A DNA stretch of 64,000 bases, from contig NZ_CP020465.1 of assembly GCF_002076895.1 (NCBI RefSeq), positions 992,001 to 1,056,000 on the forward strand, read 5' to 3'. This document shows positions 1-64,000 of the stretch, piece after piece. This stretch comes from Cognaticolwellia beringensis. Its GTDB lineage: Bacteria; Pseudomonadota; Gammaproteobacteria; Enterobacterales; Alteromonadaceae. The notes beneath the pieces are model-generated. The model did no database searches. It was not told where the DNA came from and saw nothing but the letters and a program-made list of their open reading frames with translations. Position numbers and translations under genes: made by a program. The number at the start of each line of letters is the position of its first letter. The stretch's first letter is position 1.

Positions 1-1
1 G

Positions 2-286
2 ACTAAAGCTAAGCAGCGCATTAAGTTAAAAAACTTCCGTGTAACGACAACAGAATTACAATTATGGACAGGGTTAGAGTTCGAAAAACAAATGTTTGAT
101 AGTAACCCGCTTTGTTTTTATACCGGCCCAGAAGCCATAAAAGTTAACAGGTTAAAAGATTTATCCAATTCAACAGAAGCTTTGTTAGCTGCAGGGGTTA
201 TAGAAACTGACGCTTATAACGAAGCAAAATACACCCTTGAACTGAAAGTGCTTTATGAATTAATTGAAGAGTTGAGTTGGTATTAA
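2..286 (+). CDS. C-terminal part of a protein, possibly a DNA/RNA non-specific endonuclease
   Basis: The frame is open from the left edge and ends at a TAA at 284-286, so only the last 94 residues are visible. An internal ATG at 92 exists, but the coding sense continues upstream (TKAKQRIKLKNFRVTTTELQ), so this is the 3' end of a longer gene. The stretch FRVTTTELQLWTGLEF resembles the end of the NUC1/EndA-type DNA/RNA non-specific nuclease domain, where a similar 'ELE.LTGLDF' segment follows the catalytic core. The catalytic DRGH region would lie outside the window, so the family assignment is tentative. Confidence 0.45.
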   Translation, partial: TKAKQRIKLKNFRVTTTELQLWTGLEFEKQMFDSNPLCFYTGPEAIKVNRLKDLSNSTEALLAAGVIETDAYNEAKYTLELKVLYELIEELSWY

Positions 287-329
287 GTAAATAATGTTAA
301 TTGCTTTAAGTTAATCGCACACTTTACGA

Positions 330-422
330 TTGACGGGCTGAAGCCCGACCTAAAAAAAGCAATAATTCAACGCTATGCTATTCCCCGCAAGCCTTATGTA
401 GGTTGGACTTTAGTCCATCAAA
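330..422. repeat. REPIN-like repeat, copy 1
   Basis: A 93-bp unit bounded by inverted copies of a REP-like palindrome: TTGACGGGCTGAAGCCCGAC at the left and GTTGGACTTTAGTCCATCAA at the right. The inner part contains the stretch 'aataattcaacgctatgcta'. The same unit recurs exactly 190 bp downstream. Two REP-like palindromes facing each other fit the REPIN/BIME architecture mobilised by REP-associated tyrosine transposases. No such transposase is in this window. Confidence 0.75.
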
Positions 423-519
423 CTAAATGAAACATAACACCAGTGGCTATAATAAATGAAAAAAAACAATTACCACTGTATTTTGATTTAGGCTTTCAGG
501 TTCATCGCAGATTTAATCA

Positions 520-612
520 TTGACGGACTTAAGTCTGACCTACAAAAAGCAATAATTCAACGCTATGCTATTCCCCGTAAGCCTTATGTAGGTTGGACTT
601 TAGTCCATCAAA
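520..612. repeat. REPIN-like repeat, copy 2
   Basis: Second copy of the 93-bp unit at 330-422. The inner part and right arm differ at only about two positions; the left palindrome differs (GGACTTAAGTCTG instead of GGGCTGAAGCCCG) but still pairs with itself. Weak similarity extends about 20 bp upstream of both copies, which points to a tandem duplication of a slightly larger segment. It sits just beyond the 3' end of the leftward lytic transglycosylase gene and may also fold in its transcript. Confidence 0.75.
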
Positions 613-644
613 CTAAATATTTATTTAACTATATTTAACTATAG

Positions 645-1928
645 TTAACTCTGTTTATCGACATTTGGCATTACTGAATCAGTTTCACTTATGACTAAGT
701 TAATTTTTGTAAACAGTTCTTTATTTGGGTATCCATCAGCAATCAGTTGATGTTTTAGCTGAAATGAGCGAATAGCATCTCGGCTTTTGGGTCCCCAAAT
801 ACCATCGGGTTTACCTGTTTCAAAACCTAAAGTATTGAGTTGGCTTTGTAGATTTTTCATCTCTGCAAAACTATAACGGTTTACATTAGCTTGCTCTGTT
901 TGCAAAAACTCAAGTCCGTTCGCGCCGACTAATTTATTCGCTAATATACCGACGGATAGTGCATAACTTTTTGAAAGATTCCACGTCATAATGACATTAA
1001 AATTAGGGTACAGTAAAAATGCGGGCCCTTTGTGACCAGAAGGGAGATAAAGCTCTGCTTGAATATCATAAGTAGATAATGCTTGTTTGTTGATTTTTTT
1101 CACCCCTAACTTTTGAAAATAACTCAGTGGGTAATATTGGTCAAAAGCCACTTTCTCAAAGGCAAAATTTTCCGGTAATTTAACTTCTCTACCCCAGCGT
1201 TCTTTTGCTTGCCAACCTATTTGATTTAAGTAATTGGCCGCTGTGGTTAATGCGTCAGCTTCACTTTGCCAAATATCTACTTTGCCATCATTGTCACCAT
1301 CAACTGCATATTTTAAGAACGCGGTTGGCATAAATTGCATATGCCCCATGGCTCCCGCCCAAGAGCCTTGTAGTTGTTCAACAGATACTTTTTCCGTTTC
1401 AATTAAGGTAAACAAGTTTAATAATTCTAGGGTGAAAAACTCGCTACGACGTTGATCACATGCCAGGGTTGCGAGCGAATTAAGTACTGACATTTTACCT
1501 TTGTGCTTACCAAATACTGTTTCTAAACCCCAAAACGATACTAGGTATTGGCGTGGAACACCGTATTTTTGTTCTAATTTATCAAATAGCACTTTGTTTT
1601 GTTCTAGCTTCTGCTTACCAACTCGCTCATGGTAAGCACTCACTCTGGCCTTAATATATTGTTCAAAGGTCTGGGTGAATTCGGGTTGTTTTTTATCTAA
1701 TGCGATCACGCGCTCAATAGGGGAGATATTATTAATAACGGTTTCGGTGATATAGCTAGAAAACCCTGCGGTTTTAGCTCGTTCTGCTAAGTTAACTTTG
1801 CACTGGTTAAAATTTTCGTCGGCAATTGTTGCGTTGGCAATAATAGGAAGAAATGCGCAGGTGGTGAGAAACTTTCGGTAATTAAAAAAAGTGATTACTT
1901 GCTTAACAAGCGGGTTTGACGAGGTCAT
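645..1928 (-). CDS. Lytic murein transglycosylase (MltB/SLT_2 family) with peptidoglycan-binding domain
   Basis: Predicted to cleave the MurNAc-GlcNAc bond of peptidoglycan, forming 1,6-anhydromuramyl ends, in the periplasm. An N-terminal hydrophobic segment (about residues 18-36) is a signal peptide; no lipobox is obvious, unlike E. coli MltB. The SLT_2 domain covers about 40-340, with the catalytic Glu136 in the family motif FWGLETVFGKHKG and the substrate-groove motif GSWAGAMGHMQFMP. Residues about 355-415 form a PG_binding_1 domain (LNTLGFETGKPDGIWGPKSR). The 427-residue length is normal for the subfamily. An AGGAA ribosome site lies upstream of the ATG at 1928. The gene stands alone. Confidence 0.92.
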   Translation of the reverse strand: MTSSNPLVKQVITFFNYRKFLTTCAFLPIIANATIADENFNQCKVNLAERAKTAGFSSYITETVINNISPIERVIALDKKQPEFTQTFEQYIKARVSAYHERVGKQKLEQNKVLFDKLEQKYGVPRQYLVSFWGLETVFGKHKGKMSVLNSLATLACDQRRSEFFTLELLNLFTLIETEKVSVEQLQGSWAGAMGHMQFMPTAFLKYAVDGDNDGKVDIWQSEADALTTAANYLNQIGWQAKERWGREVKLPENFAFEKVAFDQYYPLSYFQKLGVKKINKQALSTYDIQAELYLPSGHKGPAFLLYPNFNVIMTWNLSKSYALSVGILANKLVGANGLEFLQTEQANVNRYSFAEMKNLQSQLNTLGFETGKPDGIWGPKSRDAIRSFQLKHQLIADGYPNKELFTKINLVISETDSVMPNVDKQS

Positions 1929-2179
1929 GAAAAAATTCCTAAGCTAAAACGATATCTGAATTTGAGCAATATAATACGAGTACAATACCATGGCTAAATT
2001 TTACTTTGATGACAATCTTTAAATCATTATTTAATTAATATTTCGTATTAAAAAATTCGTATTAAACATATTCGTTAATTGAAACATGCTAATACCAAAA
2101 CAACAGTACTGTCTAGGCAATAGCTTTTTCAAAAGGTTATAATAGCAATTTTAAAAGTAGTGTAGGGGCAAGGTAGTTA

Positions 2180-2962
2180 ATGTTAGAAAATAAGTGTCAA
2201 TTGCTGAGTAATTATGACGAGCAAGGTTACTTTGTTATTCGGAATTATTTCAACGACTCTGAAATAGCCCAACTTAGAGCCGTAGTATTAAAGTTTCATC
2301 AATTATGGCAACAAGACAATGCAACGTTTTATCAAGAGGAAGCCTTTAACTCTTCTTTAATTACCGGCAGTGAATATTTATCGAGTGATGACCGAGTGAA
2401 GTTGTTTAACTTTATTAGCTCGAAAAAAGTCATGAATGTTGTTGAGTCGGTCATCGTCAATAATCCTGCCTTTATGAATACTCAGCTATTTTTTAATCCG
2501 GTTAATCCTGCACAGAAAGATTTTTGGCATCGTGATTGCCAGTATGACCATGACATTGAAGGACAGAAGGTTGCTATACAAGAAACACAAGTATTGCATC
2601 TGCGAGTACCTTTATTCGATGAATTGGGTATGGAACTTGTGCCTGAAAGCCATAAGCGTTGGGATAGCGAGGAAGAATTTAATGTCCGACAAGAAGAAAA
2701 GGGCAAAGTCAGTAGTGATGACTTATCTACCGGTAAAAAAATAAGCTTAGCCGCAGGCGATTTATTAGTGTTTTCAGCCGATATGATTCATCGAGGCTTG
2801 TATGGTTTAGACCGATTAGCGTTAGATATTTTAGTATTCGATTCAGCCGGTGATTTTGCAGACTATGTTGATGATGATTGTTTGCCGGATAATGCTATGT
2901 TGGCTAAAATAGATGATCCAAGACTATTTATTAATACAATTAACTTGAAGTCGGCAGGCTGA
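2180..2962 (+). CDS. Phytanoyl-CoA dioxygenase (PhyH) family protein
   Basis: Non-haem Fe(II)/2-oxoglutarate oxygenase fold. The iron-binding HxD is visible as H117-R-D119 (FWHRDCQYD) and the distal His as H204 in DMIHRGL. The N-terminal GYFVIRNYFND segment is typical of PhyH proteins. The substrate is unknown; bacterial PhyH members hydroxylate diverse small molecules, so a role in phytanoyl-CoA breakdown should not be assumed. The start is supported by an AGGGGCAAGG purine run 5-14 nt before the ATG. It is monocistronic, with MYG1 convergent downstream. Confidence 0.85.
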   Translation: MLENKCQLLSNYDEQGYFVIRNYFNDSEIAQLRAVVLKFHQLWQQDNATFYQEEAFNSSLITGSEYLSSDDRVKLFNFISSKKVMNVVESVIVNNPAFMNTQLFFNPVNPAQKDFWHRDCQYDHDIEGQKVAIQETQVLHLRVPLFDELGMELVPESHKRWDSEEEFNVRQEEKGKVSSDDLSTGKKISLAAGDLLVFSADMIHRGLYGLDRLALDILVFDSAGDFADYVDDDCLPDNAMLAKIDDPRLFINTINLKSAG

Positions 2963-3095
2963 TTTTCATATAAGTAATAAGTGCTTAGGTACAGCATCAT
3001 CTTTCAGACGAAGCTATATCTATGTTACTGAGTTCATAGAGCCAAAGCATAAATAATTATCTGGCTCTATGTAAATTATACTCATTTGATCAATT

Positions 3096-3977
3096 TTATT
3101 CTGTTTCCAGCGCAATAGCCGCCATTTTCATTGTACTTTCAAATGATGCTGCGCCAGCGATAAATAACCCATTGTGGCAGAACATTGCATCGTCAATACC
3201 GGTAACTTCTTGCAGTGCTTCGTTCGATAAGCCAGCCCATGGTGCAGGTAGTGACTTTCTATCTTCGAATGAGCCAGGTTCAACCGGGACGGTTTGAATA
3301 CGCCATGGGCCAGATCCTGATGGGTAAACCATATATAAAGCTTGTTCAGACAGTTTGTGAACGGTTGTTTTCCAAGGCGTATATTTTTCTAAAACAATCA
3401 CCCGTGGATCTTCAGCATTATCAATCGCTTTAGCGACAATTGATTTCGCACTAATGCCGCCGTTAGCTGAAGCAATAAAACGTGTTAAAACGCGTGATGC
3501 AAACTCAACAGCTTCATCAAAACAAGTATCAAAGTGACTTTCTTCTTGCCAAGTAGGATTAAACATAGAGATAGTTTGGCTAAGGCTAATACCTTGAGCA
3601 ACACCTTCTACATGACCACAGTCGATAGCGTCAATAGTTGAGACTAAACCGGCATCAACTGCTTGGGCAACTTCTTGGTTACCTTGGCAAATTTCTCGGC
3701 CGTACTTTTGCCAAATTAAACCAAATGATGAAAAAGGAATACCGTTGTCGCGCGCACCGGCGCCACCGCGTTGATGGTGATCAAAACGACCAGTATCCGC
3801 GTCATATTCTCCACCAACATCAATGACAATATCAGCCTTGCCAATGACTTCTAAATCACGGGTACGTACAAGGTTAAAAGTTGGGAAAATGTGCTTAAGT
3901 GCAGCGATGCTGAATACATCATCAGCATGAAAATTACCGTTGTGAGTTACTATCGTTATTTCGTTTATTTGAGTCAT
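3096..3977 (-). CDS. MYG1 family protein (UPF0160, DHH-like phosphoesterase)
   Basis: Residues 11-20 (THNGNFHADD) and 66-68 (DHH, in GRFDHHQRGG) are the two metal-binding signatures of the MYG1 family, related to DHH phosphoesterases. Eukaryotic MYG1 is a 3'-5' RNA exonuclease; the bacterial role is not settled, though nuclease or nucleotide phosphodiesterase activity is likely. The motif AGARDNGIPFSSFGLIWQKYG is also a family hallmark. The length (293) is typical for bacterial members. The gene is cytoplasmic and stands alone, convergent with the PhyH gene. Confidence 0.88.
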   Translation of the reverse strand: MTQINEITIVTHNGNFHADDVFSIAALKHIFPTFNLVRTRDLEVIGKADIVIDVGGEYDADTGRFDHHQRGGAGARDNGIPFSSFGLIWQKYGREICQGNQEVAQAVDAGLVSTIDAIDCGHVEGVAQGISLSQTISMFNPTWQEESHFDTCFDEAVEFASRVLTRFIASANGGISAKSIVAKAIDNAEDPRVIVLEKYTPWKTTVHKLSEQALYMVYPSGSGPWRIQTVPVEPGSFEDRKSLPAPWAGLSNEALQEVTGIDDAMFCHNGLFIAGAASFESTMKMAAIALETE

Positions 3978-4476
3978 TTATATAAAGTCATTTTAGAAAG
4001 GAATAAGAAGGTGGTGCGAGTTAATTTTACTACAGTAAACTTATTTTTAAGCGTTTCATCCAGTAAAATTACTTGCTGATTCTATACGAAGACAGCGCAA
4101 ATAAACAGCTGATTTTTATTCACAAATTTATCAAATAAAGACTAAAGCATGTGTCACCAATAGAGTGTTCATCAAAGACAGATATTATTAGTGTGCATAA
4201 GTTTAAAGTGAAAAATACAGCTATTAGTTTAATGGCATAGAACATTGTAATAAGAACAATACTTTAACTGCTTGACCAGAAGATGGGGTGTCGATAATAT
4301 GAGCTAATTAGTAAATAATGGATGAATTTATTTTGGCTATAATGTCTTTTTCAGTTTGTAAAAATTTACATTGATAAGTCTTTAAAGCTTGATTTGCTAG
4401 GCGTTGTAATTGGTATGATTGCGTGACTAAACAGCACGCATTTTTAAGTTGTAATTTTACTCACGGAAGGTTGATT
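3978..4476. other. Intergenic region between MYG1 gene and sulfite dehydrogenase genes
   Basis: AT-rich divergent promoter region of about 500 bp. I see no convincing gene, RNA or strong hairpin. A purine-rich ribosome site (GGAAGG) at 4465-4470 precedes the ATG at 4477 and decides that start. Confidence 0.5.
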
Positions 4477-5802
4477 ATGAAAAAACCATCAAAAAAACAA
4501 ATGTTAGAAAAAGGCATTCATGAACTTTATCGAGAAAACCCAGAACAAGCAGATAAAGCCATATTTGGCCGCACCACTAATCCAGTTTCTCGTCGAGGCT
4601 TTCTAACCGGCTTATCTACCATGGGTGCTGTATTAGGTGCCGAAGTTGTTTTTGGACGATTTATGCCAGGTGGTTTGATCCCCGCAGCATTTGCTGAAAC
4701 TACTGAAAAGTTTCGTATCGCGGGTAAGCATGCCGGCTTAATTATATTAAATGATCGCCCGGTGAATGCTGAAGTGCCTGCTCATTTATTAAATGACTTA
4801 GTCACACCCGCCGATAAATTATTTGTCCGCAATAATGGTCTTCCTCCTGAAAATGTTGACGTTAATAATTGGACATTAACCATTGGCGGAGAATCAGTTA
4901 AAACCAGTAAAACCTACACTTTAGCTGAACTGAAAAAGAAATTTACTCATCACACTTATCAATTAACCTTAGAGTGTGGTGGCAATGGTCGTGTTGAATT
5001 TGATCCACCAGCGAAAGGTAATCAATGGGGCTTAGGTGCTGTTGGTTGCGCTAAATGGACTGGTGTACGTTTAAGAGATGTACTAAAAGATTGTGGTATT
5101 AAAGATGATGCGGTTTATATTGGCTATCATGCCGCCGATGAACATTTAACAAGAAATCCAGATAAAGAAGCTATTTCTCGTGGTGTGCCAATGCATAAGG
5201 CTTTAGAAGATGAGTCATTAATCGCTTGGTCATTAAACGATGAAGAAATACCCGCAATGAACGGCCATCCGCTACGTTTAGTTTTTGGTGGCTGGCCTGC
5301 TTCCACTTCAGGAAAATGGTTAACGGGTATATCCATACGTAATATTGTTCATGACGGGGCCAAGATGAGTGCGCCAGCCTATCGTATCCCATGTGAGCCA
5401 GTAGCGCCGGGCACAAAAGTTGCGGCTGAAGATATGTGTATTATTGAAAGTATGCCGATTAAGTCAATGGTTACTTTTCCAAAGTCAGGCGTTAAGCATG
5501 CATTAAAAGATGAGTTTTCCGCCAATGGACATGCTTGGGTTGGTGATAAAACCGTGGAGAAAATGCATGTTTCAATTGATTTTGGTCAAACCTGGCAAGA
5601 AGTTAAAATATCGAAGCCTGTAAACCGCAATGCATGGCAACATTGGCAAGCCAAAGTTAAATTCCCACAAGCTGGCTATTATGAGTTATGGGCTAAAGCT
5701 ACCGATAGTGATGGTGTTTCTCAACCGATGATCTTACCGGGCTGGAACCCTAAAGGTTACTTAAATAACGCTTGTCATAGAATTGCAATTCAGGTGGTTT
5801 AA
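4477..5802 (+). CDS. Sulfite dehydrogenase-like molybdopterin oxidoreductase (SorA type), Tat-exported
   Basis: Member of the sulfite oxidase family: a molybdopterin domain with the Mo-ligating Cys167 in LTLECGGNGR, then a C-terminal dimerisation (Mo-co_dimer) domain with VSIDFGQTWQEVKI. It probably oxidises sulfite to sulfate in the periplasm and passes electrons to the cytochrome encoded next to it. A twin-arginine signal (SRRGFLTG, Arg39-Arg40) follows an unusually long, hydrophilic 38-residue n-region; the hydrophobic core and AFA cleavage site end near residue 73. The ATG at 4477 is chosen because GGAAGG lies 6 nt upstream; an in-frame GTG at 4423 lacks a good site. The stop is one base before the next ATG. 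Confidence 0.87.
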   Translation: MKKPSKKQMLEKGIHELYRENPEQADKAIFGRTTNPVSRRGFLTGLSTMGAVLGAEVVFGRFMPGGLIPAAFAETTEKFRIAGKHAGLIILNDRPVNAEVPAHLLNDLVTPADKLFVRNNGLPPENVDVNNWTLTIGGESVKTSKTYTLAELKKKFTHHTYQLTLECGGNGRVEFDPPAKGNQWGLGAVGCAKWTGVRLRDVLKDCGIKDDAVYIGYHAADEHLTRNPDKEAISRGVPMHKALEDESLIAWSLNDEEIPAMNGHPLRLVFGGWPASTSGKWLTGISIRNIVHDGAKMSAPAYRIPCEPVAPGTKVAAEDMCIIESMPIKSMVTFPKSGVKHALKDEFSANGHAWVGDKTVEKMHVSIDFGQTWQEVKISKPVNRNAWQHWQAKVKFPQAGYYELWAKATDSDGVSQPMILPGWNPKGYLNNACHRIAIQVV

Positions 5803-5803
5803 T

Positions 5804-6157
5804 ATGATTACTTTTAAAAAATCGATATTGCTCTTAAGCTTGATAGTATTACCTTGCAGCTATGCAATTAGCGAAGATAAGCTCGATAAAGATAGCGGCT
5901 TTGTTGTCGATACAGGTTTTGAGTTGGTTAAAGCTAATTGTACCGCTTGTCATTCTGCTGCGTTAGTAACACAAAACAGAATGAACCGTGAAACTTGGTT
6001 GGAAACTATTCGCTGGATGCAAAAATCACAAGGTTTATGGCCATTGGGTGAGAGTGAAAAAGTCATACTCGATTATTTAGCTAAACATTACAGCCCAACT
6101 AAAACAGGTCGACGTAAAAACCTTCCTGCTCATTTGATGCCTGCGGTAGAAAAATAG
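5804..6157 (+). CDS. Small periplasmic c-type cytochrome, probable electron acceptor of the sulfite dehydrogenase (SorB type)
   Basis: A 117-residue protein with a signal peptide (KKSILLLSLIVLPCSYA) and one haem c site, C46-T-A-C-H50. Two downstream Met residues (53 and 65) are candidate axial ligands. The ATG follows the upstream stop after a single base, and the ribosome site CAGGTGG lies in the end of the oxidoreductase gene, so the two are probably translationally coupled. This matches the SorAB layout in which the haem subunit takes electrons from the molybdenum subunit. No terminator is visible after it. Confidence 0.85.
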   Translation: MITFKKSILLLSLIVLPCSYAISEDKLDKDSGFVVDTGFELVKANCTACHSAALVTQNRMNRETWLETIRWMQKSQGLWPLGESEKVILDYLAKHYSPTKTGRRKNLPAHLMPAVEK

Positions 6158-6269
6158 CGCTGAATGACGCTATGAATAAGGACTTGCTAGCTTAAAAATG
6201 AAATGGTGCTTAAAGCACCATTTCAATAATAGACTGGCTTTTATACCAATTTGATTAATTAACTTAGTA

Positions 6270-7898
6270 TTAGTTAGTTGTCCAAATTTTCCCCACGTAT
6301 TCAGGGTGGTCAACAAATGGGTTACGGTTACCTTGATGTGAATAAGCCGCTTCATTCCTATCAATTTCTTTTTGACTTACTGGGTCATTTGCGTGCCAAC
6401 GTAGTAACATATTTAATTGCCACGTTTCGAATACTTTATTACTACTGCCATCTAATATTGCATCGCCATATGTACTATTGGTTTGCCAATTAGCAATAAC
6501 ATTTTGATAGCGAGTTGCCATGTAAAGATGGGCTCTGGCCAAATCGCCTTTAAATTCATCGATAGGTTCAAATACAGTACCGCTGTAGCCTAACGCTGAG
6601 GTGGCGGAGCCAACTTTACTGTTGTTGCTTGAGGTGTACGTTGCACTTGCTACTTCACCAAATGGGAAACCGCTGCGCTTTGAGTTAACAAAACCATCTG
6701 TAGCAAAAATATGATGTATATCAGAATTCATTGGTTCTATTTTTCCACCAAACCAGCTTTTCGGAAATGAATGTTCTCGGTTATAACAATCGCCTTCTCC
6801 GCTGTAAGAGCCACATTGATTAGTGACTTTAGTATAAGAATAACTGTCATTACCAAAAGGTTGTTCAGAATATATATCTAAAATTGACCCGTCATTTTCA
6901 AAATAAGTATCTAACGAGTGATTAGCATAAAATGTCCATATAGCCCCATAACCTTGAGCAGTATGATTTTTTATTATGTCGTGTAAGGCTGTTTTAAGGG
7001 AGTAACCGGTTTGCGTTGTAATGCTTTGATAATAAGTCCCCGGATTTCCACCTGTACCACCGCCAGAACCTGCACTGCCAAGGGTGAAAGTTTTACTTTC
7101 TGTCTGTGTGAACGTACCTCCAGATACGAGAGAAGTACCTGCAAGCGAAATATCGTATGAGCCATTACCATAAGTACAACATATGCCATCACCGTAACTG
7201 TCATTAATAGTAAAAGTATAATCACCATCTGTTAGACAAATATTTTCGTTGTAGCTGGTAGAATTACTTAAATTACTGCCACTGGCTTGCGCTATATTAT
7301 TGCTGTCAGTTATTGACCAGCTGGTTTCATAGCCATATTGATCTGTGGTTAAACTAAAGGTGATATCATTAGTTGAACATGCTGTTCCACCTCCGGTTCC
7401 CGCGCTTTGGGTTGGTTCAAAATCATCAATATAAACGGTTTCAGCGCCATCAAATCCTGTCGTATCATAAAAGCGTAATCCGACGGCTATTTCTTTAGTC
7501 GTGGCGGCTGCGTATGTGTAGGTAACTTGTTGCCATTGATTCACTAAATTTGGATTTGAATACCCTTGATATCCATCAGCAAAGAGTCTGGCTTTTATAC
7601 CGCCTTCAGTGTGATACACCCAAACTGAAAAATCATAGTTTTGCCCTGCGGTAACGGCAATGTTTTGTAAAAAATCAGTAGAGCTTTGTGTCGCGGTATT
7701 TACTGTTATGGCCGCCGAACTCGCCCCAGTTTTAATCGTAGTGGTGTTTTGGCTAACGCTAATACCTGAATCAACCGTAGTCCAATGGTTTGCACTCGTA
7801 TTTGACCAAGCCTCGAAGTTACCATTAAGTACATCAGCATTAGCAACAAAGCTTAGGCTGCTGAGTAATGTTAGGAGTAATTTTTTATTATGTTTCAA
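6270..7898 (-). CDS. Secreted endonuclease I family nuclease with two N-terminal beta-sandwich-like domains
   Basis: Extracellular DNase. The last about 240 residues are an endonuclease I domain (DCYNREHSFPKSWFGG with the catalytic His, MNSDIHHIFATDGFVNSKR, DLARAHLYMATRYQ). Before it lie a signal peptide (HNKKLLLTLLSSLSFVANA), a galactose-binding-like domain (about 25-160, ending VYIDDFEP) and a second domain rich in GDGICCTYGNGSYDIS (about 170-280), joined by Gly-rich linkers. A TTG at 7898 is preferred as start: it sits 8 nt after AAGGAA and directly begins a signal peptide. An upstream in-frame TTG at 7949 would add 17 charged residues. Likely role: DNA scavenging for phosphate and nucleotides. 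Confidence 0.85.
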   Translation of the reverse strand: MKHNKKLLLTLLSSLSFVANADVLNGNFEAWSNTSANHWTTVDSGISVSQNTTTIKTGASSAAITVNTATQSSTDFLQNIAVTAGQNYDFSVWVYHTEGGIKARLFADGYQGYSNPNLVNQWQQVTYTYAAATTKEIAVGLRFYDTTGFDGAETVYIDDFEPTQSAGTGGGTACSTNDITFSLTTDQYGYETSWSITDSNNIAQASGSNLSNSTSYNENICLTDGDYTFTINDSYGDGICCTYGNGSYDISLAGTSLVSGGTFTQTESKTFTLGSAGSGGGTGGNPGTYYQSITTQTGYSLKTALHDIIKNHTAQGYGAIWTFYANHSLDTYFENDGSILDIYSEQPFGNDSYSYTKVTNQCGSYSGEGDCYNREHSFPKSWFGGKIEPMNSDIHHIFATDGFVNSKRSGFPFGEVASATYTSSNNSKVGSATSALGYSGTVFEPIDEFKGDLARAHLYMATRYQNVIANWQTNSTYGDAILDGSSNKVFETWQLNMLLRWHANDPVSQKEIDRNEAAYSHQGNRNPFVDHPEYVGKIWTTN

Positions 7899-8360
7899 AG
7901 AATGTTCCTTCTTTTTTATAGTTTTTTGTCTACGGTCAAAATTTGACAACCGTTATTTACTAACTTAATTTAACTGTTTGGTTAAGTTTTTAATTTGTTT
8001 TTTGTATATCTGTTTTAACTATTTCATCAAGTTTAATTTAAGTGATGTTGCTTTTCATAATCTGGCATAGTGCCTCATAATTTTAGAAAATAAAAGTGAT
8101 TGTTTACTTATTGAACACTGTGGCTTTAGCTTAGTTGACTAAGTGGTTTGTTTTTTATGTTAATAATGGTTGCTAGTTAAACTAAATTTTTTTTATATTT
8201 ATAATGACAATAGAAAACAGCGATAGGAAGAAGCTAGGGAGTTTCACTTACATTTTTCTATACGTTAGGAAGCGCTACTTATTTTTCAGTTAAAACTATC
8301 ACTTCATTTTTGCTAATTAATCAAGCCAGCGCTTAATTATTCACGGTAAAATATGAACAT
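7899..8360. other. Intergenic region upstream of the endonuclease gene
   Basis: AT-rich upstream region of the leftward endonuclease gene. No gene or clear RNA is seen. The terminator at 8361-8396 closes it on the right. Confidence 0.4.
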
Positions 8361-8396
8361 AAAAAAGCCCTTACCTATGACAGGTAAGGGCTTTTT
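8361..8396. terminator. Rho-independent terminator of the bet operon (bidirectional)
   Basis: Perfect GC-rich hairpin AGCCCTTACCT / AGGTAAGGGCT with loop 'atgac', flanked by A6 on the left and T5 on the right. It can terminate in both directions. It lies about 60 nt past the stop of the porin gene, the last gene of the leftward choline operon. Confidence 0.9.
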
Positions 8397-8453
8397 CAAT
8401 TAGGTGTTGGTATGAATAAATTAAAACCAACTCGTTAACTCTAAAAAATACTA

Positions 8454-9164
8454 TTATAAACCGAAGGTACGTGACACGGATAAAACAATACGTGAATCTG
8501 CACTTTCAATATTCATAGTGGTATCTTCAATAGCTAGGTTAAAATCAAACCCTTCATAGTGGGTCATATATTCAAGGCGCATATGATTGAATGATTTTTT
8601 ACCATCCCACATCCATTTATTTGTATCATTTGACGTCGAACGATCGAAAGTCGCTTTCAGATGATGACCCGATGCTACTTCAAACGTATGAGCAATCATT
8701 GTAATATAATGCCCCGATTCTAGGCCAAAATAATCCCAAGTGTACCAGAAGTTTAGTTCGGTCTTACCGACCGATGAGTCGTAGCTAAACTTGGCATAAG
8801 TCTCTGGATAATTGTAAGTATCGGAAGCTGAGTCGCCGTGGTAGGTGTAGTAAGCAATACCGGTATCAAGACCTATTTTTTCATCAAGTTGAAAGTATTT
8901 GCCTGCGTAAACATCTAATTCTACCTTATTGTTACCAAAATCAACGGTTGATGCCCAGGTACCAGCATAAAAACCATCGGTTCCTGAGTAATCTAAACTT
9001 GCTTGTAACGCTGGATCATTTCCAGTCAAGCTTACGCCATTAAAAGTATAATCAGAGGTTAAATTAACCGTTGAAGTTACTTCAGCGAATACCGCTAAAG
9101 AGGTTGTTAGTAAAAAACTTGTTGCTAGGGCAATAAGACTGCTTTTCATTAATTGTATACTCAT
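8454..9164 (-). CDS. TorF family putative porin
   Basis: Outer-membrane beta-barrel protein of 236 residues with a signal peptide (LIALATSFLLTTSLAVFA) and the family signature VNLTSDYTFNGVSLTGNDPALQASLDYS. Alternating polar and aromatic strands end in a C-terminal LSVSRTFGL typical of outer-membrane barrels. It starts 4 nt after the BCCT transporter stop, so it is part of the choline operon and probably gives choline or betaine passage through the outer membrane. That substrate is inferred only from context. Confidence 0.8.
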   Translation of the reverse strand: MSIQLMKSSLIALATSFLLTTSLAVFAEVTSTVNLTSDYTFNGVSLTGNDPALQASLDYSGTDGFYAGTWASTVDFGNNKVELDVYAGKYFQLDEKIGLDTGIAYYTYHGDSASDTYNYPETYAKFSYDSSVGKTELNFWYTWDYFGLESGHYITMIAHTFEVASGHHLKATFDRSTSNDTNKWMWDGKKSFNHMRLEYMTHYEGFDFNLAIEDTTMNIESADSRIVLSVSRTFGL

Positions 9165-9168
9165 TTAA

Positions 9169-10386
9169 TTATGTCACTCGTTCTAGTTTGGTAAAGTCGA
9201 TTTTATTTTCTTTTGGTGAGCTTTCTATTGCGGCTACTTCTTTAAATTTTCTGAGCAGAATATAACCAAAGCAAGAGAAGAATAGCCCGATAACTAATGC
9301 GCCAACCCATTGGATTGCTAAGAAATCTAATTTGAATAACAAGGTCAGTAAACTCAAGGCAGCAATATTGCCTAAGAAATATTTAACTTTACCTATACGG
9401 GATACCCCTATATTCAAATTGTCGGTGTATAAGCGGATCAATGAGTCTAGAGAGTTAACCACAAAAGTAATACCAACAAATGCCATGGCAATATTATAGA
9501 AACCTGTAGTTTCTATACCGTTCATGCTGTAGTAATACAATACGCTGAACCATATTGCGATCGGAATAGACGGAAATATCAACATAGCCAGTAGTACTTG
9601 ATAAGTGCGTAAACCACTGACAAAACGTGAGGTAAACTGGCCAATCATAATGCTCCATGCAAACCACCAGTAAAGATAGAATTCATGATAAGCATTCATT
9701 GGGAGAACAAACTCGTGAATGTTACCAAAGTAGCCGCCCAACATAGAAAAGGTATTGGCAAATTGGCCGATGCTTGAGTTTTCACCAAAAAATGCACCGC
9801 CCCACATGACCGCAATTAACGCGATAAAAAGCCAAGTGGTTGCTAGGCTTAAAATGCGTACATAACGTATGTTGGTACTTGAATACACGGCAAAGGTAAT
9901 CACTAATAATACAATTAAGTAGAAACTACCAATAATAGACTCACCATCGCCAAGATCTGGCATATACCAAGGTAAGTTAGACAGTAATAAATAAGCCGTA
10001 AATGCACAGGTACCTATAATAACAATGTTATTAATGAATTTAACCAGCGGAATTTCGAAAAATTTTACACGTGGCTCAATAACACAAAAGTAAAAGCAGG
10101 TGAGAAAGTAAAAGCTCCAAATAAGAAAGGCCCAAAAACCAAACTCTATAGCTAAGGGGTTAGTAAAACCGTACTCAGGGCTAGTTGCTAAATCGGCGTA
10201 ACTTGCAAACTCAGTTAATGGGAACATAATAAGTCCGACATCAAGTCCCGAAGTAAATAATATAGCAATAAAGGTAAAAGTTTTAACGGGTGTTACACCA
10301 ACACAGCGAATATTGCCCCATCGATATAGTACAAATGCGATTGCGCTAAAAGTAAATAACATTCCTGCAGATAACCATGCGGTCAT
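9169..10386 (-). CDS. Divergent, short BCCT-family transporter, probably for choline or betaine
   Basis: Polytopic membrane protein of 405 residues with about 10-11 hydrophobic segments. BCCT hallmarks are recognisable but altered: AILFTSGLDVGLIMFPLTE at the position of the usual glycine-rich TM3 stretch (GMGIG), and YWWFAWSIMIGQFTSRFVSG matching the conserved Trp-rich TM8 signature. It is about 100 or more residues shorter than typical BetT/BetP proteins and lacks their long terminal osmosensing tails. It lies between betA and the porin gene. An AAGGAAA ribosome site precedes the ATG. Confidence 0.7.
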   Translation of the reverse strand: MTAWLSAGMLFTFSAIAFVLYRWGNIRCVGVTPVKTFTFIAILFTSGLDVGLIMFPLTEFASYADLATSPEYGFTNPLAIEFGFWAFLIWSFYFLTCFYFCVIEPRVKFFEIPLVKFINNIVIIGTCAFTAYLLLSNLPWYMPDLGDGESIIGSFYLIVLLVITFAVYSSTNIRYVRILSLATTWLFIALIAVMWGGAFFGENSSIGQFANTFSMLGGYFGNIHEFVLPMNAYHEFYLYWWFAWSIMIGQFTSRFVSGLRTYQVLLAMLIFPSIPIAIWFSVLYYYSMNGIETTGFYNIAMAFVGITFVVNSLDSLIRLYTDNLNIGVSRIGKVKYFLGNIAALSLLTLLFKLDFLAIQWVGALVIGLFFSCFGYILLRKFKEVAAIESSPKENKIDFTKLERVT

Positions 10387-10721
10387 GATAGTTTCCTTAT
10401 TACGTTTTCAATCAATTTAAAGATAAATTAACTCCTATTTTTTCTTACAGATAGAGTGTTCAGTTTCAGCTTATTAGCGCAATTTGATGAATAGCGTGTG
10501 TTACTTTTTTATGAGAAAAAATGGATAAGTACAAAGTATTAAATTTAGTCAGTAATCATGTTACTGATAAACGTTATAACGCTGTCTTTTTTCATTTTAC
10601 CCTTAAAAATAAGCGGGCAATTAATCAACTTGGTACTCGGCTTAAAACATTAATTGTCGTCGCCATGAAATATGCCATGACGATGATAATTACGGTTTAC
10701 AAGAACACTTGTGATTAAACA
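10387..10721. other. Intergenic region between betA and the transporter
   Basis: About 335 bp without a supported gene. The gap is wide for an operon, so the transporter-porin pair may have its own promoter here. I see no copy of the betI-type palindrome in it. Confidence 0.4.
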
Positions 10722-12407
10722 TTATTGTGTTGTGCGTTTTGGCATATTTGAACGTTGTTGCGCTTGCCAGTTAGTCGCTAGCGTAACTTCTGCGTTAACT
10801 GGCGCTAATAGCGCTCGTCCGCGAATAATATCAGCGGCTCGTTCAGCAACCATAATGGTGGGTGAATTTAGGTTTCCATTGGGAATTGTTGGGAATATTG
10901 ACGAATCAACAACTCTTAGTCCTTCAATGCCATGCACTCGTGTTTGTGGGTCTACCACTGACATTGCATCTGTACCCATTTTACATGAGCAAGAAGGGTG
11001 GTAAGCACTTTCAACAGACTGGCGTACAAAACTGTCAATTTCTTCATCTGTTTGCACTTTGATGCCCGGTTGAATTTCTTCCCCACGAAATGCATCGAGT
11101 GCTTGCTGGTTAATAATTTCACGTGTTAGGCGAACACAGGCACGAAACCCTTCACGGTCTGCTTCGTGTTCAAGATAATTAAATCGAATTTCTGGATGCG
11201 CCTTAGGATCGTTTGAAATGGCTTTAATCTGCCCACGACTTTTAGGTTTATTATGCCCAACATGCACTTGAAACCCGTGACCTGCAAAAGCTTCTTTACC
11301 GTCATATCGCATTGCTGCCGGTAAAAAGTGATATTGAAGATCTGGCCATTCAACACTGGCTTTAGAGCGAATAAAACCACAAGATTCAAAATGGTTGGTT
11401 GAACCTAAGCCTTTTTTGCTTAATATCCAGCGAGTGCCTATTAGCAGTTTATTCCACCAATCTAACTTGCCATTGAGTGTAATGGGCTGCTTGCACTTAA
11501 ATTGAAAATAAAACTCTAGGTGATCTTGCAAGTTTTCACCTACACCAGGTAAATCGTGTTTCACTTCAATATTTGCCGCTTCAAGCACCGCTTTAGGGCC
11601 GATACCTGATAATTGTAATATGTGTGGTGAGCCTATAGAACCGGCTGATAAAATAACTTCTTTATTTGCTGCAACATCAATTATTTTACCTTTATGCTCG
11701 TACTTAACACCGACAGCTTTTTTACCTTCAAGTATGACCTTATGAACCAACGCATGCGTAATGACAGTTAAGTTATTACGCGGCATTGCGGGTCGTAAAT
11801 AAGCATTTGCTGTAGAGGCGCGCACACCGTTTTTAACGGTCATGTGCATTGGGCCAAAACCTTCTTGTTGAGCCGCATTATAATCTTGCGTTTCAAAGTA
11901 ACCGGCTTCAACTCCCGCATTGATAAATGCTTTGTAAAGCGGGTTTTTCATTTTATTGCCGTTGTTTACGCCTAGCGGTCCGCCTTTTGCGCGATACTCA
12001 TTGGCACTAAATGCCCAGTCTTCAGACTTTTTAAAGTAGGGTAAACAGTGATCGTAATCCCACTCTTCTGCGCCATGTTGCTGCCATTCATCAAAATCCT
12101 TTGCATGTCCACGTACATAAACCATGCCGTTAATTGAAGAGGAACCGCCTAATACCTTACCTCTAGGGCAGTGCATACGTCGATTATCAAGAAACGGCTC
12201 TGGTTGGCTTTCAAATTGCCAAGCGTATTTTTTTGAATTCATCGGAATAGACAATGCCGTTGGCATTTGAATAAAAATACTTTTATCGCTGCCTCCTGTT
12301 TCAATCAGTAATACAGTGTTATTACTGTCTTCACTAAGACGATTTGCTAAGACACAACCCGCAGAACCAGCACCGACAATAATGTAATCAAATTTTTCAC
12401 TTTTCAT
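10722..12407 (-). CDS. betA: Choline dehydrogenase
   Basis: GMC-family flavoprotein oxidising choline to betaine aldehyde. The N-terminal Rossmann motif [19 protein letters not shown] binds FAD. The GMC signatures [21 protein letters not shown] and [16 protein letters not shown] are present, as is the C-terminal [20 protein letters not shown] with the active-site His region. The 561-residue length equals that of typical BetA. It is flanked by betB upstream and a BCCT transporter downstream, which makes the choline assignment firm. Confidence 0.95.
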
Positions 12408-12487
12408 TTAAAACCTTTAAAATAATTTAGGACATGAAGACTTTTGTACAGCCTAACTAACGAACATAAATTGAGTTTTTCTGTTCG

Positions 12488-13951
12488 TTAAAAAGGACTG
12501 TCGAGAGGCTGTAGCCCTACATAAACCGCTTTGATTTGAGTGTAATGGTTAAGGGTAGCAAGACCATTTTCTCGACCAATACCTGACTGTTTATAACCAC
12601 CAACAGGCATTTGGGCTGGTGATGCACCATAGCTATTTATCCAGCAAATACCGGCTTGCATTTGATGCACTACACGGTGTGCACGGGTAATGTCTTGGGT
12701 AAATACACCGGCGGCTAAACCAAACTCTGTCGCATTGGCTCGGCTGATCACTTCATCTTCATCGGTAAATGTTAAAACGCTCATTACCGGACCGAAAATT
12801 TCTTCACGGCAAATGGTCATTTGGTCAGTACAGTCACCAAAAATAGTAGGCGCAACAAAGTAACCGTTTGGCGCACTGTCTGGTTGTAACGCTTTGCCAC
12901 CATGAAGAAGCGTTGCGCCTTCTTTAACGCCAATGTCGATATAACTTTGTACTAATTCCATATGTTTAGCTGAAATTAGTGCACCAAAGTTAGTGTGAGG
13001 GTCCATAGGATCGCCCACGACAATATTATTTTTAGTGCGCTCGAGTAGTTTCTCAATGAAAGCTGGGTATAGTGATTGTTGAACGAATACGCGAGTACCG
13101 TTTGTACAAACTTCGCCTTGGGTATAAAAATTACCTAACATGGCGGCAGAAACGGCATTATCGATATCAGCGTCATCAAAAATAATCAGGGGTGATTTAC
13201 CGCCGAGTTCCATGGTGACATCTTTAAGTGAACTGGCAGCAGCGGCCATTACTTTTTTACCGGTACCCACTTCACCCGTAAAAGAAACTTTAGCAATTTC
13301 TGGATGATGCGTTAACCAAGCACCTACTTCACCCGCGCCTTGCACAACGTTAAATACGCCGTTAGGTAACCCTGCTTCAGTAAAGATCTCTGCTAATTTT
13401 AATGCGCCAAGTGGCGTTTCTTCAGAAGGTTTAAAAATCATCACATTACCGCAAGCTAATGCCGGCGCTGCTTTCCAGCAAGCAATTTGTAATGGGTAGT
13501 TCCAAGCACCAATGCCTGCGCAAATCCCTAAGGGCTCACGACGGGTATAGTAAAAATCACCATCGACGGCTTGTTGATTACCTTCAATACCAGGAGCTAG
13601 CCCGGCAAAAAACTCGATTGAATCAGCACCTGATAATACATCAACTACTGAAGCTTCTTGCCATGGCTTACCAGTATCAAGTACTTCAATTTTGGCTAAT
13701 TCGTCATTACGTTCGTGTAATAACGCTACAGCTTTAAGTAAAATTCGGCTACGTTCGGTTGCGCTCATTGCTGACCAAGTATCAAAACCAAGCTTCGCGC
13801 TGGCTATGGCTTTTTCTTGGACTTGTTCATCGGCCACTTCAACTTGATAGATAACTTTTCCCGTAGCGGGGTTAATTACATCAAATGTTTCACCACTGGC
13901 ATTATCTATATAAGTACCATCGACATAATTTTTATAACGTATTAATGACAA
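12488..13951 (-). CDS. betB: Betaine aldehyde dehydrogenase
   Basis: NAD(P)-dependent aldehyde dehydrogenase making glycine betaine. Visible motifs: substrate loop [19 protein letters not shown], cofactor motif [10 protein letters not shown], general-base Glu in [10 protein letters not shown], and catalytic Cys in [12 protein letters not shown]. The length (487) is standard. Its start overlaps the betI stop by 10 nt, indicating translational coupling within betIBA. Confidence 0.95.
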
Positions 13952-14547
13952 GTAACATCTCCATATTGGTTAATTTGTTCGTCTATAAAGCTTTTACATA
14001 ATTGCTCAGCTTTGATGAATTCTTCTTCAGGCGAAGAACTTAAGGCACAGCGTAGCCATAAGCCATCAATCATCGCTGCGGTTTTTTGAGACGCTACTAT
14101 GGCAACATCTTCTTCTAATAATTGACGATATGAAAAAAGTAGGTTGCTATATAAACGCCTACTATTGATATTTTGTAATCTTTTTAGCTTTGGATCATGC
14201 ATTGACTCTGCCCAGAAACTAAGCCACGTTTTTATGGTAGGGGTAGAGCGCTGAAATGAGGTGAAATTCGCCTCTATGATCATGTTGAGTCGATCGGCTG
14301 CATTAAGTTTCTTTGGCGAAACACGTTCAAGTAATGCTAACTTTAACTGCTCTAAAAGGTGCTTAATGGTTGCTTCTATCAAGCCTTGTTTTCCACCAAA
14401 GTAATGACTAATAATTCCTGAGGATAACCCCGCAATTTTACTGATGGTTATAATGGTTGTACTTTGTAAACCATGTTGACCAATCGACTCTAATGTTGCA
14501 TCAATTAGCTGTTGTTTACGCAGAGGTTTCATTCCAACTTTAGGCAT
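13942..14547 (-). CDS. betI: TetR-family transcriptional repressor BetI
   Basis: First gene of the leftward bet operon. Residues about 8-60 form the TetR helix-turn-helix ([23 protein letters not shown], then [18 protein letters not shown]), very like BetI of other Proteobacteria. The C-terminal BetI domain contains the conserved [26 protein letters not shown]. BetI represses the operon and is relieved by choline. A perfect 18-bp palindrome just upstream is its likely operator. Confidence 0.93.
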
Positions 14548-14566
14548 ATTATGGGTGCTTTTTTAT

Positions 14567-14584
14567 TAATTGAACGTTCAATTA
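14567..14584. promoter_or_regulatory. Probable BetI operator
   Basis: Perfect 18-bp palindrome TAATTGAACGTTCAATTA, 19 nt upstream of the betI ATG. The ATTGAACGTTCAAT core agrees with my recollection of the BetI motif in gammaproteobacteria. The position fits repression of betI itself and the whole betIBA-transporter-porin run. Confidence 0.85.
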
Positions 14585-15430
14585 GTTTCTATTCTAATGG
14601 TTTTTTATGGAATTATCAACTCAGCTTTAAAAACTGACCTTAGCGGAAGGTGCCTAAAATCGTGGTTTTCGATGTTTTATATAGGCTATGGACGAGTAAT
14701 TAGCGCCATTAAATAAATTATAAAAAAGTAGTTAAAGGTTAGGGGTCTAATAATTATTTCTGGATGGGTTGAGGCTGGTGCTGTTATTTTTTCATGTATA
14801 AAAAGCCCTAATAAAAAATAGTAGGGGGTGGATAATAGTGTCACATGTGGCGGAATTAATGATTTAATCTTAATAAGTTTTTTCGAAGACGGAACACTTG
14901 ATAATTAGTGGACAATTACATCAGTTGAGTTACCCAATTACAGCAAAGCTGCTAGTCATTATCATCCAACATTATCAACAAATGACATTTGCTGTAGCCA
15001 CTGAATTACATTAGGTTTTCCGCTAATAAATTAAGTTCATTTTGTGCATAGCTGTCATTAGGATTTGCGTAATTAATGTCAGCAGATCCGACGCTGCAGA
15101 CGTTAGGGATTTGTTTAGACTTAGGACAAAAGTTAGCCAATTGCGGTCATTAAGCCTTTGCAAATACAGGAGCATATTTAGGGCAATATTAGCCAGGATT
15201 TTCTGCTCACTTGTGGGGCTGGTTTAAGCTCACATTGCTGCCATTGGTATACCATCGATAAATGCTAAAATTTTCAAAAAGCTTTTATTACTTTAAATCA
15301 ATTTTTATTCAAACCTATTGGCACCTTTGCCCCCATACTCCGAAGCCTACATTTAGACTGATTTACTTATACACATAAAATCTAAGGTCAAATTTTATTA
15401 TTTGGAAGAAGTACAAGGGTGCAATTAATC
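14585..15430. other. Long intergenic region between betI and the next gene
   Basis: About 850 bp without a supported gene. Short open frames (for example 15042-15227) lack ribosome sites and family-like composition. The stretch 'agccaattgcgg' near 15138 is shared with the intergenic region near 25753, which suggests dispersed intergenic debris or repeats. Confidence 0.4.
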
Positions 15431-15457
15431 AATCGTCCAATTAATTATTGAACGATT
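15431..15457. terminator. Imperfect palindrome after the orphan secreted protein gene
   Basis: Arms AATCGTcCAAT and ATTGaACGATT with a short AT centre, immediately beyond the stop of the leftward gene at 15461. It probably folds as a 3' hairpin. There is no clear T-run, so intrinsic termination is uncertain. Confidence 0.4.
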
Positions 15458-15460
15458 AAT

Positions 15461-16129
15461 TTAAAGCTCTACATAAGTGCCAGATACTCGTACTTTATTG
15501 CTACTATTCTGCCAGTTCCATTTAACATTCTCAGTTGGCATTTCCAATAAAATAGGAGCTTCATGTCCGTATTTTCCAGAGTTAGTTAACAGAGAATTTA
15601 GCCTTTGTATATATTTTAAAGATGCTCCTTTCTCATATAAAAAAGTAATTCTTGCGTCCTTACATCCGTAAGGCAGGGATTTGAATAAAGAGGCTAGGTA
15701 AGGCTCTGTGATTTCAGAGCCGTAAGCAATTATTTTATTTTCTTTATCAATGTAAAGCCGTATAGGAAGGATCTTATTACTTCCTGGACATTTATCAGTA
15801 AACTGTTGAACCTTTGGTTGAGATACAATAGTAATGTCAGTCGGTATAGACCCCAACACTTGCTGCACCGCTCTTGATACGGCTTTCTCTAACATTTTCA
15901 TATCAATATTTTGCTGTTCAAATGAACTGAACTTAAATGCTACATTTAATTTTCCATCAACCAAGTTCCACTTTAATGCGGGTATCTCTTTAATGTTTTT
16001 GTTGATTAGTAATTGTATTTTTTCAACGTCAGCGTCCGTTAAACTTTCTTTTGTCTCTGCATTCTTCCCAAAAGAATAAAGTATATATAGAATTAATATA
16101 AATACAGTGAGTAAATTTTTTCCCTTCAT
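15461..16129 (-). CDS. Hypothetical exported protein
   Basis: I do not recognise a family. The 222-residue protein begins with a short hydrophobic segment (NLLTVFILILYILYSFG), a signal peptide or N-terminal anchor. The rest is soluble and mixed alpha/beta, with two Cys (in DKCPGS and PYGCKD) that could form a disulfide. Codon use and composition are like the neighbours, and the length and ordinary amino-acid make-up support a real gene. It stands alone with long gaps on both sides. Confidence 0.65.
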   Translation of the reverse strand: MKGKNLLTVFILILYILYSFGKNAETKESLTDADVEKIQLLINKNIKEIPALKWNLVDGKLNVAFKFSSFEQQNIDMKMLEKAVSRAVQQVLGSIPTDITIVSQPKVQQFTDKCPGSNKILPIRLYIDKENKIIAYGSEITEPYLASLFKSLPYGCKDARITFLYEKGASLKYIQRLNSLLTNSGKYGHEAPILLEMPTENVKWNWQNSSNKVRVSGTYVEL

Positions 16130-16488
16130 CTAACCATCCATCTTATTATCATCATGACTTAAATCACCATAATGAGTGCTGCCATTGAGAAAAACCGTCA
16201 GTAAACTACAAGATATTCATATCAGTAAAACGTACGATTTTTAGCTAATTGTTTTTTTATGTTCTATTGTCTTGTAATTAGTCACTTGATAAACCTGTAA
16301 AATTATAATTTGTTGATATTGCTTTGCTTAATAAAACGTTTGGAATGATACAAACAATGACTCGAAAAATTCACCTGTAACAATTACAGGTGAAGAATTA
16401 ATAATCCTAATATTTAAAGAGTATTGTTCTTATTGGGCAAGTGTTGCATCCTCGATAGAAATACAATTCAAACGACAATGAAGCTGTT
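16130..16488. other. Intergenic region between the orphan gene and the efflux operon
   Basis: About 360 bp, AT-rich. A hairpin TCACCTGTAA / TTACAGGTGA at 16369-16394 (loop 'caat') lies about 95 nt beyond the permease stop and could end the efflux operon, although its T-run is weak. Nothing else is seen. Confidence 0.45.
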
Positions 16489-18897
16489 TTATTCATCACG
16501 TAATATCAATGAAGGTCTTGTACTTGCCGATTTAAAGGCTAGGCTAGCTACCGTTAACCAAATGATAATTGTTATGATAATCGCAGAGGTAAAATAGACC
16601 CAAATAGATTGAGTAATACGCTCATTAAAATTAGCTAACCAATCACCAATTAACCAATAACTTAGCGGGAAGGCGATCACAATACTAATCGCAACTAATA
16701 ACAAAAACTCTTTGGCAAGTAGGTTCACAATGCTTAATCGAGAAGCACCTAATACTTTGCGCATAGCCACTTCTTTTTGTCGACGTAATGTAGCAAAAGA
16801 CGCTAAACCAAATATACCCAAACAAGTTAAGAAAATTGCTAATAAACTAAAAATAGTGACCATATCTAATGCTCGTTTTTCATCTTTATGGGCATTAGCA
16901 TAATCATCTGTTAATTGGCTAATTTCTACATCACTTAAATGCAGCTCTTCATTTATTATTTTTTGAATTTTCTTGCTCAGTGCTGCCATATCGACATTTT
17001 TTGTTTTTATTACGAGGTCACTTGAAACACTCCCACCAAAAAAACCTAAATTTAATGACATCGGCAAAACTTGTTGCCGCGCTGAACCAATTTTGACATT
17101 TTCGACAACACCTACAACTTTGGCTTTCATATTATTAAAGCCTGGTGCTATTAGCGTTAACCCTATAACTGAATCTACGTCTTGATAACCTGCCAATTCA
17201 GCCATACGACGACTAACGATTACACTAACGCTGCGATTATTTTCATCATCCCTGAAATACCAATCACCATTAAATTGTGGAGAAAAATCACGTCCTGCAA
17301 GTAATTCAAGCCCGAAAGTTTCAACAGGGTAGTAATTTGTTGAAATAGTGGGTTGTGTAACATTCAATACCTCTCCATTGGGCCAGGTGAATTGCAAGGA
17401 AAACTCCATATCATCAGTTAAATTGGTATTAGAAGCGGTGATTTGCTCAACACCTGGTAAGTCCTTAATCTTATCGAACAGACTATTGGGCTCTTGTTTA
17501 TACAAAACATCACTAGGTAGTGACTTAACCACCAGCCTTGATGATTTCTCATAGCCTACTTGTAAATTATTGATCAACTGCATTTGTTGATATAAAGAGA
17601 CTACGCCGATAATTAAGCCAATAGAGAACGCACCTTGGAAACAGAGGGTTAATTTACGAACTAAAATGGCCGTACCACCACGAATAAGATCGCCACTGAG
17701 CACACGTTTTGCGTTAAAGGAAGCGATAAATAGTGCGGGATATAAGCCTGAGAGTAGCCCCACCACCAAAATAATGACAACAGTTATCCATGTAAATGCT
17801 GAATCGTAATTTAAACCTAGCTCTCTATCCATAAGCACATTAAATTCGGGTAGCGTTAATTCTACTAGCGCAAATGCCGTCAACCCTGCGAACGCTACCA
17901 CTACAAATGATTCAGTAAGAAATTGAATAACTAGCTGTATTTTTGTTGCGCCTAATGCTTTACGAACCCCAACTTCTTTGCCACGTTTTGCTGATTGGGC
18001 AATAGTTAAATTAATAAAGTTGATACTGGCGATAACGATCAAAATAACACTTAATGAAATGCATATTTGTAGCACTGTTAACGAACCGCCTGCTTTCATT
18101 GCCGCTGGGTTATTGCCATTAAGGTGTAAGTCTTCCATATTAACTAATGCCATTTTCACATTATTCTTAACTTGCCAATAAAAAATGGCATTACTTTCTT
18201 TATTAAATATCTTAGTAAATGAGGGTATAGCTGTACCTGGCAATAATTTATAATAAACATAACCGTCACCCTCGAGCTTTAATTGTGTTGGCATATGAAT
18301 CAGGCTATCAAACTTAAAGTGTGTGTTTTCAGGTAAATTTTTAAAGATAGCGCCTATAGTGTATTGCTCTTCATCATGATTCAATGTTCGCCCTATAACT
18401 TGGTTATTACCAAAAATTCGAATAGCTTCACGCTCACTTAACACCAAATGATTTGGCTTTGATAACGCTTGTGTAATGTCACCCGCAATAGTAGTTAAGT
18501 TAACAAAATCAAGAATATTAGTCGTCGCCATATAAAAGTCATTTAGTCGATGATAATTACCCTCCACCTCAACTAAATTACTCAATGCTCGTCCTATTTC
18601 CTGCGTGTTTACAAGTTTAAATACATCTTCTACCTGACTATCATGTTTGATTTTTTCGGCAACCTTAAAGCTACTCAGAGATATTATTTGTAAACCTACC
18701 GCAGTAAAATCTGTATGACCAAGATAAACACGTTCACTATCAGGGTGTTGTTTATCATAAGACAATTCATGTTGAGCAAATAACGCCATTAAAATGGCCG
18801 CAGCTAAACCGATACTAAAACCGATTAAGTTAAGGAAAAAATGTTGTTTATCTTTTCTTATTGCACGTAATGCGGTGACTAAATAAGTGCTGAACAT
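16489..18897 (-). CDS. ABC transporter permease with two FtsX domains (MacB-like)
   Basis: An 802-residue inner-membrane permease. An N-terminal TM (about 20-42) is followed by a periplasmic MacB_PCD-type domain, FtsX core 1 (three TMs, about 285-420), a second periplasmic domain (about 440-660) and FtsX core 2 (about 680-800). Both FtsX cores have the signature RRQKEVAMRKVLGAS or RGKEVGVRKALGAT. The true start is the ATG at 18897 inside TAATATG, overlapping the ATPase gene end. An upstream in-frame start at 18969 would lie wholly within that gene. It probably works with the ATPase and adaptor as a tripartite efflux or peptide-export system. Confidence 0.9.
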   Translation of the reverse strand: MFSTYLVTALRAIRKDKQHFFLNLIGFSIGLAAAILMALFAQHELSYDKQHPDSERVYLGHTDFTAVGLQIISLSSFKVAEKIKHDSQVEDVFKLVNTQEIGRALSNLVEVEGNYHRLNDFYMATTNILDFVNLTTIAGDITQALSKPNHLVLSEREAIRIFGNNQVIGRTLNHDEEQYTIGAIFKNLPENTHFKFDSLIHMPTQLKLEGDGYVYYKLLPGTAIPSFTKIFNKESNAIFYWQVKNNVKMALVNMEDLHLNGNNPAAMKAGGSLTVLQICISLSVILIVIASINFINLTIAQSAKRGKEVGVRKALGATKIQLVIQFLTESFVVVAFAGLTAFALVELTLPEFNVLMDRELGLNYDSAFTWITVVIILVVGLLSGLYPALFIASFNAKRVLSGDLIRGGTAILVRKLTLCFQGAFSIGLIIGVVSLYQQMQLINNLQVGYEKSSRLVVKSLPSDVLYKQEPNSLFDKIKDLPGVEQITASNTNLTDDMEFSLQFTWPNGEVLNVTQPTISTNYYPVETFGLELLAGRDFSPQFNGDWYFRDDENNRSVSVIVSRRMAELAGYQDVDSVIGLTLIAPGFNNMKAKVVGVVENVKIGSARQQVLPMSLNLGFFGGSVSSDLVIKTKNVDMAALSKKIQKIINEELHLSDVEISQLTDDYANAHKDEKRALDMVTIFSLLAIFLTCLGIFGLASFATLRRQKEVAMRKVLGASRLSIVNLLAKEFLLLVAISIVIAFPLSYWLIGDWLANFNERITQSIWVYFTSAIIITIIIWLTVASLAFKSASTRPSLILRDE

Positions 18898-18898
18898 A

Positions 18899-19612
18899 TT
18901 AAGCAACCTCAGCTGACATATCTGAAGGTACAGCGGTCTGGTTTGCCTTATCAACCATAACTTGCCCATCTAAAAGACGTACTATGCGATCAGCATATTT
19001 ACCTTCTTTTTCGTCATGAGTTACCATGATAACAGTGGTGCCATCTTTATTTAGTTCACGTAACATCGCCATGACTTCATCACCATTTTTCGAATCTAAG
19101 TTTCCTGTAGGCTCGTCGGCTAAAATAAGTTTGGGATTACTCACCAATGCCCGTGCTACAGCAACACGCTGTTGTTGACCACCGGAAAGTTGCTGAGGTA
19201 AATGATCACCTCGATGATCAATACCTATGCGCTTTAAAATAGCTTCTACACGTTGTTTACGTTCAGCCTTAGAAATTTTATGGTAATGAAGTGGTAATTC
19301 AACATTTTGAAATACAGATAATTCATCAATAAGGTTGAAGCTCTGAAAAACAAAACCAATAGAAGATTTTCGCAATCCAGCTAACTTTACTTCGTTATAA
19401 GACGATATATCAGCTCCTTCAAATTCAAAGCTACCTGATGTTGGCGAGTCTAGCATCCCCAAAATTGACAATAACGTTGACTTACCACAGCCTGAAGGTC
19501 CCATAATAGCGACAAACTCACCTGATTTAACGGTTAAATTAATATGACTAAGTGCAGTTGTTTCTAAATCTTGAGTGCGAAAAACGCGGCTTAAATTGGT
19601 TAATGTGATCAT
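18899..19612 (-). CDS. ABC transporter ATP-binding protein (MacB/LolD type)
   Basis: ATPase of 237 residues with Walker A GPSGCGKST, Q-loop FVFQSFNLIDELSV, signature LSGGQQQRVAVARAL, Walker B LILADEPTGNLD and H-loop VTHD. The NLDSKNGDEVM segment is typical of MacB/LolD ATPases that drive mechanotransmission rather than import. It lies between adaptor and permease genes with 14 nt and about 0 nt spacing. Confidence 0.93.
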   Translation of the reverse strand: MITLTNLSRVFRTQDLETTALSHINLTVKSGEFVAIMGPSGCGKSTLLSILGMLDSPTSGSFEFEGADISSYNEVKLAGLRKSSIGFVFQSFNLIDELSVFQNVELPLHYHKISKAERKQRVEAILKRIGIDHRGDHLPQQLSGGQQQRVAVARALVSNPKLILADEPTGNLDSKNGDEVMAMLRELNKDGTTVIMVTHDEKEGKYADRIVRLLDGQVMVDKANQTAVPSDMSAEVA

Positions 19613-19626
19613 GGTAATCCCTTGTA

Positions 19627-20883
19627 TTATTGTAACTTGAGTTGTTGAGCTTGATCGAAGTTGCCATAGCCGGAGGTGATAACTTGCTCTCCTATGCTTA
19701 GACCTGACAGCACTTCGAAATAATTTTTATTTTTTTGACCAAGGCTAATTTTACGACGTACTGCATTATCACCGTCTGCCGTTAAAACGAAGACCCAATT
19801 ACCACCTGAATGGGTAAAAAAAGCACCGCGACTCAGTAGAAGTGCATTATTATTATCACCACCCAACATAAGTTCAGTATCAATACTTTGACCACGTTTA
19901 ATCCCCTGTGTATTTGTAGGTAAATTGACTTCAATTTGAAATTGAGATTGACTGACTCGACTGTCTATTTTACTAACCGTTGTATTCACTGTTCTGCTTT
20001 CTAATTTAACTGCGATAGCCATGCCTTGATGAACTTGATTGAGATAAAATTCATCTAACCGTATTACCAGTTTGTATTCGTTAGGGATGTCAATTTGTCC
20101 TAAGCGGGCACCGCGGCTTTTAGATTCGCCAATTTCGACATTGAGTTCACTTAAATAGCCAGAAACAGGCGCTTTAATCAGTAAGTTATCTAGGTTTTTA
20201 CGGGCAAATTTCAGGTTGTTTTGTAACATTTTTGCACTGTCTTCTAGCTGTTCAACTTGTACCTTGCGTATACTATTTTCTTGATCTTGACGCTCAATTG
20301 TCAGAGCTTTGCTTGCTTCGTAATAAGCCAGTTCACTTGTTATTTCTGCCAATATGTCTTTGGCAAGTACTCCTTTGGTTACTAAGGATTCTGATTGCTT
20401 TATACGGCGCTTAAGATGAGTGATTTGTAAATCAATTTCCAGTAAATCACGACGTAGATTGAGTCTGCTGGTTTCCATGTTCATTTGGGTATTGCGCAAA
20501 AAGTTAAGCTGTTCGGTAACTTGTGCTTCTCGTCCCATCACATCAAGTTGTAAGTTGGTATTACTTAAATGTACTAGTGCTTGGCCTTTTTTAACTAACT
20601 GCCCTTGTTCAACTAAGCGTTGCTCTACTTGTCCTCCCGCTGAAGTATCGAGATAAATTGTTGTTTTAGGTACCACCTGACCACGTAAGCTTAAAGCATC
20701 AATAAAAGCACCTTTTGTGACAGGACTAATGGTAATTTTACTCACTTCAATATTTTGAACGCGGCCACCGACTGCCGACTGACTCAATCCATAAAAAGAA
20801 ATAACTATAGCTAAAACTAATGCGCTAATTAAGCTATGTTTAAAGTACTTTTGTAGTGGCGTTCGGACTATTTTTTTATCCAT
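19627..20883 (-). CDS. HlyD/RND-type periplasmic adaptor subunit of an efflux system
   Basis: A 418-residue membrane-fusion protein: an N-terminal anchor (ALVLAIVISFYGLSQSAVG), a split lipoyl domain (GGQVEQRLVEQGQLVKKGQALV and KAPVSGYLSELNVEIGES), a long coiled-coil hairpin (about 120-215) and beta-barrel and membrane-proximal domains (GEQVITSGYGNFDQA). It is the first gene of the leftward operon and should link the inner-membrane ABC unit to an outer-membrane TolC-like channel, which is not encoded here. Confidence 0.9.
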   Translation of the reverse strand: MDKKIVRTPLQKYFKHSLISALVLAIVISFYGLSQSAVGGRVQNIEVSKITISPVTKGAFIDALSLRGQVVPKTTIYLDTSAGGQVEQRLVEQGQLVKKGQALVHLSNTNLQLDVMGREAQVTEQLNFLRNTQMNMETSRLNLRRDLLEIDLQITHLKRRIKQSESLVTKGVLAKDILAEITSELAYYEASKALTIERQDQENSIRKVQVEQLEDSAKMLQNNLKFARKNLDNLLIKAPVSGYLSELNVEIGESKSRGARLGQIDIPNEYKLVIRLDEFYLNQVHQGMAIAVKLESRTVNTTVSKIDSRVSQSQFQIEVNLPTNTQGIKRGQSIDTELMLGGDNNNALLLSRGAFFTHSGGNWVFVLTADGDNAVRRKISLGQKNKNYFEVLSGLSIGEQVITSGYGNFDQAQQLKLQ

Positions 20884-20963
20884 TTGGTAGTTCCTGTCAT
20901 TTCCTTTTTATCTAAACTTTGTAGTTTTTGTCGTGATTTTTATACTAATATTCGTAATAGGGT

Positions 20964-20979
20964 TACAAGACTTATGCCA
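20964..20979 (-). promoter_or_regulatory. Candidate sigma-54 promoter of the efflux operon
   Basis: On the minus strand the sequence reads TGGCATAAGTCTTGTA, against the consensus TGGCAC-N5-TTGCW. The -24 GG is intact, the spacing is correct, and the -12 element is GT instead of GC. It lies about 80 nt before the adaptor ATG. The neighbouring sigma-54 activator gene makes it plausible. Confidence 0.6.
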
Positions 20980-21042
20980 ATTAAAATAAATTATTAAAAA
21001 CAATGAGATAGGGAGTTGTCAATATAAGTAACAAAAACTAAC

Positions 21043-21091
21043 TGTCCGTATATAGAACACTTTAAAGTGAGTTGACTGTCCATTAATGGAC
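21043..21091. promoter_or_regulatory. Candidate enhancer sites for the sigma-54 response regulator
   Basis: Two TGTCC-containing inverted repeats: TGTCC-N7-GAACA at 21043-21059 and the perfect palindrome GTCCATTAATGGAC at 21078-21091. They lie about 80-125 bp upstream of the candidate sigma-54 promoter, the usual distance for activators of this class, and about 65-110 bp before the regulator gene, so autoregulation is possible. Confidence 0.55.
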
Positions 21092-21155
21092 GTTTTTTTA
21101 CTAGACGTCTGATTTAAAAGTAGGATAGACTAAAAATATATTTAAGCAGTGGATT

Positions 21156-22601
21156 ATGGAAATGAAGCAAGCGGGCTCAATTTTAATTGTTGATGATAAC
21201 CCTGATATTCTAATAGCCGTCCAGTTATTGCTCAAACAGCATTACCAAACAGTTATAACCACAAATAATCCTTTTGATATAGAACAGATACTTAACGAGC
21301 AGAAAATAGAAGTGATCTTGCTCGATATGAATTTTAATCATGATGCTATCAGTGGCCAGGAAGGTTTTTATTGGCTAAAGAAAATTCTAGCTCAAGACCC
21401 CTCGATTGTTGTGGTACTGATGACCGCTTATGGCGATATTCAGCTAGCCGTTGATGCGATTAAAGCAGGTGCTGCTGATTTTGTTGCCAAACCTTGGAAA
21501 AATGAACAGTTATTAGCTTCAATTACCGCTGCTTTTTCTCATGCTAAAGATAAACAACAACTCGGTAAGCTTACACGACAAACGCAAGGTTTGAATCAGG
21601 CACTTAGCGGACAAAAGTTCGAATTTTTAGGCAAAAGTTCAGCCATGCAACGGGTATTTGATACCATAGAAAAAGCAGCTAAAACAGATGCTAATATATT
21701 GATCACTGGCGAGAGTGGTACAGGTAAAGAATTGGCTGCGCATGCAATACATTTAGCAAGCCATCGAAGTGATCAGGCTTTTATTAGTTTGGACATGGGA
21801 TCGGTTTCTCAAAATTTATTTGAAAGTGAGCTTTTTGGTCATAAGAAAGGGGCATTTACCGATGCTAAAAATGATCGGGTTGGACGTTTTGAACTCGCGA
21901 ATAATGGCAGTATTTTTTTAGATGAACTCGGCAATTTACCCTTGAAGCAACAAGCGGCTTTACTTGCCGCATTGCAGAATCGTCAAGTCACCCCCGTTGG
22001 TAGCTCCAAGGCTATTAACGTAAACATTCGAATCATTTGCGCCACTAACGAAAACCTAGCACAGGCAGTGCAAGAAGGTCGCTTTCGACAAGATTTGCTT
22101 TACCGTATTAATACCGTAGAAATACGCTTACCGCCATTACGCGATCGCCTTGATGATATCCCATTACTTGCACAATATTACCTTGAGCATTTTAGTCATA
22201 AATATAAAAGAGTAGTCAGTATTACACCGGATGATATGAAAGCACTTTGCCAGTACCATTGGCCGGGTAATGTGCGTGAACTGGCACATGTTATAGAGCG
22301 AGCCGTTATATTAAGTGACAGTGATATATTAGATGTTTGTGCTGTCGTTGGTTTAGATAAAGTAGAATTTGAAGGAACAAATAATGCCTTAGGTGGAAGG
22401 CTTTTGACGATTAACGAAGACGATGCCGTGGTGAATAATTCCGAGGTGAAAAACGATGATGATTTTAATTTAGATAGAGTCGAACAACGCACTGTTCGAG
22501 CTGCCTTGAAGCATCATCAGGGAAATGTTACTAAAGCGGCTAAGGCGCTCGGTTTAACACGAGGGGCAATGTATCGTCGCTTAGAAAAGTATGACCTTTA
22601 G
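21156..22601 (+). CDS. Sigma-54-dependent response regulator (NtrC family)
   Basis: Receiver domain about 8-125 with phospho-acceptor Asp57 (VILLDMNF) and acidic pair in IVDDNPD. The AAA+ domain (about 155-385) has Walker A GESGTGKE, ELFGHKKGAFTDA, Walker B GSIFLDELGNL and the arginine-finger region. The C-terminal Fis-type helix-turn-helix contains GNVTKAAKALGLTRGAMYRRLEKY. The sigma-54 contact loop reads GAFTDA instead of GAFTGA. It is divergent from the efflux operon and overlaps the kinase gene, so it probably switches that operon on in response to the kinase. Confidence 0.92.
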   Translation: MEMKQAGSILIVDDNPDILIAVQLLLKQHYQTVITTNNPFDIEQILNEQKIEVILLDMNFNHDAISGQEGFYWLKKILAQDPSIVVVLMTAYGDIQLAVDAIKAGAADFVAKPWKNEQLLASITAAFSHAKDKQQLGKLTRQTQGLNQALSGQKFEFLGKSSAMQRVFDTIEKAAKTDANILITGESGTGKELAAHAIHLASHRSDQAFISLDMGSVSQNLFESELFGHKKGAFTDAKNDRVGRFELANNGSIFLDELGNLPLKQQAALLAALQNRQVTPVGSSKAINVNIRIICATNENLAQAVQEGRFRQDLLYRINTVEIRLPPLRDRLDDIPLLAQYYLEHFSHKYKRVVSITPDDMKALCQYHWPGNVRELAHVIERAVILSDSDILDVCAVVGLDKVEFEGTNNALGGRLLTINEDDAVVNNSEVKNDDDFNLDRVEQRTVRAALKHHQGNVTKAAKALGLTRGAMYRRLEKYDL

Positions 22602-23946
22602 GATGAATACTTTAAATAAGCACTCACACTTATTATTAGGTATTTATTTTATTTCGCTTTTGGCTTCCGTTGTACTGTTGACCTGTGTTTATTTAACCAA
22701 AGGCTTGTCAGCAACATCGTTGCTACTGCTTATTATCTCAGCGTTATTTTTAGTCTCGATATTTTCGTTATTTAACCGCCAAGACAAACAGGTTATACAA
22801 GTTATAAAAGCACTCGCTAATGGTGATAACACATTAGGCTTTAGTTCACATCATCCTATGCGTGAATATTTTGACGAAGTACAACAGCAAATGCAGACAG
22901 CAAGATTTAATTCAGAGCAACAAAGTGAATTTTTTAAAACACTATTAGTACATATAAACCTTGCCGTGATTGTTTGTGATGCCAAAGGGAAAGTTATTGA
23001 ATCTAATCCTGCCGTTGCCAGGTTATTAGGTAAAAGTGTCAAGGACCTTAATGATTTGAGTCATATTGGCACCATGATCTTAATGACAGATAAACCCCTT
23101 CATAGCACTGTGCAATGGCAATATGGCGAACAACAAGATACCTTAACTTTACAAGTGAGTATTGCTGAAATTCAAGGACAAGAACGTAAAATTGTTACCT
23201 TACAATCTATCCATGAATTGTTATTAAATAAAGAGCAACAAGCGTATAAACGTTTAACTCAAGTGCTCACTCATGAAGTTGCTAATACGATTACACCATT
23301 GGCTTCCCTTGCTCAAACCTGTCAGGGGCTTTTGCCACAAATGTTAAGTTTTAATGATGAAGAACACAAACAAGACTTACAGTTAGGTTTAACTACGTTA
23401 GCGACAAGAACAGAGTGTTTAGGCGATTTCATTGCAAGTTTTAGGCAAATAAGCAGCTTACCACTTCCTATGTTAGTGCCAACGCAGGTCACTGATATTG
23501 TAGAGCGCATTGGTGTTTTACATCAGCAACAATTAGCAGAAAATAATATTACTTTTGATATTAAGATTAAAAGTCAGCAGTTGGTGATGTTAGATAGTAG
23601 CCAAGTTGAACAAGTACTCATTAATTTAATAAAAAATGCTATTGAATCGGTCACTTTAGGCCATGGGCAGCAAAGTGACCGAGCTGAAAAAAACCTTGAA
23701 CAAGGAATAATTAGTTTAACCGTTGGACAAAATAGCGCTCAACAACTGTATATTGAGATCGCAGATAACGGCGCAGGCATCGCAGGACATGTTATCGAGA
23801 TGATTTTCGTGCCATTTTTTACGACTAAACAGCAGGGTTCTGGTATTGGGTTAAGCCTATCAAGGCAGATAATGGTCAACCATGGCGGTGACTTAGTGTA
23901 TCTAAATCGCCCGAAAGGAGCTTGCTTTAGGTGTATCTTCGGTTAA
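22591..23946 (+). CDS. Sensor histidine kinase partner of the sigma-54 regulator
   Basis: Two TM segments (about 15-62) with almost no periplasmic loop between them, a PAS-like domain (about 120-205: AVIVCDAKGKVIESNPAVARLLG), an H-box LTHEVANTITPLASLAQTC with the phospho-His, and an HATPase domain with N-box LINLIKNAIES, G1 IADNGAGI and G2 FFTTKQQGSGIGLSLS. The ATG at 22591 overlaps the regulator by 11 nt; an ATG at 22603 is an alternative but has no room for a ribosome site. It probably senses an intramembrane or cytoplasmic cue. Confidence 0.9.
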   Translation: MTFRMNTLNKHSHLLLGIYFISLLASVVLLTCVYLTKGLSATSLLLLIISALFLVSIFSLFNRQDKQVIQVIKALANGDNTLGFSSHHPMREYFDEVQQQMQTARFNSEQQSEFFKTLLVHINLAVIVCDAKGKVIESNPAVARLLGKSVKDLNDLSHIGTMILMTDKPLHSTVQWQYGEQQDTLTLQVSIAEIQGQERKIVTLQSIHELLLNKEQQAYKRLTQVLTHEVANTITPLASLAQTCQGLLPQMLSFNDEEHKQDLQLGLTTLATRTECLGDFIASFRQISSLPLPMLVPTQVTDIVERIGVLHQQQLAENNITFDIKIKSQQLVMLDSSQVEQVLINLIKNAIESVTLGHGQQSDRAEKNLEQGIISLTVGQNSAQQLYIEIADNGAGIAGHVIEMIFVPFFTTKQQGSGIGLSLSRQIMVNHGGDLVYLNRPKGACFRCIFG

Positions 23947-24576
23947 TCAGATAGTTGCATTCAAAGTGGTAATCTACACGGTTTTTAAGTATTAAAAGCT
24001 ATTTTCAATGTAAGAAACATGCTTTGTAGTATTAGTTAGCTTCTTGTATCGAAACAGCTTCCGAAGTTTAAATTTACGACAGCTTTAAGATCAAGTGATG
24101 GAAATTCCACGACTGCTTACAGAGCTCGTGGACACCTCATCATAATATTCAGGAGTCGTTATCGATACTAAATCTAATCCTAATCAACTTTAAATTACCT
24201 CAGATAAAGGTTTTCTTTCAGCGATTGGTGATGTGGAACCATGAAGAGTCTGCTTTCGCTAATTAGCAATTTGAAGTCATTCCAATAAAATTACGTGACC
24301 GACTATATTGGTGGCTTAGCTCACTATCAGGAACAAGAAAGATTGAACACTCTAAACGGCTTGAATATCTATTGATGTTAACTATAATCGTATCTTTGTT
24401 AACATTAAGCTAGTGACCATTAGAGACTAGCTAGCCATAAGCGGAAGTAAAGCAATCATCAATATAGTTCAGGTCATGCCATATTAGAGATATTAGCCAT
24501 TACAGCTAATTGAGCATGGTGGAGCCGAAATTTTTTAGTCTCTACTACATATGGGGTATTAAGAGGAAACTCCAAG
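23947..24576. other. Long intergenic region containing a direct repeat
   Basis: About 630 bp between the convergent kinase and SDR genes. No intact gene is seen. It holds the left copy of a 38-bp direct repeat (24391-24428). The patchy composition suggests decayed sequence, but I could not tie it to a known element. Confidence 0.4.
24391..24428. repeat. 38-bp perfect direct repeat, left copy
   Basis: Begins TATCTTTGTTAACATTAAGC and ends in TTAGAGACT. It is identical to 25705-25742, and the two copies flank the SDR gene. Confidence 0.9.
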
Positions 24577-25404
24577 TTACTTATCAACAAATAAATCGAC
24601 ATATAACTCATCACAATCAGGGTCGTATTTATACTGTTCAAACTCAGTATAACCACGCTCACGTAACAAAGTTTCATCAATGAAACTCTCACCAGAAACA
24701 ACTTTACTCTCGCTGGTTAAAATTTCATAAGCGGCATCAGCCATAATTTTTGGTGTACGTGAAACCTTTAAGAGTTCACGGCCAACAGCAAATTCTATTG
24801 CGGCGGTAGCAATCGTGGTTTGAGGCCAAAGAGTATTGGACGCAATACCTTCGGCGCGTAGCTCCTCGGCTAACCCAAGCGCCAGTAATGTCATACTATA
24901 TTTAGTTACAGTATAAGGAATATGTCCGCCCAACCAGTGTTTTCCCATATTAATAGGAGGAGAGAGCGTTAATATGTGTGGGTTGTCAGCCTCCTTTAAA
25001 TAGGGAATGGCCATTTTTGAACAAGCTAATGTACCGCGAGTGTTGATCGAATGAATCAAGTCAAAGCGCTTCAGCTCGGTGTTTTTTACGTCAGTTAATT
25101 GAATGGCGCTGGCATTATTGACTAACACATCAATACCCCCGAAGGTATTAGCAGCCTGCTGCATAGCTTCTTCTATCTGCGCCTCGCTACGCACATCGAG
25201 TTTAATGGCCAGTGCTTTACCTCCTGCATCCTCCACTTCTTTAGCGACAGAGTGAATGGTGCCAGGCAGTTTAGGGTGAGGTTCATCTGATTTGGATGCT
25301 ATAACGATATTGGCACCTTCACGGGCACAACGCAGAGCAATTTCACGACCAATACCTCGACTGGAACCTGTAATGAAAATAGTTTTATTAGCTAATGTTT
25401 TCAT
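24577..25404 (-). CDS. Short-chain dehydrogenase/reductase (HSDL2-like)
   Basis: Classical SDR: cofactor motif TGSSRGIG (residues 10-17), NNAS motif VLVNNASAIQ, and active-site YTVTK (Tyr and Lys), with the upstream catalytic Ser in LTLSPP. The SKSDEPHPKLPGTIHS segment is typical of the HSDL2-like subfamily, whose substrates are uncertain. The ATG at 25404 follows AGGTGAGAG at proper spacing; an upstream in-frame ATG at 25440 lacks a ribosome site. The gene is isolated between two 38-bp direct repeats, suggesting insertion or duplication history. Confidence 0.88.
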   Translation of the reverse strand: MKTLANKTIFITGSSRGIGREIALRCAREGANIVIASKSDEPHPKLPGTIHSVAKEVEDAGGKALAIKLDVRSEAQIEEAMQQAANTFGGIDVLVNNASAIQLTDVKNTELKRFDLIHSINTRGTLACSKMAIPYLKEADNPHILTLSPPINMGKHWLGGHIPYTVTKYSMTLLALGLAEELRAEGIASNTLWPQTTIATAAIEFAVGRELLKVSRTPKIMADAAYEILTSESKVVSGESFIDETLLRERGYTEFEQYKYDPDCDELYVDLFVDK

Positions 25405-25704
25405 ATTTCTCTCACCTACTCTATTGATAGGATGATTCATTATTAAGCTTTAGTGTAGTCACTTAACAGCTAATTGTGGATACTTTTCAGTAATATCCAC
25501 TCCTTACTTTTGATTAGTTATGGCTAAATAACCATCAATTTCAACAAATTAGAACGGTTTAATTAATGAAAAACTATTACTAAGTAATCTCAGTAATATG
25601 ACACGAATAATTCATTAGAAAATATATGGCAAAAAATTACATATTAATGTCAGCAATGCGCACAGAAAAGCCATAAAAACGAAATAGTAAAACTTCCGCT
25701 TTCA

Positions 25705-25742
25705 TATCTTTGTTAACATTAAGCTAGTGACCATTAGAGACT
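25705..25742. repeat. 38-bp perfect direct repeat, right copy
   Basis: Identical to 24391-24428. The preceding CCGCTTTCATATCTT is also nearly repeated at 29390-29404 (CCGCTTTCGTATCTT), so this may be part of a longer dispersed repeat. Confidence 0.9.
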
Positions 25743-25759
25743 TCTTCAACTAGCCAATT

Positions 25760-25780
25760 GCGGACATTTAACATGTCCGC
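25760..25780. terminator. Hairpin between the esterase and SDR genes
   Basis: Perfect 8-bp stem GCGGACAT / ATGTCCGC with loop 'ttaac', about 65 nt beyond the esterase stop. It lacks a T-run, so it may be a weak terminator, an mRNA-stabilising hairpin or a protein-binding palindrome. Confidence 0.4.
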
Positions 25781-25844
25781 ATATTGATAAAAAATGACAC
25801 ATTTATTTTTGTAAGATACATATGCCGATTTTGTAATTTCAACA

Positions 25845-27011
25845 CTATGGCTTATTAGCCTTAATCGATTTTAATAGATTCAATTGACGAGTTTTGTAGG
25901 CGTTATTTTCAACATTTTCGACAATACTTTTTTTAATAACCAATCTTCTCATTTCTAGAGCTTTACCTAAGTCACCATTAGCTTCATAGCCATCAGCTAA
26001 ACTGTCATAGGCGTCAGCTCTATAAGGGTAATTTTTAACATTTTGCTCAAAAATCGCTATCGCTGTAGTAAAGTCTTTTTCCTTCAGGGCGTTATAAGCT
26101 ACTCTATTAATAGATCCATAACTTGGCTTTATTTCATAACCATAAATTTCTGATTGCTTTTTGTAGAACTCTTTGATCGCAGGAATACCTTTAGATATAA
26201 TCTCGTGACTCGGACGTAATGCAGCATATAGCTTTTGAAAAGCTAATGAGTGTCCGGCAAGTGCTGTTGTATTATGAGTTTCGGAGATATCTAAGTCCAA
26301 ATTAAATTTAAACCTTTTTGGATTATTTGAATTAAGCAATTTTGTATATCGCTCATATGAACTTAGCATATGACCACCTTCGCTCCCCATATTTACGTAC
26401 AGGTACATATTTAACTCGTCTGGTTGTTTTAAAAAGCTTTCGGCCTCTTTGAATATGATCTGTTTATGCCACCATAAACTGGGGCTAAATGCGAAGTGCG
26501 CTTGAAATAGCTCAGGTCTCGACTGCAATGCATAGATAGAAAGCAAGCCTCCTAAGGAGTGACCTGACACTATTTTGAAATTGTTTGCTCGATATTTTTT
26601 ATTAACATATGGAATAAGCTCCTTCTCAATGAAATCAAGAAAGTCATCTGCACCACCTGAAACTCCCCACTCGTTATAACTTTCATCATAACTAGGAGTG
26701 AAGTCCCTCGTGCGATGTGTATTCATTATTGCGATGACAATCATCTCTTGCGCCATATTAGATTGATTAAGTAGATCTAAAGTACCTATGGTATGAGCAA
26801 AGTTTCTTTGCCCGTCCAATAAATACAGGACGGGATAATCAAGCACTTTATTTTCTTCATAGTTATTCGGTAAATGTATTAACAAGTCTCGTTGCTCTGA
26901 TAAAACGGTTGAATACAAGCTGTCAGTTATTGAAGTGCCGCGTACACTGGCATTTACTTCTTCAGAGCTAATTAAAAACACAAAGAGTAGAGTTGCTATC
27001 TGTTTAAACAT
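25845..27011 (-). CDS. Secreted alpha/beta-hydrolase-fold esterase (esterase D/enterochelin-esterase-like) with C-terminal TPR
   Basis: A signal peptide (FKQIATLLFVFLISSEEVNA) is followed by an esterase domain (about 30-280): LPNNYEENKVLDYPVLYLLDGQ, nucleophile Ser in SGHSLGGLLS, and the catalytic His region SETHNT. The C-terminal about 80 residues hold tetratricopeptide-like helices (KDFTTAIAIFEQNVKNYPYRADAYDSLADGYEANGD). The start ATG at 27011 follows GGAAAC by 7 nt; a second ATG 12 nt upstream is possible. It is divergent from a ToxR/CadC-like regulator. The substrate is unknown. Confidence 0.85.
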   Translation of the reverse strand: MFKQIATLLFVFLISSEEVNASVRGTSITDSLYSTVLSEQRDLLIHLPNNYEENKVLDYPVLYLLDGQRNFAHTIGTLDLLNQSNMAQEMIVIAIMNTHRTRDFTPSYDESYNEWGVSGGADDFLDFIEKELIPYVNKKYRANNFKIVSGHSLGGLLSIYALQSRPELFQAHFAFSPSLWWHKQIIFKEAESFLKQPDELNMYLYVNMGSEGGHMLSSYERYTKLLNSNNPKRFKFNLDLDISETHNTTALAGHSLAFQKLYAALRPSHEIISKGIPAIKEFYKKQSEIYGYEIKPSYGSINRVAYNALKEKDFTTAIAIFEQNVKNYPYRADAYDSLADGYEANGDLGKALEMRRLVIKKSIVENVENNAYKTRQLNLLKSIKANKP

Positions 27012-27225
27012 AAAAGTTTCCATTATTTTATTAATATTAGTGAGTTAATGTGACGAATAATCATAGAAAAGTAATGATGATGTTGGGAAAAAAGGTGATG
27101 AAAAGGTGAATTTTAAGAATTAGTCGGCATATTAGAGAACTGAAGCTAATTCATTTTTCAATATAACTTTCTGTGTGATATCGTTTGAATGAGGTTGATT
27201 AATTTGAGGCTTATTACAGTAGGTT

Positions 27226-29385
27226 ATGATTAAATTTGGCGAGTATATACTCGATGTAGAACATTCACGTTTACTGAATGCTAGCGGTAATTCTGAAATA
27301 TTTATAGAGCCTAAAATATTTGAGTTACTACTGCTATTCATTGAACGCCCTAATGCTGTTATATCAAGGCAAGATATGCTTGATCAATTATGGGCAGGTT
27401 CTGTAGTTACCGATAATGCCATCAATAAATTAATAGGTAACCTTCGCAAGTTACTAGCTGATGATGCGAAAAAACCGAATTACATTCAAACTGTACCTAA
27501 ACGGGGATATCGTCTAGTTTGTAATGTTGAAACACTAGAAGTCACCGATTCAACCCAAAATGATTCAAACTTAATTAATACAAACATAGCCCAAATGACT
27601 TCACTTGGTTTTTTGGAAGAAAAGTGGAAAACTTATACAGGGATTTCTTTCGCTGTTATTTTGATCATTGTCTTAAGCATTTTCATAACACTTAAATCTA
27701 GTAACAACAGTTCCTCAAATAATAGCTACTCTGTAGCATTAACACGAGACCAAGGCGCAGAGCTTTCTCCTATAATGCACCCAAACAATACGCACTTATA
27801 TTATTTAAAAGAAAATGATGAACATACAGGTCTTGAGCTATGGATCAAAAATATTGACACCTCCGTCACTAAACAAGCAAAAGTAATAAGCAATATTAGT
27901 CAAATCATTTCTATCATTGAAGACAGTAATTCAAATCAAACTATCATCTTTTACCTTGATATATTGGCGAATGAATGCGGAGTTTATCAAGAAATTTTGC
28001 CAGCGCCAGAAGAGCTAAATCAAGTAAGCCAAGCCCCAAAAAAAATATTCGATTGCAGTGATAAGAGAGTGAAAGATATAGATTATCATGTTGGTCAGAA
28101 TGCCTTTTACTATGCTGCTCAACCTAAGAATTATTGGCCGAATCAAATTTATGCTTTTGATGTTGAAGCTGGAGAGCACAGGATTGTTACCCAATCACAA
28201 CCCAAGGGTTGGGGACACCATAGTCTTGATATATCCCCTAATGGCGAAAAACTTTTAGTAATGAGTACAGATAGTGATTACAAAACGCAGTTACTGTCGC
28301 TAAATTTGTTGGATAACAAAATTACAAAGGGGATCAAGTTTGAAAAGCCTGTGTACGAAGCTATATGGCATCATGACTCAGAGCAAGTGTATTACTTTGC
28401 TCCTTCACCTTCTCAGCGAATCATCAAAAGTGACATAAATGGCGAAAATTCTACTGAAGTTATCAATATATCAGAAGAAATATTGCCAAAGCTTTCAAGG
28501 TTGCCTGACGGTAAAAATTTACTTTTTAGTACAGAGAACAAAAACTATAACAATCGCTGGTTAATGTCTTTGAAAAACAGTGAACCTATTGATAATTCAT
28601 CAGTACTTGATGTTTATCCTGCACTATTTCACAACAGCGACCAGTACCTATTCGTTTCAAAACGAAGTGGCCGTATGCAGTTATATTTGGCAAACAACCA
28701 ATATCAGCAAGCCAAAGTAGTCACTAATTTACTTAACTCTCATTGGCTTAAATACGTTTCAATTTCTGAGGACGATAAACATGTTTTATTAAATGTTGAT
28801 AACAAGGTTTATCAAGTTCCCATAAGTGAACTAAACCCAAATGAACCTTTGACTGCATTTAAATCAGAACATTTGATTTATGAAAGTAAAAATCCAATCA
28901 TTTCTTTGGATTGGCTTACGAGCCAGGGTGTGGCTATTACTAGGGTAATTAATGGAAACCCTGAGTTGGTAGTAATCCAAGTTTCTAACAACAAAAAACT
29001 AAAATTTGACGGAAGATGGGCTTATGGCTTGATGGACAACGAGCAACTAGAACTTATATATTTTATTGAACAACAAAGTAACCTTTTGTACCAAGTAAGT
29101 TATTCGTCTTTCGAAGATAATCTTTCTAATAGTCAGCTAAGTTTTATCAATACGCAAATATCACTACCAACTGATTTTTATCATGTAAAAATAGATTCCA
29201 ATATCTTATATTACGTTAATGCCGAAAGAGGAAACGAATACCTTTACGCGGTGCCCTTAAATAAAAAACATGAAGGCAGTAAGCTATTATTGAATGACTT
29301 CTCAAGTTATGACGTAAGCAAAGGCAATATCATGGTTAGTGATGTTGAGAGCATAGAAGGTGATGTACATCGTACTATGTATTGA
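27226..29385 (+). CDS. ToxR/CadC-like membrane-bound winged-helix regulator with periplasmic beta-propeller-like domain
   Basis: Residues 1-105 are an OmpR-type DNA-binding winged helix (FIEPKIFELLLLFIERPNAV, then SVVTDNAINKLIGNLRKLLADD, TVPKRGYRLV). One TM (about 140-163, ISFAVILIIVLSIFITL) follows, then about 550 periplasmic residues with repeated WD40/TolB-like blades (for example SLDISPNGEKLLVMS, AIWHHDSEQVYYFAP, LSRLPDGKNLLFSTE). It would sense an envelope signal and act directly on DNA. It is divergent from the esterase gene across 214 bp, so that gene is the best candidate target. Confidence 0.88.
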   Translation: MIKFGEYILDVEHSRLLNASGNSEIFIEPKIFELLLLFIERPNAVISRQDMLDQLWAGSVVTDNAINKLIGNLRKLLADDAKKPNYIQTVPKRGYRLVCNVETLEVTDSTQNDSNLINTNIAQMTSLGFLEEKWKTYTGISFAVILIIVLSIFITLKSSNNSSSNNSYSVALTRDQGAELSPIMHPNNTHLYYLKENDEHTGLELWIKNIDTSVTKQAKVISNISQIISIIEDSNSNQTIIFYLDILANECGVYQEILPAPEELNQVSQAPKKIFDCSDKRVKDIDYHVGQNAFYYAAQPKNYWPNQIYAFDVEAGEHRIVTQSQPKGWGHHSLDISPNGEKLLVMSTDSDYKTQLLSLNLLDNKITKGIKFEKPVYEAIWHHDSEQVYYFAPSPSQRIIKSDINGENSTEVINISEEILPKLSRLPDGKNLLFSTENKNYNNRWLMSLKNSEPIDNSSVLDVYPALFHNSDQYLFVSKRSGRMQLYLANNQYQQAKVVTNLLNSHWLKYVSISEDDKHVLLNVDNKVYQVPISELNPNEPLTAFKSEHLIYESKNPIISLDWLTSQGVAITRVINGNPELVVIQVSNNKKLKFDGRWAYGLMDNEQLELIYFIEQQSNLLYQVSYSSFEDNLSNSQLSFINTQISLPTDFYHVKIDSNILYYVNAERGNEYLYAVPLNKKHEGSKLLLNDFSSYDVSKGNIMVSDVESIEGDVHRTMY

Positions 29386-29949
29386 ACGTCCGCTTTCGTA
29401 TCTTAGCCGACATAAATTGAGGTGAATATTAGCCACCATTTTTGACCGCTAAAGGCTCCAAATGGCCCTTTCGTATAATCAATCTTATGACTGCTTTATA
29501 GAGTTTCTTTATTTGTTAAGTGGCAACGCTGTATGTAATTGTATGGCCGTAGTTGATGCAATTGGGTGGTAAAGTCACACGTTATTTTCCAATTAGCTTT
29601 AATTTAGCACAACAAAGAGCACCCTATTAATGTTGAGTTAGCTGTCCTATTTTATTAGCATATTCAGGATGAAGCTAAAATGGGGGACGATTACCTTACT
29701 GTGAATAAGTATCTTGATTTCTATCAATCTTTTTTTGTTTGTCTGAGGCATTATCGTAACAACATAGTTGATTACCGTGCGTCGATTATTTTAAGACGAA
29801 TGCCTTTTTATATTCATTTGTACAATGGTATAGCTCACAAGTTTTTTGGAAATAAAAATGATTATTTACTCATTAAGCACAGTTTTTACTTACTTTTACT
29901 TATATTGTTGAGCTATAAAAATATACAACCTCTATCCTAAGTGAAGTAT
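29386..29949. other. Intergenic region after the membrane regulator
   Basis: About 560 bp. A short Tyr/Phe/Leu-rich open frame at 29680-29940 could encode 86 residues but has no recognisable features and is probably not a gene. Near 29390-29404 is a partial match to the sequence before the right 38-bp repeat. Confidence 0.35.
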
Positions 29950-31341
29950 TTAGAGCTTAATATGTTGTGTGAAAGTGTCGAGTAGTTCGTCTGTTCTGTG
30001 AGTAACAAACAGTAGGGTGGAGTTACTTTCTTTCATTATCATTTTAATGATCTTCAATATGCGATGACGATTAAATTCATCTAAACCTTGTGTAATTTCA
30101 TCAAGGATCAATAACAAAGGCGCTTTAATTAATGCTCTTACGATAAGTGCTAATCGTTGTTCACCAAAACTTAAATCGTTAAATAATGTTTTTTCTTTAT
30201 GATTTAAACCTACCTTTTTTAACCATTGCTCAGCGTATGTTATATGATATTTTTCGGGTTGCTGATACAGCCCAATAGAATCAAAAAAACCTGAAAGTAC
30301 TACCGTGAGTAAATCTGAGTTTACGCGATACTGGCGATGCAATTCAGGCGTAACTATGCCCATATCTTTTTTTAATTGCCAAATACTTTCTCCGCTACCT
30401 CGTTGATGTCCAAATAGTGTTAAATCGTTACTGTAGCATTGTGTACATTCGCCGGTTATTAAATGTAATAACGTTGATTTACCACTACCATTTCGGCCGG
30501 TAATTAAGGTATGTTGTTGTGGCTTTACACTTAAATTTAGCCCTTGAAAAACGGTTTTACTTTGATAACGAACGGTGCCATTAACTAATTTCACCAAATA
30601 ATCATGTGCATTGGACTTAGTCGCATAAAATTGTTCTGGCAGTGTAATTTTGTCATCATCGTTTTTAAAAAAATCATCGAGTTTGGCTTGTGTTTTAGCA
30701 CAATGTTGAGTCCCAATAACGTTAAAGTCCCCCTGTTTAATTACCGCTAATTGTTCACACCAATCAGGGATGTCGATGCGGTTACCCAATAGAAGAATAA
30801 GCGTGATATTGCTGTTTTTAATAATACCTTTAAAAAGTGTCGATAAAGTCTGGCTACTTTCTTGATCTAAACTGTCAAAAGGGTCTTCACAAATAATCAT
30901 TTTCTTTTCATGCAGAAGCGCTGAAAGTATCAGTAGTTTACGGCTTTCACCTGAACTTAATTGTCGGTAACCTGAGGTTAATAAATGTGCTAATCCTACG
31001 AGTTTAATAAGCGGGTCGTTTAATTTATCTTGAGGCAAAAACTCTTTTACGAGCGTGCCAAGATCCTGCTGATCTATAAAGTCGCTATTATCGATTTTTA
31101 ACTCGTGTTCATAAATTTTTTGTTGTGCTTCAAAGGAAATAATAGCGATGTCATTCGGCGCTGGTAACAGTATTTTTTCTACAGAAATTGGCGTTATTTC
31201 TCGCGATAGCAATTGAGCAAGTTCTTGTTTTCCTGAGTCATTAGTGCCTAGAATACACCAAGTGCTCGAATGACCAATTGGCCAACTCTCGACCATTAAC
31301 TTAGCATGACAATAATTTTTAATTTCAAAGGTATTCAACAT
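29950..31341 (-). CDS. Tandem ATP-binding cassette protein (ModF-like)
   Basis: One soluble polypeptide with two ABC modules and no membrane segment. Module 1 (about 1-225) has a degenerate Walker A GTNDSGKQE, signature LSSGESRKLL and Walker B MIICEDPFDSLD. Module 2 (about 250-460) has a canonical GRNGSGKSTLL, signature LSFGEQRLALIVRAL, Walker B LLILDEITQGLD and H-loop VTHR. Length and layout match E. coli ModF, a duplicated ATPase near molybdate genes. No molybdate permease is nearby here, so the role is open. Start at 31341 (MLNTFEIKN) or 31365; neither has a strong ribosome site. Confidence 0.75.
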   Translation of the reverse strand: MLNTFEIKNYCHAKLMVESWPIGHSSTWCILGTNDSGKQELAQLLSREITPISVEKILLPAPNDIAIISFEAQQKIYEHELKIDNSDFIDQQDLGTLVKEFLPQDKLNDPLIKLVGLAHLLTSGYRQLSSGESRKLLILSALLHEKKMIICEDPFDSLDQESSQTLSTLFKGIIKNSNITLILLLGNRIDIPDWCEQLAVIKQGDFNVIGTQHCAKTQAKLDDFFKNDDDKITLPEQFYATKSNAHDYLVKLVNGTVRYQSKTVFQGLNLSVKPQQHTLITGRNGSGKSTLLHLITGECTQCYSNDLTLFGHQRGSGESIWQLKKDMGIVTPELHRQYRVNSDLLTVVLSGFFDSIGLYQQPEKYHITYAEQWLKKVGLNHKEKTLFNDLSFGEQRLALIVRALIKAPLLLILDEITQGLDEFNRHRILKIIKMIMKESNSTLLFVTHRTDELLDTFTQHIKL

Positions 31342-31540
31342 AACCAACTTTTTGTAAAACAGCATACGCCATTATTTTCTACCACTTTACGCTTTGCAAG
31401 CCTAATCCTTAATATTGCTTGATTTCATGTGTTAGTTATTACTCGTTCAGCCATTACTTAATGCATTTTAAAAAGCTCATGAATCGTCAAAAAGAGCACA
31501 ATTATAATTGTATGTGATTTACTGAGATTTTATATGCCAT

Positions 31541-31577
31541 AAAAAACCCCTAATAATAAATATTAGGGGTTTGTTTT
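31541..31577. terminator. Rho-independent terminator after dnaK
   Basis: Hairpin AACCCCTAATA / TATTAGGGGTT with AT-rich loop, A6 on the left and a T-rich tail on the right. It is about 50 nt beyond the dnaK stop and can act in both directions. Confidence 0.88.
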
Positions 31578-31626
31578 CAGCTTTTAACTTTCAGCCTTTA
31601 ACTTATAGCTTCAAGTAGCTTCAAGC

Positions 31627-33528
31627 TTAACCATTACTGACATCTTCAAACTCAGCATCAATAACATCTTCGTTACTAGCTTCGTCATTGGCAGCATTTC
31701 CTTGTGGTTGCTCTGCTTGTTGTGACTGCGCTTGTTGAGCTTGCATCATATTAGTGTAAGCCTCTTGTAATGCTTTTTGTCGCATTTCAATTGCGCCTTT
31801 ATCATCGCCATTAACCGCCATTTTCAGTTGCTCGATTAAGGTTTTAAGCTCGCCTTGTTGATCATCGCTTAACGTGTTCATCGAGGTTTGTACGGTATGA
31901 ATTAATTGATCAGCTTGGTTACGTTGCTCCACTAATTCACGCTTTTTCTTGTCTTCAGTCGCGTGCATTTCTGCGTCGTTTACCATGCGATTAACTTCAT
32001 CTTCCGTTAAACCACTTGATGCGGTAATTTTAATGCTTTGCTCCTTACCGGTTGCTTTGTCTTTCGCGGTAACATTTAAAATACCATCAGCATCGATATC
32101 AAAAGTAACATCAACTTGCACTGAACCGCGTGGGCCAGGGTTAATATCCGTTAAGTTAAATTGACCTAACGATTTATTATCTGTTGCCATTTCACGCTGG
32201 CCTTGTAACACATGAACCGTAACCGCCGCTTGATTATCTTCAGCCGTAGAGAAAGTTTCAGAAGCACGTGTTGGTATAGTGGTATTTTTATCTATAAGCT
32301 TGGTCATTACACCACCTAAGGTTTCAATACCCAGTGATAACGGCGTTACATCAAGTAATAGCACATCACCAACTGTTCCTGACAACACACCCGCTTGAAT
32401 CGCTGCACCCATGGCAACCGCTTCATCAGGGTTTACATCTTTACGTGGTTCTTTGCCAAAAAAAGCTTTAACGGCTTCTTGCACTTTTGGCATGCGTGAT
32501 TGACCACCGACTAAAATTACTTCGTTAATATCGCTTTTGCTTAAACCCGCATCTTTTAATGCTTGCTCACAGGGGGCGATGGTGCTCTTTACTAAGTCAT
32601 CAACTAGTGACTCTAATTTGGCGCGAGTAACTTGTATCTTTAAATGTTTAGGGCCACTAGCGTCAGCAGTAACGTAAGGTAAATTCACGTCGGTTTGTAG
32701 TGCTGATGACAACTCGATCTTCGCTTTTTCAGCCGCTTCTTTAATGCGCTGTAGGGCTAAAGGATCTTGTTTGATATCAATACCACTTTCTTTTTTGAAT
32801 TCATCAGCAAGGTAATTTATTAAGCGTAAATCAAAATCTTCACCACCTAAAAAGGTATCACCATTGGTTGCCAACACTTCAAATTGCTTTTCACCGTCCA
32901 CATTGGCTATTTCGATAATAGAGACATCGAAAGTACCACCACCTAAGTCATAAACGACCACTTTTTGGTCAGCTTTACTGTTTTTATCAACGCCATAAGC
33001 TAATGCTGCGGCTGTTGGCTCGTTAATAATACGTTTAACATTAAGCCCAGCAATTTTACCTGCGTCTTTTGTTGCTTGGCGCTGTGAGTCATTAAAGTAG
33101 GCAGGTACGGTAATAACCGCGTCTGTTACTGTTTCACCTAAATAAGCTTCAGCATCTTTTTTCAATTTACGTAAAACTTGTGCTGATACTTCTTGCGGCG
33201 ATAAAGCTTTGCCGTTTACTTCAACCCAAGCGTCACCGTTACTTGCTTTAACGATTTTATAAGGTGCAAGTTTAATATCTTTTTGTACTTCTTTATCATC
33301 AAATTTACGACCAATTAAACGTTTAATCGCAAATAATGTATTTTTAGAGTTTGTCACCGCTTGTCTTTTTGCTGGTTGACCCGCTAATGTTTCATTGTTG
33401 GCATATGCAACAATTGATGGTGTGGTACGGCTACCTTCCGCATTTTCAATAATTTTTGCAACGCCGCCTTCCATCACTGCGACACATGAGTTTGTTGTAC
33501 CTAAATCAATACCAATAGTCTTAGACAT
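31627..33528 (-). CDS. dnaK: Hsp70 chaperone DnaK
   Basis: Full-length DnaK of 633 residues: ATPase domain opening [21 protein letters not shown], phosphate loop [29 protein letters not shown], linker [17 protein letters not shown], substrate-binding domain, helical lid and a C-terminal DAEFEDV tail like that binding co-chaperones. The ATG at 33528 is chosen because AGGTG lies 6 nt upstream; an in-frame GTG at 33537 overlaps that site. Unlike the usual grpE-dnaK-dnaJ layout it stands alone, with cbpA 2.8 kb away, so it may be a second DnaK. A Crp-type site and -10 lie upstream. Confidence 0.95.
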
Positions 33529-33658
33529 AATAATCACCTATTCTTTTAAAACTTCATAAAAAGGTCTGATGCTTTATGGCTATATTCCAGTAAGCAATTT
33601 GACCGTATAAACAAACTTGTATTAACGGTTTAACGCAAGCTGTTTGGTTAGTGGGGCT

Positions 33659-33664
33659 ATAATA
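33659..33664 (-). promoter_or_regulatory. Predicted -10 element of dnaK
   Basis: On the minus strand this reads TATTAT. It starts 21 nt after the TGTCA-N6-TGACA palindrome, placing that palindrome near -41.5 of the inferred start point (about 33652). The leader would be about 124 nt. No good -35 is present, as expected for an activator-dependent promoter. Confidence 0.55.
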
Positions 33665-33685
33665 CGGAAGGTGGGGAAATGCTTC

Positions 33686-33701
33686 TGTCACAAATATGAC
33701 A
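33686..33701. promoter_or_regulatory. Crp/Fnr-type operator TGTCA-N6-TGACA in the dnaK / regulator intergenic region
   Basis: Palindrome TGTCACAAATATGACA, extended by C and G to 18 bp (33685-33702). The 5-6-5 geometry is that of Crp/Fnr family sites but with C at the fourth position (CRP: TGTGA). It lies between divergent dnaK and a Crp/Fnr-type gene. The same motif recurs upstream of cbpA. Confidence 0.7.
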
Positions 33702-33879
33702 GTTGTGATGATTTTTTACTTTTTATTCAACTTAATATATTTTAAATATAAAATTCAATGAATTACTTGAGGTGTTCGCTGACATTAAGCAAATGAAAAA
33801 TAAGATTAGTTTTTGCTATATTGCAACAACGGGGTAGAATAAAGCCATACACTTAACTATGGTTTAAATCATTGTACTT

Positions 33880-34644
33880 ATGAATAAAGATGTTACCCAT
33901 TTGCCTAAAAAAGCCAGTCCAGTATTGGTAAAGCAAGCTAATATTTTTGCAGATTTACCGGCAAAATTAATTGAGGATTTTCAACAAGAATTTCAGCTTG
34001 ATGAATGGCGCAAAGGTGACTACTTTGATTCAAACTTACTAACACAACGTTTTTTTGTGGTACTTGATGGCAGCATAGAAATTAAACAAAGTAATCCCGA
34101 AACAGGCAGAGAAGCGACATTAGATATGCTTTATGCAGGTGATTGTTTTGACTTGATGGTGTTATTAGACGATCAACCCCATGACGTGATTGTTTCCCCT
34201 TTGACTACGGCTAAATTGCTGTCGGTTAAACTGGCTACCATGCGACACTGGTTGTGGACCTATCCAGAGTTTAACCAACAATTTATGCCTTATTTGGCAA
34301 AGAAAATGCGTGAAAAAGAGCAACAGGCAAGTGATTTAGTTTTACATGATGTCACTACACGCTTAAGCCGTATTATTTTAGAACATATTAATAAAATTAA
34401 GTTTTATTCCGGTAGTAAAGCCGAAGAACATCAGCATCATTTAGTAAATGGTTTAAACGATGAAACCTTAGCGCGAATGACAGGCTCGGTAAGGCAAGTG
34501 ATTAATAAACAATTACAGCATTGGAAAAAAGCAGGTACCATCGATAAAAAACGCAATCAATTGATTGTTAAAGACCTAGAAGCATTGGAAAAAGCTGCGA
34601 AATATACCGAAAGCTTAGCTAACGTGCCTATGGTTAAACCTTAG
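33880..34644 (+). CDS. Crp/Fnr-family transcriptional regulator
   Basis: A cyclic-nucleotide-binding fold covers about 20-145 and a winged helix-turn-helix about 155-235. The Fnr iron-sulfur cysteines are absent, and the CRP phosphate-binding cassette (Arg-Ala after FGE) is not recognisable, so the effector is unknown. The recognition helix reads GSVRQVINKQL; aligned with CRP, Arg205 equals Arg180, Gln206 equals Glu181 and Lys210 equals Arg185. That substitution fits a site whose fourth base is changed, as seen in the two TGTCA-N6-TGACA palindromes nearby. It is divergent from dnaK and probably also autoregulated. Confidence 0.88.
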   Translation: MNKDVTHLPKKASPVLVKQANIFADLPAKLIEDFQQEFQLDEWRKGDYFDSNLLTQRFFVVLDGSIEIKQSNPETGREATLDMLYAGDCFDLMVLLDDQPHDVIVSPLTTAKLLSVKLATMRHWLWTYPEFNQQFMPYLAKKMREKEQQASDLVLHDVTTRLSRIILEHINKIKFYSGSKAEEHQHHLVNGLNDETLARMTGSVRQVINKQLQHWKKAGTIDKKRNQLIVKDLEALEKAAKYTESLANVPMVKP

Positions 34645-34673
34645 TAGAACATCCAGATCTTACTTAACCATTA

Positions 34674-34691
34674 TGTAACGGTTTTGTTACA
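34674..34691. promoter_or_regulatory. Palindrome TGTAAC-N6-GTTACA
   Basis: Perfect 6-bp arms around GGTTTT, between the Crp/Fnr-type gene and the pilin-like gene. It could be an operator (its form is close to a TyrR box, TGTAAA-N6-TTTACA) or a weak terminator of the regulator gene. Confidence 0.35.
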
Positions 34692-34796
34692 AAAGGTAAA
34701 GTATCCCTTCGCACTTGTACGTACAGCAACCCTATTTTTTAAAATATAAGGATGTTAAATTACACCTAAATATTGCTTTTGGGTGAAATTCTTCAT

Positions 34797-35264
34797 ATGA
34801 AGAAACAGTCGGGTTTCACGTTAATAGAATTAGTTATTGTTATTATTATTTTGGGGATTTTAGCCGCTACGGCTTTACCCAAATTTATAAATTTACAAGG
34901 TGATGCGCGACAAGCCGTAATGAATGGGCTTAAGTCATCGTTAGAAACAGCAGCTACTTTTACTTACACTAAAGCGATTATTGAAGGGGTGGGGAATTCC
35001 TTTGATGAAACGCTGTCATCAGGCATTAGAATAAGATATGGCTATCCCTTTGCAACCCAAGAAAACTTAAAGGCAGTACTCAATTTCACTGAAGACGACT
35101 TTAAACTTACGGGAACTGATCCCGAGATAATTTTTACCCTTACCAATGATACTGAAGGTTTGACAACAAGTGAAATTGAAAGTGCTGGCGTCTGCAAACT
35201 GACTTATACCCGAGCAGATCAAGGCGAACGACCAGCGATCACTATTTCAGGTTGCACCGATTAA
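34797..35264 (+). CDS. Type IV pilin-like protein with prepilin leader (MshA-like)
   Basis: Short charged leader MKKQSG followed by FTLIELVIVIIILGILAATALPKF, the prepilin peptidase motif (cut after Gly6, Glu at +5) and the N-terminal pilin helix. The globular part of about 125 residues has Cys in VCKLTY and SGCTD, forming a likely C-terminal disulfide loop as in MSHA-type pilins. The ATG at 34797 gives a normal leader; an in-frame TTG at 34773 would add eight unneeded residues. No pilus assembly genes are adjacent, so it is an orphan pilin or pseudopilin. Confidence 0.85.
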   Translation: MKKQSGFTLIELVIVIIILGILAATALPKFINLQGDARQAVMNGLKSSLETAATFTYTKAIIEGVGNSFDETLSSGIRIRYGYPFATQENLKAVLNFTEDDFKLTGTDPEIIFTLTNDTEGLTTSEIESAGVCKLTYTRADQGERPAITISGCTD

Positions 35265-35309
35265 CTATGAGGCAATGCCTAAGTGCTATTAATGGGCTAA
35301 GAGAATTAG

Positions 35310-35336
35310 CGCCATACTGAAAATCTCAGTATGGCG
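35310..35336. terminator. Strong hairpin between convergent pilin-like and cbpA genes
   Basis: Perfect 11-bp stem CGCCATACTGA / TCAGTATGGCG with loop 'aaatc'. It lies 45 nt after the pilin-like stop and 23 nt beyond the cbpA stop. It lacks a T-run but its position suggests a shared transcription end. Confidence 0.6.
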
Positions 35337-35359
35337 AATAAATGAAGCATCTACTTTTT

Positions 35360-36319
35360 CTATGCTTCATCCTCAATATTTTTGTCGCTATTCGTTGCTA
35401 GCGCTTTTAAAGACTGATAAAGCGCTTCTTCTTCGGTTGACAAACTTTTTGGAAAAACAATTTTTAATTTCACAAAAAAGTCTCCGGCAACTTTACAAGG
35501 CAGTCCTCGGCCTTTTAAACGCATTTTACTGCCACTACTGATTAACTTAGGCAAGCTTAAATCAATATGTCCTGTAGGTGTTGGTACTTTTACTTTTTCA
35601 CCTAAAGCCGCTTGCCATGGGCTAATACTAAGTTCTGTTGTTATATCAGCACCTTCAATGGTATATAGTGAGTCTGGATTAAATCCTACTTCTAGATATA
35701 AATCGCCATTAGGTGCGCCCCCAACGCCTGCTTGTCCTTGCTTTTTCAAACGTATTTTTTGACCCGGCTTAATGCCTTTTGGAATACTGACCTTTAATGT
35801 ACGATCTTTAGTTTGTGTTCTTCCTTGTTGATCAACCACTTGGTCTTGTAGTGTGAAATTACGGGTTGCGCCGGTATAAGCATCTTGCAAATCAATCAAT
35901 ATTTTTGCGTTGCTATCTTGCCCTTGCATAGACCGACGACCGCGCGCTGCATGTTGACCACCACCGAAGCCGCCCCCAAATAATGATTCAAAAAAATCAC
36001 TAAAGTCGCCTTGACCGCCAGCACCCGCATTAAAGTTACCGTTGCCTTGTTGGTATTGATCTTGCCAACTAGGTGGTGGTGTAAAGCCTGATTGGCCTGC
36101 TTTCCAATTGCTACCCAGTTGATCATAGGCTGCGCGCTTTTCTTTATCACGTAGCACTTCATAGGCTTCGTTTATGTCTTTAAAACGAGTTTCGGCATCT
36201 TTTTCTTTACTGACGTCTGGATGAAATTTTCGCGCTAATTTCCGATAAGATGTTTTAATTTCATCTTGGGACGCGGTTTTATCGACGGCCATAATTTTAT
36301 AATAATCTTTATAATTCAC
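35360..36319 (-). CDS. cbpA: DnaJ-class co-chaperone (curved DNA-binding protein A type)
   Basis: J-domain at the N-terminus (DYYKIMAVDKTASQDEIKTSYRKLARKFHPDVSKEKD, with HPD), a Gly/Phe-rich linker (about 75-125, GGGFGGGQHAARG) and two beta-sandwich substrate-binding domains, with no zinc-finger: the CbpA/type II DnaJ layout. It should stimulate the ATPase of DnaK. The GTG at 36319 is preferred because AGGAGG lies 3 nt upstream; an in-frame GTG at 36334 has no ribosome site. A Crp-type palindrome and -10 upstream match those of dnaK, which suggests co-regulation. Confidence 0.9.
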   Translation of the reverse strand: MNYKDYYKIMAVDKTASQDEIKTSYRKLARKFHPDVSKEKDAETRFKDINEAYEVLRDKEKRAAYDQLGSNWKAGQSGFTPPPSWQDQYQQGNGNFNAGAGGQGDFSDFFESLFGGGFGGGQHAARGRRSMQGQDSNAKILIDLQDAYTGATRNFTLQDQVVDQQGRTQTKDRTLKVSIPKGIKPGQKIRLKKQGQAGVGGAPNGDLYLEVGFNPDSLYTIEGADITTELSISPWQAALGEKVKVPTPTGHIDLSLPKLISSGSKMRLKGRGLPCKVAGDFFVKLKIVFPKSLSTEEEALYQSLKALATNSDKNIEDEA

Positions 36320-36447
36320 ACTGACCTCCTGCACATTTTCTGCAGATAAATTTTTGAACTGAATTTTGCTAGATAAAGCCGATGATGATTAACGCAAGGT
36401 AAAAGTCACCAACGAATAATTTTTGGTAATCCTATTTGATAATTCCT

Positions 36448-36453
36448 AGTATA
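36448..36453 (-). promoter_or_regulatory. Predicted -10 element of cbpA
   Basis: On the minus strand this reads TATACT. It starts exactly 21 nt after the palindrome at 36475-36490, the same geometry as for dnaK. The inferred leader is about 122 nt. Confidence 0.55.
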
Positions 36454-36474
36454 AATACATAGAAAAATAATCAA

Positions 36475-36490
36475 TGTCAGCAATATGACA
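36475..36490. promoter_or_regulatory. Crp/Fnr-type operator TGTCA-N6-TGACA in the cbpA / GNAT intergenic region
   Basis: Palindrome TGTCAGCAATATGACA, the same class as at 33686-33701. On the plus strand a weaker -10-like TACACT (36512-36517) also starts 21 nt past the site, so the rightward GNAT gene may be driven by the same site. Confidence 0.7.
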
Positions 36491-36579
36491 CTTTACGTTA
36501 ATTATGACATGTACACTTTGAAATTTCGTGCTATTTTCAGTAGAAATAAAATAAATCAAATTGATCTTAAAGGAAAAAT

Positions 36580-36855
36580 ATGTCGCATACACTTATACAT
36601 AACGTAGCAGCATCTAAATATGAATATCACATCGAAAGTCATATTGCGTATATCACTTACGATGATCAAAATGGCCATATGCATTTAACGCATACTGTCG
36701 TTCCTGAAGCACTTGCTGGCAAAGGCTTAGCTAAAACACTTTTAGAGGCGGTACTTGCACAGATTAAAAAAGATAATAAACAAGCCGTCGCACAGTGTTC
36801 ATATATTGTTAAGTATTTAGAAAAAAATCCAGAAGCAAAGCACTTTTTTGTTTAA
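36580..36855 (+). CDS. Small GNAT-like N-acetyltransferase (YjdJ/NATD1 type)
   Basis: A 91-residue protein with the acetyl-CoA-binding part of the GNAT fold: ITYDDQNGHMHLTHTVVPEALAGKGLAKTLLEAVLAQIKK and the terminal CSYIVKYLEKNPEAKHFF typical of this minimal family. Its substrate is unknown. A strong AAAGGAAAA ribosome site precedes the ATG. It is divergent from cbpA over a shared Crp/Fnr-type palindrome. Confidence 0.85.
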   Translation: MSHTLIHNVAASKYEYHIESHIAYITYDDQNGHMHLTHTVVPEALAGKGLAKTLLEAVLAQIKKDNKQAVAQCSYIVKYLEKNPEAKHFFV

Positions 36856-37004
36856 TTATTTCGTTAGATTAATAATGAAATTATATGTTTCTCAGCAATT
36901 TCGATTACAGCGTACATCTGAGCTGCGACGTTATAGTATCCGCCAATACGGTGTTTTCTTATCTGTAAATCTATACTATAGTTACAAGTAAAATGGGAAT
37001 ATAT

Positions 37005-37883
37005 ATGAGGGTTTTCTTACTGATTTTTATCGTGTTTTCACTGTGTTCTTGTCAGCCACAGTCTCATGATCATACCTTGAGAATATCGGCAACTAACTGG
37101 CTAGGCTACACTCCACTATTCTATGCGAAAGAAAAAGGCTCACTTGATTTAATCGATATTAAGCTTATTAATGTTGTTTCGCTAAGTGAAAATATGTACC
37201 TCTTCAAAGCAGGTAATTCTGATGCCTTTTGTGGCACTCAGTACGAACTCTCAATTTTGAAAACTCAGCTGCCAAACGTAGTGCCCATCATGTTATTTGA
37301 CCGTTCAAATGGTGGCGATATGGTCATGAGTAATCATTCAATTACTGAGTTGCAGAATAGTACCAGTGAAGTTGATGCTTACTTAGAGATGGATTCTATA
37401 AACTTCACGGTGTTGAATGACTTTATTCGCAAATTTAACATCGATGAAAGTAGGATTAACTATATTGATAGAGACCAAAGTGCTATTTCCTCGCTGACAA
37501 ATAATGAACCGAATAAGCAGATATTAATTGTTACTTATATGCCTTACGACTCTAAATTAAAGAATAACGGTTTTAAAGAGATTATATCAACTAAGAATGG
37601 TCTTGATTTATTGGTAATAGATGCGCTTTTTACCCGTACAGAAGAGCTTATTGCACACAAAGCACAATTTATTGCCCTTAAAAAGTTAGTTGATGAAGCC
37701 ATTGCCTCATTACACTCTGATCCTAAAGAGTTTTATGAAACCATAAAACCCTATTTTACTGGCTTGACCTATGAAGATTTTGTAACCGAACTGCATGACA
37801 TTGAATGGATTAATAAAGAACTTGAAGATGCATTAGAGCTGCGTTTGCAAGAGTCAGATTTTTCAACTAAAGAGCTCATATGA
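37005..37883 (+). CDS. Lipoprotein substrate-binding protein (NMT1/THI5-like)
   Basis: Signal peptide MRVFLLIFIVFSLCSC with the lipobox L-C-S-C, then a type 2 periplasmic binding fold (LRISATNWLGYTPLFYAKEKGSLDL, a typical opening of the NMT1/SsuA-like family). No ABC permease or ATPase is nearby. Instead its stop overlaps the start of a membrane GGDEF-EAL gene (ATGA), so it probably serves as a ligand sensor for that enzyme. The start at 37005 is chosen for its GGGA at good spacing; 36993 is an alternative. Confidence 0.85.
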   Translation: MRVFLLIFIVFSLCSCQPQSHDHTLRISATNWLGYTPLFYAKEKGSLDLIDIKLINVVSLSENMYLFKAGNSDAFCGTQYELSILKTQLPNVVPIMLFDRSNGGDMVMSNHSITELQNSTSEVDAYLEMDSINFTVLNDFIRKFNIDESRINYIDRDQSAISSLTNNEPNKQILIVTYMPYDSKLKNNGFKEIISTKNGLDLLVIDALFTRTEELIAHKAQFIALKKLVDEAIASLHSDPKEFYETIKPYFTGLTYEDFVTELHDIEWINKELEDALELRLQESDFSTKELI

Positions 37884-39877
37884 ATTTAACGATTAAAAAA
37901 GTTGCCTTTGGTTTAATCTTTTTCTTACTTACCGGTATGTATATTATATTTGCATATTATTATTTTTCTCAGCGTGATATTACCGCCAAAATCATTGTGA
38001 CAAGTATAAAGAACGATCTTTCTGAACTGTCCTATGTTTTATCAAAGCAAATAAAAAAAGAGCCCATTTCTTCTGCTCGACCATTGCTTGATAGAAAAGC
38101 GGCTAATAATAAATATTTGAGTGCTATTGCCATTTTTAAAGATGACGAACTCGTCATGACAACCGAACACAAATACTCAAAAATACCAACAGCAAGTGAC
38201 TTGTATTTTGCTCCGCATAAAAGTGACTTCACGTTTCTGAATGACAAAAGTGCATTACAGGGCAATATTCACTATTACCAGGGGAAGTTAATAAAAAATT
38301 ACGCACTGGTTTTCTATTTTGATAATGAATATATCAAACATAACTTTACGCAAGCGAAGCGTGATTTTATTCTGTTTTTTATCCTTATACCCATTATTTT
38401 TGTGGCTATAATTTGGCTGGTTATTGGCCGACTAGTCGCTCTGCCGCTAGAAACTTTACGCCAATATGCTTACTATCATTCAAATATTCCCAAGCCGTTT
38501 ATAATTCGGGAAATCGAATATATACGTGCTTCTATGGTGCAAACATTTAGTCGACTAGACCAGGAAAAAAAGGAACTTTATAACTTAGCTAGAACAGATT
38601 CACTTAGTGGACTTGCCAACCGAAATTACTTACAGGAAAGAGTGGAACAAATTATAGAGGTGAGTAACAGAGAGCAAAAAGAATTTGCACTATTGTTTCT
38701 AGACCTAGATCACTTTAAGTCAGTTAATGACTCTTTAGGGCATGATGTTGGTGATGAATTATTAAAAAGTATTGCTCAAGCAATACAAAAAATTCTACGT
38801 ATTAATGACGTTGTAGCACGTATCGGTGGTGATGAGTTTGTTATTGTACTAACGCACTATAAAGACGATGTTGAATTATATGAAATCATCGATCGAATTC
38901 AAACTCAACTCATGAAAGCATGGTTAATTAATACTTTTACCATTCAAATTACCAGTAGTATCGGGATCACTATTTACCCTAAAGATGGCGATGATCTTGT
39001 CTCATTAATGAAGAATGCCGATATTGCCATGTATGAAGCGAAAGCACGCGGCCGGAGAGGGTATCACTTTTTTACAGAGTCGCTTAATGTCAAAACTCAG
39101 GAATATATAGCGCTGACAAATGCAATGCGTGAAGCGCTGAAAAACGATCAGTACGAGCTCTATTACCAGCCACAAAATGATGTGAAAACAGGTGTTATAA
39201 CTGGCGCTGAAGCACTTATTCGCTGGAAAGGTTCTAACGACGTGTTTATTCCTCCTAATATTTTTATTCCTATTGCTGAACAGAATGGCTTTATTATTGA
39301 GCTGGGTGATTGGGTACTGGAAACAGCGATTAAACAACTGCACCTTTGGGAAGATAATGATTATCAGCTTAGAATGTCAATTAATGTTGCTGCTCAACAA
39401 ATTCTACAACGAGGTTTTGTTTCTCATCTCAAGTTTTTATTAGACACCTATAAAGTAAGCGCTAACAAAGTTTTGCTAGAGATTACTGAGTCTGTATTTT
39501 TAAATGACAGCAAAGCTATACATAAAACGTTTTCGGCCATTAAAGCCCTAGGCGTTAAAATATCACTCGACGATTTTGGTACAGGCTATTCTTCGTTATC
39601 GTATTTAAAAACCTTTCCTATCGATGTGCTCAAAATCGACAAGGCATTTTTGGACGACTACGATACTCAAGAAGGTGCAATATTTATTGAGACCATTGTT
39701 AATATGGCTCAAACGCTAAAAATAAGTGTAGTGGCTGAAGGAGTTGAAACACGAGAGCAAGTTAACTACTTATCATCATTAAACTGTGGATATTACCAAG
39801 GCTATGTGTGTAGTCCTCCCGTTGAAATCAATGCTTTTGATCGACTGTTTAATGAAGCAGTTGTATTACAAGTGTAG
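37880..39877 (+). CDS. Membrane GGDEF-EAL protein (diguanylate cyclase/phosphodiesterase)
   Basis: TM1 (about 8-28), a periplasmic sensor of about 135 residues, TM2 (about 160-185), a linker, GGDEF domain (about 235-400) with intact GGDEF at 316-320 (ARIGGDEFVIVL), and EAL domain (about 410-660) with EAL at 444-446 (GAEALIRW) and DDFGTGYSSLSYLK. Both active sites look intact, so it could make or break cyclic di-GMP. The 4-nt overlap with the binding-protein gene suggests that the lipoprotein controls it across the membrane. Confidence 0.93.
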   Translation: MNLTIKKVAFGLIFFLLTGMYIIFAYYYFSQRDITAKIIVTSIKNDLSELSYVLSKQIKKEPISSARPLLDRKAANNKYLSAIAIFKDDELVMTTEHKYSKIPTASDLYFAPHKSDFTFLNDKSALQGNIHYYQGKLIKNYALVFYFDNEYIKHNFTQAKRDFILFFILIPIIFVAIIWLVIGRLVALPLETLRQYAYYHSNIPKPFIIREIEYIRASMVQTFSRLDQEKKELYNLARTDSLSGLANRNYLQERVEQIIEVSNREQKEFALLFLDLDHFKSVNDSLGHDVGDELLKSIAQAIQKILRINDVVARIGGDEFVIVLTHYKDDVELYEIIDRIQTQLMKAWLINTFTIQITSSIGITIYPKDGDDLVSLMKNADIAMYEAKARGRRGYHFFTESLNVKTQEYIALTNAMREALKNDQYELYYQPQNDVKTGVITGAEALIRWKGSNDVFIPPNIFIPIAEQNGFIIELGDWVLETAIKQLHLWEDNDYQLRMSINVAAQQILQRGFVSHLKFLLDTYKVSANKVLLEITESVFLNDSKAIHKTFSAIKALGVKISLDDFGTGYSSLSYLKTFPIDVLKIDKAFLDDYDTQEGAIFIETIVNMAQTLKISVVAEGVETREQVNYLSSLNCGYYQGYVCSPPVEINAFDRLFNEAVVLQV

Positions 39878-40034
39878 GAGATTTTAGTTAATATTTGCTC
39901 GATTCAACTTATATGGCTTGTAGATTGTATTAACTTTGATAATTGGACTTTTAAAGCTATTAATAACTTCTGAATATTGTTGATTAGATATTATAGAGGT
40001 GCCGAAATATAGCGGCTTAAACATGAAGCAAGGT

Positions 40035-40481
40035 TTACGGTTTAAATTTAACTGATTTAAAAATCCGTTTACCTTGATCTAACTCAATTGTATTTTTAAA
40101 CTCGATTAACATCGAAAAGCTCGTATTACCGGACACATTAGCAATGGTTAGTGCCATTTTATTTTGCTGTATTAATATTCTACCGTGATGGCCGTCAATT
40201 ATTATAAGCTCAGAGGTGGCACTTGATAATTCACTAAATGTAGAAGCATATCGGCCTAAATCATAAGTTAATATTAAGTTTTTATTTTCTAATTGACCCG
40301 CAATTGAATCTATAGCTTGTACGTTGGCCAGGATTAAGCTAACTGGGTGTTCGAAGCAAAATTGATTATTTGGACAATGCTCAAGCCATTTATCAAGCTG
40401 CTTTGTATCATGACTATTTACTGGGTTTATAAAAAATAAAGTAAAAAAACCGACGATTAATATAGATTTACCAAGTGGCAT
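40035..40481 (-). CDS. Hypothetical secreted protein
   Basis: I do not recognise a family. The 148-residue protein has a signal peptide (GKSILIVGFFTLFFINPVNS), then a CPNNQFCFEHP segment whose two Cys probably pair, and a beta-rich remainder. It lies 53 nt downstream of the PEP-CTERM metalloprotease gene in the same direction and may be co-transcribed with it. Confidence 0.6.
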   Translation of the reverse strand: MPLGKSILIVGFFTLFFINPVNSHDTKQLDKWLEHCPNNQFCFEHPVSLILANVQAIDSIAGQLENKNLILTYDLGRYASTFSELSSATSELIIIDGHHGRILIQQNKMALTIANVSGNTSFSMLIEFKNTIELDQGKRIFKSVKFKP

Positions 40482-40534
40482 AGGTGCTCCATGGACTAAA
40501 AGCCTACGATAATTAAGAATAGGTTTTAATTTTT

Positions 40535-41218
40535 TTATGAATTTTCAAACGTTAGTTTTACTGTTTTTCTAATTAAAAACCCCAAAGGCAGCAGTAATAA
40601 AACTAATGTGCTTGGCTCTGGAACAGGTGCACTAGGAGTAGCGACAATCAATACTGGATTAATGTCAATCCAATACTCTTTATCAGTAGCCTGTCCATTA
40701 TTTTTAACTAAATAGCTGGTATGAATAGTGTTGACTTCAGCCAAAGTCAACGTGGTATTGTTATTTAGAGAACCATTCATTAGGAATTGACCAGATCGGT
40801 GAGGTAATCCTAAATTATGACCTAATTCATGGGCTAATAACTCTCCTCCGAAACTGCCCGCAGCGAAAGAAGATTCTACGACAAAGTCATTTCCTGGGAA
40901 TTCTCCGCAGCCTACTATATTAACGTTTATTATTCCGCATGCGCTGATAGTGTCTATAAAGTAAAAATTTACCACATCAAATGCACCAACAAGTTGGTTA
41001 AATAGCTGAAAAATTTCTGCGTCACTTGATATATCTAGCAGGGTTGGGAGAATTAATTCTGTAGCTTTGCCTATACGTATGTCGATTGGTCTGTCGTCAA
41101 AACTCGTTTGAGAAAATATACGGTCAAGCTCATTTTCATTTGTGGTAATGAAGCCTGCTTTAGCTTGAGTTACAACTAACAATCCAAGGGCAAAGAGTAG
41201 CGAATTTAATACTTTCAA
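40535..41218 (-). CDS. PEP-CTERM-anchored zinc metalloprotease
   Basis: A signal peptide (NSLLFALGLLVVTQAKA) leads into a short metzincin-like protease domain with the zinc motif HELGHNLGLPH (HExxHxxGxxH). The C-terminus has a PEP-CTERM sorting signal: VPEPST, a hydrophobic helix (LVLLLLPLGFLI) and a basic tail (RKTVK). It would be exported and processed by an exosortase, which is not encoded here. The usual Met-turn downstream of the zinc motif may be SGQFLMNGSL. The domain is small, about 170 residues. Confidence 0.85.
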   Translation of the reverse strand: MKVLNSLLFALGLLVVTQAKAGFITTNENELDRIFSQTSFDDRPIDIRIGKATELILPTLLDISSDAEIFQLFNQLVGAFDVVNFYFIDTISACGIINVNIVGCGEFPGNDFVVESSFAAGSFGGELLAHELGHNLGLPHRSGQFLMNGSLNNNTTLTLAEVNTIHTSYLVKNNGQATDKEYWIDINPVLIVATPSAPVPEPSTLVLLLLPLGFLIRKTVKLTFENS

Positions 41219-41696
41219 AGAAGTTCCTTAATAATTGTAGAATGGTGAGGCGCTTTTTATCATTCACTTGTAACTTTTAATTATAGGTAATATAAGACAT
41301 ATTGCGCGTGATTTTTGCTGAATTAGAACGATAGACCAGCTTTGGAGAAGGTAAGCTGGTTGAAAATATAATTAAATAAGGTAGTAAGTTGCTAGTTTAC
41401 CTTCCTGTTGAACTCAAGTTATAAGGTCTTTCTAAGGCAAATTTTAATTTTAGTACACAAGTAGCATCAGCATTAAATCATACAATAATGCACTGTTTAT
41501 AAAATAATCAATTAAAAGTAAAGTTTCGGTGGGGCTCAGGGCGTTATTGCTGTATAATGCGCGGCTTTATTATGGTGGCTGAGTTGGTGTTAATTGATAC
41601 ATCTGGCTTGGTTACAGCAATCTCAGTATTAACTATCACTTTAAAGCTATCCGTTAGCACTTGTGAGTTTAGTTAACGGAAAATAGGAATACCTCT
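41219..41696. other. Intergenic region before ybiT
   Basis: About 480 bp of AT-rich divergent promoter sequence. A GGGGCTCAGGGC stretch near 41530 and TATAAT at 41553-41558 suggest a ybiT promoter. No gene is seen. Confidence 0.4.
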
Positions 41697-43301
41697 TTGA
41701 TCACTACATCGAACATTACCATGCAATTTGGCGCAGAGCCGTTATTTGAAAACATTTCGGCTAAATTTGGCAACGGTCACCGTTATGGTTTGATCGGCGC
41801 AAACGGCTGTGGCAAGTCTACATTTATGAAAATACTGAGTGGTGATTTAGTGCCAAGCTCAGGCAATGTATCGGTAAGTACAGGCAACAAAGTCAGTACT
41901 TTGGGCCAAGATCAGTTTGCCTTTGAAGCACACAATGTTATTGATACTGTGATCATGGGTGATATGCCGCTATGGAAAGTTAAGCAAGAAAGAGATGCTA
42001 TTTATGCACAGGCTGAAATGAGTGAAGCCGATGGTATGCGTGTTGGTGACTTAGAAAGCGAATTTGCAGAAATGGACGGCTACACCGCAGAAAGTCGTGC
42101 TGGCGAAATATTGCTTGAAGCCGGTATTGATGAATCTTTTCATTACGGTTCAATGCAGCAAGTAGCACCGGGTTGGAAGCTACGTGTTTTACTTGCACAA
42201 GCCTTGTTCGCAAACCCAGACATTTTATTACTTGATGAGCCTACCAACAACTTGGATATTCATACCATTAGTTGGTTAGAAGGTGAGTTGAATAAACGTA
42301 AATGTACTATGATCATCATTTCGCATGATAGACATTTCCTTAATTCTGTCTGTACTCATATGGCTGATATTGATTACGGTGAACTGCGTATTTATCCTGG
42401 TAACTATGAATTTTACCTAGCACAATCTGGGTTGTTACGTGAGCAGTTATTAGCGGGTAACGATAAAAAAGTGGCTGAAATAGCTGAACTGCAAGACTTT
42501 GTTAACCGTTTTGGCGCGAATGCTTCAAAAGCGAAACAAGCCAGTTCTCGTGCTAAGAAAATGGATAAAATTAAACTTGATGATGTTAAATCATCGAGCC
42601 GTATTACGCCTAAAATTGCTTTTGCTCCAGGTAAGAAAATGCACCGTCAAGCCTTAGAACTTGAAAATTTAAGTCACGGCTTTGATGGCAAAGTATTATT
42701 TGAAAAAGGCAACTTATTACTAGAAGCCGGTGCTAAGTTAGCTATTATTGGCGAAAACGGCGTGGGTAAAACTACCTTGTTACGTTGTTTAATGAGCGAA
42801 TTAGATCACCTTGAAGGTGTTGTTAAGTGGTCTGAAAATGCCTCAGTGGGTTATTGTCCACAAGACAGTGGTTCATTTTTTGATAATGACTTAACGCTAA
42901 TGGAATGGATGTCACAATGGCGTCGACCTTGTCATAACGATTTAAGTGTACGTGGTATGTTAGGTCGTATGTTATTTACTGATGACGATGCGAACAAAAA
43001 AGCCCGTAACTGTTCAGGTGGTGAAAAGAACCGCTTGTTATTTGGTATGTTAATGATGGCTGATATCAATGTATTGATCATGGATGAGCCAACTAATCAC
43101 ATGGATATCGAAGCGATTGACGCACTAAACAACGCGTTAAAAGATTTTGAAGGTACATTAATTTTTGTCAGTCATGACCGTGAGTTTGTTTCAAGCTTAG
43201 CGACCCGTATTATTGATATTAAAGATAAAAAATTAATCGATTTTCAAGGCTCGTTAGACGAATACCTTGATAACCAAGAACAAATGAAAAAAATCGCTTA
43301 G
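41697..43301 (+). CDS. ybiT: ABC-F family ATPase YbiT
   Basis: Two ABC modules in one soluble 534-residue protein. Module 1: Walker [10 protein letters not shown], signature near [30 protein letters not shown] charged linker follows ([18 protein letters not shown]). Module 2: GENGVGKTT, signature [14 protein letters not shown], Walker [13 protein letters not shown]. The N-terminus ([20 protein letters not shown]) is nearly that of E. coli YbiT. ABC-F proteins act on ribosomes. The start is TTG at 41697, with AGGA about 9 nt upstream. Confidence 0.93.
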
Positions 43302-43459
43302 CTTTAATTAGTTATTAGCGCGTAGCGGGTACAAAATAAACCTACAATGAAATATGTTTCAGTTGAAGAAAGCACTAAACTGTGTGCTATTATGAAGCAT
43401 ATTTCATTTAATTAGATTAACACCACCATGTTAGTTTTCCTCTCTAAGACATTCTTTCG

Positions 43460-44149
43460 TTGAACATAGCTCAAGCTACTCCTCTGGGTGATGACCCAAC
43501 ATTATTTGAATCACTCTTTGAATTAATAGCAAATGACATTGTCGAGAAGGGTTACAGTATTTGCCCTTATGCTTTACCTGAAAATTTGACTTCACTATTG
43601 TTGCAACATATTACTCATCTGCCTGAAGGTAATTTTAAGCGTGCTGGTATTGGTCGAGCAAAAGACCATGTTATTAATGACTTTATTCGTACTGATGAAA
43701 TTTGTTGGATAACCGGTAATAGTGAGGCCGGTGGTGCTTGGATAAACTGGGCTGGCTTATTGCAAAATTATCTAAATAAGCGCCTGTTTCTAGGTTTGTT
43801 TTCTTTTGAGAGTCACTTTTCCCATTATGCCAAGGGCGACTTTTATAAAAAGCACAAAGACGCTTTTAAAGGTGAAGATAACCGTGTGTTATCTGTGGTG
43901 GTTTACCTTAATCCTAATTGGTCTGCAGAGGATGGCGGAGAATTGATTATTTATCCTCCACAAGCCGCACAATCAAGCATTATTGATAATGGTAAAATAA
44001 CGGTAACACCAAATTTTGGCACCATAGTCGTTTTTTTAAGCGAAGAGTTTCCTCATGAAGTATTACCCGCTTTACGCGATCGTTATGCTATTGCAGGTTG
44101 GTTTCGATTAAATACCAGTATTGCTAATAATATTGATCCACCACGTTAA
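43460..44149 (+). CDS. 2OG-Fe(II) oxygenase (prolyl 4-hydroxylase-like)
   Basis: A 229-residue cytoplasmic protein with a double-stranded beta-helix: FSHYAKGDFYKKHKDAF carries the HxD, FPHEVLPALRDRYAIAGWFRL the distal His and 2-oxoglutarate Arg region, and VVYLNPNWSAEDGGELIIY is typical of the P4H/SM-20-like family. Substrate unknown; a protein prolyl target is possible. The start is TTG at 43460 with a weak ribosome site; no better start is visible before the domain. The following gene is in the same direction, 38 nt away. Confidence 0.82.
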   Translation: MNIAQATPLGDDPTLFESLFELIANDIVEKGYSICPYALPENLTSLLLQHITHLPEGNFKRAGIGRAKDHVINDFIRTDEICWITGNSEAGGAWINWAGLLQNYLNKRLFLGLFSFESHFSHYAKGDFYKKHKDAFKGEDNRVLSVVVYLNPNWSAEDGGELIIYPPQAAQSSIIDNGKITVTPNFGTIVVFLSEEFPHEVLPALRDRYAIAGWFRLNTSIANNIDPPR

Positions 44150-44187
44150 TGCAAGCTCATGGAATGTAAGGTAAAGGAGAAATATAA

Positions 44188-44664
44188 TTGCCAAAAAAAT
44201 TAGTTAAAACACCTCACGTTATGAGTGATCTTACTGACATTAACCAAGAGTTAGAGCCACTTAAAGCTCTAGCTGATCGTGAACTTGCTTCTATTTATGG
44301 TTTAACGGGGATGGTGTACACCCCTTATATAGATGACTATATGCAGGTGAGCATTAAGAAAGCAGCGATATTAGCTTGCTTAAAAAACCAAGGTTATTTA
44401 CCTCTGTCGGAGGTCGAAATAATTACGGCAGAATTAGATTGCTTGCATAAAAGAGCCAGAAGCAATGCGGTTTTTGAATATAAAGGTAATGAATATAAGC
44501 GTCGATTCTCACCACTCAAGCTAAGTAAGTCGGGTAAAAATGTGCAAAAGTGGGCTAAATTTTGGCTATTACAATTACCTAATGGCAAAGTGGACCCAAA
44601 TTGGGAGCGGCAAGTACGTGAAATCTGGCCGTCATACTTTCTTATCAGAACCATCAATATGTAG
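44188..44664 (+). CDS. Hypothetical protein
   Basis: I do not recognise the family. The 158-residue soluble protein is basic near its middle (KYKRRFSPLKLSKSGKN is in a Lys/Arg-rich part) and Trp-containing near the end (WAKFWLLQLPNGKVDPNWER). It starts with TTG at 44188 preceded by AGGAGA at ideal spacing, which supports translation. It lies 38 nt after the 2OG oxygenase gene and may be co-transcribed. Confidence 0.65.
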   Translation: MPKKLVKTPHVMSDLTDINQELEPLKALADRELASIYGLTGMVYTPYIDDYMQVSIKKAAILACLKNQGYLPLSEVEIITAELDCLHKRARSNAVFEYKGNEYKRRFSPLKLSKSGKNVQKWAKFWLLQLPNGKVDPNWERQVREIWPSYFLIRTINM

Positions 44665-44804
44665 TTAACCCAAGTAATTCATTACCGGTTTATGCTTCCG
44701 GGTTGAAAATGGTCAACGGCTGGGTTGTAATATTTATTACTGACAGTTTTGCTAAAAACGCTAGATACAGCAGTATTGGAACTCCATAACTAGCGTTCAG
44801 CTTT

Positions 44805-45791
44805 CTAAGCGTTTACATCAACAACAACACGTCCGGTAACCTCACCATTGAGTAACTTGTCAGCAACGGCTATAGCATCATGAAGGCCAACCGTTGTCGC
44901 TATTTGTGATATTTTATCAGCTATTTGCGTCTGTTCTAGCCGGCTCCATGCTTCTAACCTGTCTTGTTGCGGGCGCATAACACTATCAATACCTAGTAAC
45001 GAAACACCTCTTAAAATGAAAGGTGCTACCGTTGATGGAAAATCCATACCTTGTGCTAAACCACAAGCAGCAACACAACCACCGTAGTTAATGCTAGCGC
45101 AAACATTAGCCAGTGTTGTACTACCAACAGAATCAATAGCCGCAGCCCAACGCTCTTTCATTAGCGGTTTACCAGGGGCAGTTAACTCCGCACGATCAAT
45201 AATCTCTTTTGCACCTAATTTCTTTAAATAAGCTGCTTGTTGTTCGCTGCCTGTTGACGCGGTAATGGTATAGCCGAGTTCAGCCAAAATTCTAATCGCA
45301 AAACTGCCAACACCACCGGTTGCACCCGTGACTAAAATATTACCACTTTCAGGAGTAATACCGTGCTTTTCTAATGCCATAACACAAAGCATCGCCGTGT
45401 ATCCTGCAGTGCCAATGGCCATGGAATTAAATGGTGTTATACCTTCTGGTAAAGGAATGAGAAATTCGCTCTTAATACGCGCTTTTTGCGATAAACCGCC
45501 TAGATACTTTTCGCCCACACCGTAACCATTTAACAAAACATGATCGCCAATATTAAATTTATCATTATCACATTGCTCGACAACACCAACTAAATCTATA
45601 CCCGGTATCATCGGGAAACGCCTGATTACCGGAACCTTACCGGTAATAGCTAAAGCGTCTTTGTAGTTGATGGTGCTGTAAAGGACTTTAATAAGCACGT
45701 CGCCATCATTCAAATCTTCTTCACTAAGCTCTTTAATACCGGTGTGATAGCCTTGGCTATCATTTTTATCAATCACTAAACTCTTAAACAT
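44805..45791 (-). CDS. acuI: Acrylyl-CoA reductase (YhdH/AcuI family)
   Basis: Zinc-free medium-chain dehydrogenase/reductase of 328 residues. The segment STINYKDALAITGKVPVIRRFPMIPGIDLVG matches E. coli YhdH/AcuI closely; the NADPH motif is LVTGATGGVGSFAIRILAELG. AcuI reduces acryloyl-CoA to propionyl-CoA, which detoxifies acrylate formed from dimethylsulfoniopropionate, abundant in marine settings. A GGAGAGA ribosome site precedes the ATG. A TetR gene of the AcuR kind lies directly upstream, with matching operators before both genes. Confidence 0.9.
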   Translation of the reverse strand: MFKSLVIDKNDSQGYHTGIKELSEEDLNDGDVLIKVLYSTINYKDALAITGKVPVIRRFPMIPGIDLVGVVEQCDNDKFNIGDHVLLNGYGVGEKYLGGLSQKARIKSEFLIPLPEGITPFNSMAIGTAGYTAMLCVMALEKHGITPESGNILVTGATGGVGSFAIRILAELGYTITASTGSEQQAAYLKKLGAKEIIDRAELTAPGKPLMKERWAAAIDSVGSTTLANVCASINYGGCVAACGLAQGMDFPSTVAPFILRGVSLLGIDSVMRPQQDRLEAWSRLEQTQIADKISQIATTVGLHDAIAVADKLLNGEVTGRVVVDVNA

Positions 45792-45807
45792 ATTATTCTC
45801 TCCAATT

Positions 45808-45822
45808 TAGACTGGTCGTCTA
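45808..45822. promoter_or_regulatory. Candidate AcuR operator before acuI
   Basis: Inverted repeat TAGACTGGTCGTCTA (TAGAC-N5-GTCTA), 17 nt before the acuI ATG. It is the same as the site before acuR except for the 5-bp centre. Confidence 0.75.
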
Positions 45823-45836
45823 TAAATAGTTAAAAA

Positions 45837-46469
45837 TTACTTTGCTATTAATTGTAAAAATGTATCGATAAAAATATCGATTGGGGTTAGATCTTTTGTC
45901 AATTTACTTTTAGCTATTGCGCCTTCCCATCCCATCCAAAAGAAGCTCGCTAAGGCTTTACAATCAAGTGAAGCTGGAATGGCGTTCTCGTGTTGCGCTA
46001 ATACTAGACAACGGGCTATTTTTTGTTGCCAATCATCAAGCGTAGCTAATAGTTGCAGCCGATGGCTTTCTGGCAATAGGGTGACTTCTTGTTCGAGATT
46101 GCCAATTAAACAACCGCGTTTGAAATTATATCGAGCCATGCCATCTTTAGCGTCATTGGCAAAGTTAGCAATACGCTTGAGGGGCTTATTATTGTCATTG
46201 AGCAGGTGTATATCTAATTTTTTAGCAAAGTAACGGCTGTATTCTTCAATAACCGCGATGCCAAAGGCTTCTTTGCTAGCGAAGTAATGATAAAAAGAGC
46301 CTTTGGGTACAGATACTTTTTTTAAGATCAGATCAATACCTGAAGAGGCAAAACCAAATTCAGTAAAATGCTCTACACCACTTTGTATTAGTAGTTGCTT
46401 AGTTTGGTTGCTGTCTCGGCCTGATTTAGCAGGCCTACCACGCTTTGGTGATATATTATCTTTGGTCAT
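45837..46469 (-). CDS. acuR: TetR/AcrR-family repressor (AcuR-like)
   Basis: A 210-residue TetR protein with a basic RGRPAKSGRDS arm, helix-turn-helix SGIDLILKKVSVPKGSFYHYFASKEAF and a ligand domain ending WEGAIAKSKL, as in the YxaF/AcuR type. In Rhodobacter AcuR represses acrylate genes and is released by acrylate. Here it lies directly upstream of acuI, and two matching palindromes precede acuR and acuI, so local repression of both is likely. The symbol is assigned from context and family. Confidence 0.78.
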   Translation of the reverse strand: MTKDNISPKRGRPAKSGRDSNQTKQLLIQSGVEHFTEFGFASSGIDLILKKVSVPKGSFYHYFASKEAFGIAVIEEYSRYFAKKLDIHLLNDNNKPLKRIANFANDAKDGMARYNFKRGCLIGNLEQEVTLLPESHRLQLLATLDDWQQKIARCLVLAQHENAIPASLDCKALASFFWMGWEGAIAKSKLTKDLTPIDIFIDTFLQLIAK

Positions 46470-46479
46470 GCTTTTATAT

Positions 46480-46494
46480 TAGACCGATCGTCTA
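46480..46494. promoter_or_regulatory. Candidate AcuR operator before acuR
   Basis: Inverted repeat TAGACCGATCGTCTA (TAGAC-N5-GTCTA), 11 nt before the acuR ATG, inside the likely promoter. Confidence 0.75.
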
Positions 46495-46682
46495 TTAAAA
46501 AGCAAGTTATAAATAGGATGCCTCTTTTAAGGCACGTGTGCTTTTAAAAGCTACTCTATCTCATTATTGTATCTCTGATGTGTTATCGCAGATATAACTC
46601 GTTTTGACTCATTTCTTGCTCGTTGCCTATGATTTGTTATATCTTTAACAATTACAGCGGCTAAAACAGTGACTTGTCTAAA

Positions 46683-47804
46683 ATGGAAATAACAGCGGAA
46701 AATCATGAAGAAAGTACACTTGAATTAGGGCCACAAGCTTTTTCTAAGCAAAGCCACCAATTTTGGACTTTACAAATTACCGGTTGGTTAGGTTATGCCG
46801 TGGTGGTTTTTTTAGCCATTATTCGTCCACAAATGGCGCTGCAAGGTTTTAATTTTTCAGGTCAAATGCTTAATCTGTTCTTAGAAACATTGAGCGGATT
46901 TTTATTATCATACCTACAATGGCAATTGATCCGTAAAATTGTTCATTTACCGCTTAAAAAAACACTGTTGCTAAGTTTTGCGTCCGCCGCCACTTTAGGG
47001 CTGGTATTTAATGTGATGAAGTTAAGCTTCTACAAAATGGTGGTTTATCAGCAGCAGTGGAATGAAGCGTGGAACACCTTGGAATTTGGTGGTTGGTTAT
47101 TGTTCTCATTAACTACTATGTTTGTCTGGACATCAATATATTTTATTATGCTTTATAACACTAAATTGCAGGGTGAGCATGAAATGTTACTGCGTGCGCA
47201 AACAGCGACTAAAGACGCCCAGTTACAAATGTTACGATATCAACTTAACCCGCACTTTATGTTTAATACCATGAATGCCATATCAACGCTCATTTATAAA
47301 AACGAAAATGATAAAGCTAATGAAATGCTTGATAAACTGTGTGAATTTTTCCGTTATTCATTAGATAAAAATGACAAGAGTAAAACAAGCTTGCAAAAAG
47401 AGCTTGAGCTAATTGAGCTTTATTTGTCCATTGAAAAAGTCAGGTTTTCCCATCGCCTAAACGTAGAAATAGATGTTTGTAAAACGGCATTAGCTTGCCA
47501 AGTACCTTGTATGTTGTTACAACCTTTAGTGGAAAATGCGATTAAATATGCGATTGAATTAAGAAAGTCTGGCGGTAAAATTAGAATCAGTGCTAAAAAA
47601 TCGACGGATCGTTTATTGATTCAAGTTATCGATAATGGTCAAGAAAGCCAAGGTAAGGTCACTGATGGTTTTGGTATTGGTTTGAGTAATACAAAAGCTA
47701 GACTAAGTGCTATGTTTAATGGTGACTATGAAGTGAATATTACTGATACTGATGAGGGCGGTACTATGGTCTTTATTTCTATTCCTTTTGATAAACAAAC
47801 TTAA
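46683..47804 (+). CDS. LytS/YehU-type sensor histidine kinase
   Basis: Four TM segments (about 30-165) with no large sensor domain, a short coiled coil, then the His_kinase (PF06580) domain with phospho-His in LRYQLNPHFMFNTMNAIS, and HATPase with LLQPLVENAIKYAI and GFGIGLSNTKARL. It is paired with the LytTR regulator 3 nt downstream. The ATG at 46683 is taken as start; a TTG at 46674 would add three residues. Confidence 0.88.
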   Translation: MEITAENHEESTLELGPQAFSKQSHQFWTLQITGWLGYAVVVFLAIIRPQMALQGFNFSGQMLNLFLETLSGFLLSYLQWQLIRKIVHLPLKKTLLLSFASAATLGLVFNVMKLSFYKMVVYQQQWNEAWNTLEFGGWLLFSLTTMFVWTSIYFIMLYNTKLQGEHEMLLRAQTATKDAQLQMLRYQLNPHFMFNTMNAISTLIYKNENDKANEMLDKLCEFFRYSLDKNDKSKTSLQKELELIELYLSIEKVRFSHRLNVEIDVCKTALACQVPCMLLQPLVENAIKYAIELRKSGGKIRISAKKSTDRLLIQVIDNGQESQGKVTDGFGIGLSNTKARLSAMFNGDYEVNITDTDEGGTMVFISIPFDKQT

Positions 47805-47807
47805 CAT

Positions 47808-48638
47808 ATGATAAATAAACCGCTAACCGCAATTATTGTTGATGACGAACCTCTTGCTTTAGAGGGCTTACGTCTGAGATTGGAAAAATTGCCAGAAATT
47901 GAAGTTATAGCAGAAGCTAGCGATGGTGACCAAGCTATTCATTTATGTCAAACCTTGTGCCCTGATGTATTGTTTTTAGATTTACGCTTACCTGGCCTCA
48001 ATGGCATAGAAGTAGTGCAAGCATTACAGGCCGATATTTTACCTATGATAGTTTTTGTTAGTGCTTATGGTGAATATGCTTTAGAAGCATTTGAACTAAA
48101 TGCCATTGATTATGTTTTAAAACCGGCTAATTTAGGGCGTTTACAAAAAACGGTAGAGCGGATAATGCAACGGGTTAAGCCGCTAGATTCAAGTAAAGAA
48201 AAATTCAAACTTTTACGTGCCTTGGGCGAAACTTCAGGTATTGCTGTAACGGAGTTAGAAAATTGGTTAGCATCTGATTTACCCTTGCCGACGCTTTTTA
48301 ATCAGGAATTAGTGATTAAAAATAATGATCACGAAAAAGTATTCTTACCCATAAAAGATATTCGCTGGATTGACGCGGCAGGTGATTATATGTGTGTTCA
48401 CACGCCCAGTGAAACTCATGTAGTGCGAATAACTATGAAAAAACTGGTTAGTCAGCTCGACCCTAAAATATTTACTCGCATACACAAATCTACTTTAGTT
48501 AACGTTAATTGTATTAAAAGTATTAAACCATTACGCAACAGTGAAAGCATTCTTGAATTGGGTGATGACGTACAATTAAAGGTCAGTCGCAATTACAGTT
48601 CCACCATACAAAAAATTGTAGAATCTAAACAAATTTAA
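47808..48638 (+). CDS. LytTR-family response regulator
   Basis: Receiver domain (about 7-125) with acidic pocket VDDEP and phospho-Asp in VLFLDLRLPG, then a linker and a LytTR DNA-binding domain (about 170-275: IRWIDAAGDYMCVHT, FTRIHKSTLVNVNCIK). Partner of the kinase 3 nt upstream. It is the last gene before the GH16-TonB receptor-MFS-GH3 cluster, so control of that cluster is possible but not proven. TTTGTAA-type repeats lie in the next intergenic region. Confidence 0.9.
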   Translation: MINKPLTAIIVDDEPLALEGLRLRLEKLPEIEVIAEASDGDQAIHLCQTLCPDVLFLDLRLPGLNGIEVVQALQADILPMIVFVSAYGEYALEAFELNAIDYVLKPANLGRLQKTVERIMQRVKPLDSSKEKFKLLRALGETSGIAVTELENWLASDLPLPTLFNQELVIKNNDHEKVFLPIKDIRWIDAAGDYMCVHTPSETHVVRITMKKLVSQLDPKIFTRIHKSTLVNVNCIKSIKPLRNSESILELGDDVQLKVSRNYSSTIQKIVESKQI

Positions 48639-48651
48639 CTACTTGTCGTAC

Positions 48652-48780
48652 TTTTGTAACGCCTTGTCCCATATTTACACTTAAAACCTTCCATAACGCA
48701 AGCATTAACCACCATGGCGCATTTCGTTTGTAACTGTTTGTAATTTGAATCAGTATGATTACAGGGGGTAGTCTGTAATT
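48652..48780. promoter_or_regulatory. Repeated TTTGTAA-type motifs before the GH16 gene
   Basis: The motif occurs as TTTTGTAAC (48652), GTTTGTAAC (48726), GTTTGTAAT (48736) and GTCTGTAAT (48771); the middle two are in direct repeat with a 10-bp period. Direct repeats on one DNA face suit LytTR regulators. Downstream, an inverted repeat (TCGTAT ... ATACGA, about 48828-48859) lies in the leader. Confidence 0.35.
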
Positions 48781-48901
48781 GTTATGCAAATAGCATTATG
48801 GCTACCGAGCTATGTTACTAATGAATTCGTATCAGATAATATAATTACAATCATACGAGTTTTTTAGTACAACAAAGTAGTCGGGGAATTGGAAAATTAT
48901 T

Positions 48902-51562
48902 ATGTTAAAAGCTGCAAAAAATATTACACAGTTGCTTGCTGTACTATCAACCATCACCTTAATAGGGTGTGGCGGTAGTAGTGCTGAAACCGAAACTAAA
49001 CCGGACAAAATTGATCCGCAACAACCCGTCAGTGATTGGGCTATGGTGTGGAGTGATGAATTTGATGGCGAGGCTATCAATACGCAAAACTGGACACATG
49101 AAGTTAACTGTGCCGGTGGTGGTAACCAAGAAAAGCAATGTTACACCGATAGTGCAGAAAACTCATTCATACAAGATGGTATGTTAAACCTTGTCGCTTT
49201 ACCTGCCGAAGAAGGTGCTGCACTACCTTTTACTTCAGCAAGAATGATCACGCGTTATAAAACAGACTTTAAATATGGTCGAGTTGAAATGCGCGCTAAA
49301 GTGCCTTCAGGGCAAGGTAGTTGGCCAGCATTTTGGATGATGCCAACAGATGAAGAGTATGGCGAATGGCCACGTTCTGGCGAAATAGATATTTTTGAAT
49401 CAGTTAACCTAGGTGTTGCTGGTGCCGATGGTAATGTAGAAAGTAATATTCACGGTACACTTCATTACGGTAAAAGCTGGCCGAACAATTCATCTTCAGG
49501 TAAAGCGTATAGCTTAGCTGATGGTGTAAATCCAGCCGATGATTTTCATACTTATGCTATAGAGTGGCAAGAAGGTGAAATTCGTTGGTATATGGATGGC
49601 TATTTATATGCCACACAACGTCAATCTAAAGTACGTTATAACAGTAAAGATGAAGCCGTTGGTTTAGCCCACAAAGGTTGGTTTACAGAATATTTTGACC
49701 AAGTTTCTGGTGAGCTTGAAACCCATTGGGATACCGCACCTTTTGATAAAGATTTTTATTTAATCCTTAACTTTGCTGTAGGTGGCGACTGGCCTGAAAA
49801 CGTTAACAATTTAGGTGTCGATGCGACAGCGTTTCATGCTGATAACAAATTCGAAGTTGATTATGTAAGAGTTTACCAATGTCAGTCGAATCCTGAAACT
49901 GGTAAAGGTTGTGAAACAGTAAGACCTGGCTACGATAGCTTTGATGATGCTCTTGTTGAAGGTAAAGCACCCGTGCCATTACCACCAAGTGACGGTGTTG
50001 CTAAAAATATCGCTATTTTTGATGGCTCTTTAGAGGCTAACTGGACAGCATGGGATTGTTGTGGTGGTACAACACCTGCAATTATTGCTGATGCTGACAA
50101 AGGCGACGTAGTTCAATTTAATATCAATGACAATAACGGTACAGTGTTAGGATTTTCAACCAGAGATGGCCATTTTCCTGCTGATTTTACCGGTGTTTCA
50201 GCCCCATTCGATGCATCTCCTTTACTCGACTTAAACGGCACATTGTCATTTGAAATGAAAGTCGTGACTGCTCCTACATCTGCTACAACTTGGTTACTTA
50301 AAGCAGAATCTGGCGATGGTGGACCTAACACAGGTGATGTTGCTCTTAATACTAGTATTGAAGGACTTGACCCAGTTGTTGGTGAATGGCAAACCTACAC
50401 TTTTTCATTAGCGACCTTGCAAGAAAAAGGCTTAGACCTAAGTGCGATTGATGTTGTTATGATTTTCCCTGCTTGGGCTACTGGTGAAGGTGCAGAGTAT
50501 TTAATAACGAACTTGGCCATTGAAGGTGATGTTGGTGCTTCTCCTGAACTTGTGATTTTTGCCGATGACGAAAACCCAAGTTGGCCATTGTGGGATTGTT
50601 GTGGTGGTTCAACGCCAACAGTTGAATTAGATGATGATGCCCATGGTAACGTAGCTCAATTCTCAATCGGATCAGAGCCAACAGTTATGGGCTTTATCTC
50701 TCGTGATCCTAACACAACTACTCCTGCGCCTTTTGATGCGTCAGCCATACTTTCTAATGGTGTTATTCAATTTGAAATGAAAGTAACGGCAATGCCTGGC
50801 GATGCTGCATGGATGTTTAAAGTTGAATCCGATAATAATGCTAGTTTCGCTGAATTGCCTTTAACCGATAGTGTTGAAGGTGTGGCCCCCGCTTCTGGGC
50901 AGTGGCAAACATATACCTATAATCTAGCCGATTTAGCTGATGCTGGCTTAGATGTTAGTGCTATTGATGTCTTAATGATATTCCCTGCTTGGGGCGCTGG
51001 TGAAGGTGCTATCTACCTTGTTGATAACGTGAAAGTTTACGATCCAACCGCAGTCGCTGGTAATAATGTAATATTTGCCGATGCGCCAGCTACGGGCTGG
51101 ACAATCTGGGATTGTTGTGGTGGTTCAACGCCAACTCTTGAAAATGATGACACTGCTCATGGTGTGACGGCTGAGTTTGTTATTGGTTCAGAACCTACTG
51201 TTATGGGATTACTTGCTGATGATGGTGTATTTGTTGATGCGTCAGCGCTGTTAGCAAACGGTGTGGTGCAATTTGAGCTTAAAGTCATAACGGCACCAAA
51301 CAATGCCTCAGCTGCGTGGTTATTTAAAATTGAATCTGATAGTGCAGCTACTTCTGCCGAGCTTGCTTTAAATACAAGTCTTGAAGGTGCTGACCCGGTA
51401 GTTGGAGAATGGCAAACTTACACTTTCCCATTACAAACATTATTTGATGCTGGTCTAGATATTAGTTTCATTGATGTTTTGATGATATTCCCTGCATGGG
51501 GTGCTGGTGAAGGTGCAGTATATCGTTTAGATAACATTATGATTTACGAGCCAACTGAGTAA
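48902..51562 (+). CDS. GH16 family beta-glucanase (laminarinase-like) lipoprotein with three tandem C-terminal domains
   Basis: Lipoprotein signal with Cys23 (TLIGCGGSS). The GH16 domain (about 45-330) has the catalytic motif GEIDIFES: nucleophile Glu161, Asp163 and acid/base Glu166. It probably cuts beta-1,3-glucan such as laminarin at the cell surface. Residues about 366-886 are three repeats of about 175 residues, each opening with W-x-x-WDCCGG (Trp-Asp at 384, 564 and 736) and ending with a VGEWQTYTF... DVLMIFPAW...GEGAxYxxxNxxxY pattern, like the beta-sandwich at the end of ExoP-type GH3 enzymes; they are likely carbohydrate-binding. First gene of the laminarin-type locus. Confidence 0.92.
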   Translation: MLKAAKNITQLLAVLSTITLIGCGGSSAETETKPDKIDPQQPVSDWAMVWSDEFDGEAINTQNWTHEVNCAGGGNQEKQCYTDSAENSFIQDGMLNLVALPAEEGAALPFTSARMITRYKTDFKYGRVEMRAKVPSGQGSWPAFWMMPTDEEYGEWPRSGEIDIFESVNLGVAGADGNVESNIHGTLHYGKSWPNNSSSGKAYSLADGVNPADDFHTYAIEWQEGEIRWYMDGYLYATQRQSKVRYNSKDEAVGLAHKGWFTEYFDQVSGELETHWDTAPFDKDFYLILNFAVGGDWPENVNNLGVDATAFHADNKFEVDYVRVYQCQSNPETGKGCETVRPGYDSFDDALVEGKAPVPLPPSDGVAKNIAIFDGSLEANWTAWDCCGGTTPAIIADADKGDVVQFNINDNNGTVLGFSTRDGHFPADFTGVSAPFDASPLLDLNGTLSFEMKVVTAPTSATTWLLKAESGDGGPNTGDVALNTSIEGLDPVVGEWQTYTFSLATLQEKGLDLSAIDVVMIFPAWATGEGAEYLITNLAIEGDVGASPELVIFADDENPSWPLWDCCGGSTPTVELDDDAHGNVAQFSIGSEPTVMGFISRDPNTTTPAPFDASAILSNGVIQFEMKVTAMPGDAAWMFKVESDNNASFAELPLTDSVEGVAPASGQWQTYTYNLADLADAGLDVSAIDVLMIFPAWGAGEGAIYLVDNVKVYDPTAVAGNNVIFADAPATGWTIWDCCGGSTPTLENDDTAHGVTAEFVIGSEPTVMGLLADDGVFVDASALLANGVVQFELKVITAPNNASAAWLFKIESDSAATSAELALNTSLEGADPVVGEWQTYTFPLQTLFDAGLDISFIDVLMIFPAWGAGEGAVYRLDNIMIYEPTE
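50010..51550 (+). repeat. Three in-gene tandem repeats encoding the WDCCGG domains
   Basis: The conserved TGGGATTGTTGTGGTGG starts at 50051, 50591 and 51107, giving periods of 540 and 516 bp. Identity is high at this motif and at the IFPAWG region and lower elsewhere, so the duplication is old but under selection. Confidence 0.85.
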
Positions 51563-51592
51563 TCGGCACGTAATAGCTAGCAATTAAAAGTT

Positions 51593-51626
51593 AAGCGGCT
51601 GCTAAAAATATAATTAAGCCGCTTTT
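51593..51626 (+). terminator. Terminator or attenuator after the GH16 gene
   Basis: Stem AAGCGGCT / AGCCGCTT with an AT-rich loop of 16 nt, followed by TTTT-rich sequence, between GH16 and TonB-receptor genes. It lies only 31 nt before the receptor ATG, so it may attenuate transcription into that gene. Confidence 0.55.
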
Positions 51627-51656
51627 AACATACTATTTTAAGCAAGTAGGGCAATC

Positions 51657-54608
51657 ATGAAACAATCAATTTTTACGAAAACACGTATAGCATTGACTAT
51701 ATCGTCAATTTTAACCGTAGGTCTGAGCACACAGTTAGCCGCAGCAGAAGAAAATTTAGTAGAAAAAGCCAATGATGAAGTTGAAGTCATTGAAGTGAAA
51801 GGCATCAAAGGTAGTTTGATCCGTTCAATGAATGTAAAAAGAGAAATGTCAGGTGTCGTTGATGCGATTTCTGCCGAAGAAATGGGTAAGTTCCCTGATA
51901 CTAACTTAGCAGAATCTTTACAGCGTATTACTGGGGTTTCGGTTAGTCGCTCTAATGGTGAAGGTAGCCAAATAACCGTGCGTGGTTTTGGTCCTGACTT
52001 CAACTTAATTACTTTGAATGGCCGTCAAATGCCAGGTACTGGTAATTCTCGTTCATATAGCTTAGAAAACTTATCATCAGACGGTGTTTCGGCTTTAGAG
52101 GTTTACAAAACAGCCCGAGGAGAACACCCAAGTGGTGGTTTAGGAGCAACAGTAAATATTGTTACAGTTAAGCCTTTAAATAGCCCTGGAGAAAAATACT
52201 CTTTATCAGCGAAAGCCATTTATGATGAGTCGAATGAAAAAGGTGATGATGTTACACCTGAACTCTCTGCCCTTTATAGCAATACCTTTGCTGACGAAAT
52301 GTTCGGTTTTGCATTGTCTTTTTCTCATCAACAACGTGATTTTCAGCAACAATCAGCAAATATTCAAGGCTGGCAGTTCCAACCAGACGCTCAATTGCCG
52401 ACATTAGATGCAGATAAAGTTGTTGATAACCGCTCTGCAAATGCAGCGGCTGGGGCGTTTTTTCCTCGTGATATGAATTATGGTATTGCCGATGTAGAAC
52501 GTGAAAGAACCAATGCCAATGTTACTTTCCAATACGCGCCGATTGAAAGTGTTGTTATGACACTTGATTACACTATGGGTGAAGCTACAACCGGCAATAA
52601 TTCAGTGGGTTGGGGTCAATGGCACGATTATGGTGGAAACATTAACGCCTATGAATTAGATACCAATGGTACGGTTTTGTATGCCGACTTATCTGGTAAC
52701 GATGGTTCTTACACTGCTAATCGCGATACTACTAAAGTTGATGAAAAATCTATAGGCTTCAATGTTGAATGGCAAGCAACCGATGAATTAAGTTTAACTT
52801 TTGATTACCATGATTCAGAAAGTAAAGCTGATAATGGTCAAGATACAGGCATGAATGGCACAGGTTCATTAGTTTTCGGTTCAGATCAACTCGTAACTAA
52901 AACCTATGACTATCGCAATGGTGACATCCCGCAGGGAACTATTTTTTGGAAAAATGGCACCACAACGTTAGCGCCAAGTGAAATGGATTCGCACTTTAGC
53001 CAATTTATTCACAGCCCAGGTCAGTCTGAAGTTGAGCAATTACAAATTGATGGTTCTTGGGACAATACTTATGACATTCCGTTGATGACGGTTAAATTCG
53101 GTATTGCTCGCACAGAAACAGCCATGAGTGGTTCAAGTGCGTGGAGTGGTTTAATTGGTGGTTTCTTATTTAATCCAAATTATTCTGCTGCCTTTCCAGA
53201 TAGCATGTTTAGTTACAACACTACCGACGGCTTTTTAGACCAGTTCTCAAATGGTGAAAATCCAATAGGAGCTGGATATTATTATAGCTTTGATTTCGAT
53301 GAAGCTGTTGCTCGTTCGCAAGCATACTTAAACCAAGACTTGCTTGGCGATGACTACTTTAGCACTGACCCTTATCGTGAGGGAAGTGTGAAATCAGAAA
53401 GCTCAGTTGAAGAAAAGACCAACAGTATTTATGTTTCTTCGTTATGGGACTTTGATGTTGCAGATTTCCCTGTACAAGTTAATGTCGGATTGCGCTATGA
53501 AGAAACTGAGGTTGAAAGTAATGTTTTACAAGACGTTCCTACTAATGTTTGGTGGCGAGGTGGTACTGAATGGCACACGCAATATACCCCAGGTGTAAAT
53601 AATTTTTACGTTGAAGGTGGTGAATACGACATTCTTTTACCTATGATCGATATTCGTGTTGATTTAACCGATGACGTTGTCGCTCGTGCATCTTGGAGCA
53701 AAACCATTTCACGTGCCCCTTTAGGTAATCTTGCGGGTGGTTTAGCGTTAAGTCCAAGTCCTGGATTAGATTCACGTACAGGTAGTCAAGGTAATACTGA
53801 TTTAGACCCATACGAGTCTAAAAACTTAGATTTCAGTGTCGAGTATTACTATGATGAGGCTAGCTATGCTGCAGTGGGTTATTTTAGAAAAGATGTTAAG
53901 AACTTTATCAGTAGCCGAAGTACGACAAGTCAATATGACGGCATACGAGATATTTCTAAAGGTCCTCGTTATGCTCAAGCAATAGCTGATCTAACCGCCG
54001 ATGGTATGGCGACAACTGGCGACAATGTTTTTGCAAAAATGCAGGAAAATGGTGCTACGTTAAATGATCAAGGCTACCTTATCCCAAATGCTGATGATCC
54101 ACTAATGCAATGGAATATCAGTGAGCCGTATAACTCAGATGAGAAAATGGTTGATGGTTTAGAAGTGGCAATTCAACACGTTTTCGGTGAATCTGGTTTC
54201 GGTTTTGGTGCTAATGCAACGTTTGTTGACGGTGATGTAAATTTTGATACTGAAAGTCTTGAACAACAATCTCCACTTGTTGGTTTGAGTGATTCAGCTA
54301 ACTTTCAAGTGTTTTATGAGAAAGAAGGTTTGTCAGTGAAGGTTTCTTACGCATGGCGTGACGAGTACTTAATTGGTGTCGGTCAATCTCAGGGCTCTAA
54401 CGATGCTCCTCCGCAGTTTGCTAAAGAGTTTGGTCAAGTCGATATGAGTGTTAACTATGACGTTAATGAAAACCTAACAGTATTCGTTGAAGGGGTTAAC
54501 TTAAATAACGAAACTGAACAATCTTTCGGTCGTTACGAAGCGCAGTTTTTATCCGCTAGGCAATACGGCTCGAGATATACTTTAGGCGTTCGATATAGCT
54601 TTAAATAA
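51657..54608 (+). CDS. TonB-dependent receptor for oligosaccharides
   Basis: A 983-residue outer-membrane protein: signal peptide (IALTISSILTVGLSTQLAAA), TonB box region (VEVIEVKGIKGS), plug domain (MGKFPDTNLAESLQRITGVSVSR, then QITVRGFGPDFNLITLNGRQMPG) and a 22-strand barrel ending RQYGSRYTLGVRYSFK with terminal Phe-Lys. Such receptors in Alteromonadales import glycans with TonB energy. Position between GH16 and the MFS-GH3 pair suggests laminari-oligosaccharide uptake. Confidence 0.93.
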   Translation: MKQSIFTKTRIALTISSILTVGLSTQLAAAEENLVEKANDEVEVIEVKGIKGSLIRSMNVKREMSGVVDAISAEEMGKFPDTNLAESLQRITGVSVSRSNGEGSQITVRGFGPDFNLITLNGRQMPGTGNSRSYSLENLSSDGVSALEVYKTARGEHPSGGLGATVNIVTVKPLNSPGEKYSLSAKAIYDESNEKGDDVTPELSALYSNTFADEMFGFALSFSHQQRDFQQQSANIQGWQFQPDAQLPTLDADKVVDNRSANAAAGAFFPRDMNYGIADVERERTNANVTFQYAPIESVVMTLDYTMGEATTGNNSVGWGQWHDYGGNINAYELDTNGTVLYADLSGNDGSYTANRDTTKVDEKSIGFNVEWQATDELSLTFDYHDSESKADNGQDTGMNGTGSLVFGSDQLVTKTYDYRNGDIPQGTIFWKNGTTTLAPSEMDSHFSQFIHSPGQSEVEQLQIDGSWDNTYDIPLMTVKFGIARTETAMSGSSAWSGLIGGFLFNPNYSAAFPDSMFSYNTTDGFLDQFSNGENPIGAGYYYSFDFDEAVARSQAYLNQDLLGDDYFSTDPYREGSVKSESSVEEKTNSIYVSSLWDFDVADFPVQVNVGLRYEETEVESNVLQDVPTNVWWRGGTEWHTQYTPGVNNFYVEGGEYDILLPMIDIRVDLTDDVVARASWSKTISRAPLGNLAGGLALSPSPGLDSRTGSQGNTDLDPYESKNLDFSVEYYYDEASYAAVGYFRKDVKNFISSRSTTSQYDGIRDISKGPRYAQAIADLTADGMATTGDNVFAKMQENGATLNDQGYLIPNADDPLMQWNISEPYNSDEKMVDGLEVAIQHVFGESGFGFGANATFVDGDVNFDTESLEQQSPLVGLSDSANFQVFYEKEGLSVKVSYAWRDEYLIGVGQSQGSNDAPPQFAKEFGQVDMSVNYDVNENLTVFVEGVNLNNETEQSFGRYEAQFLSARQYGSRYTLGVRYSFK

Positions 54609-54679
54609 TCTCAACATAGCGCCTGTTTGATAGGCAGGCGTATTTCTCTTTATTTAGCAATGTTGTCTTCTAAGGGAAT

Positions 54680-54716
54680 TTCAGTTAACTGAATTCAACT
54701 GATATCAGTTAACTGA
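54680..54716. promoter_or_regulatory. Twin CAGTTAACTG palindromes before the MFS-GH3 genes
   Basis: Two perfect palindromes, TTCAGTTAACTGAA (54680-54693) and TCAGTTAACTGA (54705-54716), with centres 24 bp apart, about 55-90 bp before the transporter ATG. Identical operators in tandem indicate cooperative binding of a dimeric regulator that is not identified here. Confidence 0.65.
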
Positions 54717-54769
54717 ACTCCTCTAAAAGATGATGACATTTCTAATTCCATCGTATAGGAATTTATCTT

Positions 54770-56044
54770 ATGGCTAGTACTTCGGTCGTATTAGACAAAC
54801 AACATAGCACCGCTGATATTGGTGCACCTAACCAAAATCGTTTTGCGTTGATCTCATTAACATCATTGTTTTTTATGTGGGGCTTTATTACCTGCTTAAA
54901 TGACATTTTAATCCCTCATTTAAAAGCTATTTTCGATTTAACCTATACCCAATCGATGTTAGTGCAGTTTTGTTTCTTCGGTGCTTATTTTTTAGTGTCG
55001 TTGCCAGCTGGCCATCTAGTTAAAAAAGTGGGCTACCAAAAAGGTATTGTTGCTGGACTAGTTGTTGCAGCGTTAGGTTGTTTAATGTTTTACCCTGCGG
55101 CGTCAATGCATAGCTATCCAATGTTTTTGTCAGCATTGTTTGTATTAGCCAGTGGTATTACTATCTTACAAGTTTCGGCTAACCCTTACGTTACCTTGCT
55201 TGGACCAACAGAGTCAGCTTCTTCACGATTAACTATGACTCAGGCCTTTAATTCTTTAGGTACCACAGTAGCACCATATTTAGGTGGTTTGTTTATCCTA
55301 AATGAAGCAGTACATTCAATGGCCACTGAGCCTTCAGCAGACTCAGTTAAAGTGCCATATTTAATTTTAACGGCGGCTTTACTGATATTAGCGGCTATTT
55401 TTGCTTGGTTAAAACTACCTCATATTGCCAGTGCAGAAACTAAAGCTGATGAAGTTGTTTCAGGCTCGGCTTGGCAATATCGTCATCTAGTTTTAGGCGC
55501 ATTGGGTATATTTGTTTATGTTGGCGCTGAAGTCTCTATTGGTAGCTTTTTAATAAACTTTTTTGGTGAAGCTAACATTGCCGGTTTAGAAGAGATGCAA
55601 GCAGCTAAATACCTGACCTATTATTGGGGCGGTGCTATGGTTGGTCGCTTTATCGGCGCTGCAGTAATGCAAAAAATTGATGCAGGTAAAACACTTGCCT
55701 TTAATGCTTTCTTTGCCGTGATTTTAGTGACTGTTGCTATGTTAACCAGTGGTAGTTTAGCGATGTGGGCTATTCTTTTAGTGGGTTTATGTAATTCTAT
55801 TATGTTTCCAACCATTTTCAGCTTAGCGCTAAATAGCTTGGGTAAACATACCAGCCAAGGTGCAGGCATTTTGTGCTTAGCTATTGTGGGTGGTGCTATT
55901 GTGCCATTACTACAAGGTGTTCTTGCTGACATCGTGGGTGTGCAATTATCCTTCATTCTACCGGTACTTTGTTATATCTACATTGTTTCTTACGGTTTAA
56001 TTGGCTCGAAACCAACGGCTGTTATTTTAAAGGAACAAGCGTAA
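54770..56044 (+). CDS. Sugar MFS transporter (FucP/GluP family)
   Basis: A 424-residue inner-membrane protein with 12 TM segments. [30 protein letters not shown] is the classical FucP/GluP start, and [17 protein letters not shown] is also diagnostic. It probably takes up glucose released from beta-glucan, coupled to H+ or Na+. Its stop overlaps the GH3 start (TAATG). An AGGAAT ribosome site is present. Confidence 0.92.
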
Positions 56045-58659
56045 TGAATAAATTTACTTACCTCTTTGTTTCTACGATTTCAGCATTGGGTTTAGCGGCA
56101 TGTAATTCTGGCGCTAAAGTTGAATCTAAGCCGAATGATACTGAAATAGCCTCGAAACAGGTCGCTGCTGAAAAATTAGTGTTGGCTAAGAAAAACCTGT
56201 CAATTTGGCCGACTATTGCCTCAGAAGTAAAAGCAGATGCTGCACTTGAGCGTCAAGTGCAGCGTTTATTGTCTAATATGACATTAGCGCAAAAAGTAGC
56301 GCAAATGATCCAGCCAGAAATTCGTGATATTACGCCAGAAGACATGCGTAAATATGGCTTTGGTTCTTACCTTAATGGTGGTGGCGCTTTTCCAAATAAT
56401 AATAAACATGCCACGCCACAAGATTGGATCGCCTTAGCCGAAGCTATGTATCAAGCTTCTATTGATGATTCTTTAGATGGCTCAACCATTCCTACTATGT
56501 GGGGTACAGACGCGGTTCATGGCCATAACAATGTTATTGGTGCGACACTATTTCCACATAATATTGGCTTAGGTGCGGCAAACAACCCTGAATTGGTTGA
56601 GAAAATAGCCAAAATTACTGCGACAGAAGTGATGGTCACAGGCATTGATTGGGTATTTGCGCCAACGGTAGCAACGGTTAGAGATGATCGATGGGGCCGC
56701 ACTTATGAAGGTTATTCTGAAGATCCAGAAATTGTAAGATCTTATGCTGCATCTGTGGTTAAAGGTTTGCAAGGCCATGCGGGTAATGACTTTTTAGGTG
56801 ATGATCGTGTGATCAGTACCGTAAAGCATTTTATTGGTGACGGTGGGACAGTTGCCGGTGACGACCAAGGCGATAACCTAGCAACAGAGCAAGATTTATT
56901 TGACCTACATGCCCAAGGCTATGTTGGTGGTTTAACCGCTGGGGCGCAATCTGTTATGGCGTCATTTAACAGTTGGCATGGTGATAAAATTCACGGCAAT
57001 CGTTACCTGTTAACCGATGTGTTGAAAAACAAAATGGGTTTTGATGGTTTTGTTGTTGGCGACTGGAATGGCCACGGACAAATTGTTGGCTGTACTAATG
57101 ACAACTGTCCACAAGCGGCAAACGCTGGCTTAGATATTTTCATGGTGCCAACCGATGCTTGGAAACCGTTAATGGAAAATACCATAGCGCAAGTCAAGCA
57201 AGGCGTTATTCCACAAGCGCGCATCGACGATGCGGTTAGCCGTATTTTACGCGTTAAGTTACGTGCAGGTTTGTTTAATAAACCTAGCCCTGCGAATCGA
57301 CTGTTTTCTGGTAAAACAGAATTAGTGGGCAGTGAAGCACATCGTGAAGTGGCTCGCCAAGCCGTTAGAGAATCTTTGGTATTATTGAAAAACAACGCTA
57401 ATTTATTACCGCTTTCACCTAAGTTAAATATTTTGGTTGCTGGTGACGCTGCTCATAACATCGGTAAGCAATCGGGTGGTTGGAGTATTACTTGGCAAGG
57501 TACTAATAACAGTAATGAAGACTTTCCAGGCGGTACATCAATCTATGATGGTTTAGCTTCTCAAGTTAGAGCCGCAGGTGGCAAAATCACCTTGAGTGAA
57601 CATGGTCAGTTTTCACAAAAACCAGATGTTGCCATTGTAGTTTTTGGTGAAGAACCTTACGCAGAAGGCCATGGCGATAAAGATAATTTAGCTTATCAGC
57701 GCGGTTTGAAAACTGATTTAGCCTTATTGAAAAAACTTAAAGCTCAAGGCATTCCAGTGGTAAGTATTTTTATCAGCGGTCGCCCTATGTGGGTAAATGC
57801 TGAACTTAATGCCAGTGATGCATTTGTTGCTGCTTGGTTACCCGGCTCTGAAGGTAAGGCCGTTGCTGATGTGTTATTAACTGACAAAAATAAAAAGATA
57901 CAACATGACTTTAAAGGAAAATTGTCTTTTTCTTGGCCGAAAACAGCAAGCCAAACCGTTAACCGATTTGACGAAGTTTACGACCCGTTATTACCTTACG
58001 GTTTTGGTTTAACGTACAAAAATAACAAAGAACAAGTACTTTTATCAGATACATTATCTGAAGAAGTGAGCAGTGATGAAGGTCTAGCCAAAAACACCAA
58101 TATATTCTCTGGTCAAGTAGTTAAGCCATGGCGCATGTTCTTGTCATCTGAGCAGCAATCAATTGAACTACGCTCAAATAGTGGCAAACTACCAGGTATT
58201 GCTTATCGTACGGTGGATAAAGTTGTTCAAGAAGATGCATTTCGACTTGATACTACTGGCACTGCAAAAACAGGCGTTGTATTTTCAAGCAGCTTTAGTG
58301 AAGATCTTGGTTTTGAACTAGAGCAAAACTCTGCCTTGGTTATTACCGTAAAACGTGACTCAAGCATAACTCAACCAGTAGTTGTTGAAATGCATTGTGA
58401 ATCAATTGGTGACGCATTGGGTAGCTGTCGAGCGGCTGTTGATATTACTCAGCAGATGCAAACAATAGCGCAAGGACAGTGGCAAGATATTGCGATTAAC
58501 TTACAATGCTTTGTTAAAAAAGGAATTGCGATGGACAAAATTGTATCACCGTTTGCCCTATATACACATGGCGCTGTTAAGCTTTCAATAAGTGATATTC
58601 GCTATCAACCGCAAGCTGAAATTAATACCCTTAAGGCGTTAATAATTCAATGTCCATAG
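56044..58659 (+). CDS. GH3 family exo-beta-glucosidase (ExoP-like) lipoprotein
   Basis: An 871-residue lipoprotein with lipobox LAAC. The GH3 N-terminal barrel contains the nucleophile Asp340 in FDGFVVGDWNGH and substrate motifs DGGTVAGDDQGDN and KHFIGDGG; the C-terminal GH3 domain has GGWSITWQG and FVAAWLPGSEGKAVADVLL; an ExoP-type beta-sandwich ends the protein (about 690-870). Similar enzymes remove glucose from beta-1,3/1,4-glucans. The ATG at 56044 overlaps the transporter stop; an in-frame upstream start would lie in the transporter gene. Confidence 0.93.
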   Translation: MNKFTYLFVSTISALGLAACNSGAKVESKPNDTEIASKQVAAEKLVLAKKNLSIWPTIASEVKADAALERQVQRLLSNMTLAQKVAQMIQPEIRDITPEDMRKYGFGSYLNGGGAFPNNNKHATPQDWIALAEAMYQASIDDSLDGSTIPTMWGTDAVHGHNNVIGATLFPHNIGLGAANNPELVEKIAKITATEVMVTGIDWVFAPTVATVRDDRWGRTYEGYSEDPEIVRSYAASVVKGLQGHAGNDFLGDDRVISTVKHFIGDGGTVAGDDQGDNLATEQDLFDLHAQGYVGGLTAGAQSVMASFNSWHGDKIHGNRYLLTDVLKNKMGFDGFVVGDWNGHGQIVGCTNDNCPQAANAGLDIFMVPTDAWKPLMENTIAQVKQGVIPQARIDDAVSRILRVKLRAGLFNKPSPANRLFSGKTELVGSEAHREVARQAVRESLVLLKNNANLLPLSPKLNILVAGDAAHNIGKQSGGWSITWQGTNNSNEDFPGGTSIYDGLASQVRAAGGKITLSEHGQFSQKPDVAIVVFGEEPYAEGHGDKDNLAYQRGLKTDLALLKKLKAQGIPVVSIFISGRPMWVNAELNASDAFVAAWLPGSEGKAVADVLLTDKNKKIQHDFKGKLSFSWPKTASQTVNRFDEVYDPLLPYGFGLTYKNNKEQVLLSDTLSEEVSSDEGLAKNTNIFSGQVVKPWRMFLSSEQQSIELRSNSGKLPGIAYRTVDKVVQEDAFRLDTTGTAKTGVVFSSSFSEDLGFELEQNSALVITVKRDSSITQPVVVEMHCESIGDALGSCRAAVDITQQMQTIAQGQWQDIAINLQCFVKKGIAMDKIVSPFALYTHGAVKLSISDIRYQPQAEINTLKALIIQCP

Positions 58660-58687
58660 CTAAACCCTAAGACATAATAACCTTATT

Positions 58688-58720
58688 AAAAAGGCGAGTA
58701 GTTTTCTACTCGCCTTTTTT
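58688..58720 (+). terminator. Rho-independent terminator after the GH3 gene
   Basis: Hairpin AAAAGGCGAGTAG / CTACTCGCCTTTT with loop 'ttttc' or similar, ending in a T6 run. It closes the polysaccharide utilisation locus. Confidence 0.92.
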
Positions 58721-59010
58721 ATGTACAGGATGTACGGTATGCTGTGGTGACAGAACGTCAATGAACGGCGATATTTGTTTTTTGATGAATACTTCAACAC
58801 AAAAAGCAATTCCACAAAAGTTTATTTTCGTCTGATTCCAGAGTTGATATTCATCCTTCAGGAAGGTCAATTCCATCTTTTATGCAATTAACCCAAGACT
58901 ATTGGGGCAAAAACCCCGATAATTCCCCTCATTAAGACAAATACGTTAATAGCAAAACTTTCAAGCTGAAACTTTTGCTATTACAGCAATCAATTGTGGG
59001 GCCCAATTCA
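58721..59010. other. Intergenic region before the OsmC-YcaO gene
   Basis: About 290 bp, no gene seen. GGGG about 9 nt before the ATG at 59011 is the likely ribosome site of the next gene. Confidence 0.4.
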
Positions 59011-61197
59011 ATGGAAATTAAAGTTAATTTTCTCGACAACGTAAAAGTTGAAGCTAAGTTTGATGACTTTAGCGTCATCGCCGATCAACCTATTCGTTAT
59101 AAAGGTGATGGTTCAGCGCCAGGTCCTTTTGACTATTTTCTCGCTTCTTCCGCAATGTGTGCCGCATACTTTGTTAAGGTGTATTGCAGCTCTCGCGATA
59201 TCCCAACTGAAAACATTCGTTTATCACAAAACAATATTGTTGATCCTGAGGATCGCTATAAACAAATATTTCAAATTCAGGTTGAATTGCCAGAAAGCAT
59301 TTCAGAAAAAGACCGCTTAGGTATTCGACGTTCAATCGACCGTTGTACGGTAAAAAAAGTAATACAAACCGGTCCTGAATTTAAAGTTGATCTGGTTGAC
59401 AGTCTAGAAGATGACGCGCAAGCCATGTTGATGTCGGGCTCTGAAGGCGGAGACAGTACCTATATATTAGGCAAAGACTTACCGCTTGAAGAGACCATTA
59501 AAAATATGACCGCTATATTAGCGGGCTTAGGCATGAAAATAGAAATTGCCTCATGGCGTAATATTGTGCCTAATGTTTGGTCGTTACATATTCGTGATGC
59601 TGCCTCACCTATGTGCTTTACCAATGGTAAAGGGGCCACGAAAGAAAGCGCACTTTGCTCAGCCTTAGGTGAATTTATTGAACGCCTTAATTGTAATTTC
59701 TTTTATAACGATCAGTTCTTGGGCCAAGACATTGCTAACAGTGACTTTGTGCATTATCCGAATGAAAAGTGGTTCAAATTAGATGAAAGTGATGATTTAC
59801 CAAACGGTATTTTAGATGACTATTGCCTTGATATTTATAACCCAGACGATGAACTGCGTGGTTCAAATTTAATTGATACTAACTCAGGAAACGCTGAACG
59901 TGGTATTTGTGCAATTCCTTATGTTCGTCAATCTGACGGCGAAACGGTTTATATTCCGTCCAACTTAATTGAAAACTTATTTTTAAGTAATGGCATGAGC
60001 GCGGGTAATAACCTAGCTGAAGCGCAAGTACAGTGTTTGTCTGAAATATTCGAGAGAGCAGTAAAAAGACAAATAATAGAACAAGAGATTGTTTTACCTG
60101 ATGTTCCGAAAAACGTGCTTGAGAAGTATCCGAGCATTTTAGCCGGTATCGAAGCACTTGAAGCACAAGGTTTTCCTGTTGTTGTTAAAGATGCCTCGTT
60201 AGGTGGTCAATTCCCAGTGATGTGTGTCACCCTTATGAACCCGAAAACAGGCGGTGTGTTTGCTTCTTTCGGTGCACACCCAAGCTTTGAAGTGGCGTTA
60301 GAGCGCAGCTTAACTGAATTGTTACAAGGGCGCAGTTTTGAAGGCCTAAATGATGTACCAAGACCAACATTTAATAGCCTTGCGGTATCTGAGCCTGAAA
60401 ATGCTGTAGAGCACTTTATTGACTCAACGGGCGTAATTTCGTGGCGCTTCTTCAGCAATAAACAAGACTATGAATTCTGCGAATGGGATTTTTCTGGCAC
60501 GAGTGCAGAAGAAAACGATCGTTTATTCGCTATTTTAAAAGACTTAGGCAAAGAAGCTTATGTAGCCGTGTTTGATCAACTTGGCGCTACCGCTTGTCGT
60601 ATTTTAGTTCCTGACTATTCTGAGATTTATCCCGTTGAAGACTTGGTTTGGGATAATACCAATAAGGCGCTAAATTACCGTGAAGATATTCTTAACCTTC
60701 ATATTTTAGATGATGACGCACTCGAAAGTTTAGTGACTCGTTTAGAAGATAGCCAGCTCGATAACTATATTGATATTAGAACCCTCATAGGTATTGAATT
60801 TGATGAAAATACCGTTTGGGGACAACTCACTATTTTAGAGCTTAAAATACTGATTTATTTAGCCTTAGGTGCATTGGAAGACGCACAAGAGTTAGTTGAA
60901 GAGTTCTTGCAGTTTAACGACAACACCGTTGATCGCCGTTTGTTTTATCAAGCGATGCAAGCGGTACTTGAGATCATCATTGACGAAGATATGGCGCTTG
61001 ATGACTTTATTGGTAATCTAAATAGAATGTTCGGTGAAGATATGATGAATAGCGTCATTGGCTCAACAGATGGCACAGTGAAATTCTTTGGTCTGACTAA
61101 AACGGGTATGGACTTAGCCGGTTTAGATAAACATCTGAGACTAATCGACAGTTATAAAAAGCTTCATCAAGCGCGTAAAAATATAGCGCTGAGTTAA
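59011..61197 (+). CDS. OsmC domain / YcaO domain fusion protein
   Basis: Residues about 1-140 form an OsmC-like domain with its redox Cys pair in SSAMCAAYFVKVYCSS and IDRCTVKK. Residues about 165-728 are a YcaO protein close to E. coli YcaO: GKGATKESALCSALGEFIERLNC holds the ATP/Mg-binding Glu residues, and NNLAEAQVQCLSEIFERAVKR is the second nucleotide motif. E. coli YcaO supports ribosomal protein S12 methylthiolation by RimO; the fused OsmC part may handle peroxides or supply redox input. Start at ATG 59011. No azole-peptide precursor or partner genes are nearby, so a RiPP role is unlikely. Confidence 0.9.
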   Translation: MEIKVNFLDNVKVEAKFDDFSVIADQPIRYKGDGSAPGPFDYFLASSAMCAAYFVKVYCSSRDIPTENIRLSQNNIVDPEDRYKQIFQIQVELPESISEKDRLGIRRSIDRCTVKKVIQTGPEFKVDLVDSLEDDAQAMLMSGSEGGDSTYILGKDLPLEETIKNMTAILAGLGMKIEIASWRNIVPNVWSLHIRDAASPMCFTNGKGATKESALCSALGEFIERLNCNFFYNDQFLGQDIANSDFVHYPNEKWFKLDESDDLPNGILDDYCLDIYNPDDELRGSNLIDTNSGNAERGICAIPYVRQSDGETVYIPSNLIENLFLSNGMSAGNNLAEAQVQCLSEIFERAVKRQIIEQEIVLPDVPKNVLEKYPSILAGIEALEAQGFPVVVKDASLGGQFPVMCVTLMNPKTGGVFASFGAHPSFEVALERSLTELLQGRSFEGLNDVPRPTFNSLAVSEPENAVEHFIDSTGVISWRFFSNKQDYEFCEWDFSGTSAEENDRLFAILKDLGKEAYVAVFDQLGATACRILVPDYSEIYPVEDLVWDNTNKALNYREDILNLHILDDDALESLVTRLEDSQLDNYIDIRTLIGIEFDENTVWGQLTILELKILIYLALGALEDAQELVEEFLQFNDNTVDRRLFYQAMQAVLEIIIDEDMALDDFIGNLNRMFGEDMMNSVIGSTDGTVKFFGLTKTGMDLAGLDKHLRLIDSYKKLHQARKNIALS

Positions 61198-61261
61198 CAT
61201 TAATATATTCATTATAAAAATAGTTAGCTAGTTAAGAAAGCAGCTAATAATCAATCAATAG

Positions 61262-61297
61262 AAGCCAATTCCAATTAAGAGGAGTTGGCTTTTTTAT
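61262..61297 (+). terminator. Rho-independent terminator after the OsmC-YcaO gene
   Basis: Stem AAGCCAATTCC / GGAGTTGGCTT (one G-T pair) with loop 'aattaaga', followed by T-rich sequence, about 65 nt after the stop. Confidence 0.85.
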
Positions 61298-61380
61298 TTG
61301 TTACTTTTTTATGTATTATTTCTAACACCTACTCTCTCCTCAAGGGGAAATCAATAAAACAGAAGATATCGCCGTTAATT

Positions 61381-61529
61381 TTTGTTGAATTTTAGACAAA
61401 AAAAAGCGTTTACCTAAAAAAGTAAACGCATTATAAAAACATAAAACACAATAAAAACATAAAACACTCAGGGAAGTAAGTATCTTGTATAGTAAGAGCT
61501 ATTGTTTCGAGATAAGTTCAAATTTATTT
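61381..61529. repeat. 149-bp direct repeat, copy 1, with terminator hairpin
   Basis: Nearly identical to 61721-61869 (offset exactly 340 bp, about four differences). It contains the perfect stem GCGTTTAC (61406-61413) / GTAAACGC (61422-61429). On the minus strand the stem is followed by T8, a strong intrinsic terminator for leftward transcription, though no leftward gene ends here. The rest has the A-rich repeats 'acataaaacac'. It could be a small RNA gene or a mobile repeat. Confidence 0.85.
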
Positions 61530-61720
61530 AAAGTTTTTTTAGCTATTTATTTTAACTATTTTTTGATGGTTTATTTCAAGGTGGTCAACGCTACTTTTAT
61601 TTACGGGTAGCGTTAAATATTCCTCAATGAAATGGGTTATCTAATACCAACTTTACTCATTAAGCGTACACTTTTTTATTTTAACGATTAATTAGCTGCG
61701 TCGTGAGTACTCGATAAGCT

Positions 61721-61869
61721 TTTGCTAAATTTTAGACAAAAAAAAGCGTTTACCTAAAAAAGTAAACGCATTATAAAAACATAAAACACAATAAAAACAT
61801 AAAACACTCAGGGAAGTAAGTATCTTCTATAGTAAGAGCTATTGTTTCGGGATAAGTTCAAATTTATTT
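61721..61869. repeat. 149-bp direct repeat, copy 2, with terminator hairpin
   Basis: Second copy of the unit at 61381-61529. The hairpin arms are at 61746-61753 and 61762-61769 and are unchanged. Sequence between the copies (61530-61720) is not repeated. The minus-strand TTGAACTTAT near 61851-61860 is also conserved and could be a -35 element of a leftward transcript. Confidence 0.85.
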
Positions 61870-61986
61870 CAAATTTTTTATTTTATGTAGAGTTTTGATT
61901 TTTTATACATGATTATTAAGAAAATAATTTGATATTTGGCTAATTTGTCCTCACTTTATAATAAAGTTTAATTAGTATAATTGATT

Positions 61987-62808
61987 ATGTTGTCTTACTT
62001 ATTACCGGTGTTTATTGGTTTATTACTCATAGCTTATGTGGCAGGAAAACCTTATTGGTTAGCATATAAACGTCGATTAATAAAAACTAAGCCCTTCAAA
62101 AAACAATGGCGAAAAATAATTCAGCAAAGAATGCCATATTTTAGACAAATGCCAGCAGATTTACAGCTGCAATTAAAAAAACACATTCAGGTGTTTTTGG
62201 CAGAAAAAGAATTTGTTGGTTGTAATGGCTTAGTGATCACTGACGAAATAAAAATCACTATAGCGGCGCAAGCCTGTTTGCTCTTACTGAATCGAAAAAC
62301 TAATTATTACCCGAAGCTACGAACGATATTGGTTTATCCAAGTGCTTTTGTAAAACAACAGCAGACACGAAATGGTGACGGCGTATATTTTACTCAAAAA
62401 GTAGTATTAGCTGGAGAGTCTTGGGACTATGGAAAAATAGTCTTATCGTGGCAAGACACCATAGAAGGCGCACAAATTCCTGATGACGGGCGCAATGTGG
62501 TGATCCATGAATTTGCACACCAATTAGACCAAGAAGATGGCCGAGCTAATGGAGCTCCAATATTATCAGCAGGGCAAAGTTATCAGTGTTGGTCTGACAT
62601 TTTTTCTAAGCAATTTGAAATACTACAAAAGCAAGCGAATACCGGCGAACCCTCGCTGTTCGATTATTATGGAGCGACTAACCCTGCAGAATTTTTTGCG
62701 GTAGCCAGTGAAGTTTTTTTTGAACAGTCTCGGCAATTTAGTCAACAACATCCTAAGCTTTATCAGCAACTAACTCAGTACTATCATGTTGATCCAATTT
62801 ACTGGTAA
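61987..62808 (+). CDS. mtfA: Zinc peptidase MtfA family (M90)
   Basis: A 273-residue protein with the zinc motif HEFAHQLDQEDG and downstream NPAEFFAVASEVFFEQ that supplies the third ligand, as in E. coli MtfA. It has an N-terminal TM (LLPVFIGLLLIAYVAG), as many marine homologues have. E. coli MtfA binds the repressor Mlc and so affects glucose PTS genes; whether that holds here is unknown. ATG at 61987 is chosen; the ribosome site is weak. Confidence 0.9.
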   Translation: MLSYLLPVFIGLLLIAYVAGKPYWLAYKRRLIKTKPFKKQWRKIIQQRMPYFRQMPADLQLQLKKHIQVFLAEKEFVGCNGLVITDEIKITIAAQACLLLLNRKTNYYPKLRTILVYPSAFVKQQQTRNGDGVYFTQKVVLAGESWDYGKIVLSWQDTIEGAQIPDDGRNVVIHEFAHQLDQEDGRANGAPILSAGQSYQCWSDIFSKQFEILQKQANTGEPSLFDYYGATNPAEFFAVASEVFFEQSRQFSQQHPKLYQQLTQYYHVDPIYW

Positions 62809-62889
62809 GCCATTTATTAAAGCTAAAAAGCGAGTATGACTGTTTCGTAATACTCGCTAATATAACTGACTATTTACTTTAACTTGAGG

Positions 62890-63242
<353 letters not shown>

Positions 63243-63525
63243 CGGGACTTGAGATCATCAGAGATTGATTGAAAATGTTGTTTGCATTGTATTGATCTTT
63301 TGCGGCCACAGCATGAGAGATAAGTGTAGCGATGCCAATATTGATCATTTGTTTTAAAGTAAAGATTAAAAACATGGCATTGTCAGCTAAGCTCAAACCT
63401 GCCAATGCGGTTGCACCTAATTTACCAACAAAGTATAAATCGACAAGAAAGTATAATGTTTGCACAAACATTCCTATCATCATAGACATTGCCATGGTGA
63501 TTAAGTGTTTTGGAATTAAACTTTG
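63243..63525 (-). pseudogene. Decayed MATE-family efflux protein, N-terminal fragment
   Basis: Reads LTQSLIPKHLITMAMSMMIG, then VDLYFVGKLGATALAGLSLA and NAMFLIFTLKQMINIGIATL, the first two to three TM helices of a MATE exporter. Homology stops near SLMIS at about 63250 where katG sequence begins. The codon where the initiating Met is expected is ATA, so even the start looks lost, unless the internal ATG at 63495 is used. Both fragments face left, consistent with one deletion joining two genes. Confidence 0.85.
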
Positions 63526-63721
63526 TGTTAAGTTATTTATTTAATTGAAAATAAAAGTAAAAGTATGAACATTAACAAGGCTGATTCTATGCCTTATAGC
63601 ACTAGATTACTTTACTTGATTAGCTAGGAGCACTCTTGAGCATTATTAATGCCCAAGAAAATTTTATTACAGTTCATTTAGAACTCAATCATCAGATCTA
63701 GATATTGAGGGTGATGATAGA

Positions 63722-64000
63722 TTAAACATCGATAAGCATAGGTATTCTTAATGCTTCACGTTTTAAAAGCCGCTCTGCTACCTCTGCAGGTACTTGATAA
63801 AATTCGTTAACGTATGCTTTAGCATGTAAATATTGGCGAATTTGTTTTTTAACGTTACAAGGATTTTTACATTGAAGTGAAAATACTAGGGTATAGTCGC
63901 CAATTGTATTTGCGGACAAGGTCATTGCGTGCTGAATGGGATCATTAGGCGTGCAGCCTATTTTGATAACATCGCTAAAAAATGAATGTGTCATCACATA
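63722..64000 (-). CDS. T5orf172 / GIY-YIG-like protein, truncated by the window edge
   Basis: The frame is open to the right edge, so the N-terminus is outside. Visible: YVMTHSFFSDVIKIGCTPND resembles the 'YV...VKIG.T..p' core of T5orf172/GIY-YIG nuclease-like domains, followed by LQCKNPCNVKKQIRQYLHAK and NEFYQVPAEVAERLL, which fit the family's later helices and Glu. The role is unknown; such domains occur in mobile-element and stand-alone proteins. Confidence 0.65.
   Translation of the reverse strand, partial: YVMTHSFFSDVIKIGCTPNDPIQHAMTLSANTIGDYTLVFSLQCKNPCNVKKQIRQYLHAKAYVNEFYQVPAEVAERLLKREALRIPMLIDV

Follow-up and report, generated by a model that had tools for sequence, protein, structure and literature searches.

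We propose that a Crp/Fnr-type class II activator drives a sigma-32-independent Hsp70 system in Cognaticolwellia beringensis, made up of a second DnaK (dnaK2) and a CbpA-like J protein (cbpA2), and we place the probability of this reading at roughly 0.8. The regulator (33880-34644), a predicted dimer of the Crp/Fnr superfamily, would bind TGTCA-N6-TGACA at about -41.5 in both promoters, which appear to possess a -10 element and to lack a recognisable -35. Class II contact with RNA polymerase would then switch on dnaK2 and cbpA2, whose products may form an Hsp70/J-protein system apart from the main dnaK and its sigma-32-type promoter. The relevant features of the window, the whole 64-kb stretch of DNA analysed, are as follows.

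31627..33528, minus strand: dnaK2, second DnaK, likely start ATG 33528; above the cut-offs of NCBIfam DnaK equivalogs
33529..33652, minus strand: leader of dnaK2 (about 124 nt), its sequence partly conserved
33659..33664, minus strand: putative dnaK2 -10 hexamer TATTAT, starting exactly 21 nt beyond the operator
33686..33701, minus strand: candidate dnaK2 operator TGTCATATTTGTGACA (minus-strand reading), exact palindrome, centre at about -41.5 of the predicted dnaK2 promoter
33880..34644, plus strand: gene for the Crp/Fnr-type regulator (254 aa), which exceeds the Pfam cut-offs for HTH_Crp_2 and cNMP_binding
35360..36319, minus strand: cbpA2, encoding a J protein (DnaJ and DnaJ_C domains); GTG 36319, just after AGGAGG, is its likely start
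36448..36453, minus strand: putative cbpA2 -10 hexamer TATACT, starting exactly 21 nt beyond the operator
36475..36490, minus strand: candidate cbpA2 operator TGTCATATTGCTGACA (minus-strand reading), exact palindrome, centre at about -41.5 of the predicted cbpA2 promoter

The two operators are the only exact TGTCA-N6-TGACA sequences in the window. When two mismatches are allowed, the window holds 27 palindrome matches against 29.7 expected, which is the level of chance. The 4.66-Mb genome contains four exact copies, against two for a reversed-pattern control, and the remaining two fall inside ORFs of 459 and 101 aa. Elsewhere in the window, at 25588, there is a one-mismatch palindrome where the +21 position reads TATGGC or TTAATT, depending on the strand. 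The preliminary description had placed one palindrome before dnaK and one before cbpA, each followed 21 nt on by a -10-like hexamer, with a Crp/Fnr-type gene between them; all of this was confirmed, and its leader lengths of about 120-125 nt hold provided that translation starts at ATG 33528 and GTG 36319. Because the hexamers start 21 nt away, both palindromes would be centred at -41.5 if these are the true -10 elements. The -35 slot of the dnaK2 promoter reads CAGAAG. Judged by sequence, the arrangement is thus that of class II promoters: a dyad near -41.5, a -10 and a poor -35.

This arrangement is conserved in orthologous regions, so the idea withstands a refuting condition that the preliminary description had set, the absence of such conservation at -41.5. 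We compared 147 genomes of the family, including that of the window. The regulator gene (67-100% identity) occurs in 14 of them, and regulator and dnaK2 are jointly present in these 14 and jointly absent from the other 133. An exact palindrome with TANNAT at exactly +21 precedes dnaK2 in 32 of 33 distinct loci, the exception being a truncated locus. Across the 32 dnaK2 promoters compared, TANNAT stands at offset 21 in all and CAGAAG fills the -35 slot in 26. Before cbpA2 the exact palindrome is found in 14 of the 16 genes examined (L129 has no site, and L115 has a site with two mismatches); in these 14 promoters TANNNT lies at offset 21 in ten and offset 20 in four. Even in the four loci where the regulator starts 1.2-3.1 kb from dnaK2 (L043, L049, L052 and L137), the palindrome remains at dnaK2. 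The descent of the two genes is congruent, with the regulator and DnaK2 trees giving the same order of G669, G008, G057 and the rest.

The same site could in principle serve repression, with the regulator blocking RNA polymerase at -41.5 until a signal releases it, and repressors do act at sites overlying the -35 region. We consider this unlikely. The promoters look activator-dependent because CAGAAG occupies the -35 slot in 26 of 32, and the 20-21-nt spacing, also kept in distant genera, is what class II activation demands.

Control from the DNA also has to be weighed against control from the RNA, in which the dnaK2 leader of about 120 nt, acting as an RNA thermometer or stability hairpin, would be the main switch and the activator would set only a basal level. 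The leader is partly conserved, many copies fold as two hairpins, and RNAalifold finds seven pairs, three of which change on both sides in one or more sequences. However, six sequences gave fold z-scores between -0.2 and -3.9, and the consensus reaches an energy of just -0.87 kcal/mol. In 26 leaders, between 30 and 100 of 100 shuffles produced a stem as good as the best 7-bp 5′ stem, and Rfam gave no match to the leader even when E values up to 1 were accepted. The leader structure is therefore suggestive by eye and weak by test, and we regard leader control as improbable, slightly more so than repression.

The product of dnaK2 is a genuine DnaK by profile, scoring 986 bits against NF001413 (cut-off 648) and 920.8 against TIGR02350 (cut-off 822.55). 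It is also a second copy. Besides DnaK2 (636 aa), the genome encodes a 653-aa frame at 3061625 that is 69% identical and represents the main DnaK, and a 44% identical relative at 588664. In the tree, the window DnaK2 falls in its own clade along with the second DnaK of G669. DnaK/DnaJ-type genes are usually heat-shock genes, so dnaK2 might be an ordinary sigma-32 duplicate beside which the palindromes are incidental. Yet CTTGAA-N11/16-CCCCAT-like matches with 0-2 mismatches occur in 16 of 17 main-dnaK rows (the 17th, L094, was read in the wrong orientation), whereas the best match within 400 bp of dnaK2 has 3-5 mismatches in all 14 genes searched. By this promoter pattern dnaK2 falls outside the sigma-32 heat-shock regulon. 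Main dnaK genes thus have sigma-32-like promoters and dnaK2 genes lack them; with the palindrome kept in 32 of 33 loci, we give the duplicate explanation very little credence.

The label 'cbpA' needs more care. The product of cbpA2 carries the HPD motif, had no zinc-finger match in a Pfam search, and is 53-54% identical to CbpA-like proteins encoded near class-level regulators but 31-36% identical to two DnaJ proteins. The earlier naming stands as a CbpA-like J protein and fails as a CbpA equivalog, since the score of 258.3 bits against NF007618 is below the cut-off of 403. Both genes of the proposed DnaK/CbpA pair have the candidate operator in the window, and the pairing is less constant across the family: cbpA2 was found in 11 of the 14 regulator genomes, and a search at E 1e-30 found none in the other three. 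The constant partner of the regulator is consequently dnaK2.

Membership of the regulator in the Crp/Fnr superfamily is clear from PF13545 (38.4 bits, cut-off 27) and PF00027 (29.2 bits, cut-off 27.5). Its predicted fold matches CRP structures with a probability of 1.00, based on a model from an 85-row alignment (pLDDT 80); a model from 19 similar rows reached pLDDT 49 and was set aside. Both by sequence and by predicted fold, the closest solved relatives are Mycobacterium tuberculosis CRP structures. The protein does not qualify as a cAMP-activated CRP, with an equivalog score of 34.9 bits against a cut-off of 266. The G-E and R-T/S residues of CRP contact cAMP, and where M. tuberculosis CRP reads G-E-L-S-I-F-D-P-G-P-R-T, the window regulator reads D-L-M-V-L-L-D-D-Q-P-H-D, placing D-L and H-D at the contact positions. 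The signal is therefore probably not cAMP. Nor does the regulator qualify as an FNR, which holds a [4Fe-4S] cluster with a set of cysteines; there is a single cysteine (C89) in its 254 aa. In the alignment, its recognition helix reads G-S-V-R-Q-V-I-N-K.

The link between this R-Q helix and TGTCA-N6-TGACA recurs outside the family. At class level, 8 of the 11 R-Q regulator loci contain the exact palindrome, with 15 copies in all against 0.12 expected, and 11 R-V regulator loci contain none, a grouping that was made after the loci had been seen. The three R-Q loci with no exact palindrome are L226, L227 and L231; L226 and L227 have one-mismatch palindromes, and that of L226 has TATTCT at +21. 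A palindrome followed at 20-21 nt by TANNNT gives 23 matches in seven of nine class-level genomes (no match in G660 and G796), while the control gives 0. R-Q alone is insufficient, since a more distant set of family Crp proteins with R-Q (L024-L039) has no exact palindrome in its 3.5-kb loci.

Could another transcription factor bind the palindromes, leaving the Crp/Fnr gene a linked bystander? The composite palindrome/-10 pattern gives 33 matches in the 14 regulator genomes (reversed control 6), and also 61 matches, at a lower rate, in 42 of the 133 family genomes without the regulator (reversed control 28), so the pattern by itself is not specific. Against a bystander stand the shared presence and absence of regulator and dnaK2 across 147 genomes, the contrast between R-Q and R-V loci, and the recurrence of the palindrome around homologous regulators in other families. 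We judge this explanation a little less probable still than leader control. The preliminary description's interpretation, a regulator activating a separate Hsp70 system, thus gains support from the conserved sites, the co-occurrence and the R-Q linkage, and both binding and activation are probable on this evidence.

Within the family the regulon seems small. The 14 regulator genomes contain 63 exact palindromes (reversed control 43), of which 25 are dnaK2 or cbpA2 sites; the other 38 comprise 29 inside mechanical ORFs and nine apparently intergenic. Further members were sought among these 38 and rejected. Of the nine, only one has the -10 spacing: a site before a YfdX gene in G057 (L157), with TATACT at 20 nt. 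Two of the 29 intra-ORF palindromes (in G143 and G041) also match the composite pattern. We make no claim that the same sites also govern the divergent GNAT gene or the regulator itself, since the pattern that this would require is not conserved; opposite-strand TANNNT at 20-21 nt was seen on the GNAT side in G000, on the regulator side in G091 and G046, and opposite cbpA2 in G069 and G130.

Class-level targets with the same palindrome/-10 spacing are broader, and include dnaK2, clpB, hsp20, cbpA, ftsH, yfdX and genes for DUF308 proteins, the type to which HdeD belongs. On balance, we lean towards R-Q Crp/Fnr proteins being a widespread gammaproteobacterial family that acts through TGTCA-N6-TGACA at -41.5 on a sigma-32-independent proteostasis and energy-stress regulon (DnaK2, ClpB, Hsp20, CbpA, FtsH, YfdX, DUF308/HdeD-like proteins and proton pumps). 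This would be a chromosomal counterpart of heat-resistance-island gene content, of which Colwellia and Paraglaciecola keep mainly the Hsp70 branch, and a new, non-cAMP signal may occupy the conserved G-D-x-x-D...L-L-D-x-x-P-H pocket. The transmissible locus of stress tolerance (tLST), a mobile island carrying hsp20, clpK/clpG, ftsH, yfdX and hdeD (PMC8290217), overlaps the targets of related regulators in Hsp20, a Clp disaggregase, FtsH, YfdX and HdeD-like proteins. None of the tLST genes was recognised, by Pfam/NCBIfam names or by eye, among window ORFs at 26000-43000. A mobile heat-resistance island with the same operator was not borne out in two plasmid regions: an Enterobacter island (L269) lacks both an exact TGTCA-N6-TGACA and an annotated Crp/Fnr gene, and a Sphingomonas plasmid (L270; Hsp20, YfdX, ClpB) has no palindrome and an annotated Crp/Fnr protein that the regulator profile does not match.

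In E. coli, class II CRP sites are 16-bp dyads with an N6 spacer, centred at about -41.5. The window resembles these promoters in superfamily, in its 16-bp N6 dyad and in the predicted centre; it differs in its half-site, TGTCA rather than the TGTGA of the E. coli site TGTGA-N6-TCACA (PMC3938503), and in a regulator that falls below the CRP equivalog cut-off. Control of dnaK by a Crp-family protein is not without precedent: in M. tuberculosis, CRP directly binds upstream of the dnaK-grpE-dnaJ operon and added cAMP increases chaperone transcripts (PMC3938503). There, however, CRP binds 286-301 bp before the start codon rather than at about -41.5, its binding is strengthened by cAMP, and the operon is served by a SigH site as well (PMC3938503). 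The window regulator, unlike that CRP, is gene-linked, lacks the cAMP-contact pattern and would serve a second dnaK. The recognition helix of CooA, a CO sensor, is presumably also R-Q. CooA controls CO dehydrogenase genes, and its consensus TGTCGGCNNGCCGACA has the half-site TGTC/GACA, as in the window palindrome (PMC545781); its similarity to the window regulator is low (30.6 bits). The window dnaK2 also resembles MxDnaK2 of Myxococcus, a second DnaK whose control differs from that of the heat-shock DnaK (PMC11019930), in its predicted control. The main text of that DnaK-duplication paper contains none of the words Fnr, Colwellia, Alteromonadales and Gammaproteobacteria (PMC11019930). Among the literature matches listed, none describes such a Crp/Fnr-dnaK2 regulon, although one search phrase may miss 'Crp/Fnr' written with a slash.

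The chaperone genes of Gammaproteobacteria are regarded as belonging to sigma-32 (and to stationary phase). If an Hsp70 pair has a Crp/Fnr activator dedicated to it, some bacteria would possess a second folding machine that a different signal can call up. Such a small regulon, with one regulator, two promoters and many natural variants, would also make a clean test bed. In relatives, the link to yfdX, hsp20, ftsH and HdeD-like genes may offer a first handle on the possible chromosomal regulation of stress genes that are known mainly from mobile heat-resistance islands.

The preliminary description proposed that a separate Hsp70 system is controlled by a class II activator of the Crp/Fnr type acting on two genes, and comparison with related genomes supports this well. 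The genes concerned are the following:

31627-33528, minus strand: dnaK (dnaK2)
33880-34644, plus strand: Crp/Fnr-type regulator gene
35360-36319, minus strand: CbpA-like J-protein gene (cbpA2)
36580-36855, plus strand: GNAT-type gene, divergent from the J-protein gene

The copy in the window is named dnaK2 because a count of dnaK copies found another DnaK elsewhere in the genome, 69% identical to it. The palindrome TGTCA-N6-TGACA, previously noted in both divergent intergenic regions, is confirmed there, with exactly two exact sites in 64 kb, one per region. Genome-wide there are four exact palindromes (two for the reversed control pattern), and the remaining two lie within reading frames. 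The window also has a gene with a pilin-type N-terminus. The dnaK2 leader (33529-33652, minus strand; leaders in alignment A3) is partially conserved, as ACTAACCAAACAGC...GGTTGTTT...GGTC...GACC. It is often predicted to form two hairpins, for which firm support was absent from the tests run.

The proposed spacing between palindrome and -10 element is kept in orthologs. Scanning named genomes yielded 29 loci, which belong to Colwellia, Cognaticolwellia, Pseudocolwellia, Paraglaciecola and unclassified Alteromonadaceae; 10 of these loci coincide with loci in our numbered genome set. With the window and regulator neighbourhoods L040, L041 and L048, these make 33 distinct loci. An exact palindrome precedes dnaK2 in 32 of the 33, and all 32 promoters have TANNAT at exactly +21 from it; at any other offset (0 to 44), fewer than five of the 32 do. 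The -35 hexamer slot reads CAGAAG in 26 of these promoters. The locus lacking the palindrome is L138, in which shortened regulator and dnaK2 genes run together; in this uncultured Colwellia MAG, the joining of the two truncated genes represents a deletion or an assembly error. At four loci (L043, L049, L052 and L137), where the regulator starts 1.2-3.1 kb from the dnaK2 start, the palindrome remains beside dnaK2. Among 16 distinct cbpA2 genes (those within fetched loci plus two elsewhere in genomes G069 and G130), 14 have an exact palindrome, followed by TANNNT at +21 in 10 and at +20 in four. At L115 the site before cbpA2 carries two mismatches and is followed by TATGCT at +21, and no palindrome was found upstream of the L129 cbpA2.

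The regulator and dnaK2 also occur together. At E 1e-3, 50 of 147 family genomes have a regulator match, yet only 14 of the 147, the window's included, have one at 67-100% identity, all other matches being at most 30% identical. Two DnaK matches at E 1e-200 are found in exactly these 14 family genomes and no others. Identity is 84-100% for the dnaK2 orthologs and, among the matches listed, 66-74% for the main DnaKs. At E 1e-30, cbpA2 is present in 11 of the 14 regulator genomes and in neither of two same-genus genomes without the regulator. Across 394 sampled genomes of the order, the regulator appears at E 1e-20 in three: the window's and two of the same family.

DnaK2 proteins form a single clade (support 100/100), whose sister is not the family's main DnaKs but the second DnaK of G669, a distant, fragmented class-level genome (94% complete). 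Among 274 class genomes, a pair of DnaK matches at E 1e-264 was seen only in the window's genome and in G669. The regulator tree branches in the same order as DnaK2 (G669, then G008, G057 and the rest; support for the G669 fork, 98/73), and it therefore seems that regulator and dnaK2 were inherited or moved jointly.

The promoters of the two dnaK genes differ in type. A search for CTTGAA-N11/16-CCCCAT within 400 bp of dnaK genes found sigma-32-like matches with 0-2 mismatches at 16 of 17 main dnaK genes (the 17th, L094, was read in the wrong orientation and not counted; the L091 match is unusually positioned) versus 3-5 mismatches at all 14 dnaK2 genes. None of the 17 main dnaK genes has an exact palindrome, L091 alone having a one-mismatch site. 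Judged by sequence, the dnaK2 promoters are not sigma-32-type.

The operator is less telling when taken out of context. Exact palindromes number 63 in the 14 regulator genomes against 43 for the reversed control, and dnaK2 and cbpA2 sites account for 25 of the 63. The composite pattern (palindrome, 20-21 nt, TANNNT) has 33 matches in all 14 (control, 6). However, it also has 61 matches in 42 of the 133 family genomes without the regulator (control, 28), so the pattern alone is insufficient to name targets, and we name them by conservation and gene linkage. A YfdX gene in a basal clade genome (L157, G057:C275), where a palindrome is followed by TATACT at 20 nt, is a possible third target on sequence. 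In two family genomes that lack the regulator there are pairs of good TGTCAC-N4-GTGACA sites, each pair with -10-like hexamers (G087:C1:3779208 and 3792865-3792933; G030:C1:2517447 and 2524692) and perhaps served by another regulator of the same type.

When 369 genomes of the class were searched with a regulator profile (E 1e-30), 20 more genomes had a match, and neighbourhoods were retrieved for 27 of 28 profile hits outside the window's genome. The loci were divided, after inspection, by a residue pair in the recognition helix. The 11 loci with R-Q regulators hold 15 exact palindromes, spread over 8 of them, where Markov resampling gives an expectation of 0.12, and their top 5-N6-5 dyad by a wide margin is TGTCA (15; runner-up, 3); R-V loci have the exact palindrome in 0 of 11. 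R-Q by itself is not decisive, because the short loci of more distant Crp-type R-Q proteins of the family lack an exact palindrome. The R-V relatives (L232-L235, L237-L238, L240-L242, L244-L245), which lack the TGTCA palindrome, include several tandem pairs, and some lie, by eye, near glucan-phosphorylase-like and permease-like genes.

The composite pattern has 23 matches in seven of nine class-level genomes (reversed control, 0) and none in G660 or G796. In a Pfam scan that left out a few doubtful or cut frames, the genes following these sites include, besides dnaK2, those for Hsp20, ClpB, a CbpA-like J protein, FtsH (388 nt from its site), YfdX (three genes), DUF308 (two), a P-type ATPase, H+-pyrophosphatase, amino acid permease, class I aldolase and a PBP-type protein; two have no family and one a sub-threshold YflT match. 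The second dnaK of G669 is divergent from a clpB, each with one palindrome and a hexamer at 21 nt (TAAAGT, TACGAT). In G660, G796 and G587 the regulator has a CbpA-like gene, 53-54% identical to the window's cbpA2, beside it or nearby, and upstream of the Hsp20 genes of G660 is a palindrome with one mismatch and TATTCT at +21. A second R-Q regulator of G669 (L197, G669:C28) has three palindromes nearby and, by eye, PEP synthase, class I aldolase, universal-stress and MBL-fold genes as neighbours, possibly a sister regulon for energy metabolism.

The regulator is a Crp/Fnr-superfamily member that is neither CRP nor FNR. It scores 34.9 bits against the CRP model (cut-off, 266) and has a single cysteine; C89 is invariant in 19 rows of alignment A1 and missing from the G669 and G660 proteins. 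Its predicted structure (pLDDT 80) is nearest to M. tuberculosis CRP, GlxR and Clr. Where M. tuberculosis CRP has G-E...R-T, the regulator has D-L...H-D, and G-D-x-x-D...L-L-D-x-x-P-H occurs in most of the wider regulator family.

Crp-family control of dnaK is not new in itself, since M. tuberculosis cAMP-CRP is reported to bind upstream of dnaK, 286-301 bp from its start codon, with dnaK, grpE and dnaJ raised by cAMP (PMC3938503). Separately regulated DnaK duplicates are likewise already described (PMC11019930), and CooA half-sites are given as TGTC (PMC545781). The site of RedB, another Crp/Fnr protein, is not palindromic (PMC9603854), and the main text of a survey of the Crp/Fnr DNA-binding domain mentions neither TGTC nor CooA (PMC12531629). 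In the open-access literature the motif was not found in the spellings searched, and among the papers listed, for some searches the top of the list, none deals with this regulon. Expression control of the transmissible locus of stress tolerance is described in a review as not fully elucidated (PMC8290217); the operator is absent from one such island examined here. An alphaproteobacterial Sphingomonas koreensis plasmid region (L270, 871-15546) groups PsiE, Hsp20, YfdX, ClpB and thioredoxin genes; its annotated Crp/Fnr gene, with an HTH gene adjacent, does not match the regulator profile.

We infer that, given its signal, a regulator dimer would bind the palindrome at -41.5 and contact RNA polymerase, starting dnaK2 and cbpA2 transcription. 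DnaK2 and its J protein would then work alongside the main DnaK-DnaJ, and in the three genomes without cbpA2, DnaK2 may pair with another J protein. What is new is that a second Hsp70 system would have a Crp/Fnr activator of its own, probably not responding to cAMP, together with an apparent broader stress regulon among the regulator's relatives.
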